Shown here: positions 1 to 64,000 of the stretch, piece by piece
Layout: every line of letters begins with the position of its first letter
Numbering within the stretch: position 1 is the first letter of the stretch
Source of the DNA: Polytrichum commune
Lineage: Eukaryota > Streptophyta > Polytrichopsida > Polytrichales > Polytrichaceae
Direction: 5' to 3'
NCBI GenBank assembly: GCA_950295325.1
Contig: OX485804.1
Location: forward strand, 27,340,001 to 27,404,000
DNA: 64,000 bases
Position numbers and translations under genes: made by a program
The notes under the pieces: generated by a model
The model's input: only the letters and a program-made list of their open reading frames with translations
What the model was told of the DNA's origin: nothing
Database searches by the model: none

Positions 1-926
1 CCATGGATGATAAATTTCCTTATTGTGTCGTTCTTATTCATCGCCCATGGCAAATACGGAAATTGAATATTATGTCAAATAAGATATCATTGGATTCCTC
101 TTCTTGAGTTCTTTGCTATCTTGACCAAATTCACAAGAAACAAGTACAACAATGAAAATAAATTGCGTGATAATGAAAGTCATTGCTCTGCCTTGGGATG
201 GAAGGGAAAAGAAGTGATTACCTACGATCGATGGTTCCAATTGCATTAAAACCTAAGTCGGCTACTAAGACCAATGTGGAGGGAAAGTGGGTGATGGGAC
301 CAATATAATTGAGTGTTGTCCTCCCGTATGGGTGCCTTGATGGTTAATGTGTGCCAAGGTGCTACCCATGTTGTCACATCAAATTTGAAATCACACTAAT
401 CTTCGACCATCCATTACAAGCTAGTCTCATTTACTACCACTTTGTACTCTTGTACAGATAGGTATGTCTTAATATACTATAGTGAAATCGGTAAATCTTG
501 GCTAAAAGGGATTTGTGATTGTTTGCACTGAGATTTACTAGAAATATAACAAAAGTTGCAATATGGCCGCTACCACAGAGGGCTCTCTGTTTTGGAAAAG
601 ACCACACAATTTCCCTCCAATTCTGCCACGATATTAAGTCCCAGGTCTTGGTTGAGACTCACTACAACTGCATTCTGGCACTAAGTAAATTTGATGAAAT
701 AGAGTGACCGTACCTTGACAACCTCTGGCTTGTTTTGGTTTGAAGAAAACTTATACCACAGGTGGTTCAAAGTCCATATGGTTGCATCACTAGATAGTTG
801 AGATTTGAAGGGTTGTGAAGGGTTGTGCATAAAGATGTAATTTCTTGTAACTTTGTTTTGTATCAATGACATCACATTGTGCTTACATTTATGGTGAAGT
901 CCTTGACACCTTCAATATGGCATTTT

Positions 927-947
927 GGGGGGGGGGGGGGGGGGGGG
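927..947 (+). repeat. Poly-G tract, about 21 bases
   Basis: An uninterrupted run of G. Shorter G or C runs of 11-14 bases occur at 9429-9440, 30040-30050, 60440-60453, 62221-62233 and 63821-63831. Confidence 0.95.
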
Positions 948-1009
948 CAACAAACTCCTCTATCATAAAACGAACTAGGAAAATAAGTTAGAACACTAGG
1001 TCGTCTAAT

Positions 1010-1175
1010 GCAAGCTTAGTTAATCATGCTTCGTAGGTTGTCCAAACGTCACCCCTGTTGCGGTTGTGTGGTATCATGAGGTGCACCAAGAGAGATGGAC
1101 CCCAATCTTTTTTTCCCACATCCCAGTGGCCTTGTATAGTGCTTGACAATGGATTTTTTTTTGGGTCTCAATTAT
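1010..1175 (+). repeat. Dispersed repeat R2, copy 1
   Basis: A ~150-bp sequence starting near TTAGTTAATCATGCTT and ending near CCCAGTGGCCTTGTAT..GACAATG plus a T-rich tail. Related copies lie at about 27868-28010, 30728-30880 and 31317-31470, all in the same orientation. The tail resembles the 3' ends of plant non-LTR retrotransposons, but no reverse transcriptase is present, so that assignment is inference. Confidence 0.55.
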
Positions 1176-2519
1176 ATATATATATATAATATGTTGGTAG
1201 AAATAATTATTTTTTTAAAAAAAAATTTTTTTAAAAAATTAGATAAGAGCTTGAATGATTTTAGCTAGACCTAAGCGTATGAGAGGCCCAAGTCCTCAAT
1301 CTAGGTGGCTGGGCCACCTTTTTATGACCCAAAACTTGTCTTTTGATTGAATGTTTCCATTTTAAATTTGATTGTATCAAAAGTGACTCATGAACTCATT
1401 CTTCAACAACACTTAATTTCATATTGGTTCTATGCCTCATCAAATATTCGGGTTCAAATACACAATATGGATGTCCTTGGATGTAGATACATTCTTTACA
1501 TTCTGATCATCAATAGCACATGTGAGTATATTTTGGTTTCTCCTTGATATACAATGATGTGCAATAAAGTTTCAAACCTACAAATTTTAAAAATATGATT
1601 TTAAGACTTCAATGGTGAGACTTGTAGATATTGTGTATGTAGGTTGTACACTGAGCCACTTGGCCATATAAGGTTTATAAATTGATCCAGATGTTGGATT
1701 TGATTTTTCCGATATTTCAAGGCTTGCTCTGTTGGGGCTCTATATTCTTTCAGGGGTCCACTACTTTTGGTTCACAATTAACACTAACCACTACACCCAC
1801 TACATCTTCAAAATTCCCAGTTCCAAACAGAAAATATGCAATTTACATCGAATGGCAAAATTAGTGCACCAAGCAAATAAAGAAGGCTCTGCCATTTGAC
1901 AGCTTGCTCCCAGCCTGCTATGATAATGAAAATGAAAATGAAAATGAAAAAACCTCATCAAGAACATATTATAGATTGGTGACTTGATTATAGGGCATAA
2001 TTAAGACATATATATTTTGATGTGGTCACTTTTCTCTTTGGACGCTAAACATTTCATGAGTGGTATATGACAAACTTGATTCTAACAACAGAGACCCAAA
2101 AAGACACCATGGGTTTATTTTTTAAAATAATTTTTATCTCTTTTGCAATCTTGTGTGCTCAAATGAAACCTTATCCCAATATGTGTCCACATAAGCCGGC
2201 CTGTACCCTTAGTGACATCTAACTATATTATGCCACGATTGAAGAGGTCTAGTTCCAAAAAACACTTGTCAGTTTCCAGGAGCTTTGGCAGAATAGTATA
2301 CGTATCCACAACTGGGCCACAAATCCAGTCTGATGTCAATAGGTACTTCATGCGTGTCAATAGAACAGGTCCAGTGAAAACAAGTGTCAATGAATTCTGG
2401 TAATTCAGGAAAATAGGCAGTACTTATAATACATGTGCTGTGATTATCCTAAACGTGGTTAGAACCATGTACGTCACTTCCATAACACTGATCAAATTGT
2501 TTACCCAGCCAGCTTCTTA

Positions 2520-2760
2520 TCACCCAATGAACGGTGAGAACCAGCTGCTAGTTACAGACGAACTGGTTAAGTTTGAGAAATGAGTGGTTGAATCTCAAGA
2601 CTTCATGAAAATTACCAATCATTTGAGAGGAAGTTATATATTTATAATACCCCAGTAAAGAAGAACCAAAAAATGTCAACATGCAACTCGTTGGACTTGG
2701 AAACACTCGGATCTTGACTGATGATGCCCAAAAATCTCCCCGGATGCTGTCATCAACACA
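2520..2760 (+). repeat. Dispersed repeat R1, copy 1
   Basis: A ~230-bp segment containing GAGAACCAGC..GTTGAGTTTGA-like and TTGGACTTGGAAACACT motifs. It recurs at about 27120-27350 and 29720-29930. Two of the three copies belong to the A/B duplication; the 27.1-kb copy is extra, so the unit behaves as a dispersed repeat. Confidence 0.6.
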
Positions 2761-4175
2761 TGCATCACAGACGGAAGTCTTTCATGTTTCCTGTCCATGA
2801 TTGGGGAAGCTCAACGCCACCCCTGGTGCAACATGAGCATCCCCTTCAATATCCATCCAGGTTGCTTAGAAGTGGTAGTTTGGCTCCTACCCATCCAACA
2901 TGAGGCCTGGTTGCAAATCACAGGTTGGATGATGGTCACAAACTTGGAGACTTGATGTAGATAAATCATTTGCATGACCAGCCGGCTTTGAAGTGGAGCC
3001 TGACCTGAAACTTGAAGTTGGCCTCCCACAGGCCACTAAGAATCTCTGAAGATTAAGGCAAGAAGGCAGGCGAGTAACTGTACTGACACTAGGGCCCTCA
3101 TTACAACCGCCAACACACTGGGACCAGGGTGGGGCGCTTCACCGCGTGGATGGACCATTTCATATTTGCTTGCAGACAAAGGTGGTCATTGAAAAGTGGC
3201 TGGTATGTTTAAGGGGACTCCTTACAATCCCTTAAATTCTCCTGCCCGGCTGGCTATTGGGTCAGCATGAAATAAATTTGAGTCCCTAGCTACTCTAATT
3301 TACAAGTTGTTTGCTAATACTTGACATCTGCTCGGACAATGTTAAAATTTGAGCAATGATTGTGCAATATTGGTTTCACCCCCAAGATATGTTTCTTGTA
3401 CAAATGGTATGTAGGATAAAGAATTTCATTGTAGGTAGAAACTCAAATACTTTTGTTCATTTTATAGATTTGGAACCTTCAAATCCTCCTATTTACCATT
3501 TAGTTGACGTCCTTGATGTCATCTAGTTGGACAATGGCTAGCTGGACATGTGTCTGTACTGCACACCCTTAAACTCGAGCATAGCCGTATATCTTGGCCT
3601 GATGTGTGCAAACATGATTGCGCGTGTGACCCTTGAGAACTATTGGATGCCCATATTAAGAATGTAAAAAAGGTATTCTCTTTGGGGTCTATCCCAATTG
3701 ACCAGATACTACTATCATTGCAAAAATCTACAGCTTGATCATGATTGCATAAATCTATAGCACCGCGCATGCGTGACTTATTCATGACATAGAATGTCAG
3801 TCACACATAACCTGTGAATGTTCTAAGAGAAATGATGCAGAACTCATGGTTTACGCAACAGCCTTGAACCAAGTCTTACTTCTAATGCTATTACAACCAA
3901 ACTGCCTAGCCAGCAACCCCAATATAGTAAAAACACCAGCACCCTTCCCAACAATTTTCCCAACAAAAGGAAAGGTGACAACAGATCAAAGAGCTTGCAC
4001 AGGTTTGAAATGCACTTGAGTCATGTTAACTTAAGTTACATATCTTCCTTTTAAGTTGAGAAAGTCTGAAGTGATGTTCTGGGCATCATGAGTCACTAAA
4101 GTAGTTAATTCTCTGTAGTTCACAGAGTTAGCAGGTTTAGGCCACCGTTGCAAATGATTCATTCATTCATGCACC

Positions 4176-4312
4176 TAATTAGTTCATTCATCAAGACCTT
4201 CTGATTAATTGAGGTGGACAGTGGTACTGATGGTGATACCACCTGATTAGTTCATTCATCAAGACCTTCTGATTAATTAAGGTGGACAGTGCTATTGATG
4301 GTGATACCAAAG
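4176..4312 (+). repeat. Two-copy tandem repeat, 68-bp period
   Basis: The segment beginning AGTTCATTCATCAAGACCTT at 4181 recurs at 4249 with nearly the same following bases. Copy B of the duplication (near 32145) has a single, decayed version, so the doubling happened after the segmental duplication or was lost in B. Confidence 0.85.
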
Positions 4313-4433
4313 ATGGGTGTTTTCGTGTAGGTCTACTTGAGCATGACAAGCGTGTCTCACTAATACTGTCAAGTTCAGTACAAAATAGATCAGTAAGTTG
4401 TAACTGTACATGTACTCCACGCAGCAGCTGCAG

Positions 4434-4715
4434 CAGGGTATAGTATAAGTAGCCGGTCTTGAAAACGAGTGTATAGAAATTTTATTGTAAGAAGAACACC
4501 AAATGGCTACAGAAGGGTATAGTAGCCGGTATTGATGACGAGCAGGTAGATTTTTGATTGTTAGAGAACACCAAATGGGTCCCCAAGGGCATAGTACCCG
4601 GTCCTGATGGCGAGCAGGTCGGATTCTGATTGTAAGAAGAATACCAAATGGCTACAGAAGGGTATAGTAGCCGGTCTTGGCGACCCGGTAAATTTATGAT
4701 TGAAAGAATAATAAA
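4434..4715 (+). repeat. 72-77 bp tandem repeat, four copies, upstream of gene A
   Basis: Units marked by GGGTATAGTAGCCGGT-like sequence start near 4434, 4511, 4583 and 4656, giving spacings of 77, 72 and 73 bp. The equivalent region of copy B (32345-32410) has only one degenerate unit. The array lies about 300-600 bp before the leader exon of gene A, so it could affect its promoter. Confidence 0.85.
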
Positions 4716-5089
4716 AATGACGTGCACAGTACTGTTCCAAGCACAGCTACCGGCTTGCTAAAGGCTTCCTGCAGATTGTAGGTATCGAGGGGGCACCGAA
4801 GTAAGACGATTATACTTGCAGGTATAGAGTAAGCAGTAAGACTATACTGTCTTTCTCTAGGCGGCGTATTCATGTCTCACACTCTCACATTTTGCCGATT
4901 TGTCTTCTTGATGCAGTGTAGAGCTCTTAAGTCAAAGTTCTACGTTTTGGAAATTACGTACCACATCGAGTGAAGCTTCCAGTGTAGCTTTATATGTACG
5001 CATGATAAATTCTCCAAAGGCTGAATACGGTCGTTGCACCAACTTGGTTCGGCTTGCAATCTACATACACCACCAACTCACCAGCTATA

Positions 5090-5880
5090 TTGCCACTCCA
5101 GTCATCTTGCCTGCCTTCCTTGCCTTTTTCCTTAGTGGTGGTCTTGCTCCCTTTTGCTCATGCCGGCTTGTGCTCTCTCGATCGGTTTCACTCGCCAAGT
5201 ACTTGGACGTTTTGGTCGAGCTTACAGCCTCTTCGACGATAGTAAGGTATGTTCGTTTATGTCTTGCCGTATACTTATGGTGCAACATTTCCACTCCAAT
5301 TTTCCTGCCCTTGACAGTCACATTTTGTTAAGTATGTTCGTCTCTGTCTTGCCGAGTACTTATGGTGCAATGCACTTTGTGTTGGGATCATTTTCTACTA
5401 GCTTGCAACTCACCAGCTATCTTGCAACTCCAATTTTCCTGCCTTTCCGTGCCTCTCCTTACTGGTGGTTTTGCCCCGTTTTGCTCCTGCAGGCTTCTGG
5501 CTTCAGCTCTCTCGATCGGATTTACTCGCCGTGTACTTAGAGGTCTGGGTCGAGCTTCAAGTAGCCTCTTCGACAGTCACATTTTGTTAAGTATGTTCGT
5601 TTCTGTCTTGCCGAGTACTTATGGTGCAATGCACTTTGTGTTGAGATCGTTTTCTACTAGCTTGCAACTCCAGTTTTCCTGCCTTCCGTGCCTCTCCTTA
5701 CTGGTGGTTTCGCCCCGTTTTGCTCCTGCAGGCTTCTGACTTCTGCTCTCTCGATCAATTACACTCGCCAAGTACTTGGAAGTGTGGGTCGAGCTAGCAG
5801 CCTCTTCGACGACAGTCACATTCTGTTAGGTATATACGTTTCTTTCTTGCCGAAGACTTATGGTGCAACATTGCAATTTG
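5090..5880 (+). repeat. About 240-260 bp tandem repeats of the 5' leader exon of gene A
   Basis: The stretch with CTTGCC..GGTGGT, CTCTCTCGATCG and CCTCTTCGACGA is followed by a GTATGTTCGT donor-like sequence. It is repeated about three times, with the donor-like marker at 5247, 5332 and 5591 and a degenerate one at 5829. Copy B has this leader once (32725-32895), ending in CTGCAG followed by GTCTG. The repeats look like amplified untranslated leader exons; all read only into short ORFs and I do not call them coding. Confidence 0.75.
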
Positions 5881-6396
5881 TATTGGAATCATTTTCTTCT
5901 TAGCTTGCAACCTTGTGTTGTCTTCGTCTTTCTGCGACAAGTTGGAGAGTTCTTTGTATATCTCCGTAAGGTTCTCGGCGGCAGTGCTGCTCTCAAATCT
6001 TTAATTTTTGGTAAGGACAGCCTTTGGTCACATCTTTATTGTGCCATCTCACAGGTTTCGGTCTTCTTCTCTTCTACTTCAGAAAAACTTATGTAGTAAG
6101 ATTTTATGCCGTTGTATCAGTCGACACTGCACACAATCACATACGAGCTGAGGTAAAACAGTAGTTGTACCACACCTCGAGCTCGCTCGACAGATTGTTT
6201 GATGACTTAACTACATCCAGTTCTGCATGCTCTGCACGGTGTCAAACATCAGGCGCTGGATTGTTTGTAGACCTTAAGGCTTAGACGTGTGAATTTGGTC
6301 ATCGTCTACCTTTTGTAAGGGAGTCTTCTGACGGAAATTGGATTCTCATCTCATTTTGTGCCGATTTTGACACACTGCAGATTGCAGAAAATTGCA

Positions 6397-7822
6397 ATGG
6401 TCCACGGGGACAATTACCCGCAAGTGGCAGCTGCAGCTTTCGCCCCAATGGACGATCGAAAATTTGATACAGAACCAAATTTACTCCACGTAAGCATTTT
6501 CTTAACTGCGGCAGTAAGAATCTGGCAAACGCTCCTCGAGCTGGAGTGCAACGATTACCGTGACTTCGGCGTCGAGGAATACCTCCTCAGCCTCATCGGC
6601 GCGGCAAAATTAGTGCAGGTGTATCTTGTGTACATGCGCATGGCGATCACCTTTTTCGCAGGGAGAGTCTACTGCAGGCACTCCGGAGCACTAACCGGGA
6701 TACTGGAGAACCATCTCTTGATCGGTGAACTTAACGTTGGGGGTTGGTCTGCCGAAGACTATGCGTGAGTCGCCGTTCCTTTGCAACCGAGTGTCTTGTG
6801 TATTCTGCTAACAATATCCAAGTAGCTACTGATGATACTTATCTTGCTCTTGTCTCTCAATGATGAAGTTGCTTCTGACATTTGAACAACAAGCTTAGCG
6901 CCCGACTTTGTGCTGAAATTGTTTGTTATTCGTGTTTGTGGGTTTCTCCTGCTTTCTATGTGCTACATGATGAAGATTTCAGTGTTGTCCCCCAGGATGA
7001 CACCTCCAGTCCCCTTTAAAATGACTATTTCTACATTCCTCCGACTGCTTGTGATGAACAGAAGATTTGTTCTTTCGCAAAGAGAAGAAATATGCTTGGA
7101 AAGAGAAGAGGGCATTCAGAGCATTCAATTGATACCATGTGTTTCTGTATTAGAAAAGGTTTTGCATTCCAGCATTTTTTCTAAAGTAGGTGTCAACCCA
7201 CTAGGTATTTGCTTTCACTTCAAGAAAATTCAAGAACTTTCTTAGAGTAAATCGTCTTTAGCTGAACGCTTACAATGCAACGCCAACTCCATTACTGTGC
7301 TCCTCAGAAATATCTTGATGTTCCAAACCAGCTTCTCAAGACACCGACACCGACACCTGCAGGTGCTACAGATCATAGTTTCCACCGGGGTCAGCGTCCG
7401 GCTATTGTCACCTCTTGTTTTAGGGCCATCATGTGTGCTTTCTTCCTTGTTTGTGATTGTGATTCATCTCCTGCTTTCTGTTTACTACATGGAAGATGTG
7501 ACCTCATCAGTGTTTTCCATTTTCAAAGAGTTCCGCATTCATTGACATGACTCCCATGTGTTCCCGCAGCCGCATGAGCTTCCCAGGCCAGAGAGAATTT
7601 GAGGACCGTTTCTGTGCCCGCTTTTACAAATTGTGGGAGATCACGCAGGAAATCGTGAGAATCCTCGGCAGGATTAATGTTCCGAGGGATGCAGGATTTG
7701 CAGCGCCCTTATTAGGCCCTGCTCCATCGGTAATCTCAGGCATCGAAATGCCGGATGGAGATGAGAGCGAGGATATTGATTCACCAGCAATAGCAAAATC
7801 GCACAACACTGATCCCCTTTAG
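6397..7822 (+). CDS. Duplicated small protein of unknown function, copy A
   Basis: Two exons, 6397-6764 and 7570-7822, encode 206 aa. The first exon follows a polypyrimidine-AG acceptor (CACACTGCAG), implying an intron in the 5' leader; the start is the first ATG in frame (MVHGDNYPQ). The donor is GC|GTGAGTC and the acceptor CCCGCAG|C, and the codon split across the junction gives Ala. The partner at 33481-34548 has the same intron position, phase and donor, and conserves GR(V/I)(Y/F)C..(S/G)AL near the end of exon 1 and SF.GQ at the start of exon 2. The central part looks mostly helical, with an acidic tail (GDESEDIDS). I recognise no known domain. Two diverged copies with the same exon structure support a real gene. 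Confidence 0.65.
6918..7569 (+). repeat. Duplicated intron segment in gene A
   Basis: The intron contains two related stretches, about 6918-7020 and 7440-7569, both with TGTTTGTG..TTCTCCTGCTTTCT..CTACATG. Each resembles the sequence just before exon 2 in gene B (34150-34268). A block at 7137-7200 (TGTGTTTCTGTATTAGAAAAGG) resembles sequence that lies after exon 2 in gene B (34650-34700). This suggests an internal duplication with loss of one exon 2 copy. Confidence 0.5.
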
Positions 7823-8410
7823 AACAACTGTTGTTTCTTGGTGCACAGCAAAAGTTTCTTAGTGGCCTTCTTGGCAATAAAAATTAAGCTTTTTTTTTTG
7901 TTTGCTTCCGAAAATATAGAAATATAGTTTTCTTAAAGTTTTTTGGGGGGGTTTATTAGAGAACAAATGGAATGTTATATGTTGGTATTGGGTCTCCATC
8001 GATCCATACCTTTGGTAAATTAGCCTAGTCTGGGCCTCATGAATGGCCGCAGTGTCCTCTGAAGATGCTTGAACATATATAATATGAAATATTGCTGTGA
8101 AATTTAGAGGTCTGCTCTTTCAATTGCTATCTTTTTGTATTGCTCAGAAACTGATTCAGTGTGGGCTACTGTGAGATATTAAATTTGAAATCAGGAAAGA
8201 TTAAGGGCTTGGGAGAACATCATCAAAATGAGGAGCATTCTCTAATATTCGTTGATTGGCCAACTGAGAATGTATCTGCTGATTTCTGCAGGAAGTAGTT
8301 AAATTGAAGGTATTGACAGAGAACTACAACAAGAGGGCAAATAATTGGATCCAAGAGCTTCAAAGTGAGATGGAATGCGCGTCATACTATCTTGATTGCT
8401 CAACTAAGAA
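7823..8410. other. Gene-free spacer
   Basis: AT-rich sequence after the stop codon of gene A. It has short T- and G-runs (7891-7900, 7946-7952) and no supportable ORF. Confidence 0.6.
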
Positions 8411-8413
8411 TTT

Positions 8414-8470
8414 ATGTGACCATATCTCATGTTATCAACATAAACACTATATTCGTTAAATTGAGACTTT
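8414..8470 (+). repeat. Left arm of a 56-57 bp inverted repeat (module boundary)
   Basis: The stretch starting ATGTGACCATATCTCATG and ending AACACTATATTCGTTAAATTGAGACTTT is the reverse complement of 24893-24948, apart from differences clustered in the centre (about 8432-8443). The arms are 16.5 kb apart and enclose all the palindromes and the four accessory ORF groups. They could be the terminal inverted repeats of a large element, or two oppositely oriented copies of a small dispersed repeat. I see no convincing target-site duplication. Confidence 0.75.
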
Positions 8471-8589
8471 TTGGGCATTTTGAGACATTCACATAAATAA
8501 GAACAAGGATAAATGGAACACATATTGGAGAAAGTTGTAAGATGCGAACACTTTGAAGCAGGTGTTTAGACCAAGAACCCCATAAATAA

Positions 8590-8860
8590 CTCATATTTGT
8601 GATGGTTTAGGGTGGGCAATCCAAATCTTAGACCACATTTAAGGGGAAACCTTAAAACATTCATATTATTGCACACAAAATATTAGAGCTTGTATGAATA
8701 TGGTTTAGGTAGGGCAATCCAAACCATAGATCTTATTGAAGGGTTAATATGTTAACCAATATAATATTGCATACAAAATATTCCAAACTCATATTTGTGA
8801 TGGTTTAGGTAGGGCAATCCAAACCTTAGACCATATGGAAGGGGAAATCATGTCTAACTT
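8590..8860 (+). repeat. About 100-bp tandem repeat, three copies
   Basis: The sequence GATGGTTTAGG(T/G)(A/T)GGGCAATCC followed by AAACCTTAGACC..GAAGGGG occurs near 8600, 8700 and 8798 with a spacing of about 100 bp. It lies just inside the left inverted repeat. Confidence 0.8.
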
Positions 8861-8995
8861 GTATTATTGCAAAAAAAAAACATACAAAGTGTGGCATGTA
8901 AAATGCATATCATGCTAACACCACACATGCATTGGATAGTGCGACCCAAAATGTTCTTGCCTATGGCCCAAAACCCTACGCCTACTATGGCCTAT

Positions 8996-9832
8996 CTAGC
9001 CTCGGATACTACCTCTTTTTCTTTTGCTTTTTTTTTCTTTTGCCTCTTTTTCTTTTGCCTCTTTTTCTTTTGCTGCAGCTTCTTTTGCTCGCATTGCTTC
9101 AACATTCCTGAAAATCTCCGCCCCGCGACTATAGCCATTCTTGGGGTGAACGCCATCAATAACACATTTTGTATTCCGTCGGCCGCCCGAATTATACGAC
9201 GAAGAATTCGAATACGATGAAGTGGACTGTCTTGCATTTCTGGTCATGGAGTAGAAACGCTCCAACTCGATGGACGCACTAGACCGCATAGGTTTACGGG
9301 TGGGAGCAACCTGCAACGCGTCAACGCAAGAACACATGTGTTAGTTTAGGGAGGAAGACCCAAACGTGTCACACATTCATTTTTTAAGTGTAAAATGATT
9401 GTAATGCGCGGATAACCATGTTTTTTTTGGGGGGGGGGGGTTCACCTTGTCACCGGGGGCGTTCCCGTCGGAGTTGGCGAGGAGGGGCAAGGCATCCCGC
9501 AAAGGAATAGGAAGGGTTCCACTCTTCGTAGGCCGAGCGTCCATCCGCAGCCGCCGTTGAGGTGTACTACTGCCGCCGGGCCGAGAGGGGGATGTCCGGA
9601 CGCATTTGCGATTTATGCCTTTGAGCGGTGACGGGGACGCAGATCGCCGGAAGATTTGCTTGGGTGGGGGGCTATCGACGACGCCGGCGTCAAGAGGCTC
9701 CTTGGAGTAGTCGATGGTTGACGCGGCGTCGTAAACGGTCTCGTAGAAGAAGCTCCCCAAGTCTGACTCGCTGACGACGTCAATCGAGGGCTCCAAACGC
9801 TGGAGCCAAAATTGGAACAAAACAAAACCCAA
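8996..9832 (-). CDS. Small Ser/Pro- and Lys/Glu-rich protein, two exons
   Basis: The minus-strand exons 9832-9446 and 9310-8996 join in phase 0 and encode 233 aa. The donor is GACAAG|GTGAAC and the acceptor GCGTTGCAG|G. The first half is acidic, then rich in Ser/Pro/Arg; the C-terminus is a charged helix of repeated KEKEAKE units ending in KKSKRKR, which may serve as a nuclear localisation signal. I recognise no known domain. The start at 9832 is uncertain, because a good acceptor (TGGCTCCAG) at about 9800 could instead make this the continuation of an upstream exon. It lies 110 bp beyond the stop of the HAD exon on the same strand, so it may be a separate gene or the tail of an alternative transcript. 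Confidence 0.5.
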
Positions 9833-9942
9833 GGAAAAGGGGGGAGATAGAGCGCGTGAAAATCAAGATACATATGAAGCGTAAATTACACAAAATGGGT
9901 AGGCGCATATACATACACACACATACAAACACACGTACTGTC

Positions 9943-10755
9943 TCAAATGAGCTTGTTAAATTTCGCGTGAGATAACAACTCTCTGTACAAATGGTCTCGT
10001 GGATCCAAGTATCTCTCGCCTATGGGATTATTCCTAACAAAATTGTTTACGGGAAGTCCGCTTCCCCAGAGCGCCTGGAGGTATTTACTAAGGTCTAACA
10101 AAAATCGGTCCCGGACCTTCTCGACCGTCCACGTAGGGCACACTATGAAGTTGGCCGTCGGGTTCAACATGTTCTTTGCGGCGCTGTCGTCCACCATGAG
10201 CGTGTTCTCGCGGGTGGGGCGGACGTCGTAGGGGACGCCTATCAAGGACGGTCGCTGGTCCCAAAAAATGGGCTTCAAGACCTTGAGGTATTGGGGGGAA
10301 GCGGGGTTGTTTGGTTTTTTGACGACTTTGCCGTCCTGTGTGTACAATATTCTACAGGCTTCCTGTGCTAGGACCATGCAGGGGGGCTCGATGCCCTTGA
10401 AGATGAACTCCACGACCGCATTGGTGTTCTCGGCCGTCATGGAGCTCCACACGACCACCCACCATCGTTGTTGGGCGATCTGGAGGAAGGTCCGAAGCCA
10501 CGGGCGGAGGTGAACTAGCTTGCTCTTTATGAACGTGGGCGGCCCGTCGTAATTAGCGTCCTCGGGCTTGCAAAAGGGCACTGTGGGGGCCCTAGGGCAA
10601 TGAACGCACTGCACGAGGACACCGTTCAGGTCTAACACCAGGAATCGTTTCTTCGGCAGCGGGGGCGGGGCGGGTAAAACCGGGGGCGCCGCCGCGCTGC
10701 CCTCTCCGCTCCTTGGGGAAGAGCGTCGGGGAGCCGCTACGCTATGCTCCGAGCC
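9943..10755 (-). CDS. FCP1/NLI-type HAD domain protein exon (partial or terminal exon)
   Basis: The open exon runs from an acceptor (CGTATCCGCAG) at 10756-10758 to a TGA at 9943, about 270 codons. After a Pro/Ala-rich lead it shows the HAD fold: motif I LVLDLNGVLV (about residues 39-48), VVWSSMTAENTNAVV (about 101-115) and the acidic motif LMVDDSAAKNML (about 185). The order matches FCP1 homology (NIF) domains. In classic FCP/SCP phosphatases motif I is DxDxT; here the second Asp is Asn and the Thr position is Val. As I recall, a group of plant FCP1-like proteins has D-V/L-N-G-L/V, so this may be a family trait, and activity is doubtful. No ATG precedes motif I within the exon. It is therefore probably a downstream exon, possibly of the methyltransferase-like gene, whose exon ending at 11258 would join it in phase. 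Confidence 0.7.
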   Translation of the reverse strand, partial: GSEHSVAAPRRSSPRSGEGSAAAPPVLPAPPPLPKKRFLVLDLNGVLVQCVHCPRAPTVPFCKPEDANYDGPPTFIKSKLVHLRPWLRTFLQIAQQRWWVVVWSSMTAENTNAVVEFIFKGIEPPCMVLAQEACRILYTQDGKVVKKPNNPASPQYLKVLKPIFWDQRPSLIGVPYDVRPTRENTLMVDDSAAKNMLNPTANFIVCPTWTVEKVRDRFLLDLSKYLQALWGSGLPVNNFVRNNPIGERYLDPRDHLYRELLSHAKFNKLI

Positions 10756-11214
10756 CTGCGGATACGAGCGAGAGAAAACGGGGGCGACTTATGTCATGCT
10801 ATGTCCAAACGAAGCATTAAGGAAACGAGCGTTCTCGGTGCAAACACAAAAGCATTTGATTCATTTTGGAGGGGGTGCAACAAGGGATACAAGGGATACA
10901 AGAGCATACAAAATACATTCAAACACAATATACAAGTATATAGGAGTCAAAAATGGTGATTATATTATATACAATGCTCTATGTACATCTTGATTGGGGG
11001 AGCCGCGTTGAACGATGCGTTCAAACTAGCCTACTTCTACATCTAGAAAAAATTGAAGAGACGGGCCGCCGTGATGAAGACTTCGTTGCAAAGCCGGGGG
11101 TAGGTGGACGAACGAATGGTCGCTGGGGGTGATGAAGGGCGCGAGTGCCGGGGGGGGCCTAAGTTCGTCCTAGCTAGGGGACACGACCAAGGCAAGAAGT
11201 CAAAGACCCAGGAA

Positions 11215-11236
11215 GTTTGGGTCGGCCGACCCAAAC
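11215..11236. repeat. Isolated 22-bp palindrome (centre GC)
   Basis: Arms GTTTGGGTCG and CGACCCAAAC around GC. It lies just past the stop of the methyltransferase-like ORF, or inside its possible last intron. Two further copies lie within the last coding exon, at 11519 (centre GC) and 11588 (centre GA). Confidence 0.95.
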
Positions 11237-11245
11237 TGAGTGGGG

Positions 11246-14200
11246 TCAGTGCATTACCTCGCCTTGGTCGTGCCTTGACGACGTTGATGCCGGCATCGCG
11301 TGCGCTGCCCCACCTCTGTCACCGCCGCCTCCGACGACGCCGTCAGCCGCAACCTGCTCCTGCAAAGGCTGACTGTCAGGCCTTTGTCCCAACCCAACCT
11401 CCGCATGCGCATCATGCATTGGTTCATCGACTGGGTTAGGAGTAGAGGTATCACCAGGCCCTTGCGGGCCTTCAACATCTAGCATAGGCTCGTCGACCGG
11501 GGTCTGATGGGGGACGGGGTTTGGGTCGGCCGACCCAAACCCTGCTGCTTGGCGAGGGTCGCTCTGCGACGCTGCAACGTCGGCACTGTTTGGGTCGGAC
11601 GACCCAAACATGTGGGGGTCGTCCCGCTGGTGGTGTGGGGGCAAGAGGATGGGAGGCCGGAGCGGGGGGGGTGCCAACGAGCTGGACGCTCCGGGGACGC
11701 GCCAAAGGTTTGGATCATCCACCTGCTGCACAGGCGCGTAAGGACGGGCGTGCGGCTGCAGCAAATCCGCGAAGCTGAAGGAATGCTCCAACGCCGGCCG
11801 CGGGCGGATATCCTGTGGAGGGAAGCCTGCGGGCAAGTGAGGGAATGAACTCGGGGGAGCCATCACCAATCCCTGCGCCAGCATGCCCTGGATCACTTGC
11901 GTGATGAGGTCCGCTTGGGACGGAGTTTGGGACATCGCCCTTTGCCGCTCCTGCTCCAACAGGAGAGCCCTCAACTCCGCGACTTCGTTGCGGACAGAGG
12001 GTTCCTTGGCGGCAGCCCTCTGCAGTCGCACACGCTGCTCCTCGTCTCGGAGCATTTTTGCGTTCGCCTCCTCCACGGTGAGGACCTCCGGTTTCACCCT
12101 CACATTCCCGGCGAACGCTCTGGGGGAGGCAGGATCAGACCTCAGCTTCTTGGCGAGTTCCATGTCGTCCTCGTCCTCGGAGCTTATTGCGATCGTCTCC
12201 TCCACCGCATAGTCCCCGTACAGCTTCTTCCCCTTCATCCTTCTACGCTCCCTGAAGGTGGCCGTCGCGTCCCTCGAGTACATATCCTTGGCGTCGTCCA
12301 CCGTCAACGCGGGCACCAGCCTGCTCTGCGGCGTGGCAGGCCGCATGGCCTTCTTCCGCTGAGGGGCCTCGGATTCTTGAGTGAATCCTGTTGCCCCTTC
12401 CTCCACCTCCCCCTCCACTTTCTCTGCTTCCTCCTCCGCCTCCTCCTCGTCTTCCTCCCCCTCCTCCCCAACCCTGCCACCTGCTCCCATAGACGGATTG
12501 CCCGGATGCAACCCGATGAGCGGCTTTGGCAATTGAACGGGGGCCCGCATGGCGAATTCACCCGGGTTGATTCGCCTCGCAATATCCAAAGGATTCTCGC
12601 CCCCCTCGACGATCTCTTCGACGTAGGATCCGGGTATCCAGTCGAGGATGTCCATTCTCTTGGCCAGCGCCTTTTGGGTCCTGTAGAATTGAACATCGGC
12701 ATCCTCTACATAGGAGTAGATGTTCAACCCAGACATCTGCACAATCAAAATCAATACTATTAGTAACACCAAATGAACATATAATGGAAAATGACTTCCA
12801 AACAAAATAAGAATAGTTAGTTTGGGTCGCTCGACCCAAACTATGCATGGCCCTAGTTTGGGTCGCTCGACCCAAACTATGCATGGCCCTAGTTTGGGTC
12901 GCTCGACCCAAACTATGCATGGCCCTAGTTTGGGTCGCTCGACCCAAACTGTGCATGCCCCTAGTTTGGGTCGTTCGACCCAAACCGAACGTATAGGGAC
13001 TTCTGGGTTTTCTGCTTACCATGGCTGCAAAAATCGGTTTGGACCCCCCGAAAACGTTGAAGATGCAGTCCCCTCTCTTCGTGAGGGTCCTCATCATCCG
13101 CAGGTAGAACTCCATGCGCAGCTCATCCGCGGGGTAGTTGGCGTACTTCGCCTCGTCATATAAGCTCCTGCTGGTACCCAACCCTTCTTGGACTTGGAAG
13201 AGCTTTTCCATCCTGGCTATGGGATGGTTTGGCACCTTAAGCAGCTCAGCTTTGTACACGAAGTACAAACACAGCACGTTGACGATCTTCGTCTTCTTGT
13301 CTTTCAGCGTGCTGTACGCCCCCTCCGCCGGTGCAGCAACGTAGTGAGATTTCGAGACGGCATACTCCGGCTGCAATTTGCGCACGATCTCGTAAACCTG
13401 CTCTGCCCTTCTGTCCTCGACAATCCAGAGCCAGACGTCGACCTCCCTGAATTTGGGGCTGGCGTAGTCCACGAACTTCGACAAGAAATGATCGTAAAAA
13501 GGGGTGCTCATAGTCCCCTCGAATGAGGCTCCAGGGATGTTCCTGAAGTCTATCATTCCGAAGGGGAAGCGGTCCCCGGCTCTAGTCCTGATCGCCTTCC
13601 TTGACTCAGAACCCGGCCAACCCTGGATCCTGAGAGGTTCGACAGTGACCATGTTGAATTGCGCATCGCCTTCGAAACTGACGATCTTCTTCTCCTTTAT
13701 GAAGTTGGAGAAGGCCCGCACTGAGTGTTCGGGAAGCGCCCGGTTCCTCCCCCCCTTCACGAGCTTGGATCTGAGGAAGTCGTCTCCCGCCTCCCTCATG
13801 AGTGCCGCCATGGACGCACTGGTAAACTTATATTCGGCTTTGAAGGCCCTCCAGTGCGCCTCGTCGACCTCTCCGTCCACGATGAGCTTCTTCTCTGGCA
13901 CAAGCTTGTGCAGCTCCTGGACGATGGTCGTCTTCTTCTTCCTGTTCTCCGTCCATTCCTTCATTGTGTAGCATGAAGGGACGAAGATCTTGGGTTTGTT
14001 GAAGACGATCTTAGGGTGGACCCAGCATCTCTTCGCCGTCGTCTCCACGTGTAGGATGTGGGACGCCGCTTTTCCCATCTCTGTCTCAGAGAGACCTTGA
14101 AGCGCTCTGAAGAACTCCCTCACCAGAGGCTTCATTTGCTTGAAGCGCGTAGTCTGGTTGAAGAGCATGCCGGTGTCGGGGTCCATGAGGTCCCCCGTCT

Positions 14201-15940
14201 CGTGTTTTTCAAAAACACTCTTCCATCTTGCCCATACGGAATCGGACGCTGTGATCAAATAGATTTCTCCTCTCAGCTCGTTATACTTTTTCTGCTTGTG
14301 GCTAGCATTGTCGATCGAGGAGAATTTATTGATCATTTGATATTTGAAGTCCTGCACAGGAAGACATTAGCACATGTATCACAACACATAATGGAAAAAC
14401 AAATGCAACAGCAGTTTGGGTCGAACGACCCAAACTATGAACCTGGCGAAAACATCTTAACAATTTCAGAGTTTGGGTCGACCGACCCAAACTATGAACC
14501 TGGGGACAATATCAAAATAATTTCAGAGTTTGGGTCGACCGACCCAAACTATCAACCTGGCAATGACAACAAAATAATGTAGGAGTTTGGGTCGATCGAC
14601 CCAAACATACTCACCTCCCATTTGGGGTTCTTGTCTTTAGCATTCTCCCTTTCCTTGGGAGGCCTTCCATAAAACTCCCACACCTCCCTCGAGGCCATGA
14701 TGTTTCTGATCCACGATGTCTGATAGGCCCTCTTTTTGTTCCCCATGTTGAAGAACCTGGAGATGTCGCTGAGGACCGTCTCGTTGTCCGACCAAACCAC
14801 CAAAGCCTTCCAAACTTTTAGCTTCTCCTTCTGGTTGTTCGGGTCGTCCCACTCGGTCATTAGCTGGATTTTTTTCGAGGCCTCCACACTGTGCTGCCCG
14901 TCAATCAGCCAGAAGTCTCCTTTAGAGATTGCCGGCCACATCTCAGGCGTCGGCATTCTTTTCAGCCCTTGTGGCATGACAACAATTGTCTGCCTGTCGT
15001 CCTTGAACTGCCCGCCCAAGATTTGAGCGACCATCCAGTCGACGTAGGCGTCCTCCTTGGCTCGGACGCACTTCTCTGGTGGCGCAAGGTGGCACTGCGC
15101 AATGTTGACCTCGAATTTGAAGTCCCTGCCCATGAAGAAGCAGTGCAGGCATTTTGTCTCGAAGTTGTTGTTTATTTTTTGTATTTCGCCTGCATCCACC
15201 TCTTGGCCAGGCTTCGGCATCCGGAGCTCCGGGGAAACAGGCTCGTCAGTCATCCCCGATGACTCTCTTCCCCTCTTGGAAGGGGTCGTCTGACGGCTTC
15301 CTGATGGCGTTGGCGTCTCGCTGTCAGCCGGCGTTGTTGTAGTGCTCGTCCGTCTCGAGTCTGCAGGGACCGCCCGCGGTTTCCTCACAGTTTGTGGTCT
15401 TGAGGACCCTGCGCCTTCTTCCGTCGTTGCCTTCCGCCTCACAGGCTGCTGCGTCTTGGGTTTGCTTTGCAGCGCCTTGTTGAGAACCGTGATAGCCTGT
15501 TTTAACTTCGTAAACCTGCTCGCAACCTTCGTGTTCGTTACACTACCATCTATGAATATGGCCTCCGGTTTTATGGTTTCAGGGTCGACGCAAGTCTCCT
15601 TGGCGTACAGGGGGTCGAAGGGCTCGGAGAACTGGTGCATGAACATGTGGACGTTCTGCACGGCGGAGTTCTCCAGTATCACGTCTACGTAGTCCCCGAG
15701 AGACTGGACGGACGCAACCTCCCATCCCGTCAGCGTTGCCCAGGTGTGCTGCTCGTGGGTCCCCACCTTCACCACGAATAGCAGCTTGAACATGGATGCC
15801 TTCACCACCTGAACGGACCATGCCAAAACGACGCCATCTTTTGGGACGTAAGAATCGTCCTGTGGAGTTTCATACTCCTGCCAAAGGTGGTATGGCGCGA
15901 GCATGAACCACCTTTCACCTGGTCTCTTTTTAGGGGCCAT
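11246..15940 (-). CDS. ParB/DGQHR-like plus degenerate amino-methyltransferase-like protein
   Basis: Three coding exons, 15940-14615, 14351-13020 and 12736-11246, join in phase 0 and give 1,382 aa. Donors are GGGAG|GTGAGT and CATG|GTAAGC; acceptors are TCCTGTGCAG and GATTGTGCAG. Start: ATGGCCCCTAAA right after an acceptor, so a leader exon lies upstream. Exon 1 has a Ser/Thr/Pro-rich linker and then FWLIDGQHSVEASKK (about residues 343-358), resembling the DGQHR/DGNHR box of ParB-like domains. Exon 2 has a region like motif IV (MIDFRNIPG, about 710; usual D/N-P-P-Y lost). Near its end it has GDCIFNVFGGSKPIFAAM, like motif I F-x-G-G-S, continued in exon 3 by SGLNIYSYVEDADVQF. The order ParB, motif IV, motif I matches beta-class N4/N6 methyltransferases of bacteria and phages. 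The lost catalytic motif suggests binding rather than catalysis. The tail is acidic, helical and Pro-rich. GAG|GTAATG at 11258 could extend it. All three introns carry palindrome arrays. Confidence 0.65.
12820..12985. repeat. Palindrome array 1: five copies, 36-bp unit, in an intron
   Basis: Palindromes start at 12820, 12856, 12892, 12928 and 12964, exactly 36 bp apart. The centres are CT four times and then TT. Spacers read TATGCATGGCCCTA with one variant. The array lies inside the 283-bp intron 13019-12737 of the methyltransferase-like gene and fills more than half of it. Because 36 is a multiple of three, spurious ORFs run through it. Confidence 0.97.
14414..14606. repeat. Palindrome array 2: four copies, 57-bp unit, in an intron
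   Basis: Palindromes start at 14414, 14471, 14528 and 14585, exactly 57 bp apart, with centres AA, AC, AC and AT. The array lies in the intron 14614-14352. Its last copy ends 8 bp from the GTGAGT donor, so splice-site recognition occurs right beside a potential hairpin. Confidence 0.97.
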
Positions 15941-17026
15941 CTGCAATCCAAGAAATCGAAACTGTGAGTTTCGGTCGATCGACCCAAAGTATTACAATGT
16001 GCATTTAACATTTGGAGGATTGACCCAAACATTTACTTAATTTTCAAAGTCGTTTTAAAAGATCTTTTAGATTTTAAAGTGTGGTTTAGGTGGTCACCCT
16101 GTAATGTTTGGGTCGAGCGACCCAAGCATGATGAGGCTGCAAATTTAGGTATCTCAACACATTCATTTCAGACTGCAATGTTTGGGTCGAACGACCCAAA
16201 CAATTACTTAATTTTGGAAGTTCTTTTATATTTTACAATGTGGTTTAGTTCTTCTCCCTGTAATGTTTGGGTCGAGCGACCCAAATATGTTAGGCTGCAA
16301 ATTTAGGTAGCTCAACCCATTCATTTCAGACTGCAATGTTTGGGTCGAACGACCCAAACAATTACTTAATTTTCAAATTTCTCTTTTATTTTACAATATG
16401 CTTTAGTTCTTCTCCCTGTAATGTTTGGGTCGACCGACCGAAACATGTTAGGTTGCAAATTTAGGTAGCTCAACCCAATCATTTCAGACTGCAATGTTTG
16501 GGTCGAACGACCCAAACATTCACTTAATTTTCAAAGTTCTTTTATATTTTACAATGTGGTTTAGTTCTTCTCCCTGTAATGTTTGGGTCGAGCGACCCAA
16601 ACATGTTAGGCTGCAAATTTAGGTACCTCAACCCAGTCATTTCAGTCTGCAATGTTTGGGTCGAACGACCCAAACATTTACTTAATTTTTGAAGTTCTTT
16701 TATATTTTACAATGTGGTTTAGTTCTTCTCCCTGTAATGTTTGGGTCGAGCGACCCAAACATAATGAGGCTCCAATGTTTGGGTCGCTCGACCCAAACAA
16801 GAGGCTGCAATGTTTGGGTCGAACGACCCAAACATTTAGTTCATTTTAGGCTGCAATTCAAATATTTATTATATTTTAATATGAGTTTGGGTCGTCTCCC
16901 CAAACTACTGTGTTTCCAGATGCATGTTTAATGCTTGGGCAACATATACAATGCTTATGCATTGTATATGTAACAGGAACCTAAAGGGAATGATGCAAAT
17001 TGTGTGCACTGATGCAAATTGCTTAC
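15941..17026 (-). other. Leader intron of the methyltransferase-like gene, about 1.1 kb
   Basis: The acceptor TTGGATTGCAG lies directly before the start codon at 15940. Upstream on the minus strand GACAAG|GTAAGC at 17027/17026 is a strong donor candidate. The intron so defined holds palindrome array 3, a degenerate palindrome at 15968 and a degenerate one at 16885. The pairing of these two splice sites is inferred. Confidence 0.5.
16106..16833. repeat. Palindrome array 3: 11 copies, 158-bp unit with two palindromes each
   Basis: Copies start at 16106, 16180, 16265, 16338, 16423, 16496, 16581, 16654, 16739, 16777 and 16812. The main unit is 158-159 bp and contains two palindromes 73-74 bp apart. 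Centres alternate AG (AC at 16423) and AA. The last three copies are closer together and have centres AG, CT and AA. Copies at 16106 and 16423 have one base changed in the right arm. Spacers are near-identical between units, so the array grew by tandem duplication of the pair. Confidence 0.96.
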
Positions 17027-17710
17027 CTTGTCTTTCAAACTCTTGAAAGCTGCTCTCACAATCTGCTTCTTACAACCAGACTCAGAAACTCTGTTGTGGC
17101 ACTAAAGAACAACTCTCACAAAGATCTCAGAAACACAATGAATCTCTCAAGCACCCTAAAACTTTCTCACAAACCCCCTGATTCTTGCAAACTCAGGCCT
17201 AATTTGAAAGACCTCTACCTTTCTATCACACTCGACCGTGCTCACTTCTACTCAACCTAAAATCACTCCATGCATGAATTTTACAAAACAAGTAAGGAGT
17301 TCAACACAATAAACCGCTCCGAACTCACTCAAAGCTAACACTCTGGACCAAGAAGAGAGAATAAGAAGAGGAAGACAATAACACGAGGAATAGAATGAGA
17401 GAAGAGGAGGAGAAGCATCAGAGAGGAGGAGAGGAATGAAGGAGAAAGAAGAATGAAGGGAAGCGGCGCGACCAAGACAAAAGCAAAAGGTGCAAGAGGA
17501 AGCGCTTGGCGCGGCGCTATGGAAAGCGGCGGCGGCGTTTCCAAGAGCGGCGCTTGGCGCGGAGGAAGAGAGGAAGAAAAAGAGAGAAAGAAAAAAGAGG
17601 AGGGGAGAGAAGGAGAGAGCGGAAGGGGTCACCCTAAACCCTCGAATCCGGGCCATTAGATTGCGCCGGGCCCATCAACGGCTCAGAAGCCTCGCGGGCC
17701 AACACCTTGC
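17027..17710 (-). promoter_or_regulatory. Likely leader exon and promoter of the methyltransferase-like gene
   Basis: Reading on the minus strand, a GC-rich stretch at 17660-17700 has a TGGGCC element (site II-like, at about 17668-17673) and a telo-box-like AGGGTTTAGGGT (17630-17641). These are common in plant housekeeping promoters. They are followed by a long pyrimidine-rich tract (17350-17630) and a possible leader exon ending at the GTAAGC donor at 17026. The minus-strand ORF within the CT tract is low-complexity and I do not call it coding. Confidence 0.35.
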
Positions 17711-17754
17711 CAGGTGTCGACACCTCCTTGGTTTAGGTGGTTGCCCGCGAGGCT
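17688..17754. repeat. Nested GC-rich palindrome
   Basis: A perfect 12-bp inverted repeat, AGCCTCGCGGGC at 17688-17699 and GCCCGCGAGGCT at 17743-17754, flanks a perfect 14-bp palindrome AGGTGTCGACACCT at 17712-17725. Together they could form a cruciform at the probable promoter. Confidence 0.85.
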
Positions 17755-17879
17755 TGTGGTGTTGACACCTGCCACCCTAGGGAGATTGCCTTCCTGGTTG
17801 TCCTTGCCCCTAGGTGCGGGACATAGGAGGGCCGGCGCCTCTCTTGGCCGCCCGGCCCCGGCCTTCTAACCCGCTATTC

Positions 17880-19220
17880 ATTAGCGGCAATTCAATACCA
17901 GTCAAAAACCTACGTGGACTAAGGTATTCCACAAAATTAACACCATCACCAACTCATATTTTAATGGTGTTCAATTGAATGATCACCCGTTGGAATTGAT
18001 AACATCGTTGAATGTAGCCATTATCGTTTTGGTGTATGAATAATGTAATTTATGGAATCATATGAGAGTGTTACAAAGTCTAAGAGGAGTAAGTCATAAT
18101 TATATTGCAATCCACAAAGGCAATTACACGGTGCAATAATATAAATATGGTAACCATTCACATGGTTAACAGTTTAGGATTATGTATTGTAATTTATATG
18201 ATGGTTGTTGGTAGAGGACAATGCTCTAGTCTATAATGGATACCCTAACAAGTAGCATTAGAGTGAACATTAATATATGTACTTAGAAGTTCACATTTGA
18301 AGTACATGGGAGAAACAAATGATTACAAATGTATCTACTGCAACCCCATGGAGTTCACATATCATATGAAGTCATTTAAACATTCAGTTTGATGTTTGAT
18401 GATGCCTGAACCCTAAACCCTAAACCTTAAACAACACAAACCATAACTGGATGGCACATAGGTCAAATGACATGGGCCTTGGTGCTTGTAGTTTCCAATA
18501 CAAATGTATATTGTCATCACAACATCCTAATTCACAAACGTGAAAGATGGATGTGTGGTTTTTCACGAATGAACGCACTAAAGGAAATAAACGATATTGT
18601 GCTCACAAGTAGGTGATACAATATTAACCTATAACCTTGTCACCTGGTAAGAAAAGCATAAGAACTAGATTATAATGGATAGGATGTTGTTCATGTTAAC
18701 ATGTTATTTGGAATAGTGAAATATTATATATTAATTTAAAGTAGATTTCATGTTGTGAATGATATGAGGACATACCTTTTGAACTTTGCATGTTTTGCTC
18801 ACACACATTGGTAGAGTTCAAGGGACTTCACGATAGGTTCAAACATCCTTGGAAGATTGAACGTGCCAAATGTCATTTGTGGTTTAGGGTTCCATTAATG
18901 ACTTCCACATAGGTACTAGGTTATTGTCACACTTGGAGTCTTGAGGATGAAGCAATATTGGGTGCACACATTACAACACAACATATGTTCTTTTAATTAG
19001 CAGAAATTGAAAGTTGGCCAAATTATTCAAGTTTGTCATGGCATTAATTATTTGTTTTCAAAATATAAGTCCTCATGTGAGAGTCTAAATAATAGCATTA
19101 ACTATTATATTTAGTGACTTTTAGTATATGAAGTTTTATAATACATGCACATCTTTTGTCAATATATTGTTTGAAATATACCATAATGTTTGACTACAAG
19201 TAGAGTAAAACCCCTTAATA
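17880..19220. other. Gene-free AT-rich stretch
   Basis: No supportable ORF. A short telomere-like CCCTAAACCCTAAACC lies at 18411-18426. Otherwise I see only AT-rich sequence between the methyltransferase-like promoter and the 78-bp array. Confidence 0.6.
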
Positions 19221-19396
19221 GATATAATCTTACATATTGTCATAGGGTTATTGGTATTTAGTGTATGCGTTCATATGTAGTGTATCAAAACCTTTATATC
19301 CTTTTTAGTTATATGATAGTTAGTGTTTGATACACTTAAAACGAACGCATACACTTCCCATTACTAACCCTATGAGAGTAAGTAACATTAAATGTA
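19221..19396. repeat. Hairpin element (MITE-like)
   Basis: The left arm, 19221-19292, carries CATAGGGTTA..AGTGTATGCGTTC..GTGTATCAAA. It is the imperfect reverse complement of the right arm, 19324-19396, with a short AT-rich loop of about 30 bp. Size and structure fit a non-autonomous hairpin transposon. I see no clear target-site duplication. Confidence 0.7.
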
Positions 19397-19995
19397 AACT
19401 CAAACACTAAATATCCACTATGGTGATATATGGAAGTTACATATAGGGATTTAGTATTAGTAAGGATGTGAGAAAAATATACAACAATGATAAAAGGAGA
19501 AAGGAGATGGCAATAGGGAAGGTGGTGGTGTATTCATGTATAAAACTAATTATGAAAGAGTTGAAGAATAGTGTTGACCAAGTTAGGGTGGTAACAACTT
19601 TAAATATATGTTGAATTATTCATTTGGTGGTTGGGGCAACGAAGAGCCAAGCTAAATATACATTCTCTATTATTGACAAGAAGCGGGAAATTGAGTCAGA
19701 AGGTTTGAATTAACATCCAAAGGAGACCAGGTGGGAAAGGCATCCAAGAGGATGCCCAAAGCGGAGGCGGGTAGTATAAAGAGCCCAACCCCCCCAAATG
19801 CTGGTTCTTTCTTTCATGTCCCAATCCTGAGATTGCTGCAAGCTCTCTAAGTTGGAGCTGTAATACACGGTTTGTATACGCTTCCATTCATGAGCAGCTA
19901 ATTACAACAAGCATCTATGAGTTCAGTTGTCCCAAATAGGTTATAAATAGATTAATAGAGCATCACCCGAATAAATAGGCGGATTTTGCGGAATT

Positions 19996-21110
19996 GTTTG
20001 GGTCGGTCGACCCAAACCCAGCCTTACAGTGTGGGTGCTCTCTGTATTGAGCCAGAACCCATCCTGCCTCAAGGTTTGGGTCGATCGACCCAAACCCAGC
20101 CCTACAGTGTGGGTGCTCACTGTTGTGAGCCTAAACCCATCCTGCCTCATGGTTTGGGTCGATCGACCCAAACCCAGCCCTACAGTGTGGGTGCTCACTG
20201 TTGTGAGCCTGAACCCATCCTGCCTCATGGTTTGGGTCGATCGACCCAAACCCAGCCCTACAGTGTGGGTGCTCTCTGTTGTGAGCCTGAACCCATCCTG
20301 CCTCATGGTTTGGGTCGATCGACCCAAACCCAGCCTTACAGTGTGGGTGCTCTTTGTTGTGAGCCTGAACCCATCCTGCCTCAAGGTTTGGGTCGATCGA
20401 CCCAAACCCAACCCTACAGTGTGGGTGCTCTCTGTTGTGAGCCTGAACCCATCCTGCCTCATGGTTTGGGTCGATCGACCCAAACCCAGCCCTACAGTGT
20501 GGGTGCTCTCTGTTGTGAGCCTGAACCCATCCTGCCTCATGGTTTGGGTCGATCGACCCAAACCCAGCCCTACAGTGTGGGTGCTCTCTGTTGTGAGCCT
20601 GAACCCATCCTGCCTCATGGTTTGGGTCGATCGACCCAAACCCAGCCTTACAGTGTGGGTGCTCTTTGTTGTGAGCCTGAACCCATCCTGCCTCAAGGTT
20701 TGGGTCGATCGACCCAAACCCAGCCCTACAGTGTGGGTGCTCATTGTTGTGAGCCTGAACCCATCCTGCCTCATGGTTTGGGTCGATCGACCCAAACCTA
20801 GCCCTACAGTGTGGGTGCTCATTGTTGTGAGCCTGAACCCATCCTGCAAAAAGGTTTGGGTCGCTCGACCCAAACCCAGCCCTCTAAGTGTGGGTGCTCC
20901 CTGTCGTGACCCAAAACCCATTCTGCCAAAAGGTTTGGGTCGCTCGACCCAAACCCAGCCCCTAAGTGTGGATGCTGTCTGTAGTGAGCCTAAACCCATC
21001 CTGCCAGAAGGTTTGGGTCGCTCGACCCAAATCCAGCGCCTAAGTGTGGGTGCTCTCTGTATTGAGCCTGAACCCATCCTCCCAAAAGGTTTGGGTCGCT
21101 CGACCCAAAC
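19996..21110. repeat. Palindrome array 4: 15 copies, 78-bp unit
   Basis: Palindromes start at 19996, 20074, 20152, 20230, 20308, 20386, 20464, 20542, 20620, 20698, 20776, 20854, 20933, 21011 and 21089. Spacing is 78 bp with a single 79-bp step. The centre is GT in the first copy, AT in the next ten and CT in the last four. Spacers carry CAGCCCTACAGTGTGGGTGC and then CTGAACCCATCCTGCC with few changes, and the CT units share a distinct spacer variant. The 78-bp period keeps several frames open on both strands. The array ends about 210 bp before the start of the transposase-like gene. Confidence 0.97.
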
Positions 21111-21323
21111 CCAGCCTCTAAGTGTGGTTGGGATCTGGGTGCCGGTGTGGCCACTGGCCTTCCGAAACCTTTACAAGCCCAATGGCATAGCAGTCATATG
21201 AACTTGTATGAGCACTGAGTATTTGCAATTTTGTTTATATATGATGGTTTTTTTGTTCTTCGATTTGAACCTACAATTTTTGTGATTTTAAGACAATGTT
21301 CAATGTTCATGTGTGTAGGCAGA

Positions 21324-24300
21324 ATGGATGGGTTTAGTGAAATAGGGGATTGGTCATCTGATGACATGGCCACTTGGCCATCTGCATCTGATGATGACCT
21401 AGACATTGTCGGGGAGGCTACTATGGCTGACAGTGCGGATGAAGATCATTTGGATTTACCTTCGTCTTCCGTACCGCAGTGTCCCATTGTTGAATGTACG
21501 GGACTTTCAAGGGCTTCGTGGGTGAATTTGGAGGTGATACTTCTTAACGATAGTGGAGTTGTTGTGGCGGAGGGGATTTGCCGTAACACCCATCCGCAAG
21601 ATTGCATTGATGAAAACCCGCTTGGCACTGAGGACGTTGGGGTTGTCATATTGGAGTCGGTCATTCATTCCGAGGTGGATCCCACTCATAGGTTCTCCCT
21701 CCGCAGGTGGCCATTGAGGAATGTCACAATTGATGGAATTAGCTTGCGTGAACATGAGCAACGACACATGCAAATCGAAAAGGAGGTGCAATCAAACATG
21801 CGGCCGCGCAAGGGTCAAAGAAAGTACGATACATTGGCACGTCCTGCTCCGTCTGCAACTGATTGTAAACGTCAAAGGTTGCTCGGGGAGGAGTCCATTA
21901 GAGAAGTTGCCACAAAGGATTGTTGTGTGCATCGTTGTTGCCAATTGTTTCCAAGGGATAAATTGAAGGTCATCCGCGAAGAAATGTGGCTTGGAGATTT
22001 CCGTCTAAGATCCACAAGAAAACTTGATGTCCATAGGGCGATACATGTGAATGGGACGGGTCGCAAGGTCATCACCATTGAAAGCATAGACGTGTGTTGT
22101 AAGGCATGGTACACCATTCACGGTGTGTCGAAATCGGACTTTTATAGACAAGCTGCTTATGCCAAGGAAGGCCGCCGGTCCCGTCACCATGGTAACGTGG
22201 GTTTAAAGAAGCCTAGGGAAGCAACAAGGCAAGCAACGGCCACTCTAGCAACCATCATTGTCCCTCTTGCCGATGCAATGCCGCACAAAACACGCACACT
22301 CACAACCGGTGAAAAGGTTGTGGAGAAAGTTCTTCCCACAGGCACAAAATGGAAAGACATATTGTTGGACGTTAATGCAGTTGGCGAGAAGATTGGGTTG
22401 GAGCCAATTTCATTGTCAAAATTGAGTGCAATCAAGAAACAAAACTTTAGCGAATACATTACAAAAAGACGAGGGGACAAATTTGCCAGGTGCTCTAATT
22501 GCGAGAAGTTGAAGCGCCTCCGGGATGCACACACGATGGGCACCGAGTCATATGCAGCGCATCAATTGAACTATTTCAAGCACGTAAACATGCAAGAGGC
22601 ACACCGTAATGATTACTACACAAATAGAGCTTTGTCCATCTCCAGGCCCTTGGAGGTTCTTACGGTCATCCATGACAAAATGGACCATGCCAAAACAGCC
22701 TCCCCATGTTTTGCAAATCGAATCAAGGCCACGGATGGGTTTTTCAAGTTGCCTGTATCGATTACAGGTGAACTTCGAAACAATGTCATGACATACCCTA
22801 AATGTTGTTGTATTTTATTCCGTGATGTACTGGAGAACATGGATTCCTTCATAATGGTTTATTCATACATAGATGCTAATCACGTTGGGTTGGCATTGCA
22901 GGAATGATTGCACATGGACACGGTGATGTCAAATTTGCTCATTATGCTCTTGATTTGTATCCAGCGGATTCAAACCACACGATAGGATCATTTGCAAGGC
23001 TTTTACGTGATTTAGAGAAACCACCAGCCTATTCTTCAGGATTGTTATTTGAGAACACGGGTTCAACACCTTTATATGAAGCGGTGTTGGATGGAAAAGA
23101 TGTATGCTTGCATTCGTTGCCCGAGCCACCCAATGAACCCGTGATTGCCAAGAAGTTGCCTCCAACTTTGCGTGTCCAATTGGACAATTGTGCCAAGGAC
23201 AATAAAAACAGATATGTATTTGCATATTGGTCGTTGTTGGTTGCGAAAGGCATTTTCAAGGAGGTTTTTGTGTCCTTCCTATTGGTAGGCCACACGCACG
23301 ATGATATTGATGCATCTTTTGGGCGGTGGAGCATGAAGTTGCGGGAGGAGGATTTCCCTACAATTCCATTATTGATGAAGTCGTACATGGATTTGGAGAA
23401 CATTCCCGTCATCCCCCATATGATTGAAGAGGTGCCAGACTTCAAGGCATTTATAGAACCTTATATTCGAAGTGGAGCTCACCGATTGATCGGGCATACG
23501 AAGGCACAACAATTCCGCTTCTATATGCGTGACGATGGTGTCCCGGCCATGCAATACAAGTTGTTGTGCACGTCACAAGACTGGAGCCCGCCGGAGGGTC
23601 TTCTTGTGTGGCGCGTGGATGCGGATGGAAAGACCATGTTACCGGATGGGGAGCCTAGGCCTTGTAAGCCAATAGCCATGAAGAATTTGGAGGATATTTT
23701 GAAAGGTATATCAGGCTTCATACAATATTGGGAGAGTTTGAAAATAGCGGATGTTGGCGGATCATGTTGGCATCGTTATGGGAGTTGGATACATTATTGG
23801 ACACGTGTTCGTGCCGCCTTGGCAAACCTCCACCAAGATAGCCCTCATACTTTGAGGCATGGATTTTGGCCACAAACACGAGTCGATGTACAAGCTTCAG
23901 AGCCTAGTCTTTTGGGAAATGGAGAGGTTCGAGAGGAGTTTGATGTGGACGACCATTACGTGGGGCCTGCTAGTAGTCGTCCCCCACCATCTTTCCGCAT
24001 TGCAGTGGATTGTCATGAAGGTTATATGCTCATTTTGCGTCCTAGAGACGAGACATATGCGAAGCCAGTGTGGGTGGCAAGAGCTTTGTCCAATCCCAAT
24101 TTTGTAACTTCCAGCCCTCATTTTCGACAAATACAAGTGGAGTACTATCGACCGACAGCAAGGAATGAAGATGTGATTCGGCATTATACAGGCTGGGATA
24201 CAAACCCTAACTTTCGGTGGAAGGTGGATTCTGAGCACGGTCCATCTTGGGTAGATACAGATTCCATATTCATAGCATGGAAACCACGGAAACACCATAG

Positions 24301-24370
24301 TGGATCAGTGTCCATCCCTCAAAAGTACATAACTTTTGCAAAAGACAACCTTACTCGGATTGCAGAATAA
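21324..24370 (+). CDS. DUF7869-like (transposase-like) protein, two exons
   Basis: Exons 21324-22767 and 22902-24370 join as ACA-G|GA across CAG|GTGAAC and GCATTGCAG, giving 970 aa. The start is ATGGATGGG; an AG just upstream (TGTGTGTAG) could be an acceptor for a leader exon. The N-terminus is acidic (SDDD..DEDHLD). A basic middle region follows, with Cys clusters (CCVHRCC about residue 200, CSNCEK about 390). The core has IHDKMDHAKT, GMIAHGHGD, QLDNCAKDNKNRYV and LLVGHTHDDIDASFG. These resemble the RNase H-like core of DUF7869 proteins, where the Asp of LDN and the Asp residues after GHTH are plausible metal ligands. The last ~130 residues look like a small beta domain (YMLILRP..VWVARAL..VEYYRPT), perhaps BAH- or Tudor-like. 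The family is widespread in streptophytes and looks transposon-derived. The ORF is intact. It is oriented opposite to the methyltransferase-like gene. Confidence 0.75.
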
Positions 24371-24880
24371 GCAACCCACGTTGAATGAGAAGTTGGTAGG
24401 ATTGTGTTAGCATGATTATAGTTTAATACGTAATTATAGCAATATAAATTACACATATGTGTGCTCTTCAAAATTGGGGCAGAGTTTGGGTAGAACTTAC
24501 GAATACTATATTGTTTGGAGTTGGATGAATATCCATTTACTATATTTCAAGCTGCAATTGAAGTTCATCTTATTATTATGCTTGGGACTATATTCTCGAA
24601 TGAAGAAACATGCATTTATTACATGCACTTTGTATGTTGCAATGTCTATATTCTATTGAACATGCTAATAATAGAAATCATTTTATATATATTTTTGGGT
24701 GAAACTTGTTTGAAGTGCTCTACCCAATGTGTTTTTGTTGATGAAGTTGGTGTCGAGTGCTCTACCATATGTGCTTATGTCCGCACATCATAGATTTGGG
24801 ATATTAGAACATATAATATAATTGAGATTGTTGACAATATAGTTTCGGGCCTCTTCAAGTTCTTTGATCCATATATTAAT

Positions 24881-24902
24881 TTGAGACTAGAGAAAGTCTC
24901 AA
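24881..24902. repeat. Short hairpin at the right module boundary
   Basis: TTGAGACT and AGTCTCAA flank a 6-base loop. It overlaps the inner end of the right inverted repeat arm; the left arm lacks this exact hairpin. Confidence 0.8.
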
Positions 24903-24948
24903 TTTAACGAATATAGTGTTCATAATATGTCATGAGATATGGTCACAT
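24893..24948 (-). repeat. Right arm of the 56-57 bp inverted repeat
   Basis: Reverse complement of 8414-8470 with about 85% identity. It lies 520 bp past the stop of the transposase-like gene, much as the left arm lies about 525 bp past the stop of the small Lys-rich gene. This gives the module nearly symmetrical margins. Confidence 0.75.
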
Positions 24949-26900
24949 TTTCATCCTTATTGCATGAATGACACAAATTCATCCAAGCAAGTTGCAACAT
25001 GTTTCCATCCAGGAAGACTTATATATATACACATTCAACAAGTGGGTTGTTACTAGTGTATATAGAACATTAACAGTATCAATGGCAATAATACCATTGC
25101 CATTGATATTATGGCAATGGTGTAGATATGTCATAATATCATCTAGTTATATGGCATCACTAGAGAGTTTCAAGGTCAAGATCCGGGGAGGCAATTGAGG
25201 AGGCAATGGTACCACTTTAACACTACAATCCAAAGTCAATAAGGATAACAATCACTTAAAATTCCTCTTGAGCCCGAAACTTAAACCAACAAAGACCACT
25301 TCTACCATTAACCTCACCCACAGGATTAGCACGTCAAGACAACTGTGAATGAAAAACAAATCGTTGATGTGGTTGATTGTGGTGTTTATTAACCACAGCC
25401 ACACCATCTTAATTAGTAGTGTAAACAGCCCTTCAAAAACAACAAATGTTTGGAGGACAATGATGTTGTTGCAAACCCGTTGTATATTTCTATATTGTTT
25501 TAAAAAAGGAAACGTCAGCTATTGCATATGCCTTTTTTATTGTTTTTTTTGGAGGATTATGAGGAAGACCAGCTATTAAGAATCCTTTTATTAATAATTA
25601 ACCATGCCACTTAAGTAAATAGCACACATTAATTCCAGGGTTTTCACATCATGTCCTCTAAAAGTGACGTGGCGCCGGAGCAAAACATGTGAAATAATGA
25701 GCCTTATTTGTCTCAACAAAAAGGGTTGTCATGCAACCAAGGTGACATCCCTCTTGAATTATTGGCTTCTTTCAATTCTAAAATGATTCATGACAATTAA
25801 AGGGATTTTCCTTTGAATATAAGAAGAATGATCCTCCTATGGTGGGTGAAGCTTGTAGGGGGTCAACCAAGCTTAAGGGTGCAACCAATTTGTAACAAGC
25901 TTGTTTGCTTGCATACATTCTATGTAGACCTATTGTCTATTTTTTAGCATATTTGGCAAGATTCCAAACCAAACATGTCCCAAACATGGCACTCAACAAA
26001 CATTGTTTTATTTTCTTTAAAAATAACATATATATATACGTGGCACTTATGCCCACTTTGAGAGATCAAATTACCACTCAGTCAATGAACTTTGACGCTT
26101 TCTAGAATAGGCATACAAATCCCAATTTTAAAAGTTCAAATTCTCACATGTACAAGTTTAAATCTTTAAAAGAAGAGCACATTTCTCGACAAGAAATTAT
26201 TCTATGTTGTCATCCAAAATCAACAAAAAATAAATTAATTAATCAATCACTAGATGCCCTTGCCTGAAACTTCTACTTTATGACCGTTGGGTTTTCTCGA
26301 ATTTGGACAAACTTATAAAATTGTTCTTGTAAATGTGTGTTAGAGTTACCTACATGCTACAATTTGTGAATTCCTTATGAAAAAAACTATGATAACAAGC
26401 ACATCATGAAAAACCCTCAACATTGATGGTGGTCATAAATTTACACCCTCAATGAAATGCACCCCCTGGAAGAAACACTTAAGGATCGACTTTGGAATCA
26501 ACAATGGTTTCGCCAGTTAAAGTAGAGAGAGCAAGAGAGACACACCACCCACTTGTGTTGGCGTGATTGAGGAATGCTTCAACTATAGCTACAAGCTCAA
26601 ATGGGAACCCAATGCAGGTCACTATATTCTAAGCATACAGTCCAATCTCATCATTATTGTCATTTATTCTTGAGTAAAAGCATTTTACATACTTCTACAA
26701 TCCCTACCATATACTACTCAAATATAAATGTTTGATTAAGAGGAGTGACCGCATAAGGCCCACAAACCTCAATTGTATTTACAACACGTAGCTAGCGCAT
26801 GACACTAATGCGTTCTAACTGCGTTGATGTCAACTTATTGAGCACAATAATGTCACAAATATGACCACTATCTCTCAGTGGAAACTTAAAATATCACAAA
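24949..26900. other. Gene-free stretch
   Basis: AT-rich with no supportable gene. A perfect 13-bp inverted repeat, TATCAATGGCAAT at 25077-25089 and ATTGCCATTGATA at 25096-25108, lies 130 bp beyond the right inverted repeat arm. Confidence 0.55.
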
Positions 26901-27119
26901 TTTGACAAACAAATATGACACTAAATCCATTGGATCCCAGTAGTGTGAGTTCGTAGTTTAGAGCATCTACAATGGTACACTTGGGCACTCCATTGGGCTA
27001 CTGGTAGTCCGTGGGCTTCCTGGAGGTCATCCATCCTCCAACTGCAACTGGAAAACTGAATGGAGTCCAGCACCTCCTCTAATTTCTTTAGTACTTGTTT
27101 TGAGGTGGAAGAGACTGCT

Positions 27120-27350
27120 GGAAACAATGAGGGGGAGAACCAGCCACTAGTTTATGATGAACCGGTTGAGTTTGATAAATAACTGGCTGAAGTTTAGGAC
27201 TTTTGGAAAATTTACCGATCATTTTTAGATAGACGAACTTATAGAAAATGTCCCAATTTAATACAGAAAAACCGAAAGATGTCCACATGTAACCTGGTGG
27301 ACTTGGAAACACTAGGGTCTCCATTGACTATGCCTGAAAACCTTCTGGGA
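27120..27350 (+). repeat. Dispersed repeat R1, copy 2
   Basis: Shares with 2520-2760 and 29720-29930 the run GGTTGAGTTTGA..AAT, the AACCGAAAGA-like core and GGACTTGGAAACACT. It lies outside the A/B duplication. Confidence 0.55.
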
Positions 27351-27867
27351 TACTGCATTGCAAGACAAATAAACATAGGCTAGCTAGTAACTGGAAGACC
27401 ACCAATTTTGCTCCTCTGTTCTGAAGGGTACTCATGCAAACCAATTACTTGTGGTTGAAGTTTCGGAGTTGCAACCACAAGACTTCTGTGATTGTGATCG
27501 ATAATATGTCAACCACAAAACCTTATCATATGTCAACCACTCGAGATATATAGAACCAGCAGTTCAAATCCGTTCATACGTCATGACATGCAAATGAAGG
27601 ATAATTCTATACTATACACAATCTGTCAAATTTAGGATAACCAAAAGTCCAAGCGACCTTAGTCACCACATACCTGAAGGATAAGATACTTCCAGTAAAT
27701 AGATTGTCAAATAAAGAGATATCTAATGTCCAAACTCGTGGAGAAAGCTTACCTATAATGATGTTCTTATGATGATCTTTGACAAACGGTGGGGTGACAA
27801 CAATCTCCTAGCTATGTCACCCCTTCAAACTCTACAATCTCTTGGGAATGTTAAAGTCGCCAAACGT

Positions 27868-28010
27868 TGGCTTAGTTGATCATGTCTAGGTGCTTCATCG
27901 TTCTTGGGGTCGTGCGGTTCCATGGATGGCACCCAAAGAGTTGCCTTACTGTTTGCTCTGAGTCCCCGTGGTCTTGTATCGTTTTGGGAAGTGAAATAAA
28001 GCTTGTTTCA
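27868..28010 (+). repeat. Dispersed repeat R2, copy 2
   Basis: CTTAGTTGATCATGTCTAGG at the start and GGTCTTGTATCGTTTTGGGAAGTGAAATAAA at the end correspond to the ends of the other R2 copies. Confidence 0.5.
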
Positions 28011-29242
28011 TTTTGTCAAAAACAAGTAGGTGAAACTTACTTTTATTCTTTGTTAAAGAAAAGAAAAACGGTCCAAAGTGTCACTTGTGACTTTAAAATT
28101 TGAAAGTAAAGGCAGGGTGACCCAAGGAACAAGAGGCTCCATCCTTCATAGTTTTGATGTAATGCGAGGCCTCATGTGTCGTGACATGGTCTTGCCTTCC
28201 ATAGGCTATAGCCAACCAAAGGGGCACAAATTTTAACCATTGCCAAGACTAAGGTCCTGCTAAGGTCCTGCTTGCAATGGAGGGAAAGTGGTAAGGAGAG
28301 CGGGAAAATCACGTGTTTGTCCTTCTGCCTGGTTGTCTCGATGGGAAATGTATGGCAGGCTATTAATGTCATTGCACCAAATTGAAATCACTCAAATCGT
28401 GAACTGGCTGTCTGGCTGATTAGTAATTAGCCGTACAAATCACTCACTTGTTATATGTCCTTGTGTTGGGAAAATTTGTTTGCACACAAAGTTATTCAAG
28501 TGATCACAATATAATTTGCAATACCCTGGGGTGGCACCTATTTGTTGCATCTGTAGGGGTCACCATTTTTAGAACTTGGTTTGGAGTTGGTAAGCCATTT
28601 CTCATAGCGTTGTTTGGGAGTTATTCTTGCATAGTGATTTCTTAGAGGTTTTTTTATGTTTCTTAGAAGTGAAATTTAATATCTAAAGGGGACTCTGGGT
28701 TCCGATGGTGATCTCTATTTTAGATTAAAAAAAATCATGAATTAGTCATTAAAATGACATTTCAAAATGTATTTTTTTCTACTTTAGACATAGAACACAT
28801 TCATAAACTCTTTCCAATGCCCTCTTTCCAAGCATGTATCTCCTCTTCGTGAAAATAAATAAAAACCATAAACTCATTAGAAGTATTAATTAAAAAGTGA
28901 TTTTTTTTAAAATGTTTTGAGAGGGAGAGTTGCCACCCCATGTTGCAATATGACCACTATTTGACTTTCTCTAATTTGAAGAAAACTCATAGCACCAGTG
29001 GGCTTGAGGACTGAGGTCCGAAAGGGTGCATAATGAGATAAGAGATTTCAAAAGGTGAAAGTAGTGCCATGCAACAAAAGGTTGGCACAAATAAAAGAGA
29101 GCAGAACAACCAGTGGTGGAACCAAACAACTCAAGAAGCATGAAACACCTAAACATGATCAACTAAGCCAATTACATCAAATTTTTAAATTACATCAAAG
29201 CCCTAAGATGTCATAAAATCTTTAAAATCGATCTATGATAAA

Positions 29243-29270
29243 TATAAATATATATATATATATATATATA
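29243..29270. repeat. TA microsatellite
   Basis: A run of about 12 TA units. Other simple repeats are ATGT/GT at 30420-30465, TC at 31869-31884 and GATA at 35875-35892. Confidence 0.9.
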
Positions 29271-30727
29271 AATAAAGAAAGAAAAGAGTTTGTTAGCCCC
29301 CCAAAGCATGTTGAAGCTATCAAAGTCTTCATACCGCAGCAGTGAGAAAAATTATCTATGAAAGATGGTATTTCAAGAAAATTAGTTGGCAAACTGGTTA
29401 ATATCACATAACTCTGTAACAATGATCAATCAACACCAAGATAGCACCCATTAAGTGCTTAGCCAGCCAAATTCTCATTACCGCATGCATCACAGACATC
29501 GTAAGATATCTCATGTATACTATTTGTGATTTGGTGAAGCTCGACGTCATGCTGTTGCAACATGAGAATCCCCTTCAACATTTGTCCAGGTTGCTGAAGT
29601 GGTAGTAAATTGGCTCCTACCCATCGAAAATGAGGTCTATTTGCAAATCAAAGGATGCATGATGCTCACAAAGGAGGCTCCATGTAGATCAATCACACAT
29701 GACCATCTCTGGAGCTACGGACAGGGAGATCCGACCACTAGTCGCAAATGAGCCAGTTGAGTTTGAGAAATAGGCAAATTTGCTGACCATTTTAAAGCAT
29801 CTATTGAATACACCTTGAATTAATAAAGAAAAACCGAAAGAAACCAGCCCATAATCAAATTATTGGACTTGGTAACACTTGGCCTCAACGGATTTCGCCC
29901 AAAAATCTCCCCAGACACTGCTCTAAAGTGGGGCCTGCCTTGAAATTGACCTCCCACCAGTCCCTAAGAATCTCCCCAGAAGGCATGTGAGTGCTGACAG
30001 TGCCCTCAATACAACAACCAGAAATGGGCCTACGGCCGCGGGGGGGGGGGAGTGCATGCATGGCTGGACCATTTCACATTTGCTGGCAGATAAAGCCTGC
30101 CATGGAAAAGATCATCCACTGATGGATGGTAAGATAAACCTACCTCCAAACCCATATTGGAAATTGGAGGGGGCTCGTTACAATCCATTTAACATTCCCG
30201 TCCAGATAACTGAAGAGTCATCACGCAATAGATTTATGCCCCTAGCTACAGGTACTTAATAAGGTGGTTGCAATTTGACATTTCCAGGAAAAAGTTTCAA
30301 TCTCAGCAAGAATTGTGCAGTGGTTCACCCCGTGCTGCAAACGTTTCTCATACAAATCGATAAGATGTTCAGTAAGTAGTATTGCGTATTGTCCTTGCCA
30401 GTTAGACCACTGCCAGGAATATATATGTATATATATGTATCTATGTATGTATGTATGTGTGTGTACTTTTCACACCCCAAAACTTAAGTGCGGGTGACCT
30501 GTGTGTTGGACTTTTGCAAACACCCACCCGTGGCCCTTCATGAGAACTATCATAGGGTGCTCATTTTGAGGATGACAAAAAGGGGCCTATGCAAATTCAC
30601 CAGATACTTCAATCATTGGAAACATTTATGACAATGTTCTTGCCATGGCAAGTTTGACAACACCTGGGGAGGGAATGAACTCATCTACCACAAGTTGAAT
30701 GATAAGATAATATGAGATGATAGGGCG

Positions 30728-31470
30728 TCTAATGTTGGTTTTGTTACAATCCATGTTTAGGTTTATTCATCCTTCTATGGGTTTTGTAGTTTCATTGCCT
30801 GCACCCTATCCTGCTCTCTATTTTGCATCCCAATGGCTTTGTATGTTTTGTAAAAATCATATAAAATATGTTCTGTTTGTGTCCCAAAAAAAAATCACGA
30901 AACGAATATCAACAATTTAACAACCAGAATGTCTAGCCAACTCTACCATATGAAAATCACCAGCACCCTCTCCAACACTATGCCCAACAAAACAAACTTT
31001 GTGACAACTGATCAAACAACTTGGACAGGTTCATGAGCACATTGCATTTTTAAAGCCATCAATTGTTTTCCTTTAATGTCAAAAAACGTACAAGACCATT
31101 TGCACCCTAAAGAAAAAACAAGAGGGAGTTCTCTAATGTGCACGAGCATGTGGTGGAACCAGAGATGTTAGAGTTAGAATTACTAGGCTCAAAGAGGGAG
31201 GCCATCTAATATGATGATGGCACCCTTGCTAAGTTTGATGCCACATGGGACGGCAACAACCTCCACTTCCATAGGTCTAATCCTAAAATCAATGTGAAAT
31301 AATCAAGTGTCCAGTGTTGGCTTAGTTAATCATGCTTAGGTTGTTAATCCTTATGAAGGTCTTGTCATTCCACTAGGTATATCCAAGAGCATTTTCCCGC
31401 TCTTTGTTTTTATATCCCAGTGGCCTTGTATGTTATTGGACAATGAAATAGATTTTTGTTTCACTTGTCT
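30728..31470 (+). repeat. Two R2 copies
   Basis: R2-related segments lie at 30728-30880 and 31317-31470. The second is the best preserved copy: it carries the TTAGTTAATCATGCTTAGG start and the CCCAGTGGCCTTGTATG end, followed by GGACAATGAAATAG. Confidence 0.55.
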
Positions 31471-32724
31471 CAAAACAGACTATATAAATACATCATATTA
31501 AAATGTTACAGTTAGATGGGTAGTAGGGGAGATTATTGCCTCCCAACACACCATCTAAGATGTCCATGACCTCTTCATAGCCGAAGTATCTTCCACACTC
31601 TTGAGGCCCATTTTAAATAGCCCAAGCAACCCTCACATAATCAAGAATATGATGCCAAATATTTTTGGTGCACTTTCTTTTGATCCTATATATTTTTCCT
31701 ATAAAGTCAACTCATAATTCCTTTCAATCCAAATAGTCCATAATGTGATCTTTCTTAAGAGAAGCCACATTCTCAAGTATTTGCCAAAGAGTTGAGAAAT
31801 ATCTTACCAAACACACGCTGATGCCAACCAAAGGGTCTTAAGGATACTTAGACTCTAGAGAGTGCGCGCTCTCTCTCTCTCTCATCTGTCACAAGACAAA
31901 AAGAAACATAATATCATGTTTTTTGCTCCATTGCCAAAAACAAACAAGGCCACCGATTCCAAAAGAAGAGAGCGGGGCATTTATATCATGTTAAGTTAAG
32001 TTATTTACTATTCTTTGGGCTGAAAACAGTTAAGTAACACTATGATTCACCAAATTAGGAGATGTTTTCTGCTTTTCAGAGAGAAGACAAGTTTAGTGAA
32101 TCGGTTATGATGATTCCTTGACAATTGCAGCTTCCTTCCTCTTAATCACTTCATTCATCAAGACCTAATTAAATAAGGGCGGAAGTACATGATGTTGAGC
32201 CCCCCAAGGTAGCTGTTTTCATGTAGGTCTACTTGAGTCTGAAGAGTTTGCCGCACTAAATTAGTGTCAGGATCTGTACAATATGATTCAGTGATTTGTA
32301 ATTATACATGTACTACTTACATGCATGCAGCATACTTCGAAGCTGCAGCAGGCCGGTAAATTTCACCCTTGCATGTAGAATACCAACATATTGTAAGAAT
32401 TACAAGATTACTAGATGACGTATACACAGCCGAAACCACATCCACCTTCCCGAAGCTTGCAGATTGTAGGTAAAGAGTGCCGGATCCACAAAAAGGAAGT
32501 CAATGAGACATAATGTGCCATTCGGAAGGCGCATTCAAGTCTCATACTCTGTCGGTGTAATTGTTTGTCGGTTGTTTACTTGGTGCAGTGCAGAGGAGGT
32601 AATTAAAATCAGGGTTCTTCTTCTCGAAATTGATTTGAGAGTACGTCGAGTCCAGCTTAGTATGTACGCATGACTTCCCAAAGTGTGAATCCGAATTAGG
32701 CCTGCCGCTCTTGCAATCCCCATA

Positions 32725-32895
32725 TAACCCCAACTCTCCCCAGCTGTCTTGCCAATCCAGTTTCTTCGCCTTCCAATACCTTCCCTTAGTGGTGGTCTTG
32801 CTCTCTTGTGCTCCGAGCTTGTGCTCTCTCTCTCTCCCGGTTTCATTCGGCGAGTACTTGGAAGTTTGTGGATCGTGCTTACAACAATTCTGCAG
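32725..32895 (+). other. Predicted 5' leader exon of gene B
   Basis: Pyrimidine-rich sequence corresponding to the amplified leader of gene A. It ends in TTCTGCAG followed by GTCTGAATG, a plausible donor. The matching acceptor would be GTGCTGCAG at 33480, directly before the start codon. Confidence 0.45.
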
Positions 32896-33480
32896 GTCTG
32901 AATGTTTCTATCTAGATGCTCACATTTGGTTGAAAATTGCATTTGAAATAGTTTTCGGTGTTTCTACAAGTTTCTCCAAGTTCTCCTCTCTTGCTACATT
33001 GTGCTGATGTGTTCATTCTCCTGCGATGAGTTGGAGATTTCGTTGTAGTATCTGATCCATAAGGTTATAATCAGTGGCAGTGCAAATAGTTCTTTCTTTT
33101 GTTTGTGGCTCCAGTACAGCATCTTTGATGTGCCGTCTCCTCGGGGGATTCAATTAATCTTCTTCTACTTTTCTACTTCAAAAGAATTTGTGTTGATTTT
33201 TCCAGCCGTGCATGGTATCAAACATTGCATGACCGGTCTACATGCTTGTCGATGTAAAGTAGCAGCAGCTGCACATCTTGAAATACTCGCTCGGCAGGCT
33301 GTTTACTTTGTTGTCTTGATTTCGCCCTTTTTGGCTCATGTGCATGGCGTCAAACATGCAGCACCGGTTTGTATGTAAACCTTAATCAGGTCAAGTAGGT
33401 CACCGCCTTATATAGACCTCCAGCTATGGGGGTTTCTGACGGATTTTGTGTCTAATTCATCTTCCTCTTTTGTGCTGCAG

Positions 33481-34548
33481 ATGTCGACGAAGGATTTTAC
33501 CTCTGATGCCTTTGAAAGGACTTTAGAAAGAACTAGACTGGCCCTCTTTGCCATCAACGAGGCGGAAGATTCGGGCAACCCCATTGTGCTTGCATATACT
33601 GCGAATTTATTCGAAGTTCCGGAAGTCTTGCAGGATGCATATTTCATGCGTGACACGATGGTGGAAGTCTACTATGACGACTTGAGGGAGCGAGACCTCC
33701 CAAGGTTCCAGCTGCTTCTAAAGAATTCTACGAATTTGATGCGTACACTTTCGAACTATGTGATCTTGTCTAACAGATTCTTCTCCGGAAGGATTTTTTG
33801 TAATTATTGCAGTGCACTTCGCGTCATTCTCCAGCACCCAGACTTGGGAGGGCTTACGTCTCTCGTCCCGGAAGAGTATGCGTGAGTCAATGTTTCTCTA
33901 CAACCACGTGGGAAGAGGGAACTGAGAACAATCTGTTGATCTGACTATCATTTGTCGTGTTTGTATCAGAGATGGTTTAAAAGCTTCAAAGGTGGACGGG
34001 GAACATTAAAAAAATAGTAATGTTAAACCTCCAGAGCTCACGCTGCAGTCTCTGCCTCCTGACTTCTAGAATATTTGTTTCACAGCCGGCCAGTTTTTCC
34101 TTTTTTTCTTCTTTTGTGAGACGCTTGAAATCTTTCTTGCCCTCTTCATTGTGTTTGTAAATTTCTCTTGCTTTTCTCTATAGCTACATGAAGTATATTA
34201 TGAGCCCAGGTTTTCCCGTTTCAAAGAATTCAGGTTAACTGACATGACATTTTGTTGAACTCTCGCAGTACCCAGAGCTTCCATGGGCAGCAACAGTATG
34301 AACAAGACCACCTTCGTGTGTACTTTCAAATGTTAGAAGACATAGTCGAGGAATGTTTCAAAGCTCTCGATTTCCTCCGGATTCCGCCGGCTGAACGACC
34401 TGCACCGCCCCCTGCTGCATCCGACCCCGCAGTGACCGGAGCTGCACTGCCGGATAAGATCGACGATGGCGCTACATCTGAGAACCATGCAGGATCAGGT
34501 CCTCCAATACCTCTAGAACAGGCGCTGCTATTTCAAAATCAGTTATGA
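33481..34548 (+). CDS. Duplicated small protein of unknown function, copy B
   Basis: Exons 33481-33881 and 34269-34548 join as GC|T and give 226 aa. The start ATGTCGACG follows an acceptor (TTTGTGCTGCAG) at once, so the 5' leader is spliced. Exon 1 is largely helical, with FFSGRIFCNYCSAL near its end matching GRVYCRHSGAL of gene A. Exon 2 starts TQSFHGQQQYEQD, against RMSFPGQREFEDR in A. After a Pro-rich linker (PPAERPAPPPA) the tail is acidic and unlike that of A. The protein has no recognised domain. The intron position and phase are the same as in A, which supports both models. Confidence 0.65.
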
Positions 34549-34882
34549 TACTTCTAGTAAAATGATGATTTGTTATAAAATATGTCACAAAGACGAGCAA
34601 CATGCTCAGAAAGAAGCAATTGACTGCGGAGATCCATTTCCACAATTTGTGTCTGCATTAGAAAAGGTTTGCACTTCAAGTTCTTTTATTATCAACAATT
34701 AACAGGAGAAAATTTTGACCCCAAGGTAGTCTTTTCAGTTCTAAGAAAAACTACAAAAAATCCGTAGAGTTGAGGATCTTAAGGCTGCATTCGACCGAAC
34801 TTAGCTTAGCAGAGAAAAAATACTGTTTCTTAAATATGATATTGTAGAAGCTCCCTGAGACCATGTTCTGAAGGCGAGCTTG

Positions 34883-35257
34883 ATGATCCCTACGGGTTCT
34901 CCAGATTTAGGTGAACCAGAAAGCGACACCTACCTGGACCTCAATCTCTTCCCGCCGGGATACGAGTTCGACTGCGAGCGAGGCCGTAACGGGGCATCAA
35001 CCAGCACAGATCCAGCTTCAAACGACACCGATCACGATGTCGATGTTGAAGTCGCAGACCCAGAAAGAATTGACAATGAAAGGCTTCTAAGATCGGTGAT
35101 CCCCGTCGGCGGCTATTGTCCAATATGTGGATGCTCCGGGGCGGGGTACCAACGAATGTATTCCACAGACGCTGCGAACGCCGAGGGGAGCGACGAAGCT
35201 GAAGGCGCCGGATCAGGTGAGGATTCCATCACATGCGATATTCGGACCGTTGATTAA
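34883..35257 (+). CDS. Small acidic ORF with LDLNL (EAR-type) motif and Cys cluster
   Basis: A 124-aa ORF begins at ATGATCCCT. It has TYLDLNLFPPG (LDLNL at residues 18-22), an acidic middle (NDTDHDVDVEVADPE) and YCPICGCSG (Cys79, Cys82, Cys84), which might bind a metal. LxLxL motifs of the EAR class recruit TOPLESS co-repressors in plants, so a role in transcriptional repression is possible, but the motif is short. The ORF starts 335 bp after the stop of gene B, so it could be a 3' exon of an alternative gene B transcript. I see no counterpart after gene A. Confidence 0.35.
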   Translation: MIPTGSPDLGEPESDTYLDLNLFPPGYEFDCERGRNGASTSTDPASNDTDHDVDVEVADPERIDNERLLRSVIPVGGYCPICGCSGAGYQRMYSTDAANAEGSDEAEGAGSGEDSITCDIRTVD

Positions 35258-35409
35258 GATGCAGAATTATTTAGGGTACACTCAAGGTATCCTGTTAAAT
35301 CAGTCACAAGGCCATCACCTCTCTCCCAAAATATGTAGGAAGGGGATGCATGGGTTATATAGTACCGCCGTCTGCAGGGCCCTCGTGATGAATAATGTTC
35401 ATGAATGAT

Positions 35410-38400
35410 ACTAACTCTACTTCTGTAGCGTTGTCGACGACAATATCATAAGCTCTAGTGTGCCAAAAATTACATTATTGCAGTAGCCTTACTCAAGTTG
35501 ATTGTGTTGATGTTTTTTCTGCAGGAGTTGAAACCATACACTTTATATAAGTCGTCCACAATATTGCATCTGGATGATGAACTATGATCGGATGGTCGAT
35601 GAGCTTACCGAGTTTTGCAAGAATGTTGTTCTGTTGTCTATCCTGTCTGTTTGTAGTCTAGTTGTTTAGCTAGGAAGTGATACTGGGCTGGATCCCTGGA
35701 TGATAATGTCAAACTTCGATCACTTCTTGAGCTGTTATGTTGCAGGCATATGTACCAAGATTTGCAAATAGTTTTGTGTCAGGGTTAAATAATCTCTCTT
35801 TCCTTTCAGTCTGCTCTTCCTTTTAGCTGGCTAAGGACAAGAACCGATTCCCGACAGTGCAATATACATATATATAGATAGATAGATAGATATTTACATA
35901 TTTACATATATTCCTTATGATGAATTCAGTTATTGTGCAATCTTGTCAGTTACGTAGGAGATTAGCAAGGCAGTCGATTACTTAGAAGCAGTTAAATAGC
36001 GATTAGTAATAAACTCTTTGAGAAGTTTCTAGGTGACGTCTATCCATGGACGGATACTACAAGTATCAGAAGAGATGACTCTCTTCAAGGTCCCTTTTCA
36101 TGTATGTCACTGTTCTTGCGAAACATGATCTAAGAGTTGATGTTAATGTGTGTGAGTCCGTGTACTCGATGAGTCATGAGGAATAGAATTTTAGATGTAA
36201 ACATGATGAAGCCAAATATGAATATTTATTAAACCTGCTGTTGCTCATCAAAATTTCACCAGACCATTTTACTTCCATGCATGTTATCGGTTCCCACTTT
36301 TGTTCAAATCGAATTCATGTTACTCTGGGAATAATTGGATGAACCAAGCTAGCTGTTCAATCAGTACAGTAGTCTTGTTCAACATATGATTCTCACCGAT
36401 GGAGAAAGTTTCCCATTCAATCTGTGCATGACACTGTCGACCACCCAGCTTCATCGAGCAAAGTAGCTAGGTACTCGATCGAGTCTAAGACCTTCAACTC
36501 CACGTACTACTGTGCACATCTTATTAAGCAAGCGAAATTACGGTCACCTGCACACAAACTGACAAGATGTTAGCTCCAACGTCCATAATCTAGCCGTGAT
36601 CAAAACATGTAAGTAGACATCTGTTTCAGCTGCCCACAGAGAGATTTTTATTTTTTTTTCCTCTGTGCACACTGTTGTACCTGTAGAGAGCACTCGATTC
36701 AGCTGTACTACTGCCGGAGAGGCTCTCAGCCAATACAAGAATGACACGTGGAAACGGATAAAAGAACACGTATTGTTTTTTGGGTCGGAATAAGAAAGAT
36801 GTGCCTAATTCGGTGTCTCATCTAAAGGGGACACCTACACCTATATTTGAGTGGTGTATCGTTGGGTGTGAATCTAAGAACGGACACCAAAAAGACGTGG
36901 TGAAAAGAGATTGCATTACGTGCCCACAATTTGTTAACCATTTTAGATATGATAGTTAGCGAAAATGATGGGAAGCGGGGGCTGCACTCTAACCTCCCTA
37001 ATATCATGCTTGAGGTAACCAAAGTGCACGTGATATTAAGGAGGTTTGCAATGTTAACATGGATGCATGATAATAGAGAATTCGTGTAGTGTGTGATATG
37101 ATGGAAGAACACAAAGTCAACGTTGCAATAATGGCAATGATGACAATGATGACAACATGATGCGTGCAATCTTGTGGCTTGAATTCTTTGGTGGATTACT
37201 TTAATGTCAAACCCCGTGATATATGGGGAGGGAAATGTGACAACAAGGAGGGAGATTTAAACTAAGAACATTTGTTCCCAAGGGTTTCGGGATATACGAG
37301 AAGGAGTGACATTAAGGAATGTGATACTACGGAGGTTAGGGCCTATATGAATATTTAGTAACTCAAAGAAATCTTTACTTTGTCAATGAGTAAGATTTCT
37401 ATACTAGCTCCAAAAAATTTGAGGACAGTGGCTACATGCAAGATTCGGATTTGCTAAATTATCATCTCACACTAATTGTATGTTTCATATCCTACAAGAA
37501 GTGGGTACAAAAATATATATATAAATAAATAAAATGTTTGTTTAAGACCTACCTACCTTAGAGGGACTTCTATGATACAAAACTTTGAAGAATTTGGATC
37601 TAAACATAACATTACTCAACATACAATTCTCGTTTTGTGGGCTCTCTTAATGAGATGCTTGAAAAGCTACGCAAGGAGACTCACATTCAAACTAAACTCC
37701 CAACATCTCACTATTTATTCTGAGGGTCCATGTCATTGAGTAATGTTATGAACTTCCCTCTTGCTCCACACTGCTTATAGTATTAATGTCACTAGCTCTT
37801 TGAAATTACATAATCTTAGAACTTACAAAAAATATTATGCAATATCAAGGAAATGAAATGTGCATGCCAATCACTGGTTCTAGAGGAGGGAAAGTGAATC
37901 CAATCTTGGTTGGTCACCAAATCACTTAGATGCTTGAGATATAGAAAGCCATTGTGTATCCACATGTCATATAACAAAGGAGCGTACGTCAAGACACAAT
38001 CCTCTCCTTAGCACAACCTGGACTCACTTGATCGGAGAGAGGGAATTTTTGTATACGAGTGTACCACTCATTCATCCAACATAAAAGCCCTAAAATAACA
38101 TGGAACCCAAAGGTTACTTTATTTTAGTTTCAAAGACCCCGAATGAGTCTACTCAAGGTCATTTGAGATAAATCGACAATAAACCCTATAGGGGGTCAAG
38201 TTTTTATGTTGGATGGATGAGAGGTACACTCATATGCGATAATGCCCACTCTCCTACCTGATCCACGTCACCAGTGAATACTTCAATTATGTCATGACCT
38301 GGATTCTGTGTTGTTTCTTTTTTATATCCTTTTGGTAAATGGTTCCTGTCATGGGAGAGGTGAGGTAGTGCTAAACAATCAATTTTCAATATAAGGAATA

Positions 38401-39990
38401 GGGGTCAAAAATCAGTTTTTGGAGGTGCAAGGAAGATCAACTCATTAACCATGCTGCCAAATAACCAAATCAAACAAGCTAAACGAATTGTCACCAGCAT
38501 ATGGGCACTTCCAACCTCGCAGACAATTTTGACCATTGAATTGGCCTAGAATGTTGCCTGCATTTTGAGTACAGTCCAATTTTATTGTGAAATGTGTGTT
38601 CTCGAAGAGCAAGGACAAAAGACCTCCATTTGTTTCTCACATAACCCACAAATCTTGCCTGTAACTCATGCGATTGCAAGCACTTGAAAGAATTGATTTC
38701 TTGTAGCAAGCCACCGGAGTAACTAGACAATGGAATATAATGGCCACCTACTTCTGACTGGGGTAATTCATTTCAATGCAGACCCTCAGACTCAAATTAG
38801 AAGTTCTTGGAATTGCCGCTTTTAGACTCATCTACTTTGGTGCACTTTGTAAATCCAACAGAAAAGTAGACAAGGTCCAAAAACTTCTATTCAATCTCTA
38901 TAACTTTGTCTTCAAAATGCTTATCAGGAATGCCAAAGTTCACTCATGCAATGTAATCTGGATTGCCCCCACAACTCAAAGTGACACTATAACAAACATC
39001 AGAGCACACTGACACTAGTCTACCATGTCGGACTCTACAAGAACTACCACCAAATACACCAACTTAGGCAAGCAAAAGTACTAGAATGAACCCAAATAGT
39101 CTCACACTACTCGAGGTGCCATCATATCAAGTGAAATAATAACATAACACAAGGTTCACCAAAGACTGAATAAATTCAACTATTCAAAGAATCCAAGCGA
39201 ATTGTTACAAATGTGAATCTGAAAGGGAGATGTTCAAACTCAGACACAGGCCTTCAGAAACAGGTCCAGTGCAGGTATGACCCTTTTGTAGTGATGGGAT
39301 CTTCTCCCACATGCAAATCTCGTTCCCGCATGAAAGTAAGACCGACTTGCTGTTGACATGGATAGTTACCTGCAACTGGCCCTACGAAGCGCAAGTTTCT
39401 GATATTTGTCCTAGAAAAAAAGGCACGCTCAAGAAGCCTGGTATTGCTAAGACTCACCGGCACAACCTGCCTAAACAGTCAAGGACGTTTCCTCCCTGGA
39501 TGCGTGCCAATTGGGCAGTAATAACCTACCTAGTGTATACAACAATTTAGTGTAACGCAGTCCCAGCAAAGAAAGTGAGTGAGAATGTACAGAGGGACCA
39601 TAAAAGTTCTAGGGGTCCCAACTTAGGGACCCACCTTCAGTGTTTGGACAGACAAATCACTACAGGCCTGTCATTTTGACTTGGAGCTGGGATGTCTGGC
39701 TCCTTACACCTGGACCATGTGAGGCAGCGAACCTGATGGGCGCATATCAGATGTAGGTTTCACCTCTGGAGATGCAGCTATGCCTCTTGACCGTATCAAA
39801 AATGCGTCGGCCTTATAAGGTCCAATGTGCCCCAACAACATCCAGAAATCAAGACGATCATAACTGGAGTGAGTTGTGATGGCTGGCCTCGCGAGGCTCA
39901 ATCCTGTAGGCTTCTGAAAGAGATTCCTGTCATTTCTTAGAGCATGCATCCTCCTGTAGGGTAAGCAAGGGTTGCCAGCTTGCCAGCTGA
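35410..39990. other. Gene-poor stretch upstream of the SPIKE1 3' end
   Basis: I can support no gene here. A short inverted repeat lies at 36991-37006 and 37031-37046 (AACCTCCCTAATATCA and TGATATTAAGGAGGTT, one mismatch). The last few hundred bases before 40012 are probably the 3' untranslated region of SPIKE1. Confidence 0.5.
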
Positions 39991-40011
39991 CACTCAAATA
40001 AATTTGCCTTC

Positions 40012-43000
40012 TCATAGTTCTGTTAAAATGGCAGGGATATAGTGGGAAAGCTCAGCACTCAGCGACTGAAACCCGATAACAAGATTTGAGTGGAAATCTT
40101 GTTCATCTTCCGCAATAAGCCGGGAATGGACTCTGATGGCTTTCTTGCATACAGCCATGAACTCCATAAGTGCTGCGATGAGTTGCTGAAGCTCTTGTGA
40201 TTTTAGCTTTGTGGCCGGCTCTCCCGACAAGAATGCAGTGCATACTCCTAGAACTCCACTGTTTACCTGTGAAAATGTGTCCAAAGTAGACCCTCCTACA
40301 TCAGTATGCAGGAATACAAATCTCACAATAACCCAAAGTAAATGAGAGGAGATGACAACATGATTAAACATCGTTCTCATGTTTGTGCAGTTGTTTTGGG
40401 GACATTCCACATACCTGCACTGCAACACTTCCTTGTAATATTCGTTGCAGACTTTGCAGTCGGGGTGCCTGGTCACCATCTGTCCTTTCATGCTCTTCAA
40501 GCTCTCCTACTAAGGCCAAAGTGCGGGCCTCTATCATCCCAATGGCATTCTCAATGGGTGAAAACTCACGCGACTCTGACTTGATGACCAACAACCGATT
40601 CACCAGAGCAGGAAAGGGACCCTCACTCTGCAAAACTGTACGCCGTTTCCATTGGGCTTCTAACCCTCCCTGAGTCCGGCCATTCTTTGTGAATGGAGTG
40701 TCAAACAAGAAGCGATCAAACACACGACTTGTCACTTTCGCACCTATTTCAACAGGCTTCCGCTCTTTCCGGATATCTAGATCTTCGTCCTCCAGAACTG
40801 GATCAACAGAGGTAATTTGCAAATAGCACACTCCAGGTTTTAAGTCTTGGTCATTCACTTGCCGAGAATCAGGAATGATATGCAATGTTTGGCCACCTTC
40901 TACCACTTTTGCCTCATAGATATTTCCCATAGCCTGCATGATGTCTCCTAGACGAACATCTCGTGCCTCTCTGTACACATATTCTTTTCGATCCATCTTT
41001 CCAAATTGTGAACCATAGAAACCAACTCTGTAATATGTTGCATCCTTGAAGGGGATGGGGCTTGCTTCTTGCTCTTGAATGGACATATACACACTGCAGA
41101 GAGTTGTGTAGCATTTTGAAAGTTGCCCATAATTTCTTCGAATCTTGTGAACAGGAATTATGAGTTCTTGAATGTCAGCACAGAAATGGAAAAGCTCAGC
41201 TTGAAAAAATAGCTTGTCAGCTAACTGCAGATATTTTACAGCAGATTCTATAGTCAACTTGGATGTGCCATACCCTTCAACTCCTGCCACAGCTGCCTCG
41301 CCAACAACAGAACTTCTGAGCATTGGGCATATTTTGCAAAGTGCATCAACATGCTCTTTTCCCCAGAGATTATCCTTTTGCCCAACTATTGCCTGTCAAA
41401 GAACTCTAATTGTCAGTACTTGTTATGTAGTTGCCCAAATGTGGTTGGCACTTAAGTTCCTTATGATAATCAAATTCATCTAATGCAGTTTCCATTCAAA
41501 AAAATGAACAAAAAATTGAACATGTTGAAAGTATAGGACTAATGAAGTCAGAAATTTTGACCATCCAAAACATTATGAGGTTTTCCTCAATGATGTTACT
41601 TTTTCCTTCAAAGCAGTCATGTGCATACCACTTTCTGTTTCTTATTTGTAGTTGATCCACTCATTCAAAAAAAAGATAAATAAGAAAAGGGATGTGGAAG
41701 CAGTTTTTGATGACCTACCTTGGTGATTCCAGTTCAGTTATTTGTTGTATTACTGTCAAAGCTTAAGCCTTGGTTTCATTTAGATGTTAGCTTTTGAGCA
41801 TAATTGATTTGTTCAATTATGTTAGATTCCGATACTGAGCAAGAGCCGCGTGCTCAAAGATCTTGCAAGCACGGTTTGAAAGGGAGCATTTCCAAGTACT
41901 CATAGTAGAATTAAGCTGGATGACACTTCAAGATGACAGACATTTCCGAATTATTAGGCTTAGGAAACTTAAGCAGAAAGTCAGAGCGTGGTAATAGAAT
42001 TAGGTCTCATTATCTTTACCTGCATAATCACACCTGCCACAGCTATGGCACATTGAGCAGCTTCTGCCCATGACTGGTTCTGTTGATGGGCATCACATAG
42101 GTACAGAAGCCACATGATATGCAGGTCTGGCACATTTTTGTAAGCCCAAGCTAACCCATGGAATCCTTCTGTGGTAGAATATTTATCAGTCATCATTGAT
42201 GGTGCCTGTAGATAACAAAACAATAAAATAAGAAAACATAATATGAAGGTATGTACTTCATAGCTTGCAACAAACCCTCAAACATCATGAACCAAGTGTC
42301 CAAGTGTCCAATTTTGCATGGCTCAGAAGTACCTCCTGGATTATAGCAGCCTGGAGTAGGATAAATTCCTAAGTGCATATGCATCAGGAAATGCTCCTCT
42401 GCATGTACTCTAAAATCCTCCAAGGTGGATGAAGTAAAAAGTTGTCTGAGCAGAGACAACCTGATGATTCTGTTGGGTATCTAATTGTGACATTCTTTTT
42501 AAAATCCACAAAAAGTATGTTGTAGCTTATTGAGGATATCAATATTCTGATCTGACAACTACAGTGAGGATACCCAGAGTAAGTTGTGCAGCCACGTTTG
42601 TTGGACTAGTTACTCTTTCTGAGAATTTACAGAGGCTCACAGCAATATATGAGTATAGAGGTATACTTTCATAAAAATCTGGGTGTACAAAGAGGAAGAC
42701 ACCAAGATGGCACACATGGTGATAGGAAAAATTATAGTTATGTACCATCAATGCATGCTCAGTAGCAGCGTCCAAAGCCTTGAGCAGAGTGGCAGACAAG
42801 TCGACCATTTCTGTCCAGCTCCATATATCCTCAGGCCCATCATCGGGTTTAGCTTCAAGAGTAGATTCTGGCAATCCACAATCACGTAGTAGTTCTTTAC
42901 TCGTTTCAGATAAGGCCATCTGCTGCAATGAAGTTTGAAGACGCTGAGCTTCACCACTTTTCTCTAGCCGACCATCCATTCGTGTTTGTGTCACTTGTAC

Positions 43001-46000
43001 ATCTGACATCAACTCTGAGAGTGTGATGGTCAACATGACCCTAAGCCTAGAGATGTTCTTGAAGAAACAAAATGAGGTCTGCAAAAGAAAAACCATAAAT
43101 TGTAAGACCAAAATCTTGAGAGCCAAAAGGTTAAATCCTTTCCATTTTGGAAGTGAAAAACTTCAACTAAATTGGTTAACCACTGTCCAAATTAAACTCT
43201 CATACCACAATGATCCAAGGATGTAACTGACAAACACTACCAATATAGATAGCTATGGCAGGTTGCAACCACTTCCCACTGACAATATGAACAAGATTAT
43301 CATTGTCCAAATTGTAGGCTCTGCATTGTATGCTGCAAGACCGAGAACTGTGCTCTGAGGTCTCACACTTCTCAAAGGTAGAAGTATATGTATATGTGAA
43401 AGCCTCTGTAAGATAAATAGAAAATATCAGGAAATTGAAACTTACCCTCACTAGAATCTGAAGGCCAACAACTGCTCTCTTGCGGATAGACTCATTCCTA
43501 AATACAGCAAGCCGTAATAGGTGGAAAACCACTTGTTTCAGAAATCTGTCATTTTCTCTGCTCATTAAAGTAGCTCCGTGACTTCTGAAAAGATTATTAA
43601 ACACAGGTAGAAAGTACTTCCAGAATGGTAAAGGCTGGCTCCGGCTCAAGAAACCAGTAAAGATTGTTGTAATGCAATCAAGCTTTACATAGTCTGTGAC
43701 AACAACATGGACTGCTGCAGCATCCATAAATTTCTCAACAATCTCCAATATTTGAAGTGTCACTGCCGCACTCAGATTCTCTTCCCACAACTCCTGAAAG
43801 ATAGCAGAAATAAAAGTTCAGATTGTCAAGAGTAGGAGGCCAACTTGAATCCCTAAGGGGTTGCATGTTTGCCTTTGAGGATATACTATGGAGGGCACCT
43901 TCTTGCAAAATAATTTTTTAGTAAAACTAACCAGAAATATTATAGATATTGGCAAACATCCTGCTAGTGGACAATCAAAAAGATATACAACCAGAGTCGC
44001 TCTTGCTGTGGTGATATTGAAAGAAGAAAAAATTCTGTAAGGAATGTTTAGACAATGCTCCAAACAAATTGACAAATAGAAACTCACAAGTTTATGGCGA
44101 AGCGTTGGATGCAAACTAGCTCGCAATTGTGCACTGCTTTTCCCAGAACCTTGAGACTGTGATGAAGACATAGCATCCCGCATTGAATACGCTTGAGTTG
44201 GAGAGCTTAATTGTGGGCTGACCCTTTTCCAGAATGAACTACCACTGTCTGCTGCTGCTTGAGGAGTAGACCACTGCGCAACATCAAGGTGAGTTGTTGG
44301 AACTAGTGTAGAGTTACTTGAAATCAGTGGACAGAAGATACGTGCCAAAAGTACAAGCCGCATAGAACACTCCAGTCAATATCATAGAATTGTATTCCAC
44401 AGAATAATGTAGGTCAGAACCAGAGACATCAAAAAATATTCAACATTCTGGTAAACACCTCTCACGATATTGCAGAAAAATAAATTCCTGTAGAACTGAT
44501 ATTCCAGACTTAGGTCTGGATATATAGGGCATATCCAACCCTAGAACAGCCCAAAGCACCATAAGATAATTCAAGCTATATTGAAGGCAGCTAATAAGAG
44601 TGAATGGAGTGAGAGACGCACTCGCCCATCATGTCGGGATGCCTCGCCCAGAAAGAGATTGACGGACGGAGAGAGCTTTTCAGTATAACGAATAGTTCCA
44701 TCACCTTGTTCAGCAAGAGGCATAGCACCCATCAAACCATCAGCTCCAGCCTTCTTATACTGCATGCCAATCAGAGGTAACTGTTAGCAGCCACATTACT
44801 CCTGTCATCATCAACCAGAGCCTTAAAAGCAAGTGTGCAGGTTATTCCTGATTGTAGGACAATCTTCTTCAAATTTAATAAGATACTGGACTGGGCATAG
44901 CAAAGTTCAGTCAACTACAGAGCTATTTTAAAGACCAAGGAAGAAGCAAGTGGAAAACATGTACAAACCAGAAGACTTGCGAAAATGACTTAGAATCAAC
45001 AAGTCACTCAAGTGGAAAGACAAGGATCATGTTCTCGCATCTTGGAAAATATTCAGGATCTAAAGAACCAGGACATGAAATCATCACTGTACAGGTAATA
45101 AAGTGCATTGTGCCTTTAGACAAAAACCTTACCTCAAATAAGTTTTGACACTCCTCAAGCAATTTAAAGAAGAGTCTGGTTTGAGCTGCACTCTGCTGCC
45201 AGGCTTTGATCAATGAAGCATCATCAAGGTGATGGAGGAAGTGAAGCATACACACCAAAATTTCCCGCTTCTCTGGCGGATTTAAGTTGTAGAACACTGG
45301 CATCTCTTCCAAAATCTGTCATGCACTTTCAACCATTGTCACTGATTGGCAATCACCACTAAAAACAACATTACAAATAATCAACTAATACAAACCCAAA
45401 TCAAAACAGGGTACTACTGCTGCATCTATTTGTGAATTAACACTTGACCACTTGTTAAGCAATGCAAACATTTTGGATATTGATTTGTACTTGATAACCA
45501 CGATTTCTACAACTGAGAATCAAGAACATCAATGATTCACTTCGCAGAAGCGACAGTGGTCACATGAATTTAAAATCAGTGCTCCAGCATGCTTTCCCTG
45601 AGTAATCAAAGCACATATTAAGGGCAATGACAGAATTGTCATCTCACTCAAAAGGACAACATGAGATAGTAAAAAGCCTCCCTTCAATAGGAAGAAGAAA
45701 TTAGTACTTACAAGGGTGATTAAAGGGAAGTATCGCTGTGCAATATATAGTTTGTCATCGAAAGTTTGGTAGCGAGCATCATACTCATGCTTGCAAATGA
45801 GAACAGCCAGAGTCCGTGCAGCCTGTAAAGCCATTAGCCAAACAAAGACTTACATTAAACATAACAACCCGTAAACTTAGTGTGCAAACCTCAAGTAAAT
45901 CAAGTGTGTATAGAGGTCATCTAAGCAGAATTTCTAAGTGAAACCATAGGAAGGCCACTACCACTTACAACCAAGTGGTCAAAGGAATAAAAATGAGAAG

Positions 46001-49000
46001 ATCACAGAAACCTCACTCTCTAGAAGAAAACCCTTTCCAACATGCAATACGTTCAGAAAATTAGCCTAGCTCCTATATTTTACAACTCTAGAATAATTAA
46101 GACTGGGCAGTTAAGCAATTAGCAAATCATAGATGCTCTTGACCAGGACAGGGCATTTCTCAGTGAAGAATCTATGTTTTTGTGACAAGAATGGTACCTT
46201 AATTTTCAACGGACTATCTTCATGATCAAAAGTCACAAACAGCTCTTGCATCAAGATAGACACCAGATAGTTCCTGATGTGATCAAAATGGGGTCAATAA
46301 AGAAATATTCAAAATCAAGAAAATAAATTCAATGGCAGACACCTACTACACTATTTTCTACATATAGTGCGAAACACATAAATTACAAAATAGCAGGCTA
46401 ACTCTTGATTGTGCACGTTTGTGTGCCTCAAAATAATTTCTAGATTATAATAATATTTCTGGACATTCAGGTTAAGTGAGTTTTCATCTATAGATTACTG
46501 CAATTATCATCATTATTTTCATGCTGAAATATTAGTTTCATTTCATAATAATATTCTTTCAGCTTTGAAAGTTAGAATAGTAGTATATAATATCATTATT
46601 TAAGCCACACTATTTTAAGTAGATTTCGAACTTACTGTAATATCACTCAATCACACTAATCATTGGGAGTACTATATATAGATCAATCTATATCCAAAAA
46701 ATGGTCTACTAACTCTCGAAGATGTCCAAATTGTGGCATGCAGATTGCTATACCCAAGGGAAATCCTCTAATAAGTAACTATGAGAGTCCAAGAAAATAC
46801 ACCTTTCAGAGGGATCTCGTCCTGGCATCTCAACAAAAAGGTCATGATCAGATATGATCTGCAGAAAGTTAAGTTTGCATTCATGAAGCATTGTTTGACA
46901 AACACCAGTGAATTTGTCAAAGTACAGAGCCACCTGTAAGAAAAGAGAGAACCACATATCTGGTTATGTAAACATCAGAGACCACAGAAAATCATGTGGA
47001 AACCTTCAGGACAAATCCAATGATGCACTGCTGAGTTCCACGAACTATGTGGTATCAGTAGATTAAACAGTGTGCAGCATCTCAAATTTGCGATTTGCAT
47101 CTAAGGGCAATGATACCTTTTCCACCACAGCAAGCAAAGAATTTCCTCTTGAATCTCAAGTAGGTGTCAAAACTTTTATTTAAATCATGTATACCCACAC
47201 TCCAATATGAATATTCTTGAGAGTATTTCAACAGCCTTGTGCAGTATACCGGATACAATAATTCAAAACATTATTAATGTTTCCAGCTGACAAGTATCCC
47301 ATTCACTTAGAACTGCAGACACATGACAATAGTATCTCACAGAAATAGAGAACATTTAGTACCAGCTGGAAAACTTGGCGAGGCTCAATGACAGAGAGAA
47401 GATCGTAGCAAAAAAATGCAATACTGCTGTTCAGTCGTTTGGCAAGAGGAGAATTCTTCTTGCAACGATCATGGACTTCAGTCAGCAAGCAATCAAATAG
47501 TTGTCCAATGCTTTTGAAAACTTCGTCCTGAAGCTGCAAGGGTGGCAAGTCCTCCCCTGTAACCAGTGACAATGGCCAGAACATGTCAATCTAACAAAAT
47601 GACCTGTATGTCGCCCTAGTAGTTTTTCTCATATCATCAACCAAGAGAATAAGCAAGTGTGTCATCTAAAAATACTTCAACTCTTTTTCCATTTGGTTTG
47701 ACAATCTGTATGAGGTACACATCAAACAACATGAATCTGAGATTTGTGGTACATACCAACTGCACAAAGATCTCACCACTGTGACAGAAGGAGATACACA
47801 TAGGGAGGAGACTAACCAGAAGGAATGTTCTCGCGGGACTGCTGAAGTGCCATGGACTTATAGATAAGCTCGAGGAAAAACCATGACATGGACAGCACAT
47901 CATCATAAACAGGGCCCACTCTGTAACCTTTCGCCTGCAAGACAATGGCACAAAGTCACCACCTGATTGAATTCTTGGGTTGTATATTGAATGGGTTTTT
48001 CTAATTAAACAATCTACATATGTATTAATCAAAATAAAAACTCAAATGCTGGAAAAGTCAAAAGTGTACTGAACTCATCCTGAGCAGACACAACATTTTG
48101 CAAAAAATGCAAGAAATGAGAAAGATGACATAGAGAATGGGCCATATATACTAAGTAAGGGAAAGGTTATTCACCATCCAGCAACCATCAACAAAGTAAT
48201 AGTTTCAATGTCCAATTTATTGAAGAGTAAATTACCTTGCTACGAGCAAGGCTGCGCCAAACACTACAGAGACCTGGATACACAGGTTCTGCAACCCCTC
48301 CAAAGTCATCAAATGAATAATCCACATATTGTACAAGGTACTTGTTCCGCTCAACTCCATCTGGAGCTTCTTGTTGCACCCTGCCCAATAGACATAGAAA
48401 GATTAGGAAGGAGACCAAAGTAGCCAAAAAAAAGGTCCATGCTCTTTAGCAGTTTTGAGGTGATTGCTTATAAACACATATCAGAGTACTATGATCCACA
48501 ATGTTAAGTACATATTAACAATCTCTAATGTGTGACCCATTCTGAATCAATACAGAAGAAGACACTCAATAACACTCACGTGTGCCCTGACTACTTCAAT
48601 AGAACAATCTTGAATAATTGGCAATCAGATCATCCTAGAAATCAAACCTTGTTATGATGTTGACCATGGCCCGAAAAGCAGCAACCTAACAGACAATTGG
48701 GAGGTAAAAAGTGCAGTTGTTAGAGCACAAACCACAAGATACTGAGCAACTGGGGTAGGAAAAATGAAATACAAATATTAGCTCACGAAGCACAATTGAT
48801 AGTGCTCCACAGTGTGCGCCACCCACCTGAAGGGTCTCACCACCATCGCCTATCATCCGCAATAACATATTCAAAGTAGGCTGCAAGAACTGCAACATTG
48901 CTGCTGACTCCACGTGTTTCAAGCCATTGATTGCCTGTAGAAGAGCAGTATCGAGATAGTTTGAAGTACATTCAAATTTTCCTTCCTATTTTAATGGCCC

Positions 49001-52000
49001 AAGCAATCTAAAACTACTAAGCATAGATTCTCAGAAGCAACTTCCTTGAGAATTTTACTAATCTGTGCTTCTGCCTAAACTATCACCTGTTTCAATATGA
49101 CATTTCATTTTTGACCTCTATCTAACCTTCTTTACTGGAAAGCAGGACAGACAGACAGACAGCCAGATAGTAAAGCTCCCAGCAAGTCAAACATGAACCA
49201 AAAGTTCCTTGCATTAGATGCTATACCTCCAGCAGGTCACTTCCCATCGGAGGACCTGTTCTCAACACGTATTTGTCATACTCAGCAAAAAACTCGCGTA
49301 TCTTCTCATTCACTGGATACAGAGACGAGCACATTCGTGTTCGCAATCTGAACACAGCTTTTCCTTCATCTAGTAGCTCCATTTGTTCCTGTTATCATTC
49401 CAGAAGAGTAAGACATTTATTTAAAGACAATGTCCTATTCTTATAGATAGAATAGCAATCAAGGCAATAACAGCTGAAGGACAGGAAATTGATCAATGTG
49501 CATATCAAAAGTGTAGCAAATCTCAAAACTCAACCGCAGCAGAAAGTTATCATCGATAAGCACTGTCATGCAGGGAAGAACTTCACCTTCACACCCTCTT
49601 CAAGATAGTGGGGTAAAAGCTCTCTAACAACAGGTAAAGTACCCTCCAATCGCATCACCCTGCATCAGACACAAATGCTTCAACAACTCTGTGGTATGCA
49701 ACATCTTCTAAAATCATGAATTTCAGAGGCATATATATAGCACCTATATCAATTCAAGCTTGGACCATGACACAACATGATCCTTATTGAAAGAGATAGG
49801 CTAGGAGCAAGAAAGAAGCACTTAGAAACAGATAAGTAGAATCTTACTGGGCAGCAATCATCAGAGGAAGTACAGAATATCCTACAACCACCTGCAAGAG
49901 AGGCAAACAGTTTGAAGAGATTTTAGTGCTTGGAAGAAACCAATTAAATCTTTCCAAAAGAAATCTATTTTGATAACCCTTTTGTGTACAGATAGGACCC
50001 TCTGAACACTCTGAAATTTGTAAAATATCATAACTATCCTCAAAGACTTGCAAATGCATAATAATAGATTGCAGTCGTCCATTAAAAATTTATTTTCTCA
50101 GACAGTCCCACTCAACCTCCTGGGTGTGAAAATTGCCACTTAAACGCTTCAATTCATAGTTTAATTTCAAATGCAGTCTACTTACCGGCTTCGGAGCCTC
50201 CAATTTCATTTGAAGGTCGACATGGAAGAATGTGAAAAGAAGATGATGTTGTTGAGTGATCACAGCTGGAAGGCGAATCTTGAACTCATCATGAAAGTGA
50301 GGAGTCTTTGAGCTGATGTCAATTTGCGAATGTCCATACTTCTGCATGTTACTATCCGTATCTCTTGGATAGAGGGCCTACACAGCAAGTACATAAGTTT
50401 GAACATCATTATTTCTGTTAGAGTAGTCAAACCAAAAGACAGTCAACTCAAAGTTTAAATCACAAATCCTTTAACAAAGCTCAACTGAGTTGAAGATAAA
50501 TGTTCCCTATTGGAATCTTCATAATTTTTATGAACTGAATCTGAAAGTCTCAAACATTGCAAAATTGAGGAGCCACATTGCCAACTGCCTATGCCCAAAC
50601 AAGGTAGATTCTACTGACATGCAACAAATTCAAAGATCCACTACCACTTCAAAAGAGAATGCTAGAGGAAAAATACACGAGTGAGGAAACCAGAAGAAGT
50701 CCTGTTGAAGAATGGTGTGTACCTCAAGTGGAGGTTTCCGAATATCAAAATCATCCTTCCGAAGCTCCACTCGAACAAAAAGGTTGCGCTTCTTATTGAG
50801 ATTGACTGTTTGAGGATATGCATACAAGCAGTGTAACATCTTTGACATTGGTTCACCTCTGTTTGATGTACGAAACTCTATTGCTTTGAACTGCCACATA
50901 TCGCATCAGAAAAATTAGCTAACTCCAACCATTGACAAGTGTCCAGTATGGATCATTTTAAATCAAACTTTTGTGCATAAAGGATTGCAAGTATATCCTT
51001 GTTTGTATCATGTCATTGAAAACACTTAGAGAGATCGGTAACCAAGGAAAAAAAGGCAAAGAATCAGGTAAGCAATCAAGAGATCAATGAGGTACATAAT
51101 CAAGTAAATCACAAGCAGATGGAGGAAGCAACGGATATCATATTTGTCAACAGAGCAGAAAATTTGAACATGGCATAACATCAAAGCATAGTAGTGGGGA
51201 TGTACTTGAGGACGTCCAAATTCGAAGCTGCTAGCACTGGCAGAATGTGCAAGTCGGTGTTTATCCATTGAGCTCCATTTGGGACGACCATTGAAGGCCC
51301 CCTTTGAGAAATTAGAAGATGATGCATGCCGTGAATGCCTTCCTAGTGATAATTCTCGTCCCTCACCATCTATAGAGCTATTGCTGAAACTGCCACATTC
51401 AGAGAGAGTGTCTGGCTCAATCTCATCCCCTGCCAACCTTTCAACCTCCAGACGAAGGTTTGCCTTCACAGGCTTGTGCGCTAGGCGTTTTGGATCCTGT
51501 ATGTGGCATGCAAATCATGTCAGAAACGGCATTAAGTAAAAGAAGGCACCTAAGGATGTAGAAAAAATGAAGATGACAAGAATTGACACAATACACCCTT
51601 CATGGAAGATGATATTATTTTAAAAGAAGAAAAAATTGCCATGAATTGAGAAGTACATGGCAGTCACCAGCTACCATGACTTACAAAAGATGGAATGACT
51701 AGGTTTGCGGGTGTTGAACCAACCAGAAGAGTCTCTTCCATGTAGTTCTCCTTCACACGATTGAGACCAGGCACATCAACAAGGACAGTATCATGCCTTG
51801 TATCATGATGCTTAGAATCACCACCAGTGACCAACCGTCCATCCATGTCTAGAGCTGCTTCCATCAGGCCTGAACCCAGGAGACTTGGAGGTAAGGGGCT
51901 GCTTGGAGATGTAAAACCCCCTACTCCTCCAGTCACACTGGAATCAAAAAGGGCCACAGTTGCCCAAGCAAAAGGTTCCCTAAAGGGCATCACACGCGCC

Positions 52001-54504
52001 CAGGTCTGAAGCTTCTGCTTTTCCTTCTCTGACAAGCATATCTACAGGACAATTCCCAACCCACCATTCAGTACCTTTGAGCGAAAGAAAGAAAAATAGT
52101 TCATAATTTAATATAAATATTAAATATATTAAATAACAAAAAAATCTCATTCAACAGGAGATTTCACATTCATAATACAGGAAAACTGACACGGAACTCT
52201 AGAACTGAATCACACTGGAACTAAGAAAGAATCAGTAAACATCTCAACCAAGAAAGCTGTTGATACTAGAAAATCTCAACTAGAAAATGGACTTCATCAG
52301 AAATAGAGTTCAAAGCTCAGCTCCTTCCCTGCACTGGACATCAGTGAAATGGAGGATTTACCAGTAACATATGCTTGTGAAAAGCCCAGACACATGATGA
52401 CTTAGGAATACACAAATAATTTGATAATGTTAATTGGATTCAGAAACTCACAGGCTCTTTGCGAGTATAGACAGAGGGTGTCACCCCTCCTTCTTCAGTC
52501 ACATGTTTCTCAAGCTGAATTAGCAGACAGATGACTGGTGACCCTGATTCCAATGAAAACACCACATTTTTTTGACCTCCGCCAGACTCCTGCATGGATC
52601 AATTTTCATGAGATACATACAATGGCTTTAATATTACATTCGTCAAGAAGCAAATCAATTCCCTGGCTGTCTCACCCATATAATCAACACTCTCATCAAG
52701 GCCTCTAGACCTGCCTAGTATCATGATTCAGACAATAATTGAGTCTCTTACATCTTGAAACTCTGAGGGGAGAAACCGAAAGTGAAAGTCCTCTGAGAGC
52801 TTCTCACGCTTTTCCTTATTATACAAACACATTGTGCCATATATGGGTTCTGCACAAGGCATCCAAAGATATACAAAAGGTTAATAAAGAGGAAGCTGCA
52901 GAAAATATTGCATTGAAAAGGTCATCTTCCTAGTTACATGAATAGTGTATGAACAATATCACACTTATCTGGAATCTCAGGACTTACCAACAAGTCCAGC
53001 CTGCATCGTAAGTGCCACAAGCTTCACTGAAATCTTCAGTCCACTGGTAACATAAACACCCAGCATACACAAAATCAGTGAACAGGAGATCAGAGTCACG
53101 GTCAGGTTCTTTTCACTTAGACTTGAATATCCTACTCTACTGCATCACATGTCCCACGAATTACAAAAAAGGTCCAGGAGACCCAATAAGCGTACAAAAC
53201 AACAAGTTAACTGCCCTGAACTTGACAGTTAACCCAGGAAAAAAGCTCTCAAGAGGTGATAGGTGTACATAAAGAATATTCATTGATCAAAGAGAGGTAT
53301 GTGGAAACTTTCAAACCTGTGAGATAGTGCAAGTGGTAGCTCTGGTGTCCTCTGGCCAAAAAATGAAGATCTCTCCGATTGCCAGTTGAAAACAGGGCAG
53401 TAACAAGGCAGTGGAGGGCCCCCATAGTGCTGCATTAAATATGACACAAAGTTCAAAAAATTACGAGAAAACTCAAAATTCTAGAGGAGCACACCAGATA
53501 ACATTCATGATAACTTAAACTGGAACACGTGAAGGTGATAAGAAGTTGCAACACTAACCTGGTTTGCAAAAGACAACACTAGCACTTCCAACAGACCAGG
53601 AAAACAGATTGGATGTTGTAGTTTAAGATAATATCAAACATAATATAGTCTTGATTCTAAGATAAACAAATAAAAGATGGTACAAAGTCCTTCATCAAAA
53701 TCTGTTCGTTTAGATATTAACCTTCTTAGGAGATACCGGATCGGAATCACTTCTTGACGAGTATCTTCCAGATGTGCTGGGTTCTTCTTCATCACTTTCT
53801 CGCCCCCGGGTTGCAAGGGATAGCTCTGTTCATGCAATAAATGGAGTTCATCATATAACTGTAGGTAAACCTTTAGAAGATTTTCAGAGTCAAAGACACA
53901 CAATGCTGATTCTTTAGATGTATATCTAGAGGGGTTTAAGAGCTTTTTGAATTACCAGTCTCAACATCTGTGTCAGGGCCCTCAAAAACCTGCGGCTCAA
54001 AGAGAGGAGGAGATACAGCCTCGTACTGTCCATATTTGCTATCATCCTTCACCCAGTCTGCCTTGTAGCTCTGTAGCAGCTCCTTCAGATGTGGCCAATT
54101 GTCCAAGTTTCCACTTAGCTGCAAAAGTCCACACAAATGTTGATTCCCTTTCTTACACTGTCTAATCCCCCAACATTCAGAATACTGAAACAAGCTCAGT
54201 CCAGGTAGGAGAGGATACCTCCTTTATCAGTGATGTTGTATATTTGCAAAAACACTTAGTAAAGAAGTCAAACCATGTCCAGAACCTACAACAAATTTGC
54301 CTAGCGAGTGCTAGAAATTTATGAATAGAATCTGGAAGCATGACAGATAACAGATAGTCCACAATTGTTAGATTTAATCTGTAAACAGATGGAAACAAAA
54401 GAAGGAATGCAAAGCTTTACCAGGGGATCCAGGTCCAAGCTCTGACTGGGAGACGGAGGGACGATGCGCTTGAACCGCTGGCCATTTACACCATTGTCAC
54501 CCAT
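40012..54504 (-). CDS. SPK1: SPIKE1, DOCK-family Rho/ROP guanine nucleotide exchange factor
   Basis: Thirty exons: 54504-54421, 54118-53956, 53825-53722, 53429-53317, 53043-52988, 52849-52752, 52589-52452, 52041-51685, 51496-51206, 50890-50723, 50377-50186, 49891-49848, 49659-49587, 49388-49227, 48934-48827, 48685-48648, 48380-48236, 47934-47817, 47556-47363, 46933-46803, 46273-46198, 45822-45712, 45315-45133, 44759-44622, 44273-44088, 43793-43446, 43078-42746, 42205-42020, 41392-40415, 40266-40012. All introns read GT..AG, phases agree and there is no internal stop: 1,856 aa, close to the ~1,830 aa of Arabidopsis SPK1. The C2-like DHR1 domain falls in exons 10-12 (about residues 469-603) and the catalytic DHR2 in exons 28-30, with DATYYRVGFYG, KEYVYREARDVRLGD and FDTPFTKNG. 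SPIKE1 activates ROP GTPases and, in Arabidopsis, controls actin, cell shape and ER exit sites. The start matches the conserved N-terminus. TGTGTAG at about 54514 may end a leader intron. Intact and probably functional. Confidence 0.95.
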
Positions 54505-54514
54505 TCCCTACACA

Positions 54515-56400
54515 TGATTCAACAAGGCATATTGATTAGCCACTATCGCAAATCCAAAAAATATCCTCTTTTTGATTCAAACTAGAAGTGTGTGGTAATG
54601 AGTTCCTAATGCCTCCTAGGATATGACGTTGTGCCTAATGCCTCCTCAGCAGAGAGCACATGTGTTGTGCTATTTGTTTTAGAAACCTACCCTTAATCCA
54701 ATTGCCATTAAAAGAGGGGGGGAGAGGGAGGTGGATGGGAATGGGCTTTCCAGTACCATTATTTACTGAACAAAACAAAAACATGGCACTTCCAATGTAG
54801 TAAATGGTGATGCTCATCGCTCTACACTAGAGATTAAACATACTGAAGGGGATACCCACTATGTGACATGGTGATAATAGTGTCATAAAAGAACTGGTGG
54901 CTTTAACTGTTCCAAGCTCCCCTCAATGTACGACAGTTGCAAATCTGCGCATCCAAAGTATTTCTTTGGCCACGAGGAAAGGCAAATCAATTTCTGCAGT
55001 CCAGAAAGAAACTACTTGATGTGCAACATCCTGACCACAGTTTCACTTGAAGGTCGGCATCAAAGAATTAAATGAAAGCTAATGAGAAAGAAAGCCCTCC
55101 GTTGGAGCAAACCACAGAAAGCAAGACTTCACACCAGATTTGAGGCTCCCTCCAAACTACGACTGTGCAACTTGCTCTTCAGCTGGGAAATCTGCGTTTC
55201 CACCGAAGTGTGATCCTAGTCGAAAAATTGGTAGGTATTACTGTAGCAAACAGTGACCTGGCCAAAAAGAGTTTTGATTTAGAAGGCAACGTCTCAAAGA
55301 ATGCAGACGTCGTCTGCCAGTGATTTCCAATCCTCTTCAAGTTATGGAACCTATTTCGATTCTGAGGTGTGGAAACCAAGTGGACGAACTCGGTAGCTTC
55401 AGAGTTGCAGCCTCCCTTTGTATTAATATTCTTTTCTCCCCCAGATTTTAGTTTTTCAGCTTCTGGTAGGCCCCCAAGTTTCGTACTTAGCGACCCCCTC
55501 TACTGAGTTAACTAACATTGGACCCATTGATGATTTGCTTCTTCACTTGAATATATCCTCGGTTGACACTGCAGAAGCCATTGGTGTTGCAATAACGCTG
55601 TCGGGTTCAGTATTATGCTCCCTTGCCACACAGATCCAGGAGTTCTAAATATTTATAACAATTTTCCCATTCTCCTCCTTCCTTCCTTCATCCAATGTGC
55701 TTACCAGTTGTTGCACATCTATACCTTCCAAGCTGTCGAATGTCTCCACATTGCAATGACGAAGATTTTAGGAAGTTAAGCTTTTCAAGTGGAGATTTAG
55801 TGGCTTCCATTTGCTCTTGAGATTGTCTTCTCAAACAACTAGACACTTCCACATGCTGACGTGTCAGTGACCATGTTCGTTGGCGGGCATGAAGAGTATA
55901 GTATACCTCATAAAATTATAATCCTCTTAGCGCTCAAAAGAATCTCGAGAGGGCACCTGCTACATTCTACACGAACATCGTTCCTCCATGCCAATCTTGC
56001 GTCAACTCTTACCACAAGCCTCCAACTCCACTTTCCTTGAGCTTACTTCACTTCTGTTGTTGGCGCGTAAAGACAACCCCAAGATCGGTTTTCAGATTTT
56101 CGAGTCCTTTGAGGTTTAAGACAGTCCTCGCATCCCAGAACCATCATCCCTATCTGCGCCGTGTGTGCTCGTCTTTACTACAGACGAAGTTAAAAACCTT
56201 TGCCTCGTGCCTATTTGTAAAATCATCAGGATAATCAATAATTCCCGCAGTAGTAGTCTCTGTTCTCGATTTCCGACGTTGCATCTTCCCGTACATATCA
56301 TAGACATATTTTCACTTGTATTGTCCATCATGTCAAACGATCTCTTTCGACATTGGCAACACCAGTGATGTTCCGAATTTTCTTCTCGTCAACTTCAGTC
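54515..56400. other. Probable promoter and leader region of SPIKE1
   Basis: No supportable ORF. The region must hold the SPIKE1 transcription start and probably a leader exon. I could not place the start. Confidence 0.35.
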
Positions 56401-56415
56401 TTTCTACATGGATTC

Positions 56416-56935
56416 AGAAAGAGAGAAAAAAGGTGTCCGTCCTAAGGTTGTGTATTTCGTTCTTCTTGTTTCCTCAATGTGTGCATTAAGGATGTCTATG
56501 ATTGCTCAACAATTTCCTCTCAGTTACATAAAATACACCTCCGTCGTACGATGACAAAGATTTTTCTCAACTTGATCTCCTCGATGCATGATTACTTGAT
56601 GACATTGTTTCAGACGAATCTAAGTCGGTGCCATTGCCAGGAAGAAGAGGGAGGAAGGTTGAGAGAGAGAAAAAGAGTGTGTCCTAAGGTTCTGTATTTC
56701 GTTCTTCTTGTTTCCTCAATATGTGCATTAAGGAAGTACGTGATTGCGCATCGATGATTTTTTTCTCAGTTACATAAGATGCGCCTCCGTAGTCACGCGA
56801 TGAAGAAGATTTTTTCCTCTTAAGCTCCCGAATGCATATTTACTTGATGACATTGTTTTGCTTCGCACATACGACTCACGTGCGTCCGAATCTAAGCCGG
56901 TGACATTGCCAGAGAGAAGAGGAAGAAGGAAAGGA
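56416..56935. repeat. Direct tandem duplication, about 246-bp unit
   Basis: AGAGAGAAAAA..GTCCTAAGGTT..TATTTCGTTCTTCTTG at 56416 recurs at about 56662. After it, the marks TGTGCATTAAGGA, CAGTTACATAA, ACTTGATGACATTGTTT and CATTGCCAG appear in the same order in both copies. The second copy has a ~25-bp insertion near 56865-56890. A GGAAGGCA microsatellite follows at 56930-56970. Confidence 0.85.
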
Positions 56936-57128
56936 AGGCAGGAAGGCAGGAAGGCAGGAAGGAAGGAGAAAGGAAAAGGAAGAGAAGAATCTACCTCGTC
57001 TCTTTGTTGACCTCCTCCCCGCACACAACAACTACCGCAATCCGCAATCTTCAGCTCCTCCCGCTCCACCAGCAGCCTCTTCTTCTACTCGTCACCATCC
57101 CTACCTCTACCTGTCCTCCTCCTTCGCC

Positions 57129-57588
57129 TTGTCCTTCTCCTTCTCCTTCTCCTTCTCCTTGCATCCACATTGCTCCTCCCGCGCCTCACTCCTCCTCTCC
57201 CGCTCCTCCCCCGCACTCCCCGCTCTTCCCACACTCCTCCACGTCTTTTCCCGCTCTCTCCCAACTCCAAACACTCAGCCCCTCCCCGAAACTCTCCTCA
57301 CTCACAAACTCCCTTCCCTTACAACAACTCCAACAAGATTCGACGCCTTCTCGAGCCCTCCCTCGGCAACACACACTCTCGCACGCGTCCTCGACACCTC
57401 CCGTCTCAGCGCGCAGCGCGGATCTGCGGTCTCTGGCAGCCTCCTATTCCGAGCGCGTGACATTGTTGTGGAAGAAAAAAACTTGCAATGCTTGAACGCT
57501 GCAATACCTCCTGGCCCCCGATCTGATAACAAACTTAAACTTCCTCACACACCTGACATGTGGTGGATGGATTGCTGCGCCATTGAAG
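57129..57588 (+). CDS. Possible first exon of an organelle-targeted protein
   Basis: An open frame from 57129 reaches AATTGAAG-like sequence and a plausible donor (CATTGAAG|GTAGGCG) at about 57588, about 153 codons. The predicted N-terminus is rich in Ser, Leu, Pro and Arg with almost no acidic residues, as in plastid or mitochondrial transit peptides. The later part (RARDIVVEEKNLQCLNAA..DMWWMDCC) is of ordinary composition. The sequence is strongly CT-rich at the start, so it could equally be an untranslated leader. I found no convincing following exons and recognise no family. Confidence 0.25.
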
Positions 57589-57661
57589 GTAGGCGGAAGT
57601 GGAGGTGGAGGTTTTGTCGTGGCGAGCACGACGATGGCATCGCGAGGAGGAGGCTTGGCTG

Positions 57662-57700
57662 CTTTGCTTTGCTTACTTACTTACTTACTTACACACAGAG
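57662..57700. repeat. CTTA microsatellite
   Basis: About six CTTA units, lying inside an open frame that would give a hydrophobic Leu/Thr run. Confidence 0.85.
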
Positions 57701-58499
57701 CGTGCGCTGCTACTGCTGATCGGCGACCTGTGTGCGTGGGTTCCATTGGCCGCTCTTCCTGCCGAATGTTCTCCCCTTCCCCTTCTTCCCGGCCTTCCTT
57801 TACCCCTCTCTTTTACCCCTCTCTTTTACCCTCTCTTCCCAAATTTTACCCCCCGCTGGGAGTAAATTCTGGGATACCTGCCCGAAAATGGTAGGATCGC
57901 TGCCTTCATGCATTCCACGGACCCCTTTACTCTGCAGGAATCACTTTGTGCCCTTTAACCTCTGAGGGCGTGCTTTTAAGGGAAAAAATTACATAGGTTA
58001 TTGGGAATAATCGTCTATTGGAATAAATTTTACGATCCCATGTTAATCGTAAAGCAATTTATCGACAACAACCTTGATGATGGTCCCACTTCATGTTTCG
58101 AACGACTTAACAATTATCTACATGTAATTTTCTTCTGTCACAAGATATTTACCATGTTCACACTTGGGCCGGTCGATGGTCATGGGCAATAGGAGGAGGC
58201 CCTCTTGATAGAAAAGTGCATCTTTCCAAAATTTATTACTACGGTAATGATTTTTTCCTCCTACGCACATTAACTTCATTGGATGTAATGTATTGTGGTT
58301 TCATCAGTGCGTGCAAGAGAAGAACTCCTATCAAGATGGAAACTCTCTCATACACGCTGTAGTTAGTTTTTGCTCTCACTTAAATAACCCAAAACCCAGG
58401 GTACAGACTCTCAAGGAAGACTTAACTGGTGTCTATTACAGGCATTTGTCACTTCATAGTTCATTAATCAGACCAAAGGGTTGCTATCTTCACTCCAAA

Positions 58500-60420
58500 A
58501 CAGGTTAATATGCTCTTTGCTCTCCTTTTCTCTCCTATAATTCCTCTCACTGTGTCTCATTCAGTGGGGTAGGTGTGTCAGTCTCAGTAGTAACCATCTC
58601 GCCATGAGATTTTGTATAACAATAGTCAAGAGAGAACAATATTCTTTTAGTAACACAATTGTCTTTGGTAACCATTGGCCAATGCATCTTCAATTCAACA
58701 CAACTCCTTCATTACTTGGTCAATGTTAATTCCAATACAAGACAATTGTTTATTCCTTAATTCCCGATTTAATCATTACTCACAACTTATGCAATTAACC
58801 ATTATCAGTCAAGCTATAGTCTTGGTCGCCCTGCACAACCTACAACAACAACAACCAGGGTAACACACAAGATAATAGTTGAATGGGTTAAATCACATTC
58901 CATACTCAAAGATCTAATCTCTTGGCTAATTATCGATTACAACTCCGATCAAAATTGAATTAACTTATGCCTAGGTTTTCTTTATAATCCAAAATTTATT
59001 TTATTTTGCTTGCATTCAATCTTTCTTACAAACCTTACTCATTCCTCTAATCAACTGATCAGAACGATTTCTCATCACTTCAATTGATTGAGATTCTCTC
59101 TTAAATTCCATTCTTCCCAATTATAAACCTATCAGCCTAAGTTCAGATTTCAACTATGATCTCTTACGGCTAAACAATATTCCTTTAATCTCTTCCTACC
59201 TTCCTCAGGTTAACACTAATCATTCCACACAATGGTCTGACTCTTGGCCTCTCGGCCTCCCCTTACAGCCTATAGAGAATTCCACCACAGCCAATAGTTA
59301 CACAATATCCCAATTAACGCTCTGCTAACACTTGGCCTTCTCTCTTTCTCTCCCTCTTCGTCCATTCTCGGCAGCCCCTCTCTCAGGGAGATTATAGTTT
59401 TCTTCCACTTACTCTTATCAATCTCAGTCACCCTCTCACTCAGACGATAGTTTAACTATGATCGTTCGGTCTGTGTGTTCGTAGTTGTACACTTCTTTAC
59501 TCTTGGTAAACCTCTCATTACATTCTTATCTTCTCTTCAGGATATACTTCTCAATCCGAACACAAGTCACTCATAAGGTCAACCGATTACCCTCTGGACT
59601 TGCAGTTTCAATCAATTCAACTATGTACCAGTCCTCTCATCCGATGATGGTTGCACAATTGCTAGTATCACTCGCCAATAGTTTCTCTTCTCAATTTCTC
59701 TTCCCTCTCAGATTATTCATTTACTCGCTTATCGTGATTCATCTTATTCACTCACATTCTCCATCACTCTTTATTCACAACTTCTCTCCCAATCCTTACT
59801 TACTCACGTTGATCCGAATGCACACAATTAGCACTCTCCAATTCATCCCTCTTTCTTAATCCCTGAATCTCTCCTCTTCAATCTCAGATTAATCCAATCT
59901 CTGCCCACATGGCTTCATCCTCTCTGGTTCACTCATAATTTCAATCACGTTCTCAGTCCATCACTATTTCGATTACAGACGATAGTTATCCAAACTCACA
60001 AGCAATCACACTACGCAAGACAATAGTTCGACCGTTCTCGGCCGTTCATCATAACTCATAATTCAAAACAACAATAAACTTCAGTAGCAGATAGTGTCTC
60101 GCAATCGCTGCTTTGATCACTACATCTACCCTGAAAATAGTTAAGCAATTGACCTCGCACAATCTGTGTCGAGGGAGACTAGACCATTAGTTAAACAATG
60201 CGCTCAAAATTATCACAGGAATGTCTGCCTTTGCCATCCTCGCCAACCCTCTTACGGAGGCGGGGAAGACGATAGTTATCCTAACTACCTAAGGGCACCT
60301 AAGCCCATGCCTATGGTTCTAACTACTCCCTAGTCTATGGTTCAACTATCTTCATCCGACTGGATGAACTTCATCTATTTACTGCCTCTTTGCTCATAGT
60401 TGAACTAAGAGACCAAAAAT
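58500..60420. other. G-poor, pyrimidine-rich stretch with recurrent ATAGTT motifs
   Basis: The plus strand is rich in C, T and A and poor in G, with no supportable gene. The motif (A/G)ATAGTT appears about a dozen times, for example near 58880, 59289, 59445, 59678, 59983, 60022, 60135 and 60273. GACGATAGTT itself occurs three times. This looks like decayed repeat DNA of unknown kind. Confidence 0.5.
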
Positions 60421-61548
60421 TTGGCTCACACACGCCCTTCCCCCCCCCCCCCCGAATCATGGGTTGGTTGGGCCCCAGCTGGACCCCCAGTGTGGCCAGT
60501 GTATCATTGGTATGGGCCAATTGTTGGTCCTAGTGTGGGCACGATATTAGTATATGATGAAATGACTTTGATACTACCACCAATTTCAATTTTGATGTTG
60601 CTTCATGATTGGGTTGGTATGATCATACGTGCATATTTGAAATACGCATCACAAGAATTAGAGAGACCTCAAAGAATATCATCTATTTTCAAATTGGAGT
60701 ACACTTAGTAAATATTTGTGCTACAAAGATAAAACAATGTCTCACAACTTATAATCTTATTGTATGAATTAAACCCATCCAACAAAAGAGAGGTTGCCTT
60801 CCTGTGATATGGTCTCTTGAGGTACCCGCACTTCACATTTAGCCAATTGAATAACAAAGCAATGGAGATGATGTATCGTAGTTGTATGATTTTTTTTTGA
60901 AGTTGATATATGGTTGTTAAGACCTTATTAAGCCACTCCAATGAGCGGCGTGGACTCAATTGTCCACTGTGGCATCCAATATATAGGGTGATTTTATGAG
61001 TTCAATTTATTATAATAACACACAATCTAGCATGTTTGCTACTTTTATTAAAAGGGGAAGTTAGTTATAAACATGCTAGCTAGCCTTAAATACACTCAAC
61101 ATAATCATTCCCTTCCCTCGCTTATGAATTGTAACGACATACTATGCCAGTGTTGGGCCCCATGCGACACACAACTATCTTAAATAAATCAAACTAAATA
61201 AGATTTGACTTTTCGATGATAAAACTCCACATATTTTGGTCAAACTTGCAGGGTGAACAATTCTCAGGTGGAGTATTGCTCATATTGTAAGGATGGGTCC
61301 AAGCATAAATATAGAATCATTCTTACAACTTCCCATGCAGAATGGATGTAACAACCTAATGATGAGTAATGTTATGACTCGTCTCGTTTCAAAAATTGTG
61401 GAAATTTTATTGGATGTGTGCAAAACAAAACTGTGATATCACCATTAACAACCCTTATATATCAAAATTAAATAATGCCAGTGTGGGCTATTAATAATAA
61501 TTACATTGATTACCTCACTAACTCATCCTCTCACTTCCACTCACAAAT

Positions 61549-61960
61549 ACTCCCTCCGTCCCAAAATTATTGTCCAATTCACCATTTTTTTTCGTCCCAT
61601 TTATATTGTCCAATTGTTATTAAGCCGTGTTTAGTCGCTCGTGTGCGTTGTTGTAGAGCGCCAATGGACAAACAATGTTGTCCGGGAGAAATCCTTGTCG
61701 AGCCAGCTTCTCCTTGCCCATGTGGGGAAGTTTGTAATTGTTTCCGCCGCCGCATTTCATGACCTCAATAAGGCACTAATGCAGTGACAGGAACACATTC
61801 TTCAACTTGTCGTGGCCCATTGCATTGAAGGAATCCACAACGGCTTTGACCAGCTCATCGATGTTGTTTGGCGCTTGTTGGTGCTGAAGTGATTGGATCG
61901 CTCGGAAGAATCCGAGATCAAGCACGTTCATGTCAGGGTTGTTCGGCGGCTAACAAACCA
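61549..61960 (-). pseudogene. Mariner-like transposase, broken 3' fragment, with terminal motif
   Basis: Read on the minus strand, 61955-61655 translates to PPNNPDMNVLDLGFFRAIQSL, then NNIDELVKAVVDSFNA, then NNYKLPHMGK..LARQGFLP. This is the C-terminal part of plant mariner-like (DD39D) transposases, including the region of the last catalytic Asp. One stop replaces the residue before PPNNPD and another interrupts the sequence after FLSLH, so it is dead. About 100 bp further on, 61549-61577 has CTCCCTCCGTCCC-AAAAT, the typical end of plant mariner/Stowaway elements. The N-terminal half and other end are not recognisable. Confidence 0.8.
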
Positions 61961-61999
61961 ATCGGATATGAGAGTATATTGCCTCCTTACAATATGTAA

Positions 62000-64000
62000 G
62001 CACCTTGAACTTGCACAAACAACTAACAATATATGGTTTATGCATGTACTTCCACTTTGATAAGCTTCACCATAATGGTAGGGTGCGTCATACATTCAAT
62101 GTCAAGAGATCATCCATTTCAAAGACTATTCCAGCCTTAGGCAACTGAACCTCATAGTTTCTAAAGAGCCTAGGTTTAAAGCCACCACCCAACTTTTGCA
62201 AGTTTGTAGACTATTTACTACCCCCCCCCCCCCACACACACACACAAACACACTCTTTTTGTTAATAGTTGTTGTATCTATGAGTTTTGGCATCACAAAC
62301 TTGGGAAGATGAATACATGTGCTAGAGCATACGACTAGGTACACAACTTGTTGGATCTAGTGTGGTCCACATTAAATCCACCACTCCGAGATATTGAGCA
62401 TGTAGTGTAGCGTGATGCCACATAGTGGAAGCATGAAAACCAATGTGATCTATGCTAGATATTCACTTTGTGAGTTTGGTTTGGGTGTTACAAGAAGTGT
62501 ACCCACCCAACCCCTGGCATGACATGAGAAACAACTCAATTTTGAAAAGCCGATTTGAATATACATTGCACATAATACGGGCTTCTCGATCCCCTAATCT
62601 AATGTAAAAAGTAATATGATAAAACCTCGAGGTACAATGTTTATGGTATCTAGTGTCACTTACTATACGAAGTTACACAATAAGTTCCTTGTATAAATTT
62701 ATTATCTTACAAAGCAAAGTACACGTAGGTACACCTTTTATACCTACTATTGCATGTGGCCCATTATAACTTTGACACGCCATGATAATTTTGGTCAATG
62801 TAGCTTATTTATGACACACGTCAGTTTTCAACCTACAATATCACATGTTTAGAACGAGGACTACGGAATCAATAGTTTTTAACACAAACACAAGTTATCA
62901 TGAGTTGAAAGTATAATATCAAGTTAATATCGATGTTATAGAAGGATATAAGTTACAATGGACCACGGTATTTTATACCCACAATCATAGATGTAAGTAA
63001 TGTAGTTTGGCTATTGCCGAACATCAATAACTTTGTTTGGCACGTTCTTATGTTTCCAAATAACAAGTTAGAGTGTTGTGTAATATTCCTCTATCAATGA
63101 GTGACACAGAATACCCTAAAATAAGCCGTGCAACCTAACCCCGCATTCGATCACAACCGATGCCGCAAAAACATCTCCATATCATTTGATACTCGTAATA
63201 GGGGCAGCTCCTAATAGTAGGATGTGTAAGTAGCAAGTAGCAATAGCACATGCAAGCATACAATCTACGTGTTCCGAATGTAGTTCGACATGCTTAAATA
63301 TCAACCACTTGCGTTCCAAAAAGGGAGACTTGCTTTTGGAAGCTCGAATGGAAGATGGGTTTCATGAAGAAAGAAGAGTGAAGCCTCAGCTTGCCAAATT
63401 AGGGCTATGAGATGATTAGACGTATTGATATTTAGCCTTTGTAAGATTATGAACCAAGCCCCCACTCATGGTGTTGTGGGCCCGAGAATAAGTGGAGTTT
63501 ATGCTTTCTATCAATCTCTCAAGATCCTATGTGTGTGAGATTCGAAGGTTGAATATGGTGAAGTGCAATACATGTCATGTACCCGTTCCCATGTGTGTTG
63601 TAGATTCTTATAAGAGGGTGAGATGGGGTGGGGGAAGAGATCCTTGTGGCCATTTAGAGATCAAAACCAATATCGTAAGGCTTTACATAGAATTGGTTGA
63701 AGCTGAGATTTTATTTGGTCAAATGTTGTGAGTTATTGATATTTCATTTTCTTATAAAGGAGTTGAAATTCACCCATGTGGAAGTTGCATAAACAAAGCA
63801 GTGGAAGGCTTTGGAAGGGAGGGGGGGGGGGAGCACCTCTGTATCGATGATTATGAAAACGCATGGGCACCACACTTGTTATGGTATTTGGTGTCACATG
63901 CATAATAGTGTCACTGGCCCTATTTTGAGGCATATGTTAGGTTACACTAAAGATTAATAACATCGCCATAAGTGTCACCTCATGACACTTGGTGTTCAGG
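62000..64000. other. Gene-free end of the window
   Basis: AT-rich DNA with a C13 plus CA microsatellite at 62221-62250 and a G11 run at 63821-63831. No supportable gene. Confidence 0.5.

Follow-up and report, generated by a model that had tools for sequence, protein, structure and literature searches.

The 22-bp palindrome that recurs in the window (the whole 64,000-nucleotide stretch of Polytrichum commune DNA analysed here) lies within a DNA transposon, and sequence comparison favours a DNA site that is specific to its family and kept by selection over an RNA hairpin or a repeat that spreads by itself. We propose that it may serve as a cis-acting address tag, read by a sequence-specific protein that is probably the element's own, in a VANC-like anti-silencing system; we judge this proposal about equally likely to be right or wrong.

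With up to three mismatches allowed, 39 palindrome matches (34 of them exact) were found, all within positions 11215-21110, the remainder of the window having none, in agreement with the roughly 40 copies of the original prediction; 100 shuffles gave an expectation of 0 matches. Four arrays with differing units plus lone copies had also been described, and these were seen, with periods of 36, 57, 158 and 78 bp and single copies at 11215, 11519 and 11588. The module carrying them is real, but it forms part of a larger mobile element, whose ends had been overlooked. The features are as follows.

8443..24920: DNA transposon, family F1, 16,478 bp; pieces 96.9-99.5% identical in a copy at about C1:610757-628840
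8439..8442 (left) and 24921..24924 (right): target-site duplication CATA
8443..8470, + strand: left terminal inverted repeat AACACTATATTCGTTAAATTGAGACTTT
24893..24920, - strand: right terminal inverted repeat
9943..10788, - strand: NLI-interacting-factor-like phosphatase gene, palindrome-free (Pfam NIF, E 4.2e-15)
11215..11236: single palindrome, 3' of the accessory gene stop codon
11246..12736, - strand: accessory gene exon 3, 496 aa, the fastest-evolving exon; splice sites by reading
11519..11540: palindrome within coding exon 3, encoding FGSADPN
11588..11609: palindrome within coding exon 3, encoding FGSSDPN
12818..12985: 36-bp array, 5 palindromes, within intron 2 of the accessory gene
13020..14351, - strand: accessory gene exon 2, methyltransferase-like by reading only
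14413..14606: 57-bp array, 4 palindromes, within intron 1 of the accessory gene
14615..15940, - strand: accessory gene exon 1, containing LIDGQHSVEASKK, ParB-like by reading only
15968..16833: 158-bp array with adjoining sites, 12 palindromes in all, directly upstream of the accessory gene ATG
19996..21127: 78-bp array, 15 palindromes, upstream of the transposase gene
21324..24370, + strand: putative transposase gene, two exons by reading, DUF7869 (Pfam, E 2.1e-43)

The F1 palindromes thus occupy five compartments, namely the 3' end of the accessory gene, its two introns, its upstream region and the region upstream of the transposase gene; the 2 of the 39 window sites that fall in coding sequence, both in exon 3, are the exception to non-coding placement. 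Wherever both ends of an F1 copy were read (seven copies: W, A, B, D, F, N1 and N2), a 4-bp target duplication was present. A 21-mer of the left terminal inverted repeat has 345 + 356 exact copies in the genome, and 86 genome copies of the transposase gene were scored, at 96-100% identity. With a DUF7869 protein inside terminal inverted repeats and a target duplication, F1 is a DUF7869-bearing DNA transposon. Mutator-like elements have a Mutator-type transposase and a target duplication of about 9 bp; the DUF7869 protein and the 4-bp duplications place F1 outside these elements and the VANDALs. Our searches found no literature on DUF7869.

The genome contains 9,231 exact palindrome copies. All of the first 100 of these 9,231 listed sites lay in two transposon families, F1 and F2, with none outside the F1/F2 spans; together they fall in 108 kb of 2.16 Mb, so that an even spread over the genome is not seen in the part listed. 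Clustering with DUF7869 and ParB/methyltransferase-like genes had been suggested, and it is confirmed in F1; in the 23-kb F2 locus, no significant match to the F1 proteins, including DUF7869, was found (E up to 10). The F2 transposase is Mutator-like by reading (its SWIM-like motif is below the cut-off, E 0.076), the flanking repeat AGTTGGCATG is 9 or 10 bp long, and the F2 palindromes are located between the transposase ORFs. One F2 exon (L018:1774-2232) matched PHROG DNA methyltransferases (E 5e-5 and 1.1e-4), and Pfam gave nothing for it. No exact match to the palindrome was found in the prokaryote and viral collections; in a literature search for both 10-letter arms, the best 10 of 80 matches contained one arm each and concerned, by title, unrelated subjects.

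We compared the arms with their surroundings between F1 subfamilies. The arms were changed at 0/60 positions and the flanks at 133/490 (Fisher test, p 2.9e-8), showing that the arms do not mutate as fast as the sequence around them. Synonymous sites in the accessory gene were near saturation between the same subfamilies (dS 1.6 in exon 2; exon 1 saturated), and the gene is under purifying selection, with a dN/dS of 0.05 for exon 2 and 0.18 for exon 3. The alignments of exons 1 and 2 exclude copies B and C, which have in-frame stops in the former and broken tblastn matches in the latter. The array periods differ between subfamilies, both upstream of the transposase gene (78 bp in W and A; mostly 56 and 64 bp in B, D and F) and upstream of the accessory gene (73/85 vs 32/39 bp), and the intron 2 array has a 36-bp period in both, its arms agreeing and its spacers differing.

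The central dinucleotides had been listed correctly, but the centre is not free as had been supposed: a pyrimidine-purine (YR) centre occurs in only 38 of the 9,231 exact copies, every one CA/TG, with no TA or CG, and this rarity rules out an unconstrained centre for F1 and F2. Across 184 exact sites taken from the window element and from the loci fetched (368 half-sites), the base next to the arm was A in 220, G in 88, C in 33 and T in 27. In the sister family F6, the centres are CA/TG or CG in 18 of 28 copies; since YR avoidance fails there, it is a preference of the F1/F2 motif and no general rule.

The F6 family shares the gene order of F1 and has a palindrome of its own, ATTTACGAACG-NN-CGTTCGTAAAT, whose 28 copies sit in the same five compartments as in F1, along with 0 copies of the F1 palindrome. 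The six full F1 copies hold 26-40 of their own palindromes and 0 of those of other families. The two families are 35, 37 and 26% identical in the accessory exons and 55 and 64% in the transposase exons, and a comparison of the W and F6 array regions detected no similarity. Two other DUF7869 families, F4 and F5, each carry yet another palindrome (F4, F5 and F6 being represented by one locus each), so that a palindrome of like design was present in all four DUF7869 families examined. That the window palindrome belongs to such a set, with one member per family, had not been noticed in the original prediction. Considering that the arms are invariant beside near-saturated silent sites and that F6 has its own palindrome in the same compartments, we regard the palindrome as a selected, family-specific site. 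The original prediction had left two options, selection or spreading of the palindrome itself, and these data favour the former and disfavour the latter.

The accessory gene encodes a product of 1,382 aa. For its previous description as ParB-like, the basis is a short DGQH motif, and profile searches gave no support: no significant ParB match was found in scans of Pfam, NCBIfam and PHROGs, and hhalign of F1 against F2/F3 aligned 17 columns only, around DGQH/DGNH, with a probability of 0.4%. Likewise, no methyltransferase profile matched F1 exon 2 or the joined exon 2-3 part in scans that included Pfam and PHROGs. Membership of the gene in the ParB and methyltransferase families found no profile or solved-structure support. 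Overall, the protein matched no profile significantly, and a DNA-binding domain was not recognised in it. The VANC domain (DUF1985, DUF287) was not detected by Pfam scans of nine window ORFs (E<=1), exon 1 (E<=10) and part of exons 2-3 (E<=10), distant homology being possible. AlphaFold models of exon 1 and exon 2, built from 4-row alignments, had pLDDT values of 30.4 and 31.8, a confidence too low for use.

The palindromes could be binding sites of the transposase, either of the subterminal type or for autoregulation of its own promoter. In F1, F4, F5 and F6 the transposase gene does have palindromes upstream of it, in F2 and at one F4 site they fall between transposase ORFs, every DUF7869 family examined has one of like design, and F4 has its palindrome with no accessory homologue found. 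However, the sites are far from the termini (exact sites in the window come no closer than 2.8 kb to one end and 3.8 kb to the other), the accessory gene owns four of the five compartments, and in F2 the F1 palindrome accompanies a Mutator-like transposase. Furthermore, two short F1 derivatives without the palindrome (0 matches at <=3 mismatches) keep intact ends and 4-bp duplications, although the junction of the derivative searched, N1, is spanned by just 1 of 40 scored matches, at a single place, so that amplification after the deletion is conjectural. We therefore consider a transposase reader unlikely. The transposons might also have recruited a regulator encoded by the host (an activator, insulator or repressor), which would account for one motif common to two unrelated families. 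This is quite unlikely; it does not predict a sister family with a different motif in the same compartments of the same genome, and 0 of the first 100 of 9,231 listed sites fell outside the F1/F2 spans.

The remaining two readings concern the palindrome as an RNA structure or as a mobile sequence. Every site is able to fold back, and the introns and exon 3 would be transcribed, as needed for RNA hairpins acting in splicing, as small-RNA sources or in RNA stability. Against this, it is the sequence itself that is kept within families: the 80 imperfect sites contain a single compensated pair of arm changes, which led us to reject the hairpin as the main reading. The strong bias of the centre base, which would be a loop position, and the placement of the two largest arrays upstream of genes make it very improbable as well. 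Of the protein site and the RNA hairpin allowed by the original prediction, the uncompensated changes and the centre-base bias thus favour the protein site. A mobile or homing palindrome that spreads by itself would fit several separate sites per element, one exon included, 9,231 copies and two unrelated transposons, but is extremely improbable: the fetched loci of F6 (one), F4 (one) and F3 (three) lack the palindrome (<=3 mismatches), as does host DNA among the first 100 of 9,231 listed sites, the arrays are consistent with growth by tandem duplication of larger units, and aligned single-copy regions showed no 22-bp unit cleanly gained or lost.

Returning to the address tag, the symmetric palindrome would be bound by a dimeric, sequence-specific protein, most likely the accessory product of the same element, and dense binding in introns and promoters would protect the expression of the element's genes from host silencing, in the manner of VANC on VANDAL elements. 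Each family would act on its own kin only, because the tags differ between families, and F2, with the F1 tag, would respond in trans to the F1 protein. Besides the lack of a recognised DNA-binding domain and the low-confidence models of the accessory protein, three observations count against the proposal. The F1 palindrome occurs in F2, where no F1 protein was found, meaning that the motif is not strictly tied to the gene; F4 has its own palindrome upstream of the transposase with no accessory homologue detected in 20 kb; and the transposase differs between F1 and F6 too, which makes it a possible reader. A more specific version, in which the ParB-like/methyltransferase-like protein of a clade of large DUF7869 transposons constitutes a system independent of VANC, loads on family palindromes and shields the element from silencing, address and protein co-diverge, and the unrelated F2 took over the F1 address by copying and receives the service in trans, addresses thus being traded or pirated among transposons, is tentative and rather doubtful.

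Several known systems offer comparisons. In the Spm/En and Ac elements, subterminal repeats provide multiple short sites that are bound by an element protein and adjoin the termini; F1 also has multiple short sites, with a putative element-protein reader, but in introns and upstream of genes. The bacterial ParB-parS partition system likewise combines palindromic sites with a protein bearing the DGQH-type motif, although DGQH is too short for homology and a partition role is implausible for a dispersed chromosomal transposon. The closest parallel is the VANC/VANDAL system of Arabidopsis. According to PMC5735166, VANC21 binds its own motif in vitro; introns of VANC21 and VANB21 and the region upstream of VANA21 contain the motifs as variable tandem repeats. 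As in that system (PMC5735166 and PMC10398659), the motif is transposon-specific, dense, often tandem and placed in accessory-gene introns and upstream of the transposase, it varies between related families (here F1, F4, F5 and F6), and the accessory gene diverges faster than the transposase. In contrast, the VANC21 motif is 9 bp long (YAGTATTAY) and non-palindromic, whereas the motifs here span 22-26 bp with dyad symmetry; VANDALs are Mutator-like, unlike F1 with its DUF7869 protein and 4-bp duplications; and the scanned F1 exons gave no VANC domain match, anti-silencing by F1 being putative. The fungal TET/JBP dioxygenase DNA transposons, as presented in PMC12730594, resemble our case in that unrelated superfamilies have one common accessory counter-silencing module; there an enzyme gene is shared, whereas F1 and F2 share a DNA address and no detectable protein. 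Our literature searches found no sequence-specific anti-silencing system of transposons other than VANC.

Targeted epigenome editing would also benefit from addresses that are long, exact and specific to a family, and the four natural family/motif pairs (F1, F4, F5 and F6) make the motif-protein code directly testable. If true, one address common to two unrelated transposons would be an unusual case of molecular piracy, and a second anti-silencing system, with long palindromic addresses, would mean that such systems arise repeatedly.

The module that carries the 22-bp palindrome is a DNA transposon of a DUF7869 family, referred to here as F1. Inverted repeats of 31 nt with 97% identity were found at its ends (8440-8470 pairing with 24893-24923), CATA borders the window copy (W) at both ends, and a 4-bp flanking duplication was present in seven of seven F1 copies with both ends read, a tally that leaves out copy C, one end of which lies beyond the fetched stretch. 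The terminal 21-mer occurs 345 + 356 times without mismatch in the 408-Mb genome, and the matching pieces of W and copy A on contig C1 are 96.9-99.5% identical. The DUF7869 exon of W (Pfam E 2.1e-43) has at least 86 scored matches genome-wide, each at least 96% identical (1,864 candidates), while the exon 1 protein of a second, accessory gene has at least 95 (91-100%), both copy numbers being lower bounds. The introns of this gene, as read from the sequence, are GTGAGT...CAG and GTAAGC...CAG (phase 0), the GT and AG of intron 2 are conserved in five aligned copies, and the spliced product has 1,382 aa.

Features of the F1 element in the window
8443-24920, F1 element W, ends AACACTATATTCG...CGAATATAGTGTT, limits set against other copies
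15940 to 11246, minus strand, accessory gene, three exons, splice sites by reading
Accessory gene 3' end, 3 palindromes: 2 in coding exon 3, 1 directly past the stop
Accessory gene intron 2, 5 palindromes
Accessory gene intron 1, 4 palindromes
Upstream of the accessory gene ATG, 12 palindromes
Upstream of the transposase gene, 15 palindromes
Flanking duplications of F1 copies: W CATA, A ACTT, B ATAA, D TATA, F AAAA, short derivatives N1 ATGT and N2 CACT

W is inserted within an older inverted repeat (8416-8431 / 24931-24946, GTGACCATATCTCATG ... CATGAGATATGGTCAC). F1 also carries an NLI-interacting-factor-like phosphatase gene (9943-10788; NIF domain, E 4.2e-15). Elsewhere in the genome, three exon 1 copies that score identically lie ~84 kb apart (C3:10615605, 10699380, 10783222), which suggests that a segment with F1 elements has been duplicated in tandem.

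The original prediction of about 40 palindromes limited to 11215-21110 was confirmed: searching the whole 64-kb window for GTTTGGGTCG-NN-CGACCCAAAC with up to 3 mismatches gave 39 sites (34 of them exact), all in this interval and none in the rest of the window, compared with 0 in 100 shuffles. The proposed four arrays with unrelated spacers, plus single copies, were also recovered, as Tandem Repeats Finder returned periods of 36, 57, 158, and 78 bp with differing units, and three palindromes stand alone. The 39 sites are spread over five compartments of W, with none in the phosphatase gene or the transposase exons. In the window sequence beyond the transposon (1-8442 and 25001-64000), there are three perfect 10+2+10 palindromes, each consisting of A/T only. 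A degenerate relative of the palindrome is found in subterminal ~98-bp repeats at 8588-8847; GTTTAGGTAGGGCAATCCAAAC, such a relative, has nine matches in the fetched copies. These relatives are possibly decayed or ancestral sites. Clustering of the palindromes with a ParB/methyltransferase-like gene was correct as to position, four of the five compartments adjoining or lying inside the accessory gene. As to identity, the IDGQH motif of exon 1 is ParB-like by eye and exons 2-3 resemble the end of an N6/N4-type methyltransferase, but profile searches gave no support for either likeness. Two structure predictions from 4-row alignments of this gene were too low in confidence for use.

Two F1 subfamilies (W/A and B/C/D/F), ~76-79% identical in their left half, were used to examine constraint on the arms. 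Array spacing differs between them upstream of the transposase (78 bp in W/A vs mostly 56 and 64 bp), upstream of the accessory gene (73/85 vs 32/39 bp), and in intron 1 (57 vs 45-49 bp); the intron 2 arrays have a 36-bp spacing in both, and there the arms agree while the spacers differ. At three single-copy sites, comparing W and A with B, D, and F, none of the 60 arm positions differ, in contrast to 133 of the 490 other positions (Fisher p 2.9e-8) and two of the six centre positions; thus, arms mutating as fast as their surroundings were not seen. Within subfamilies one arm position varies at these sites, and copy C, outside this count, also differs at one arm base. Between W and D/F, exon 2 of the accessory gene has dS 1.6 and dN/dS 0.05, the synonymous sites of exon 1 are saturated (dN 0.08), and dN/dS is 0.18 in exon 3, 0.12 in the second transposase exon (dS 0.31), and 0.19 in the phosphatase. 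Two of these stretches carry a single in-frame stop each in D, and none does in F. The arms are therefore kept where silent sites are exhausted, even within a coding exon. Divergence between subfamilies is much greater in the accessory half (11246-15940), with exons 1-2 at dS 1.6 or saturated, than in the transposase half (22880-24370; dS 0.31), and this inequality gives F1 the appearance of a mosaic that arose by exchange between transposons.

The two central bases do vary, as predicted, but with a bias. YR centres occur at 38 of 9,231 exact genome sites, every one CA/TG, and the half-site is followed by A or G in 308 of 368 cases (184 exact sites in W and the fetched loci), although sites in both counts are non-independent through tandem duplication. 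Among 80 imperfect sites (up to 4 mismatches, some being far relatives), compensated arm changes were limited to one symmetric pair. The centre bias is easier to reconcile with a symmetric protein site than with a hairpin loop.

Genome-wide, there are 13,295 palindromes at up to 2 mismatches; the exact palindrome was absent from the prokaryote and viral sequence collections searched. Rather than an even spread over the genome, the first 100 listed sites (C1 to 2.16 Mb) all lie within F1 or F2 spans, three F1 elements holding 77 of them and two copies of a second family, F2, the other 23. These spans cover 108 kb of 2,160 kb; for copy C a single terminus was observed, and the extent of one F2 copy was inferred by bridging inserted DNA. 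Further listed sites up to C1:3.97 Mb are near F1 or F2 genes or ends; placement covers the listed C1 sites, and the remaining sites were counted only.

Elements of other families
~C1:2151944-2164288, F2 example, inverted ends ~60 bp, 9- or 10-bp flanking repeat AGTTGGCATG
C5:31802600-31822599, F6, inverted ends AACACTATATTCG, duplication TTTA

F2 is a second transposon, unrelated to F1, that bears the F1 palindrome. Its transposase ORF, which we take to be Mutator-like, has at least 114 scored matches and a SWIM-like motif below the cut-off (E 0.076). The palindrome forms 32-bp arrays between two transposase ORFs and just upstream of a DGNHR (ParB-like) ORF; an exon lying downstream has hits (E 5e-5 and 1.1e-4) to profiles of phage DNA methyltransferases. 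No F1 protein matched F2 significantly in searches to E 10, the best matches (E 0.002) being translated palindromes, and an F1/F2 profile comparison aligned 17 columns at 0.4% probability. F2 also has a palindrome of its own, CCCTRTRCGTTAACGYAYAGGG, with 570 exact genome copies, 50 listed ones all being at or near F2 copies; it is the core of a near-perfect 28-bp palindrome in the 64-bp units of a second F2 array (L015:5223-6368; C1:2157722-2158867). In F3, a Mutator-like relative with a 38-39% identical ParB-like ORF, both palindromes are missing from three loci (L020-L022), where long ~85-bp arrays with the conserved core TGGCCTCATTTCANGTTAGAATCTAA surround this ORF.

A Pfam DUF7869 genome search gave at least 150 scored matches, and 20 kb were taken around three of them, providing one locus each for families F4, F5, and F6. 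F6, a sister family of F1, has the same gene order (identities: phosphatase 44%; accessory exons 35, 37, and 26%; transposase 55 and 64%). Its locus contains no F1 palindrome, and has instead 28 copies (up to 3 mismatches) of ATTTACGAACG-NN-CGTTCGTAAAT: three near the accessory 3' end, two in intron 2, two in intron 1, nine upstream of the accessory gene, and 12 upstream of the transposase. By blastn, no similarity was seen between W and F6 in the array regions or introns. F5, whose transposase is 65-66% identical to that of F1, has six copies of GGTTTACGGACG-NN-CGTCCGTAAACC upstream of this gene; of 14 F1 palindromes in its stretch, 12 belong to an adjacent piece with F1-type ends on either side and two are at the stretch edge. 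F4 (36-48% identical) has 13 copies of GCCCACGGGTG-NN-CACCCGTGGGC: seven at one stretch end, five just upstream of the transposase ORF, and one between transposase ORFs. Cross-family palindrome counts were all 0 in six F1 copies, F4, and F6. Plant-type AAACCCT repeats are present in the F4 and F6 stretches.

An element-encoded protein with sequence specificity would need a DNA word of just this kind: long, symmetric, specific to the family, and apparently under selection in introns and upstream regions of the element's genes. Such a protein is predicted to read the palindromes in its own family. The candidate reader is the accessory gene product, which, by analogy, may function like VANC, an Arabidopsis transposon anti-silencing protein and the closest tested case. 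According to PMC5735166, VANC21 binds YAGTATTAY in vitro, and its motifs, which are dense in the non-coding portions of VANDAL21, are often varying tandem repeats in the VANC21 and VANB21 introns and upstream of VANA21; methylation is lost through VANC (PMC5735166 and PMC10398659). The main rival explanation is that the transposase reads the palindrome. No accessory-gene homologue was found in the 20-kb stretch of F4, whose element ends are undefined, and this palindrome-bearing family speaks against a strict pairing of palindrome and accessory gene, or leaves it open. The presence of the F1 word in F2 suggests one transposon using the address of another; in fungi, a counter-silencing gene, TET/JBP, is described as having moved between transposons that are unrelated (PMC12730594).
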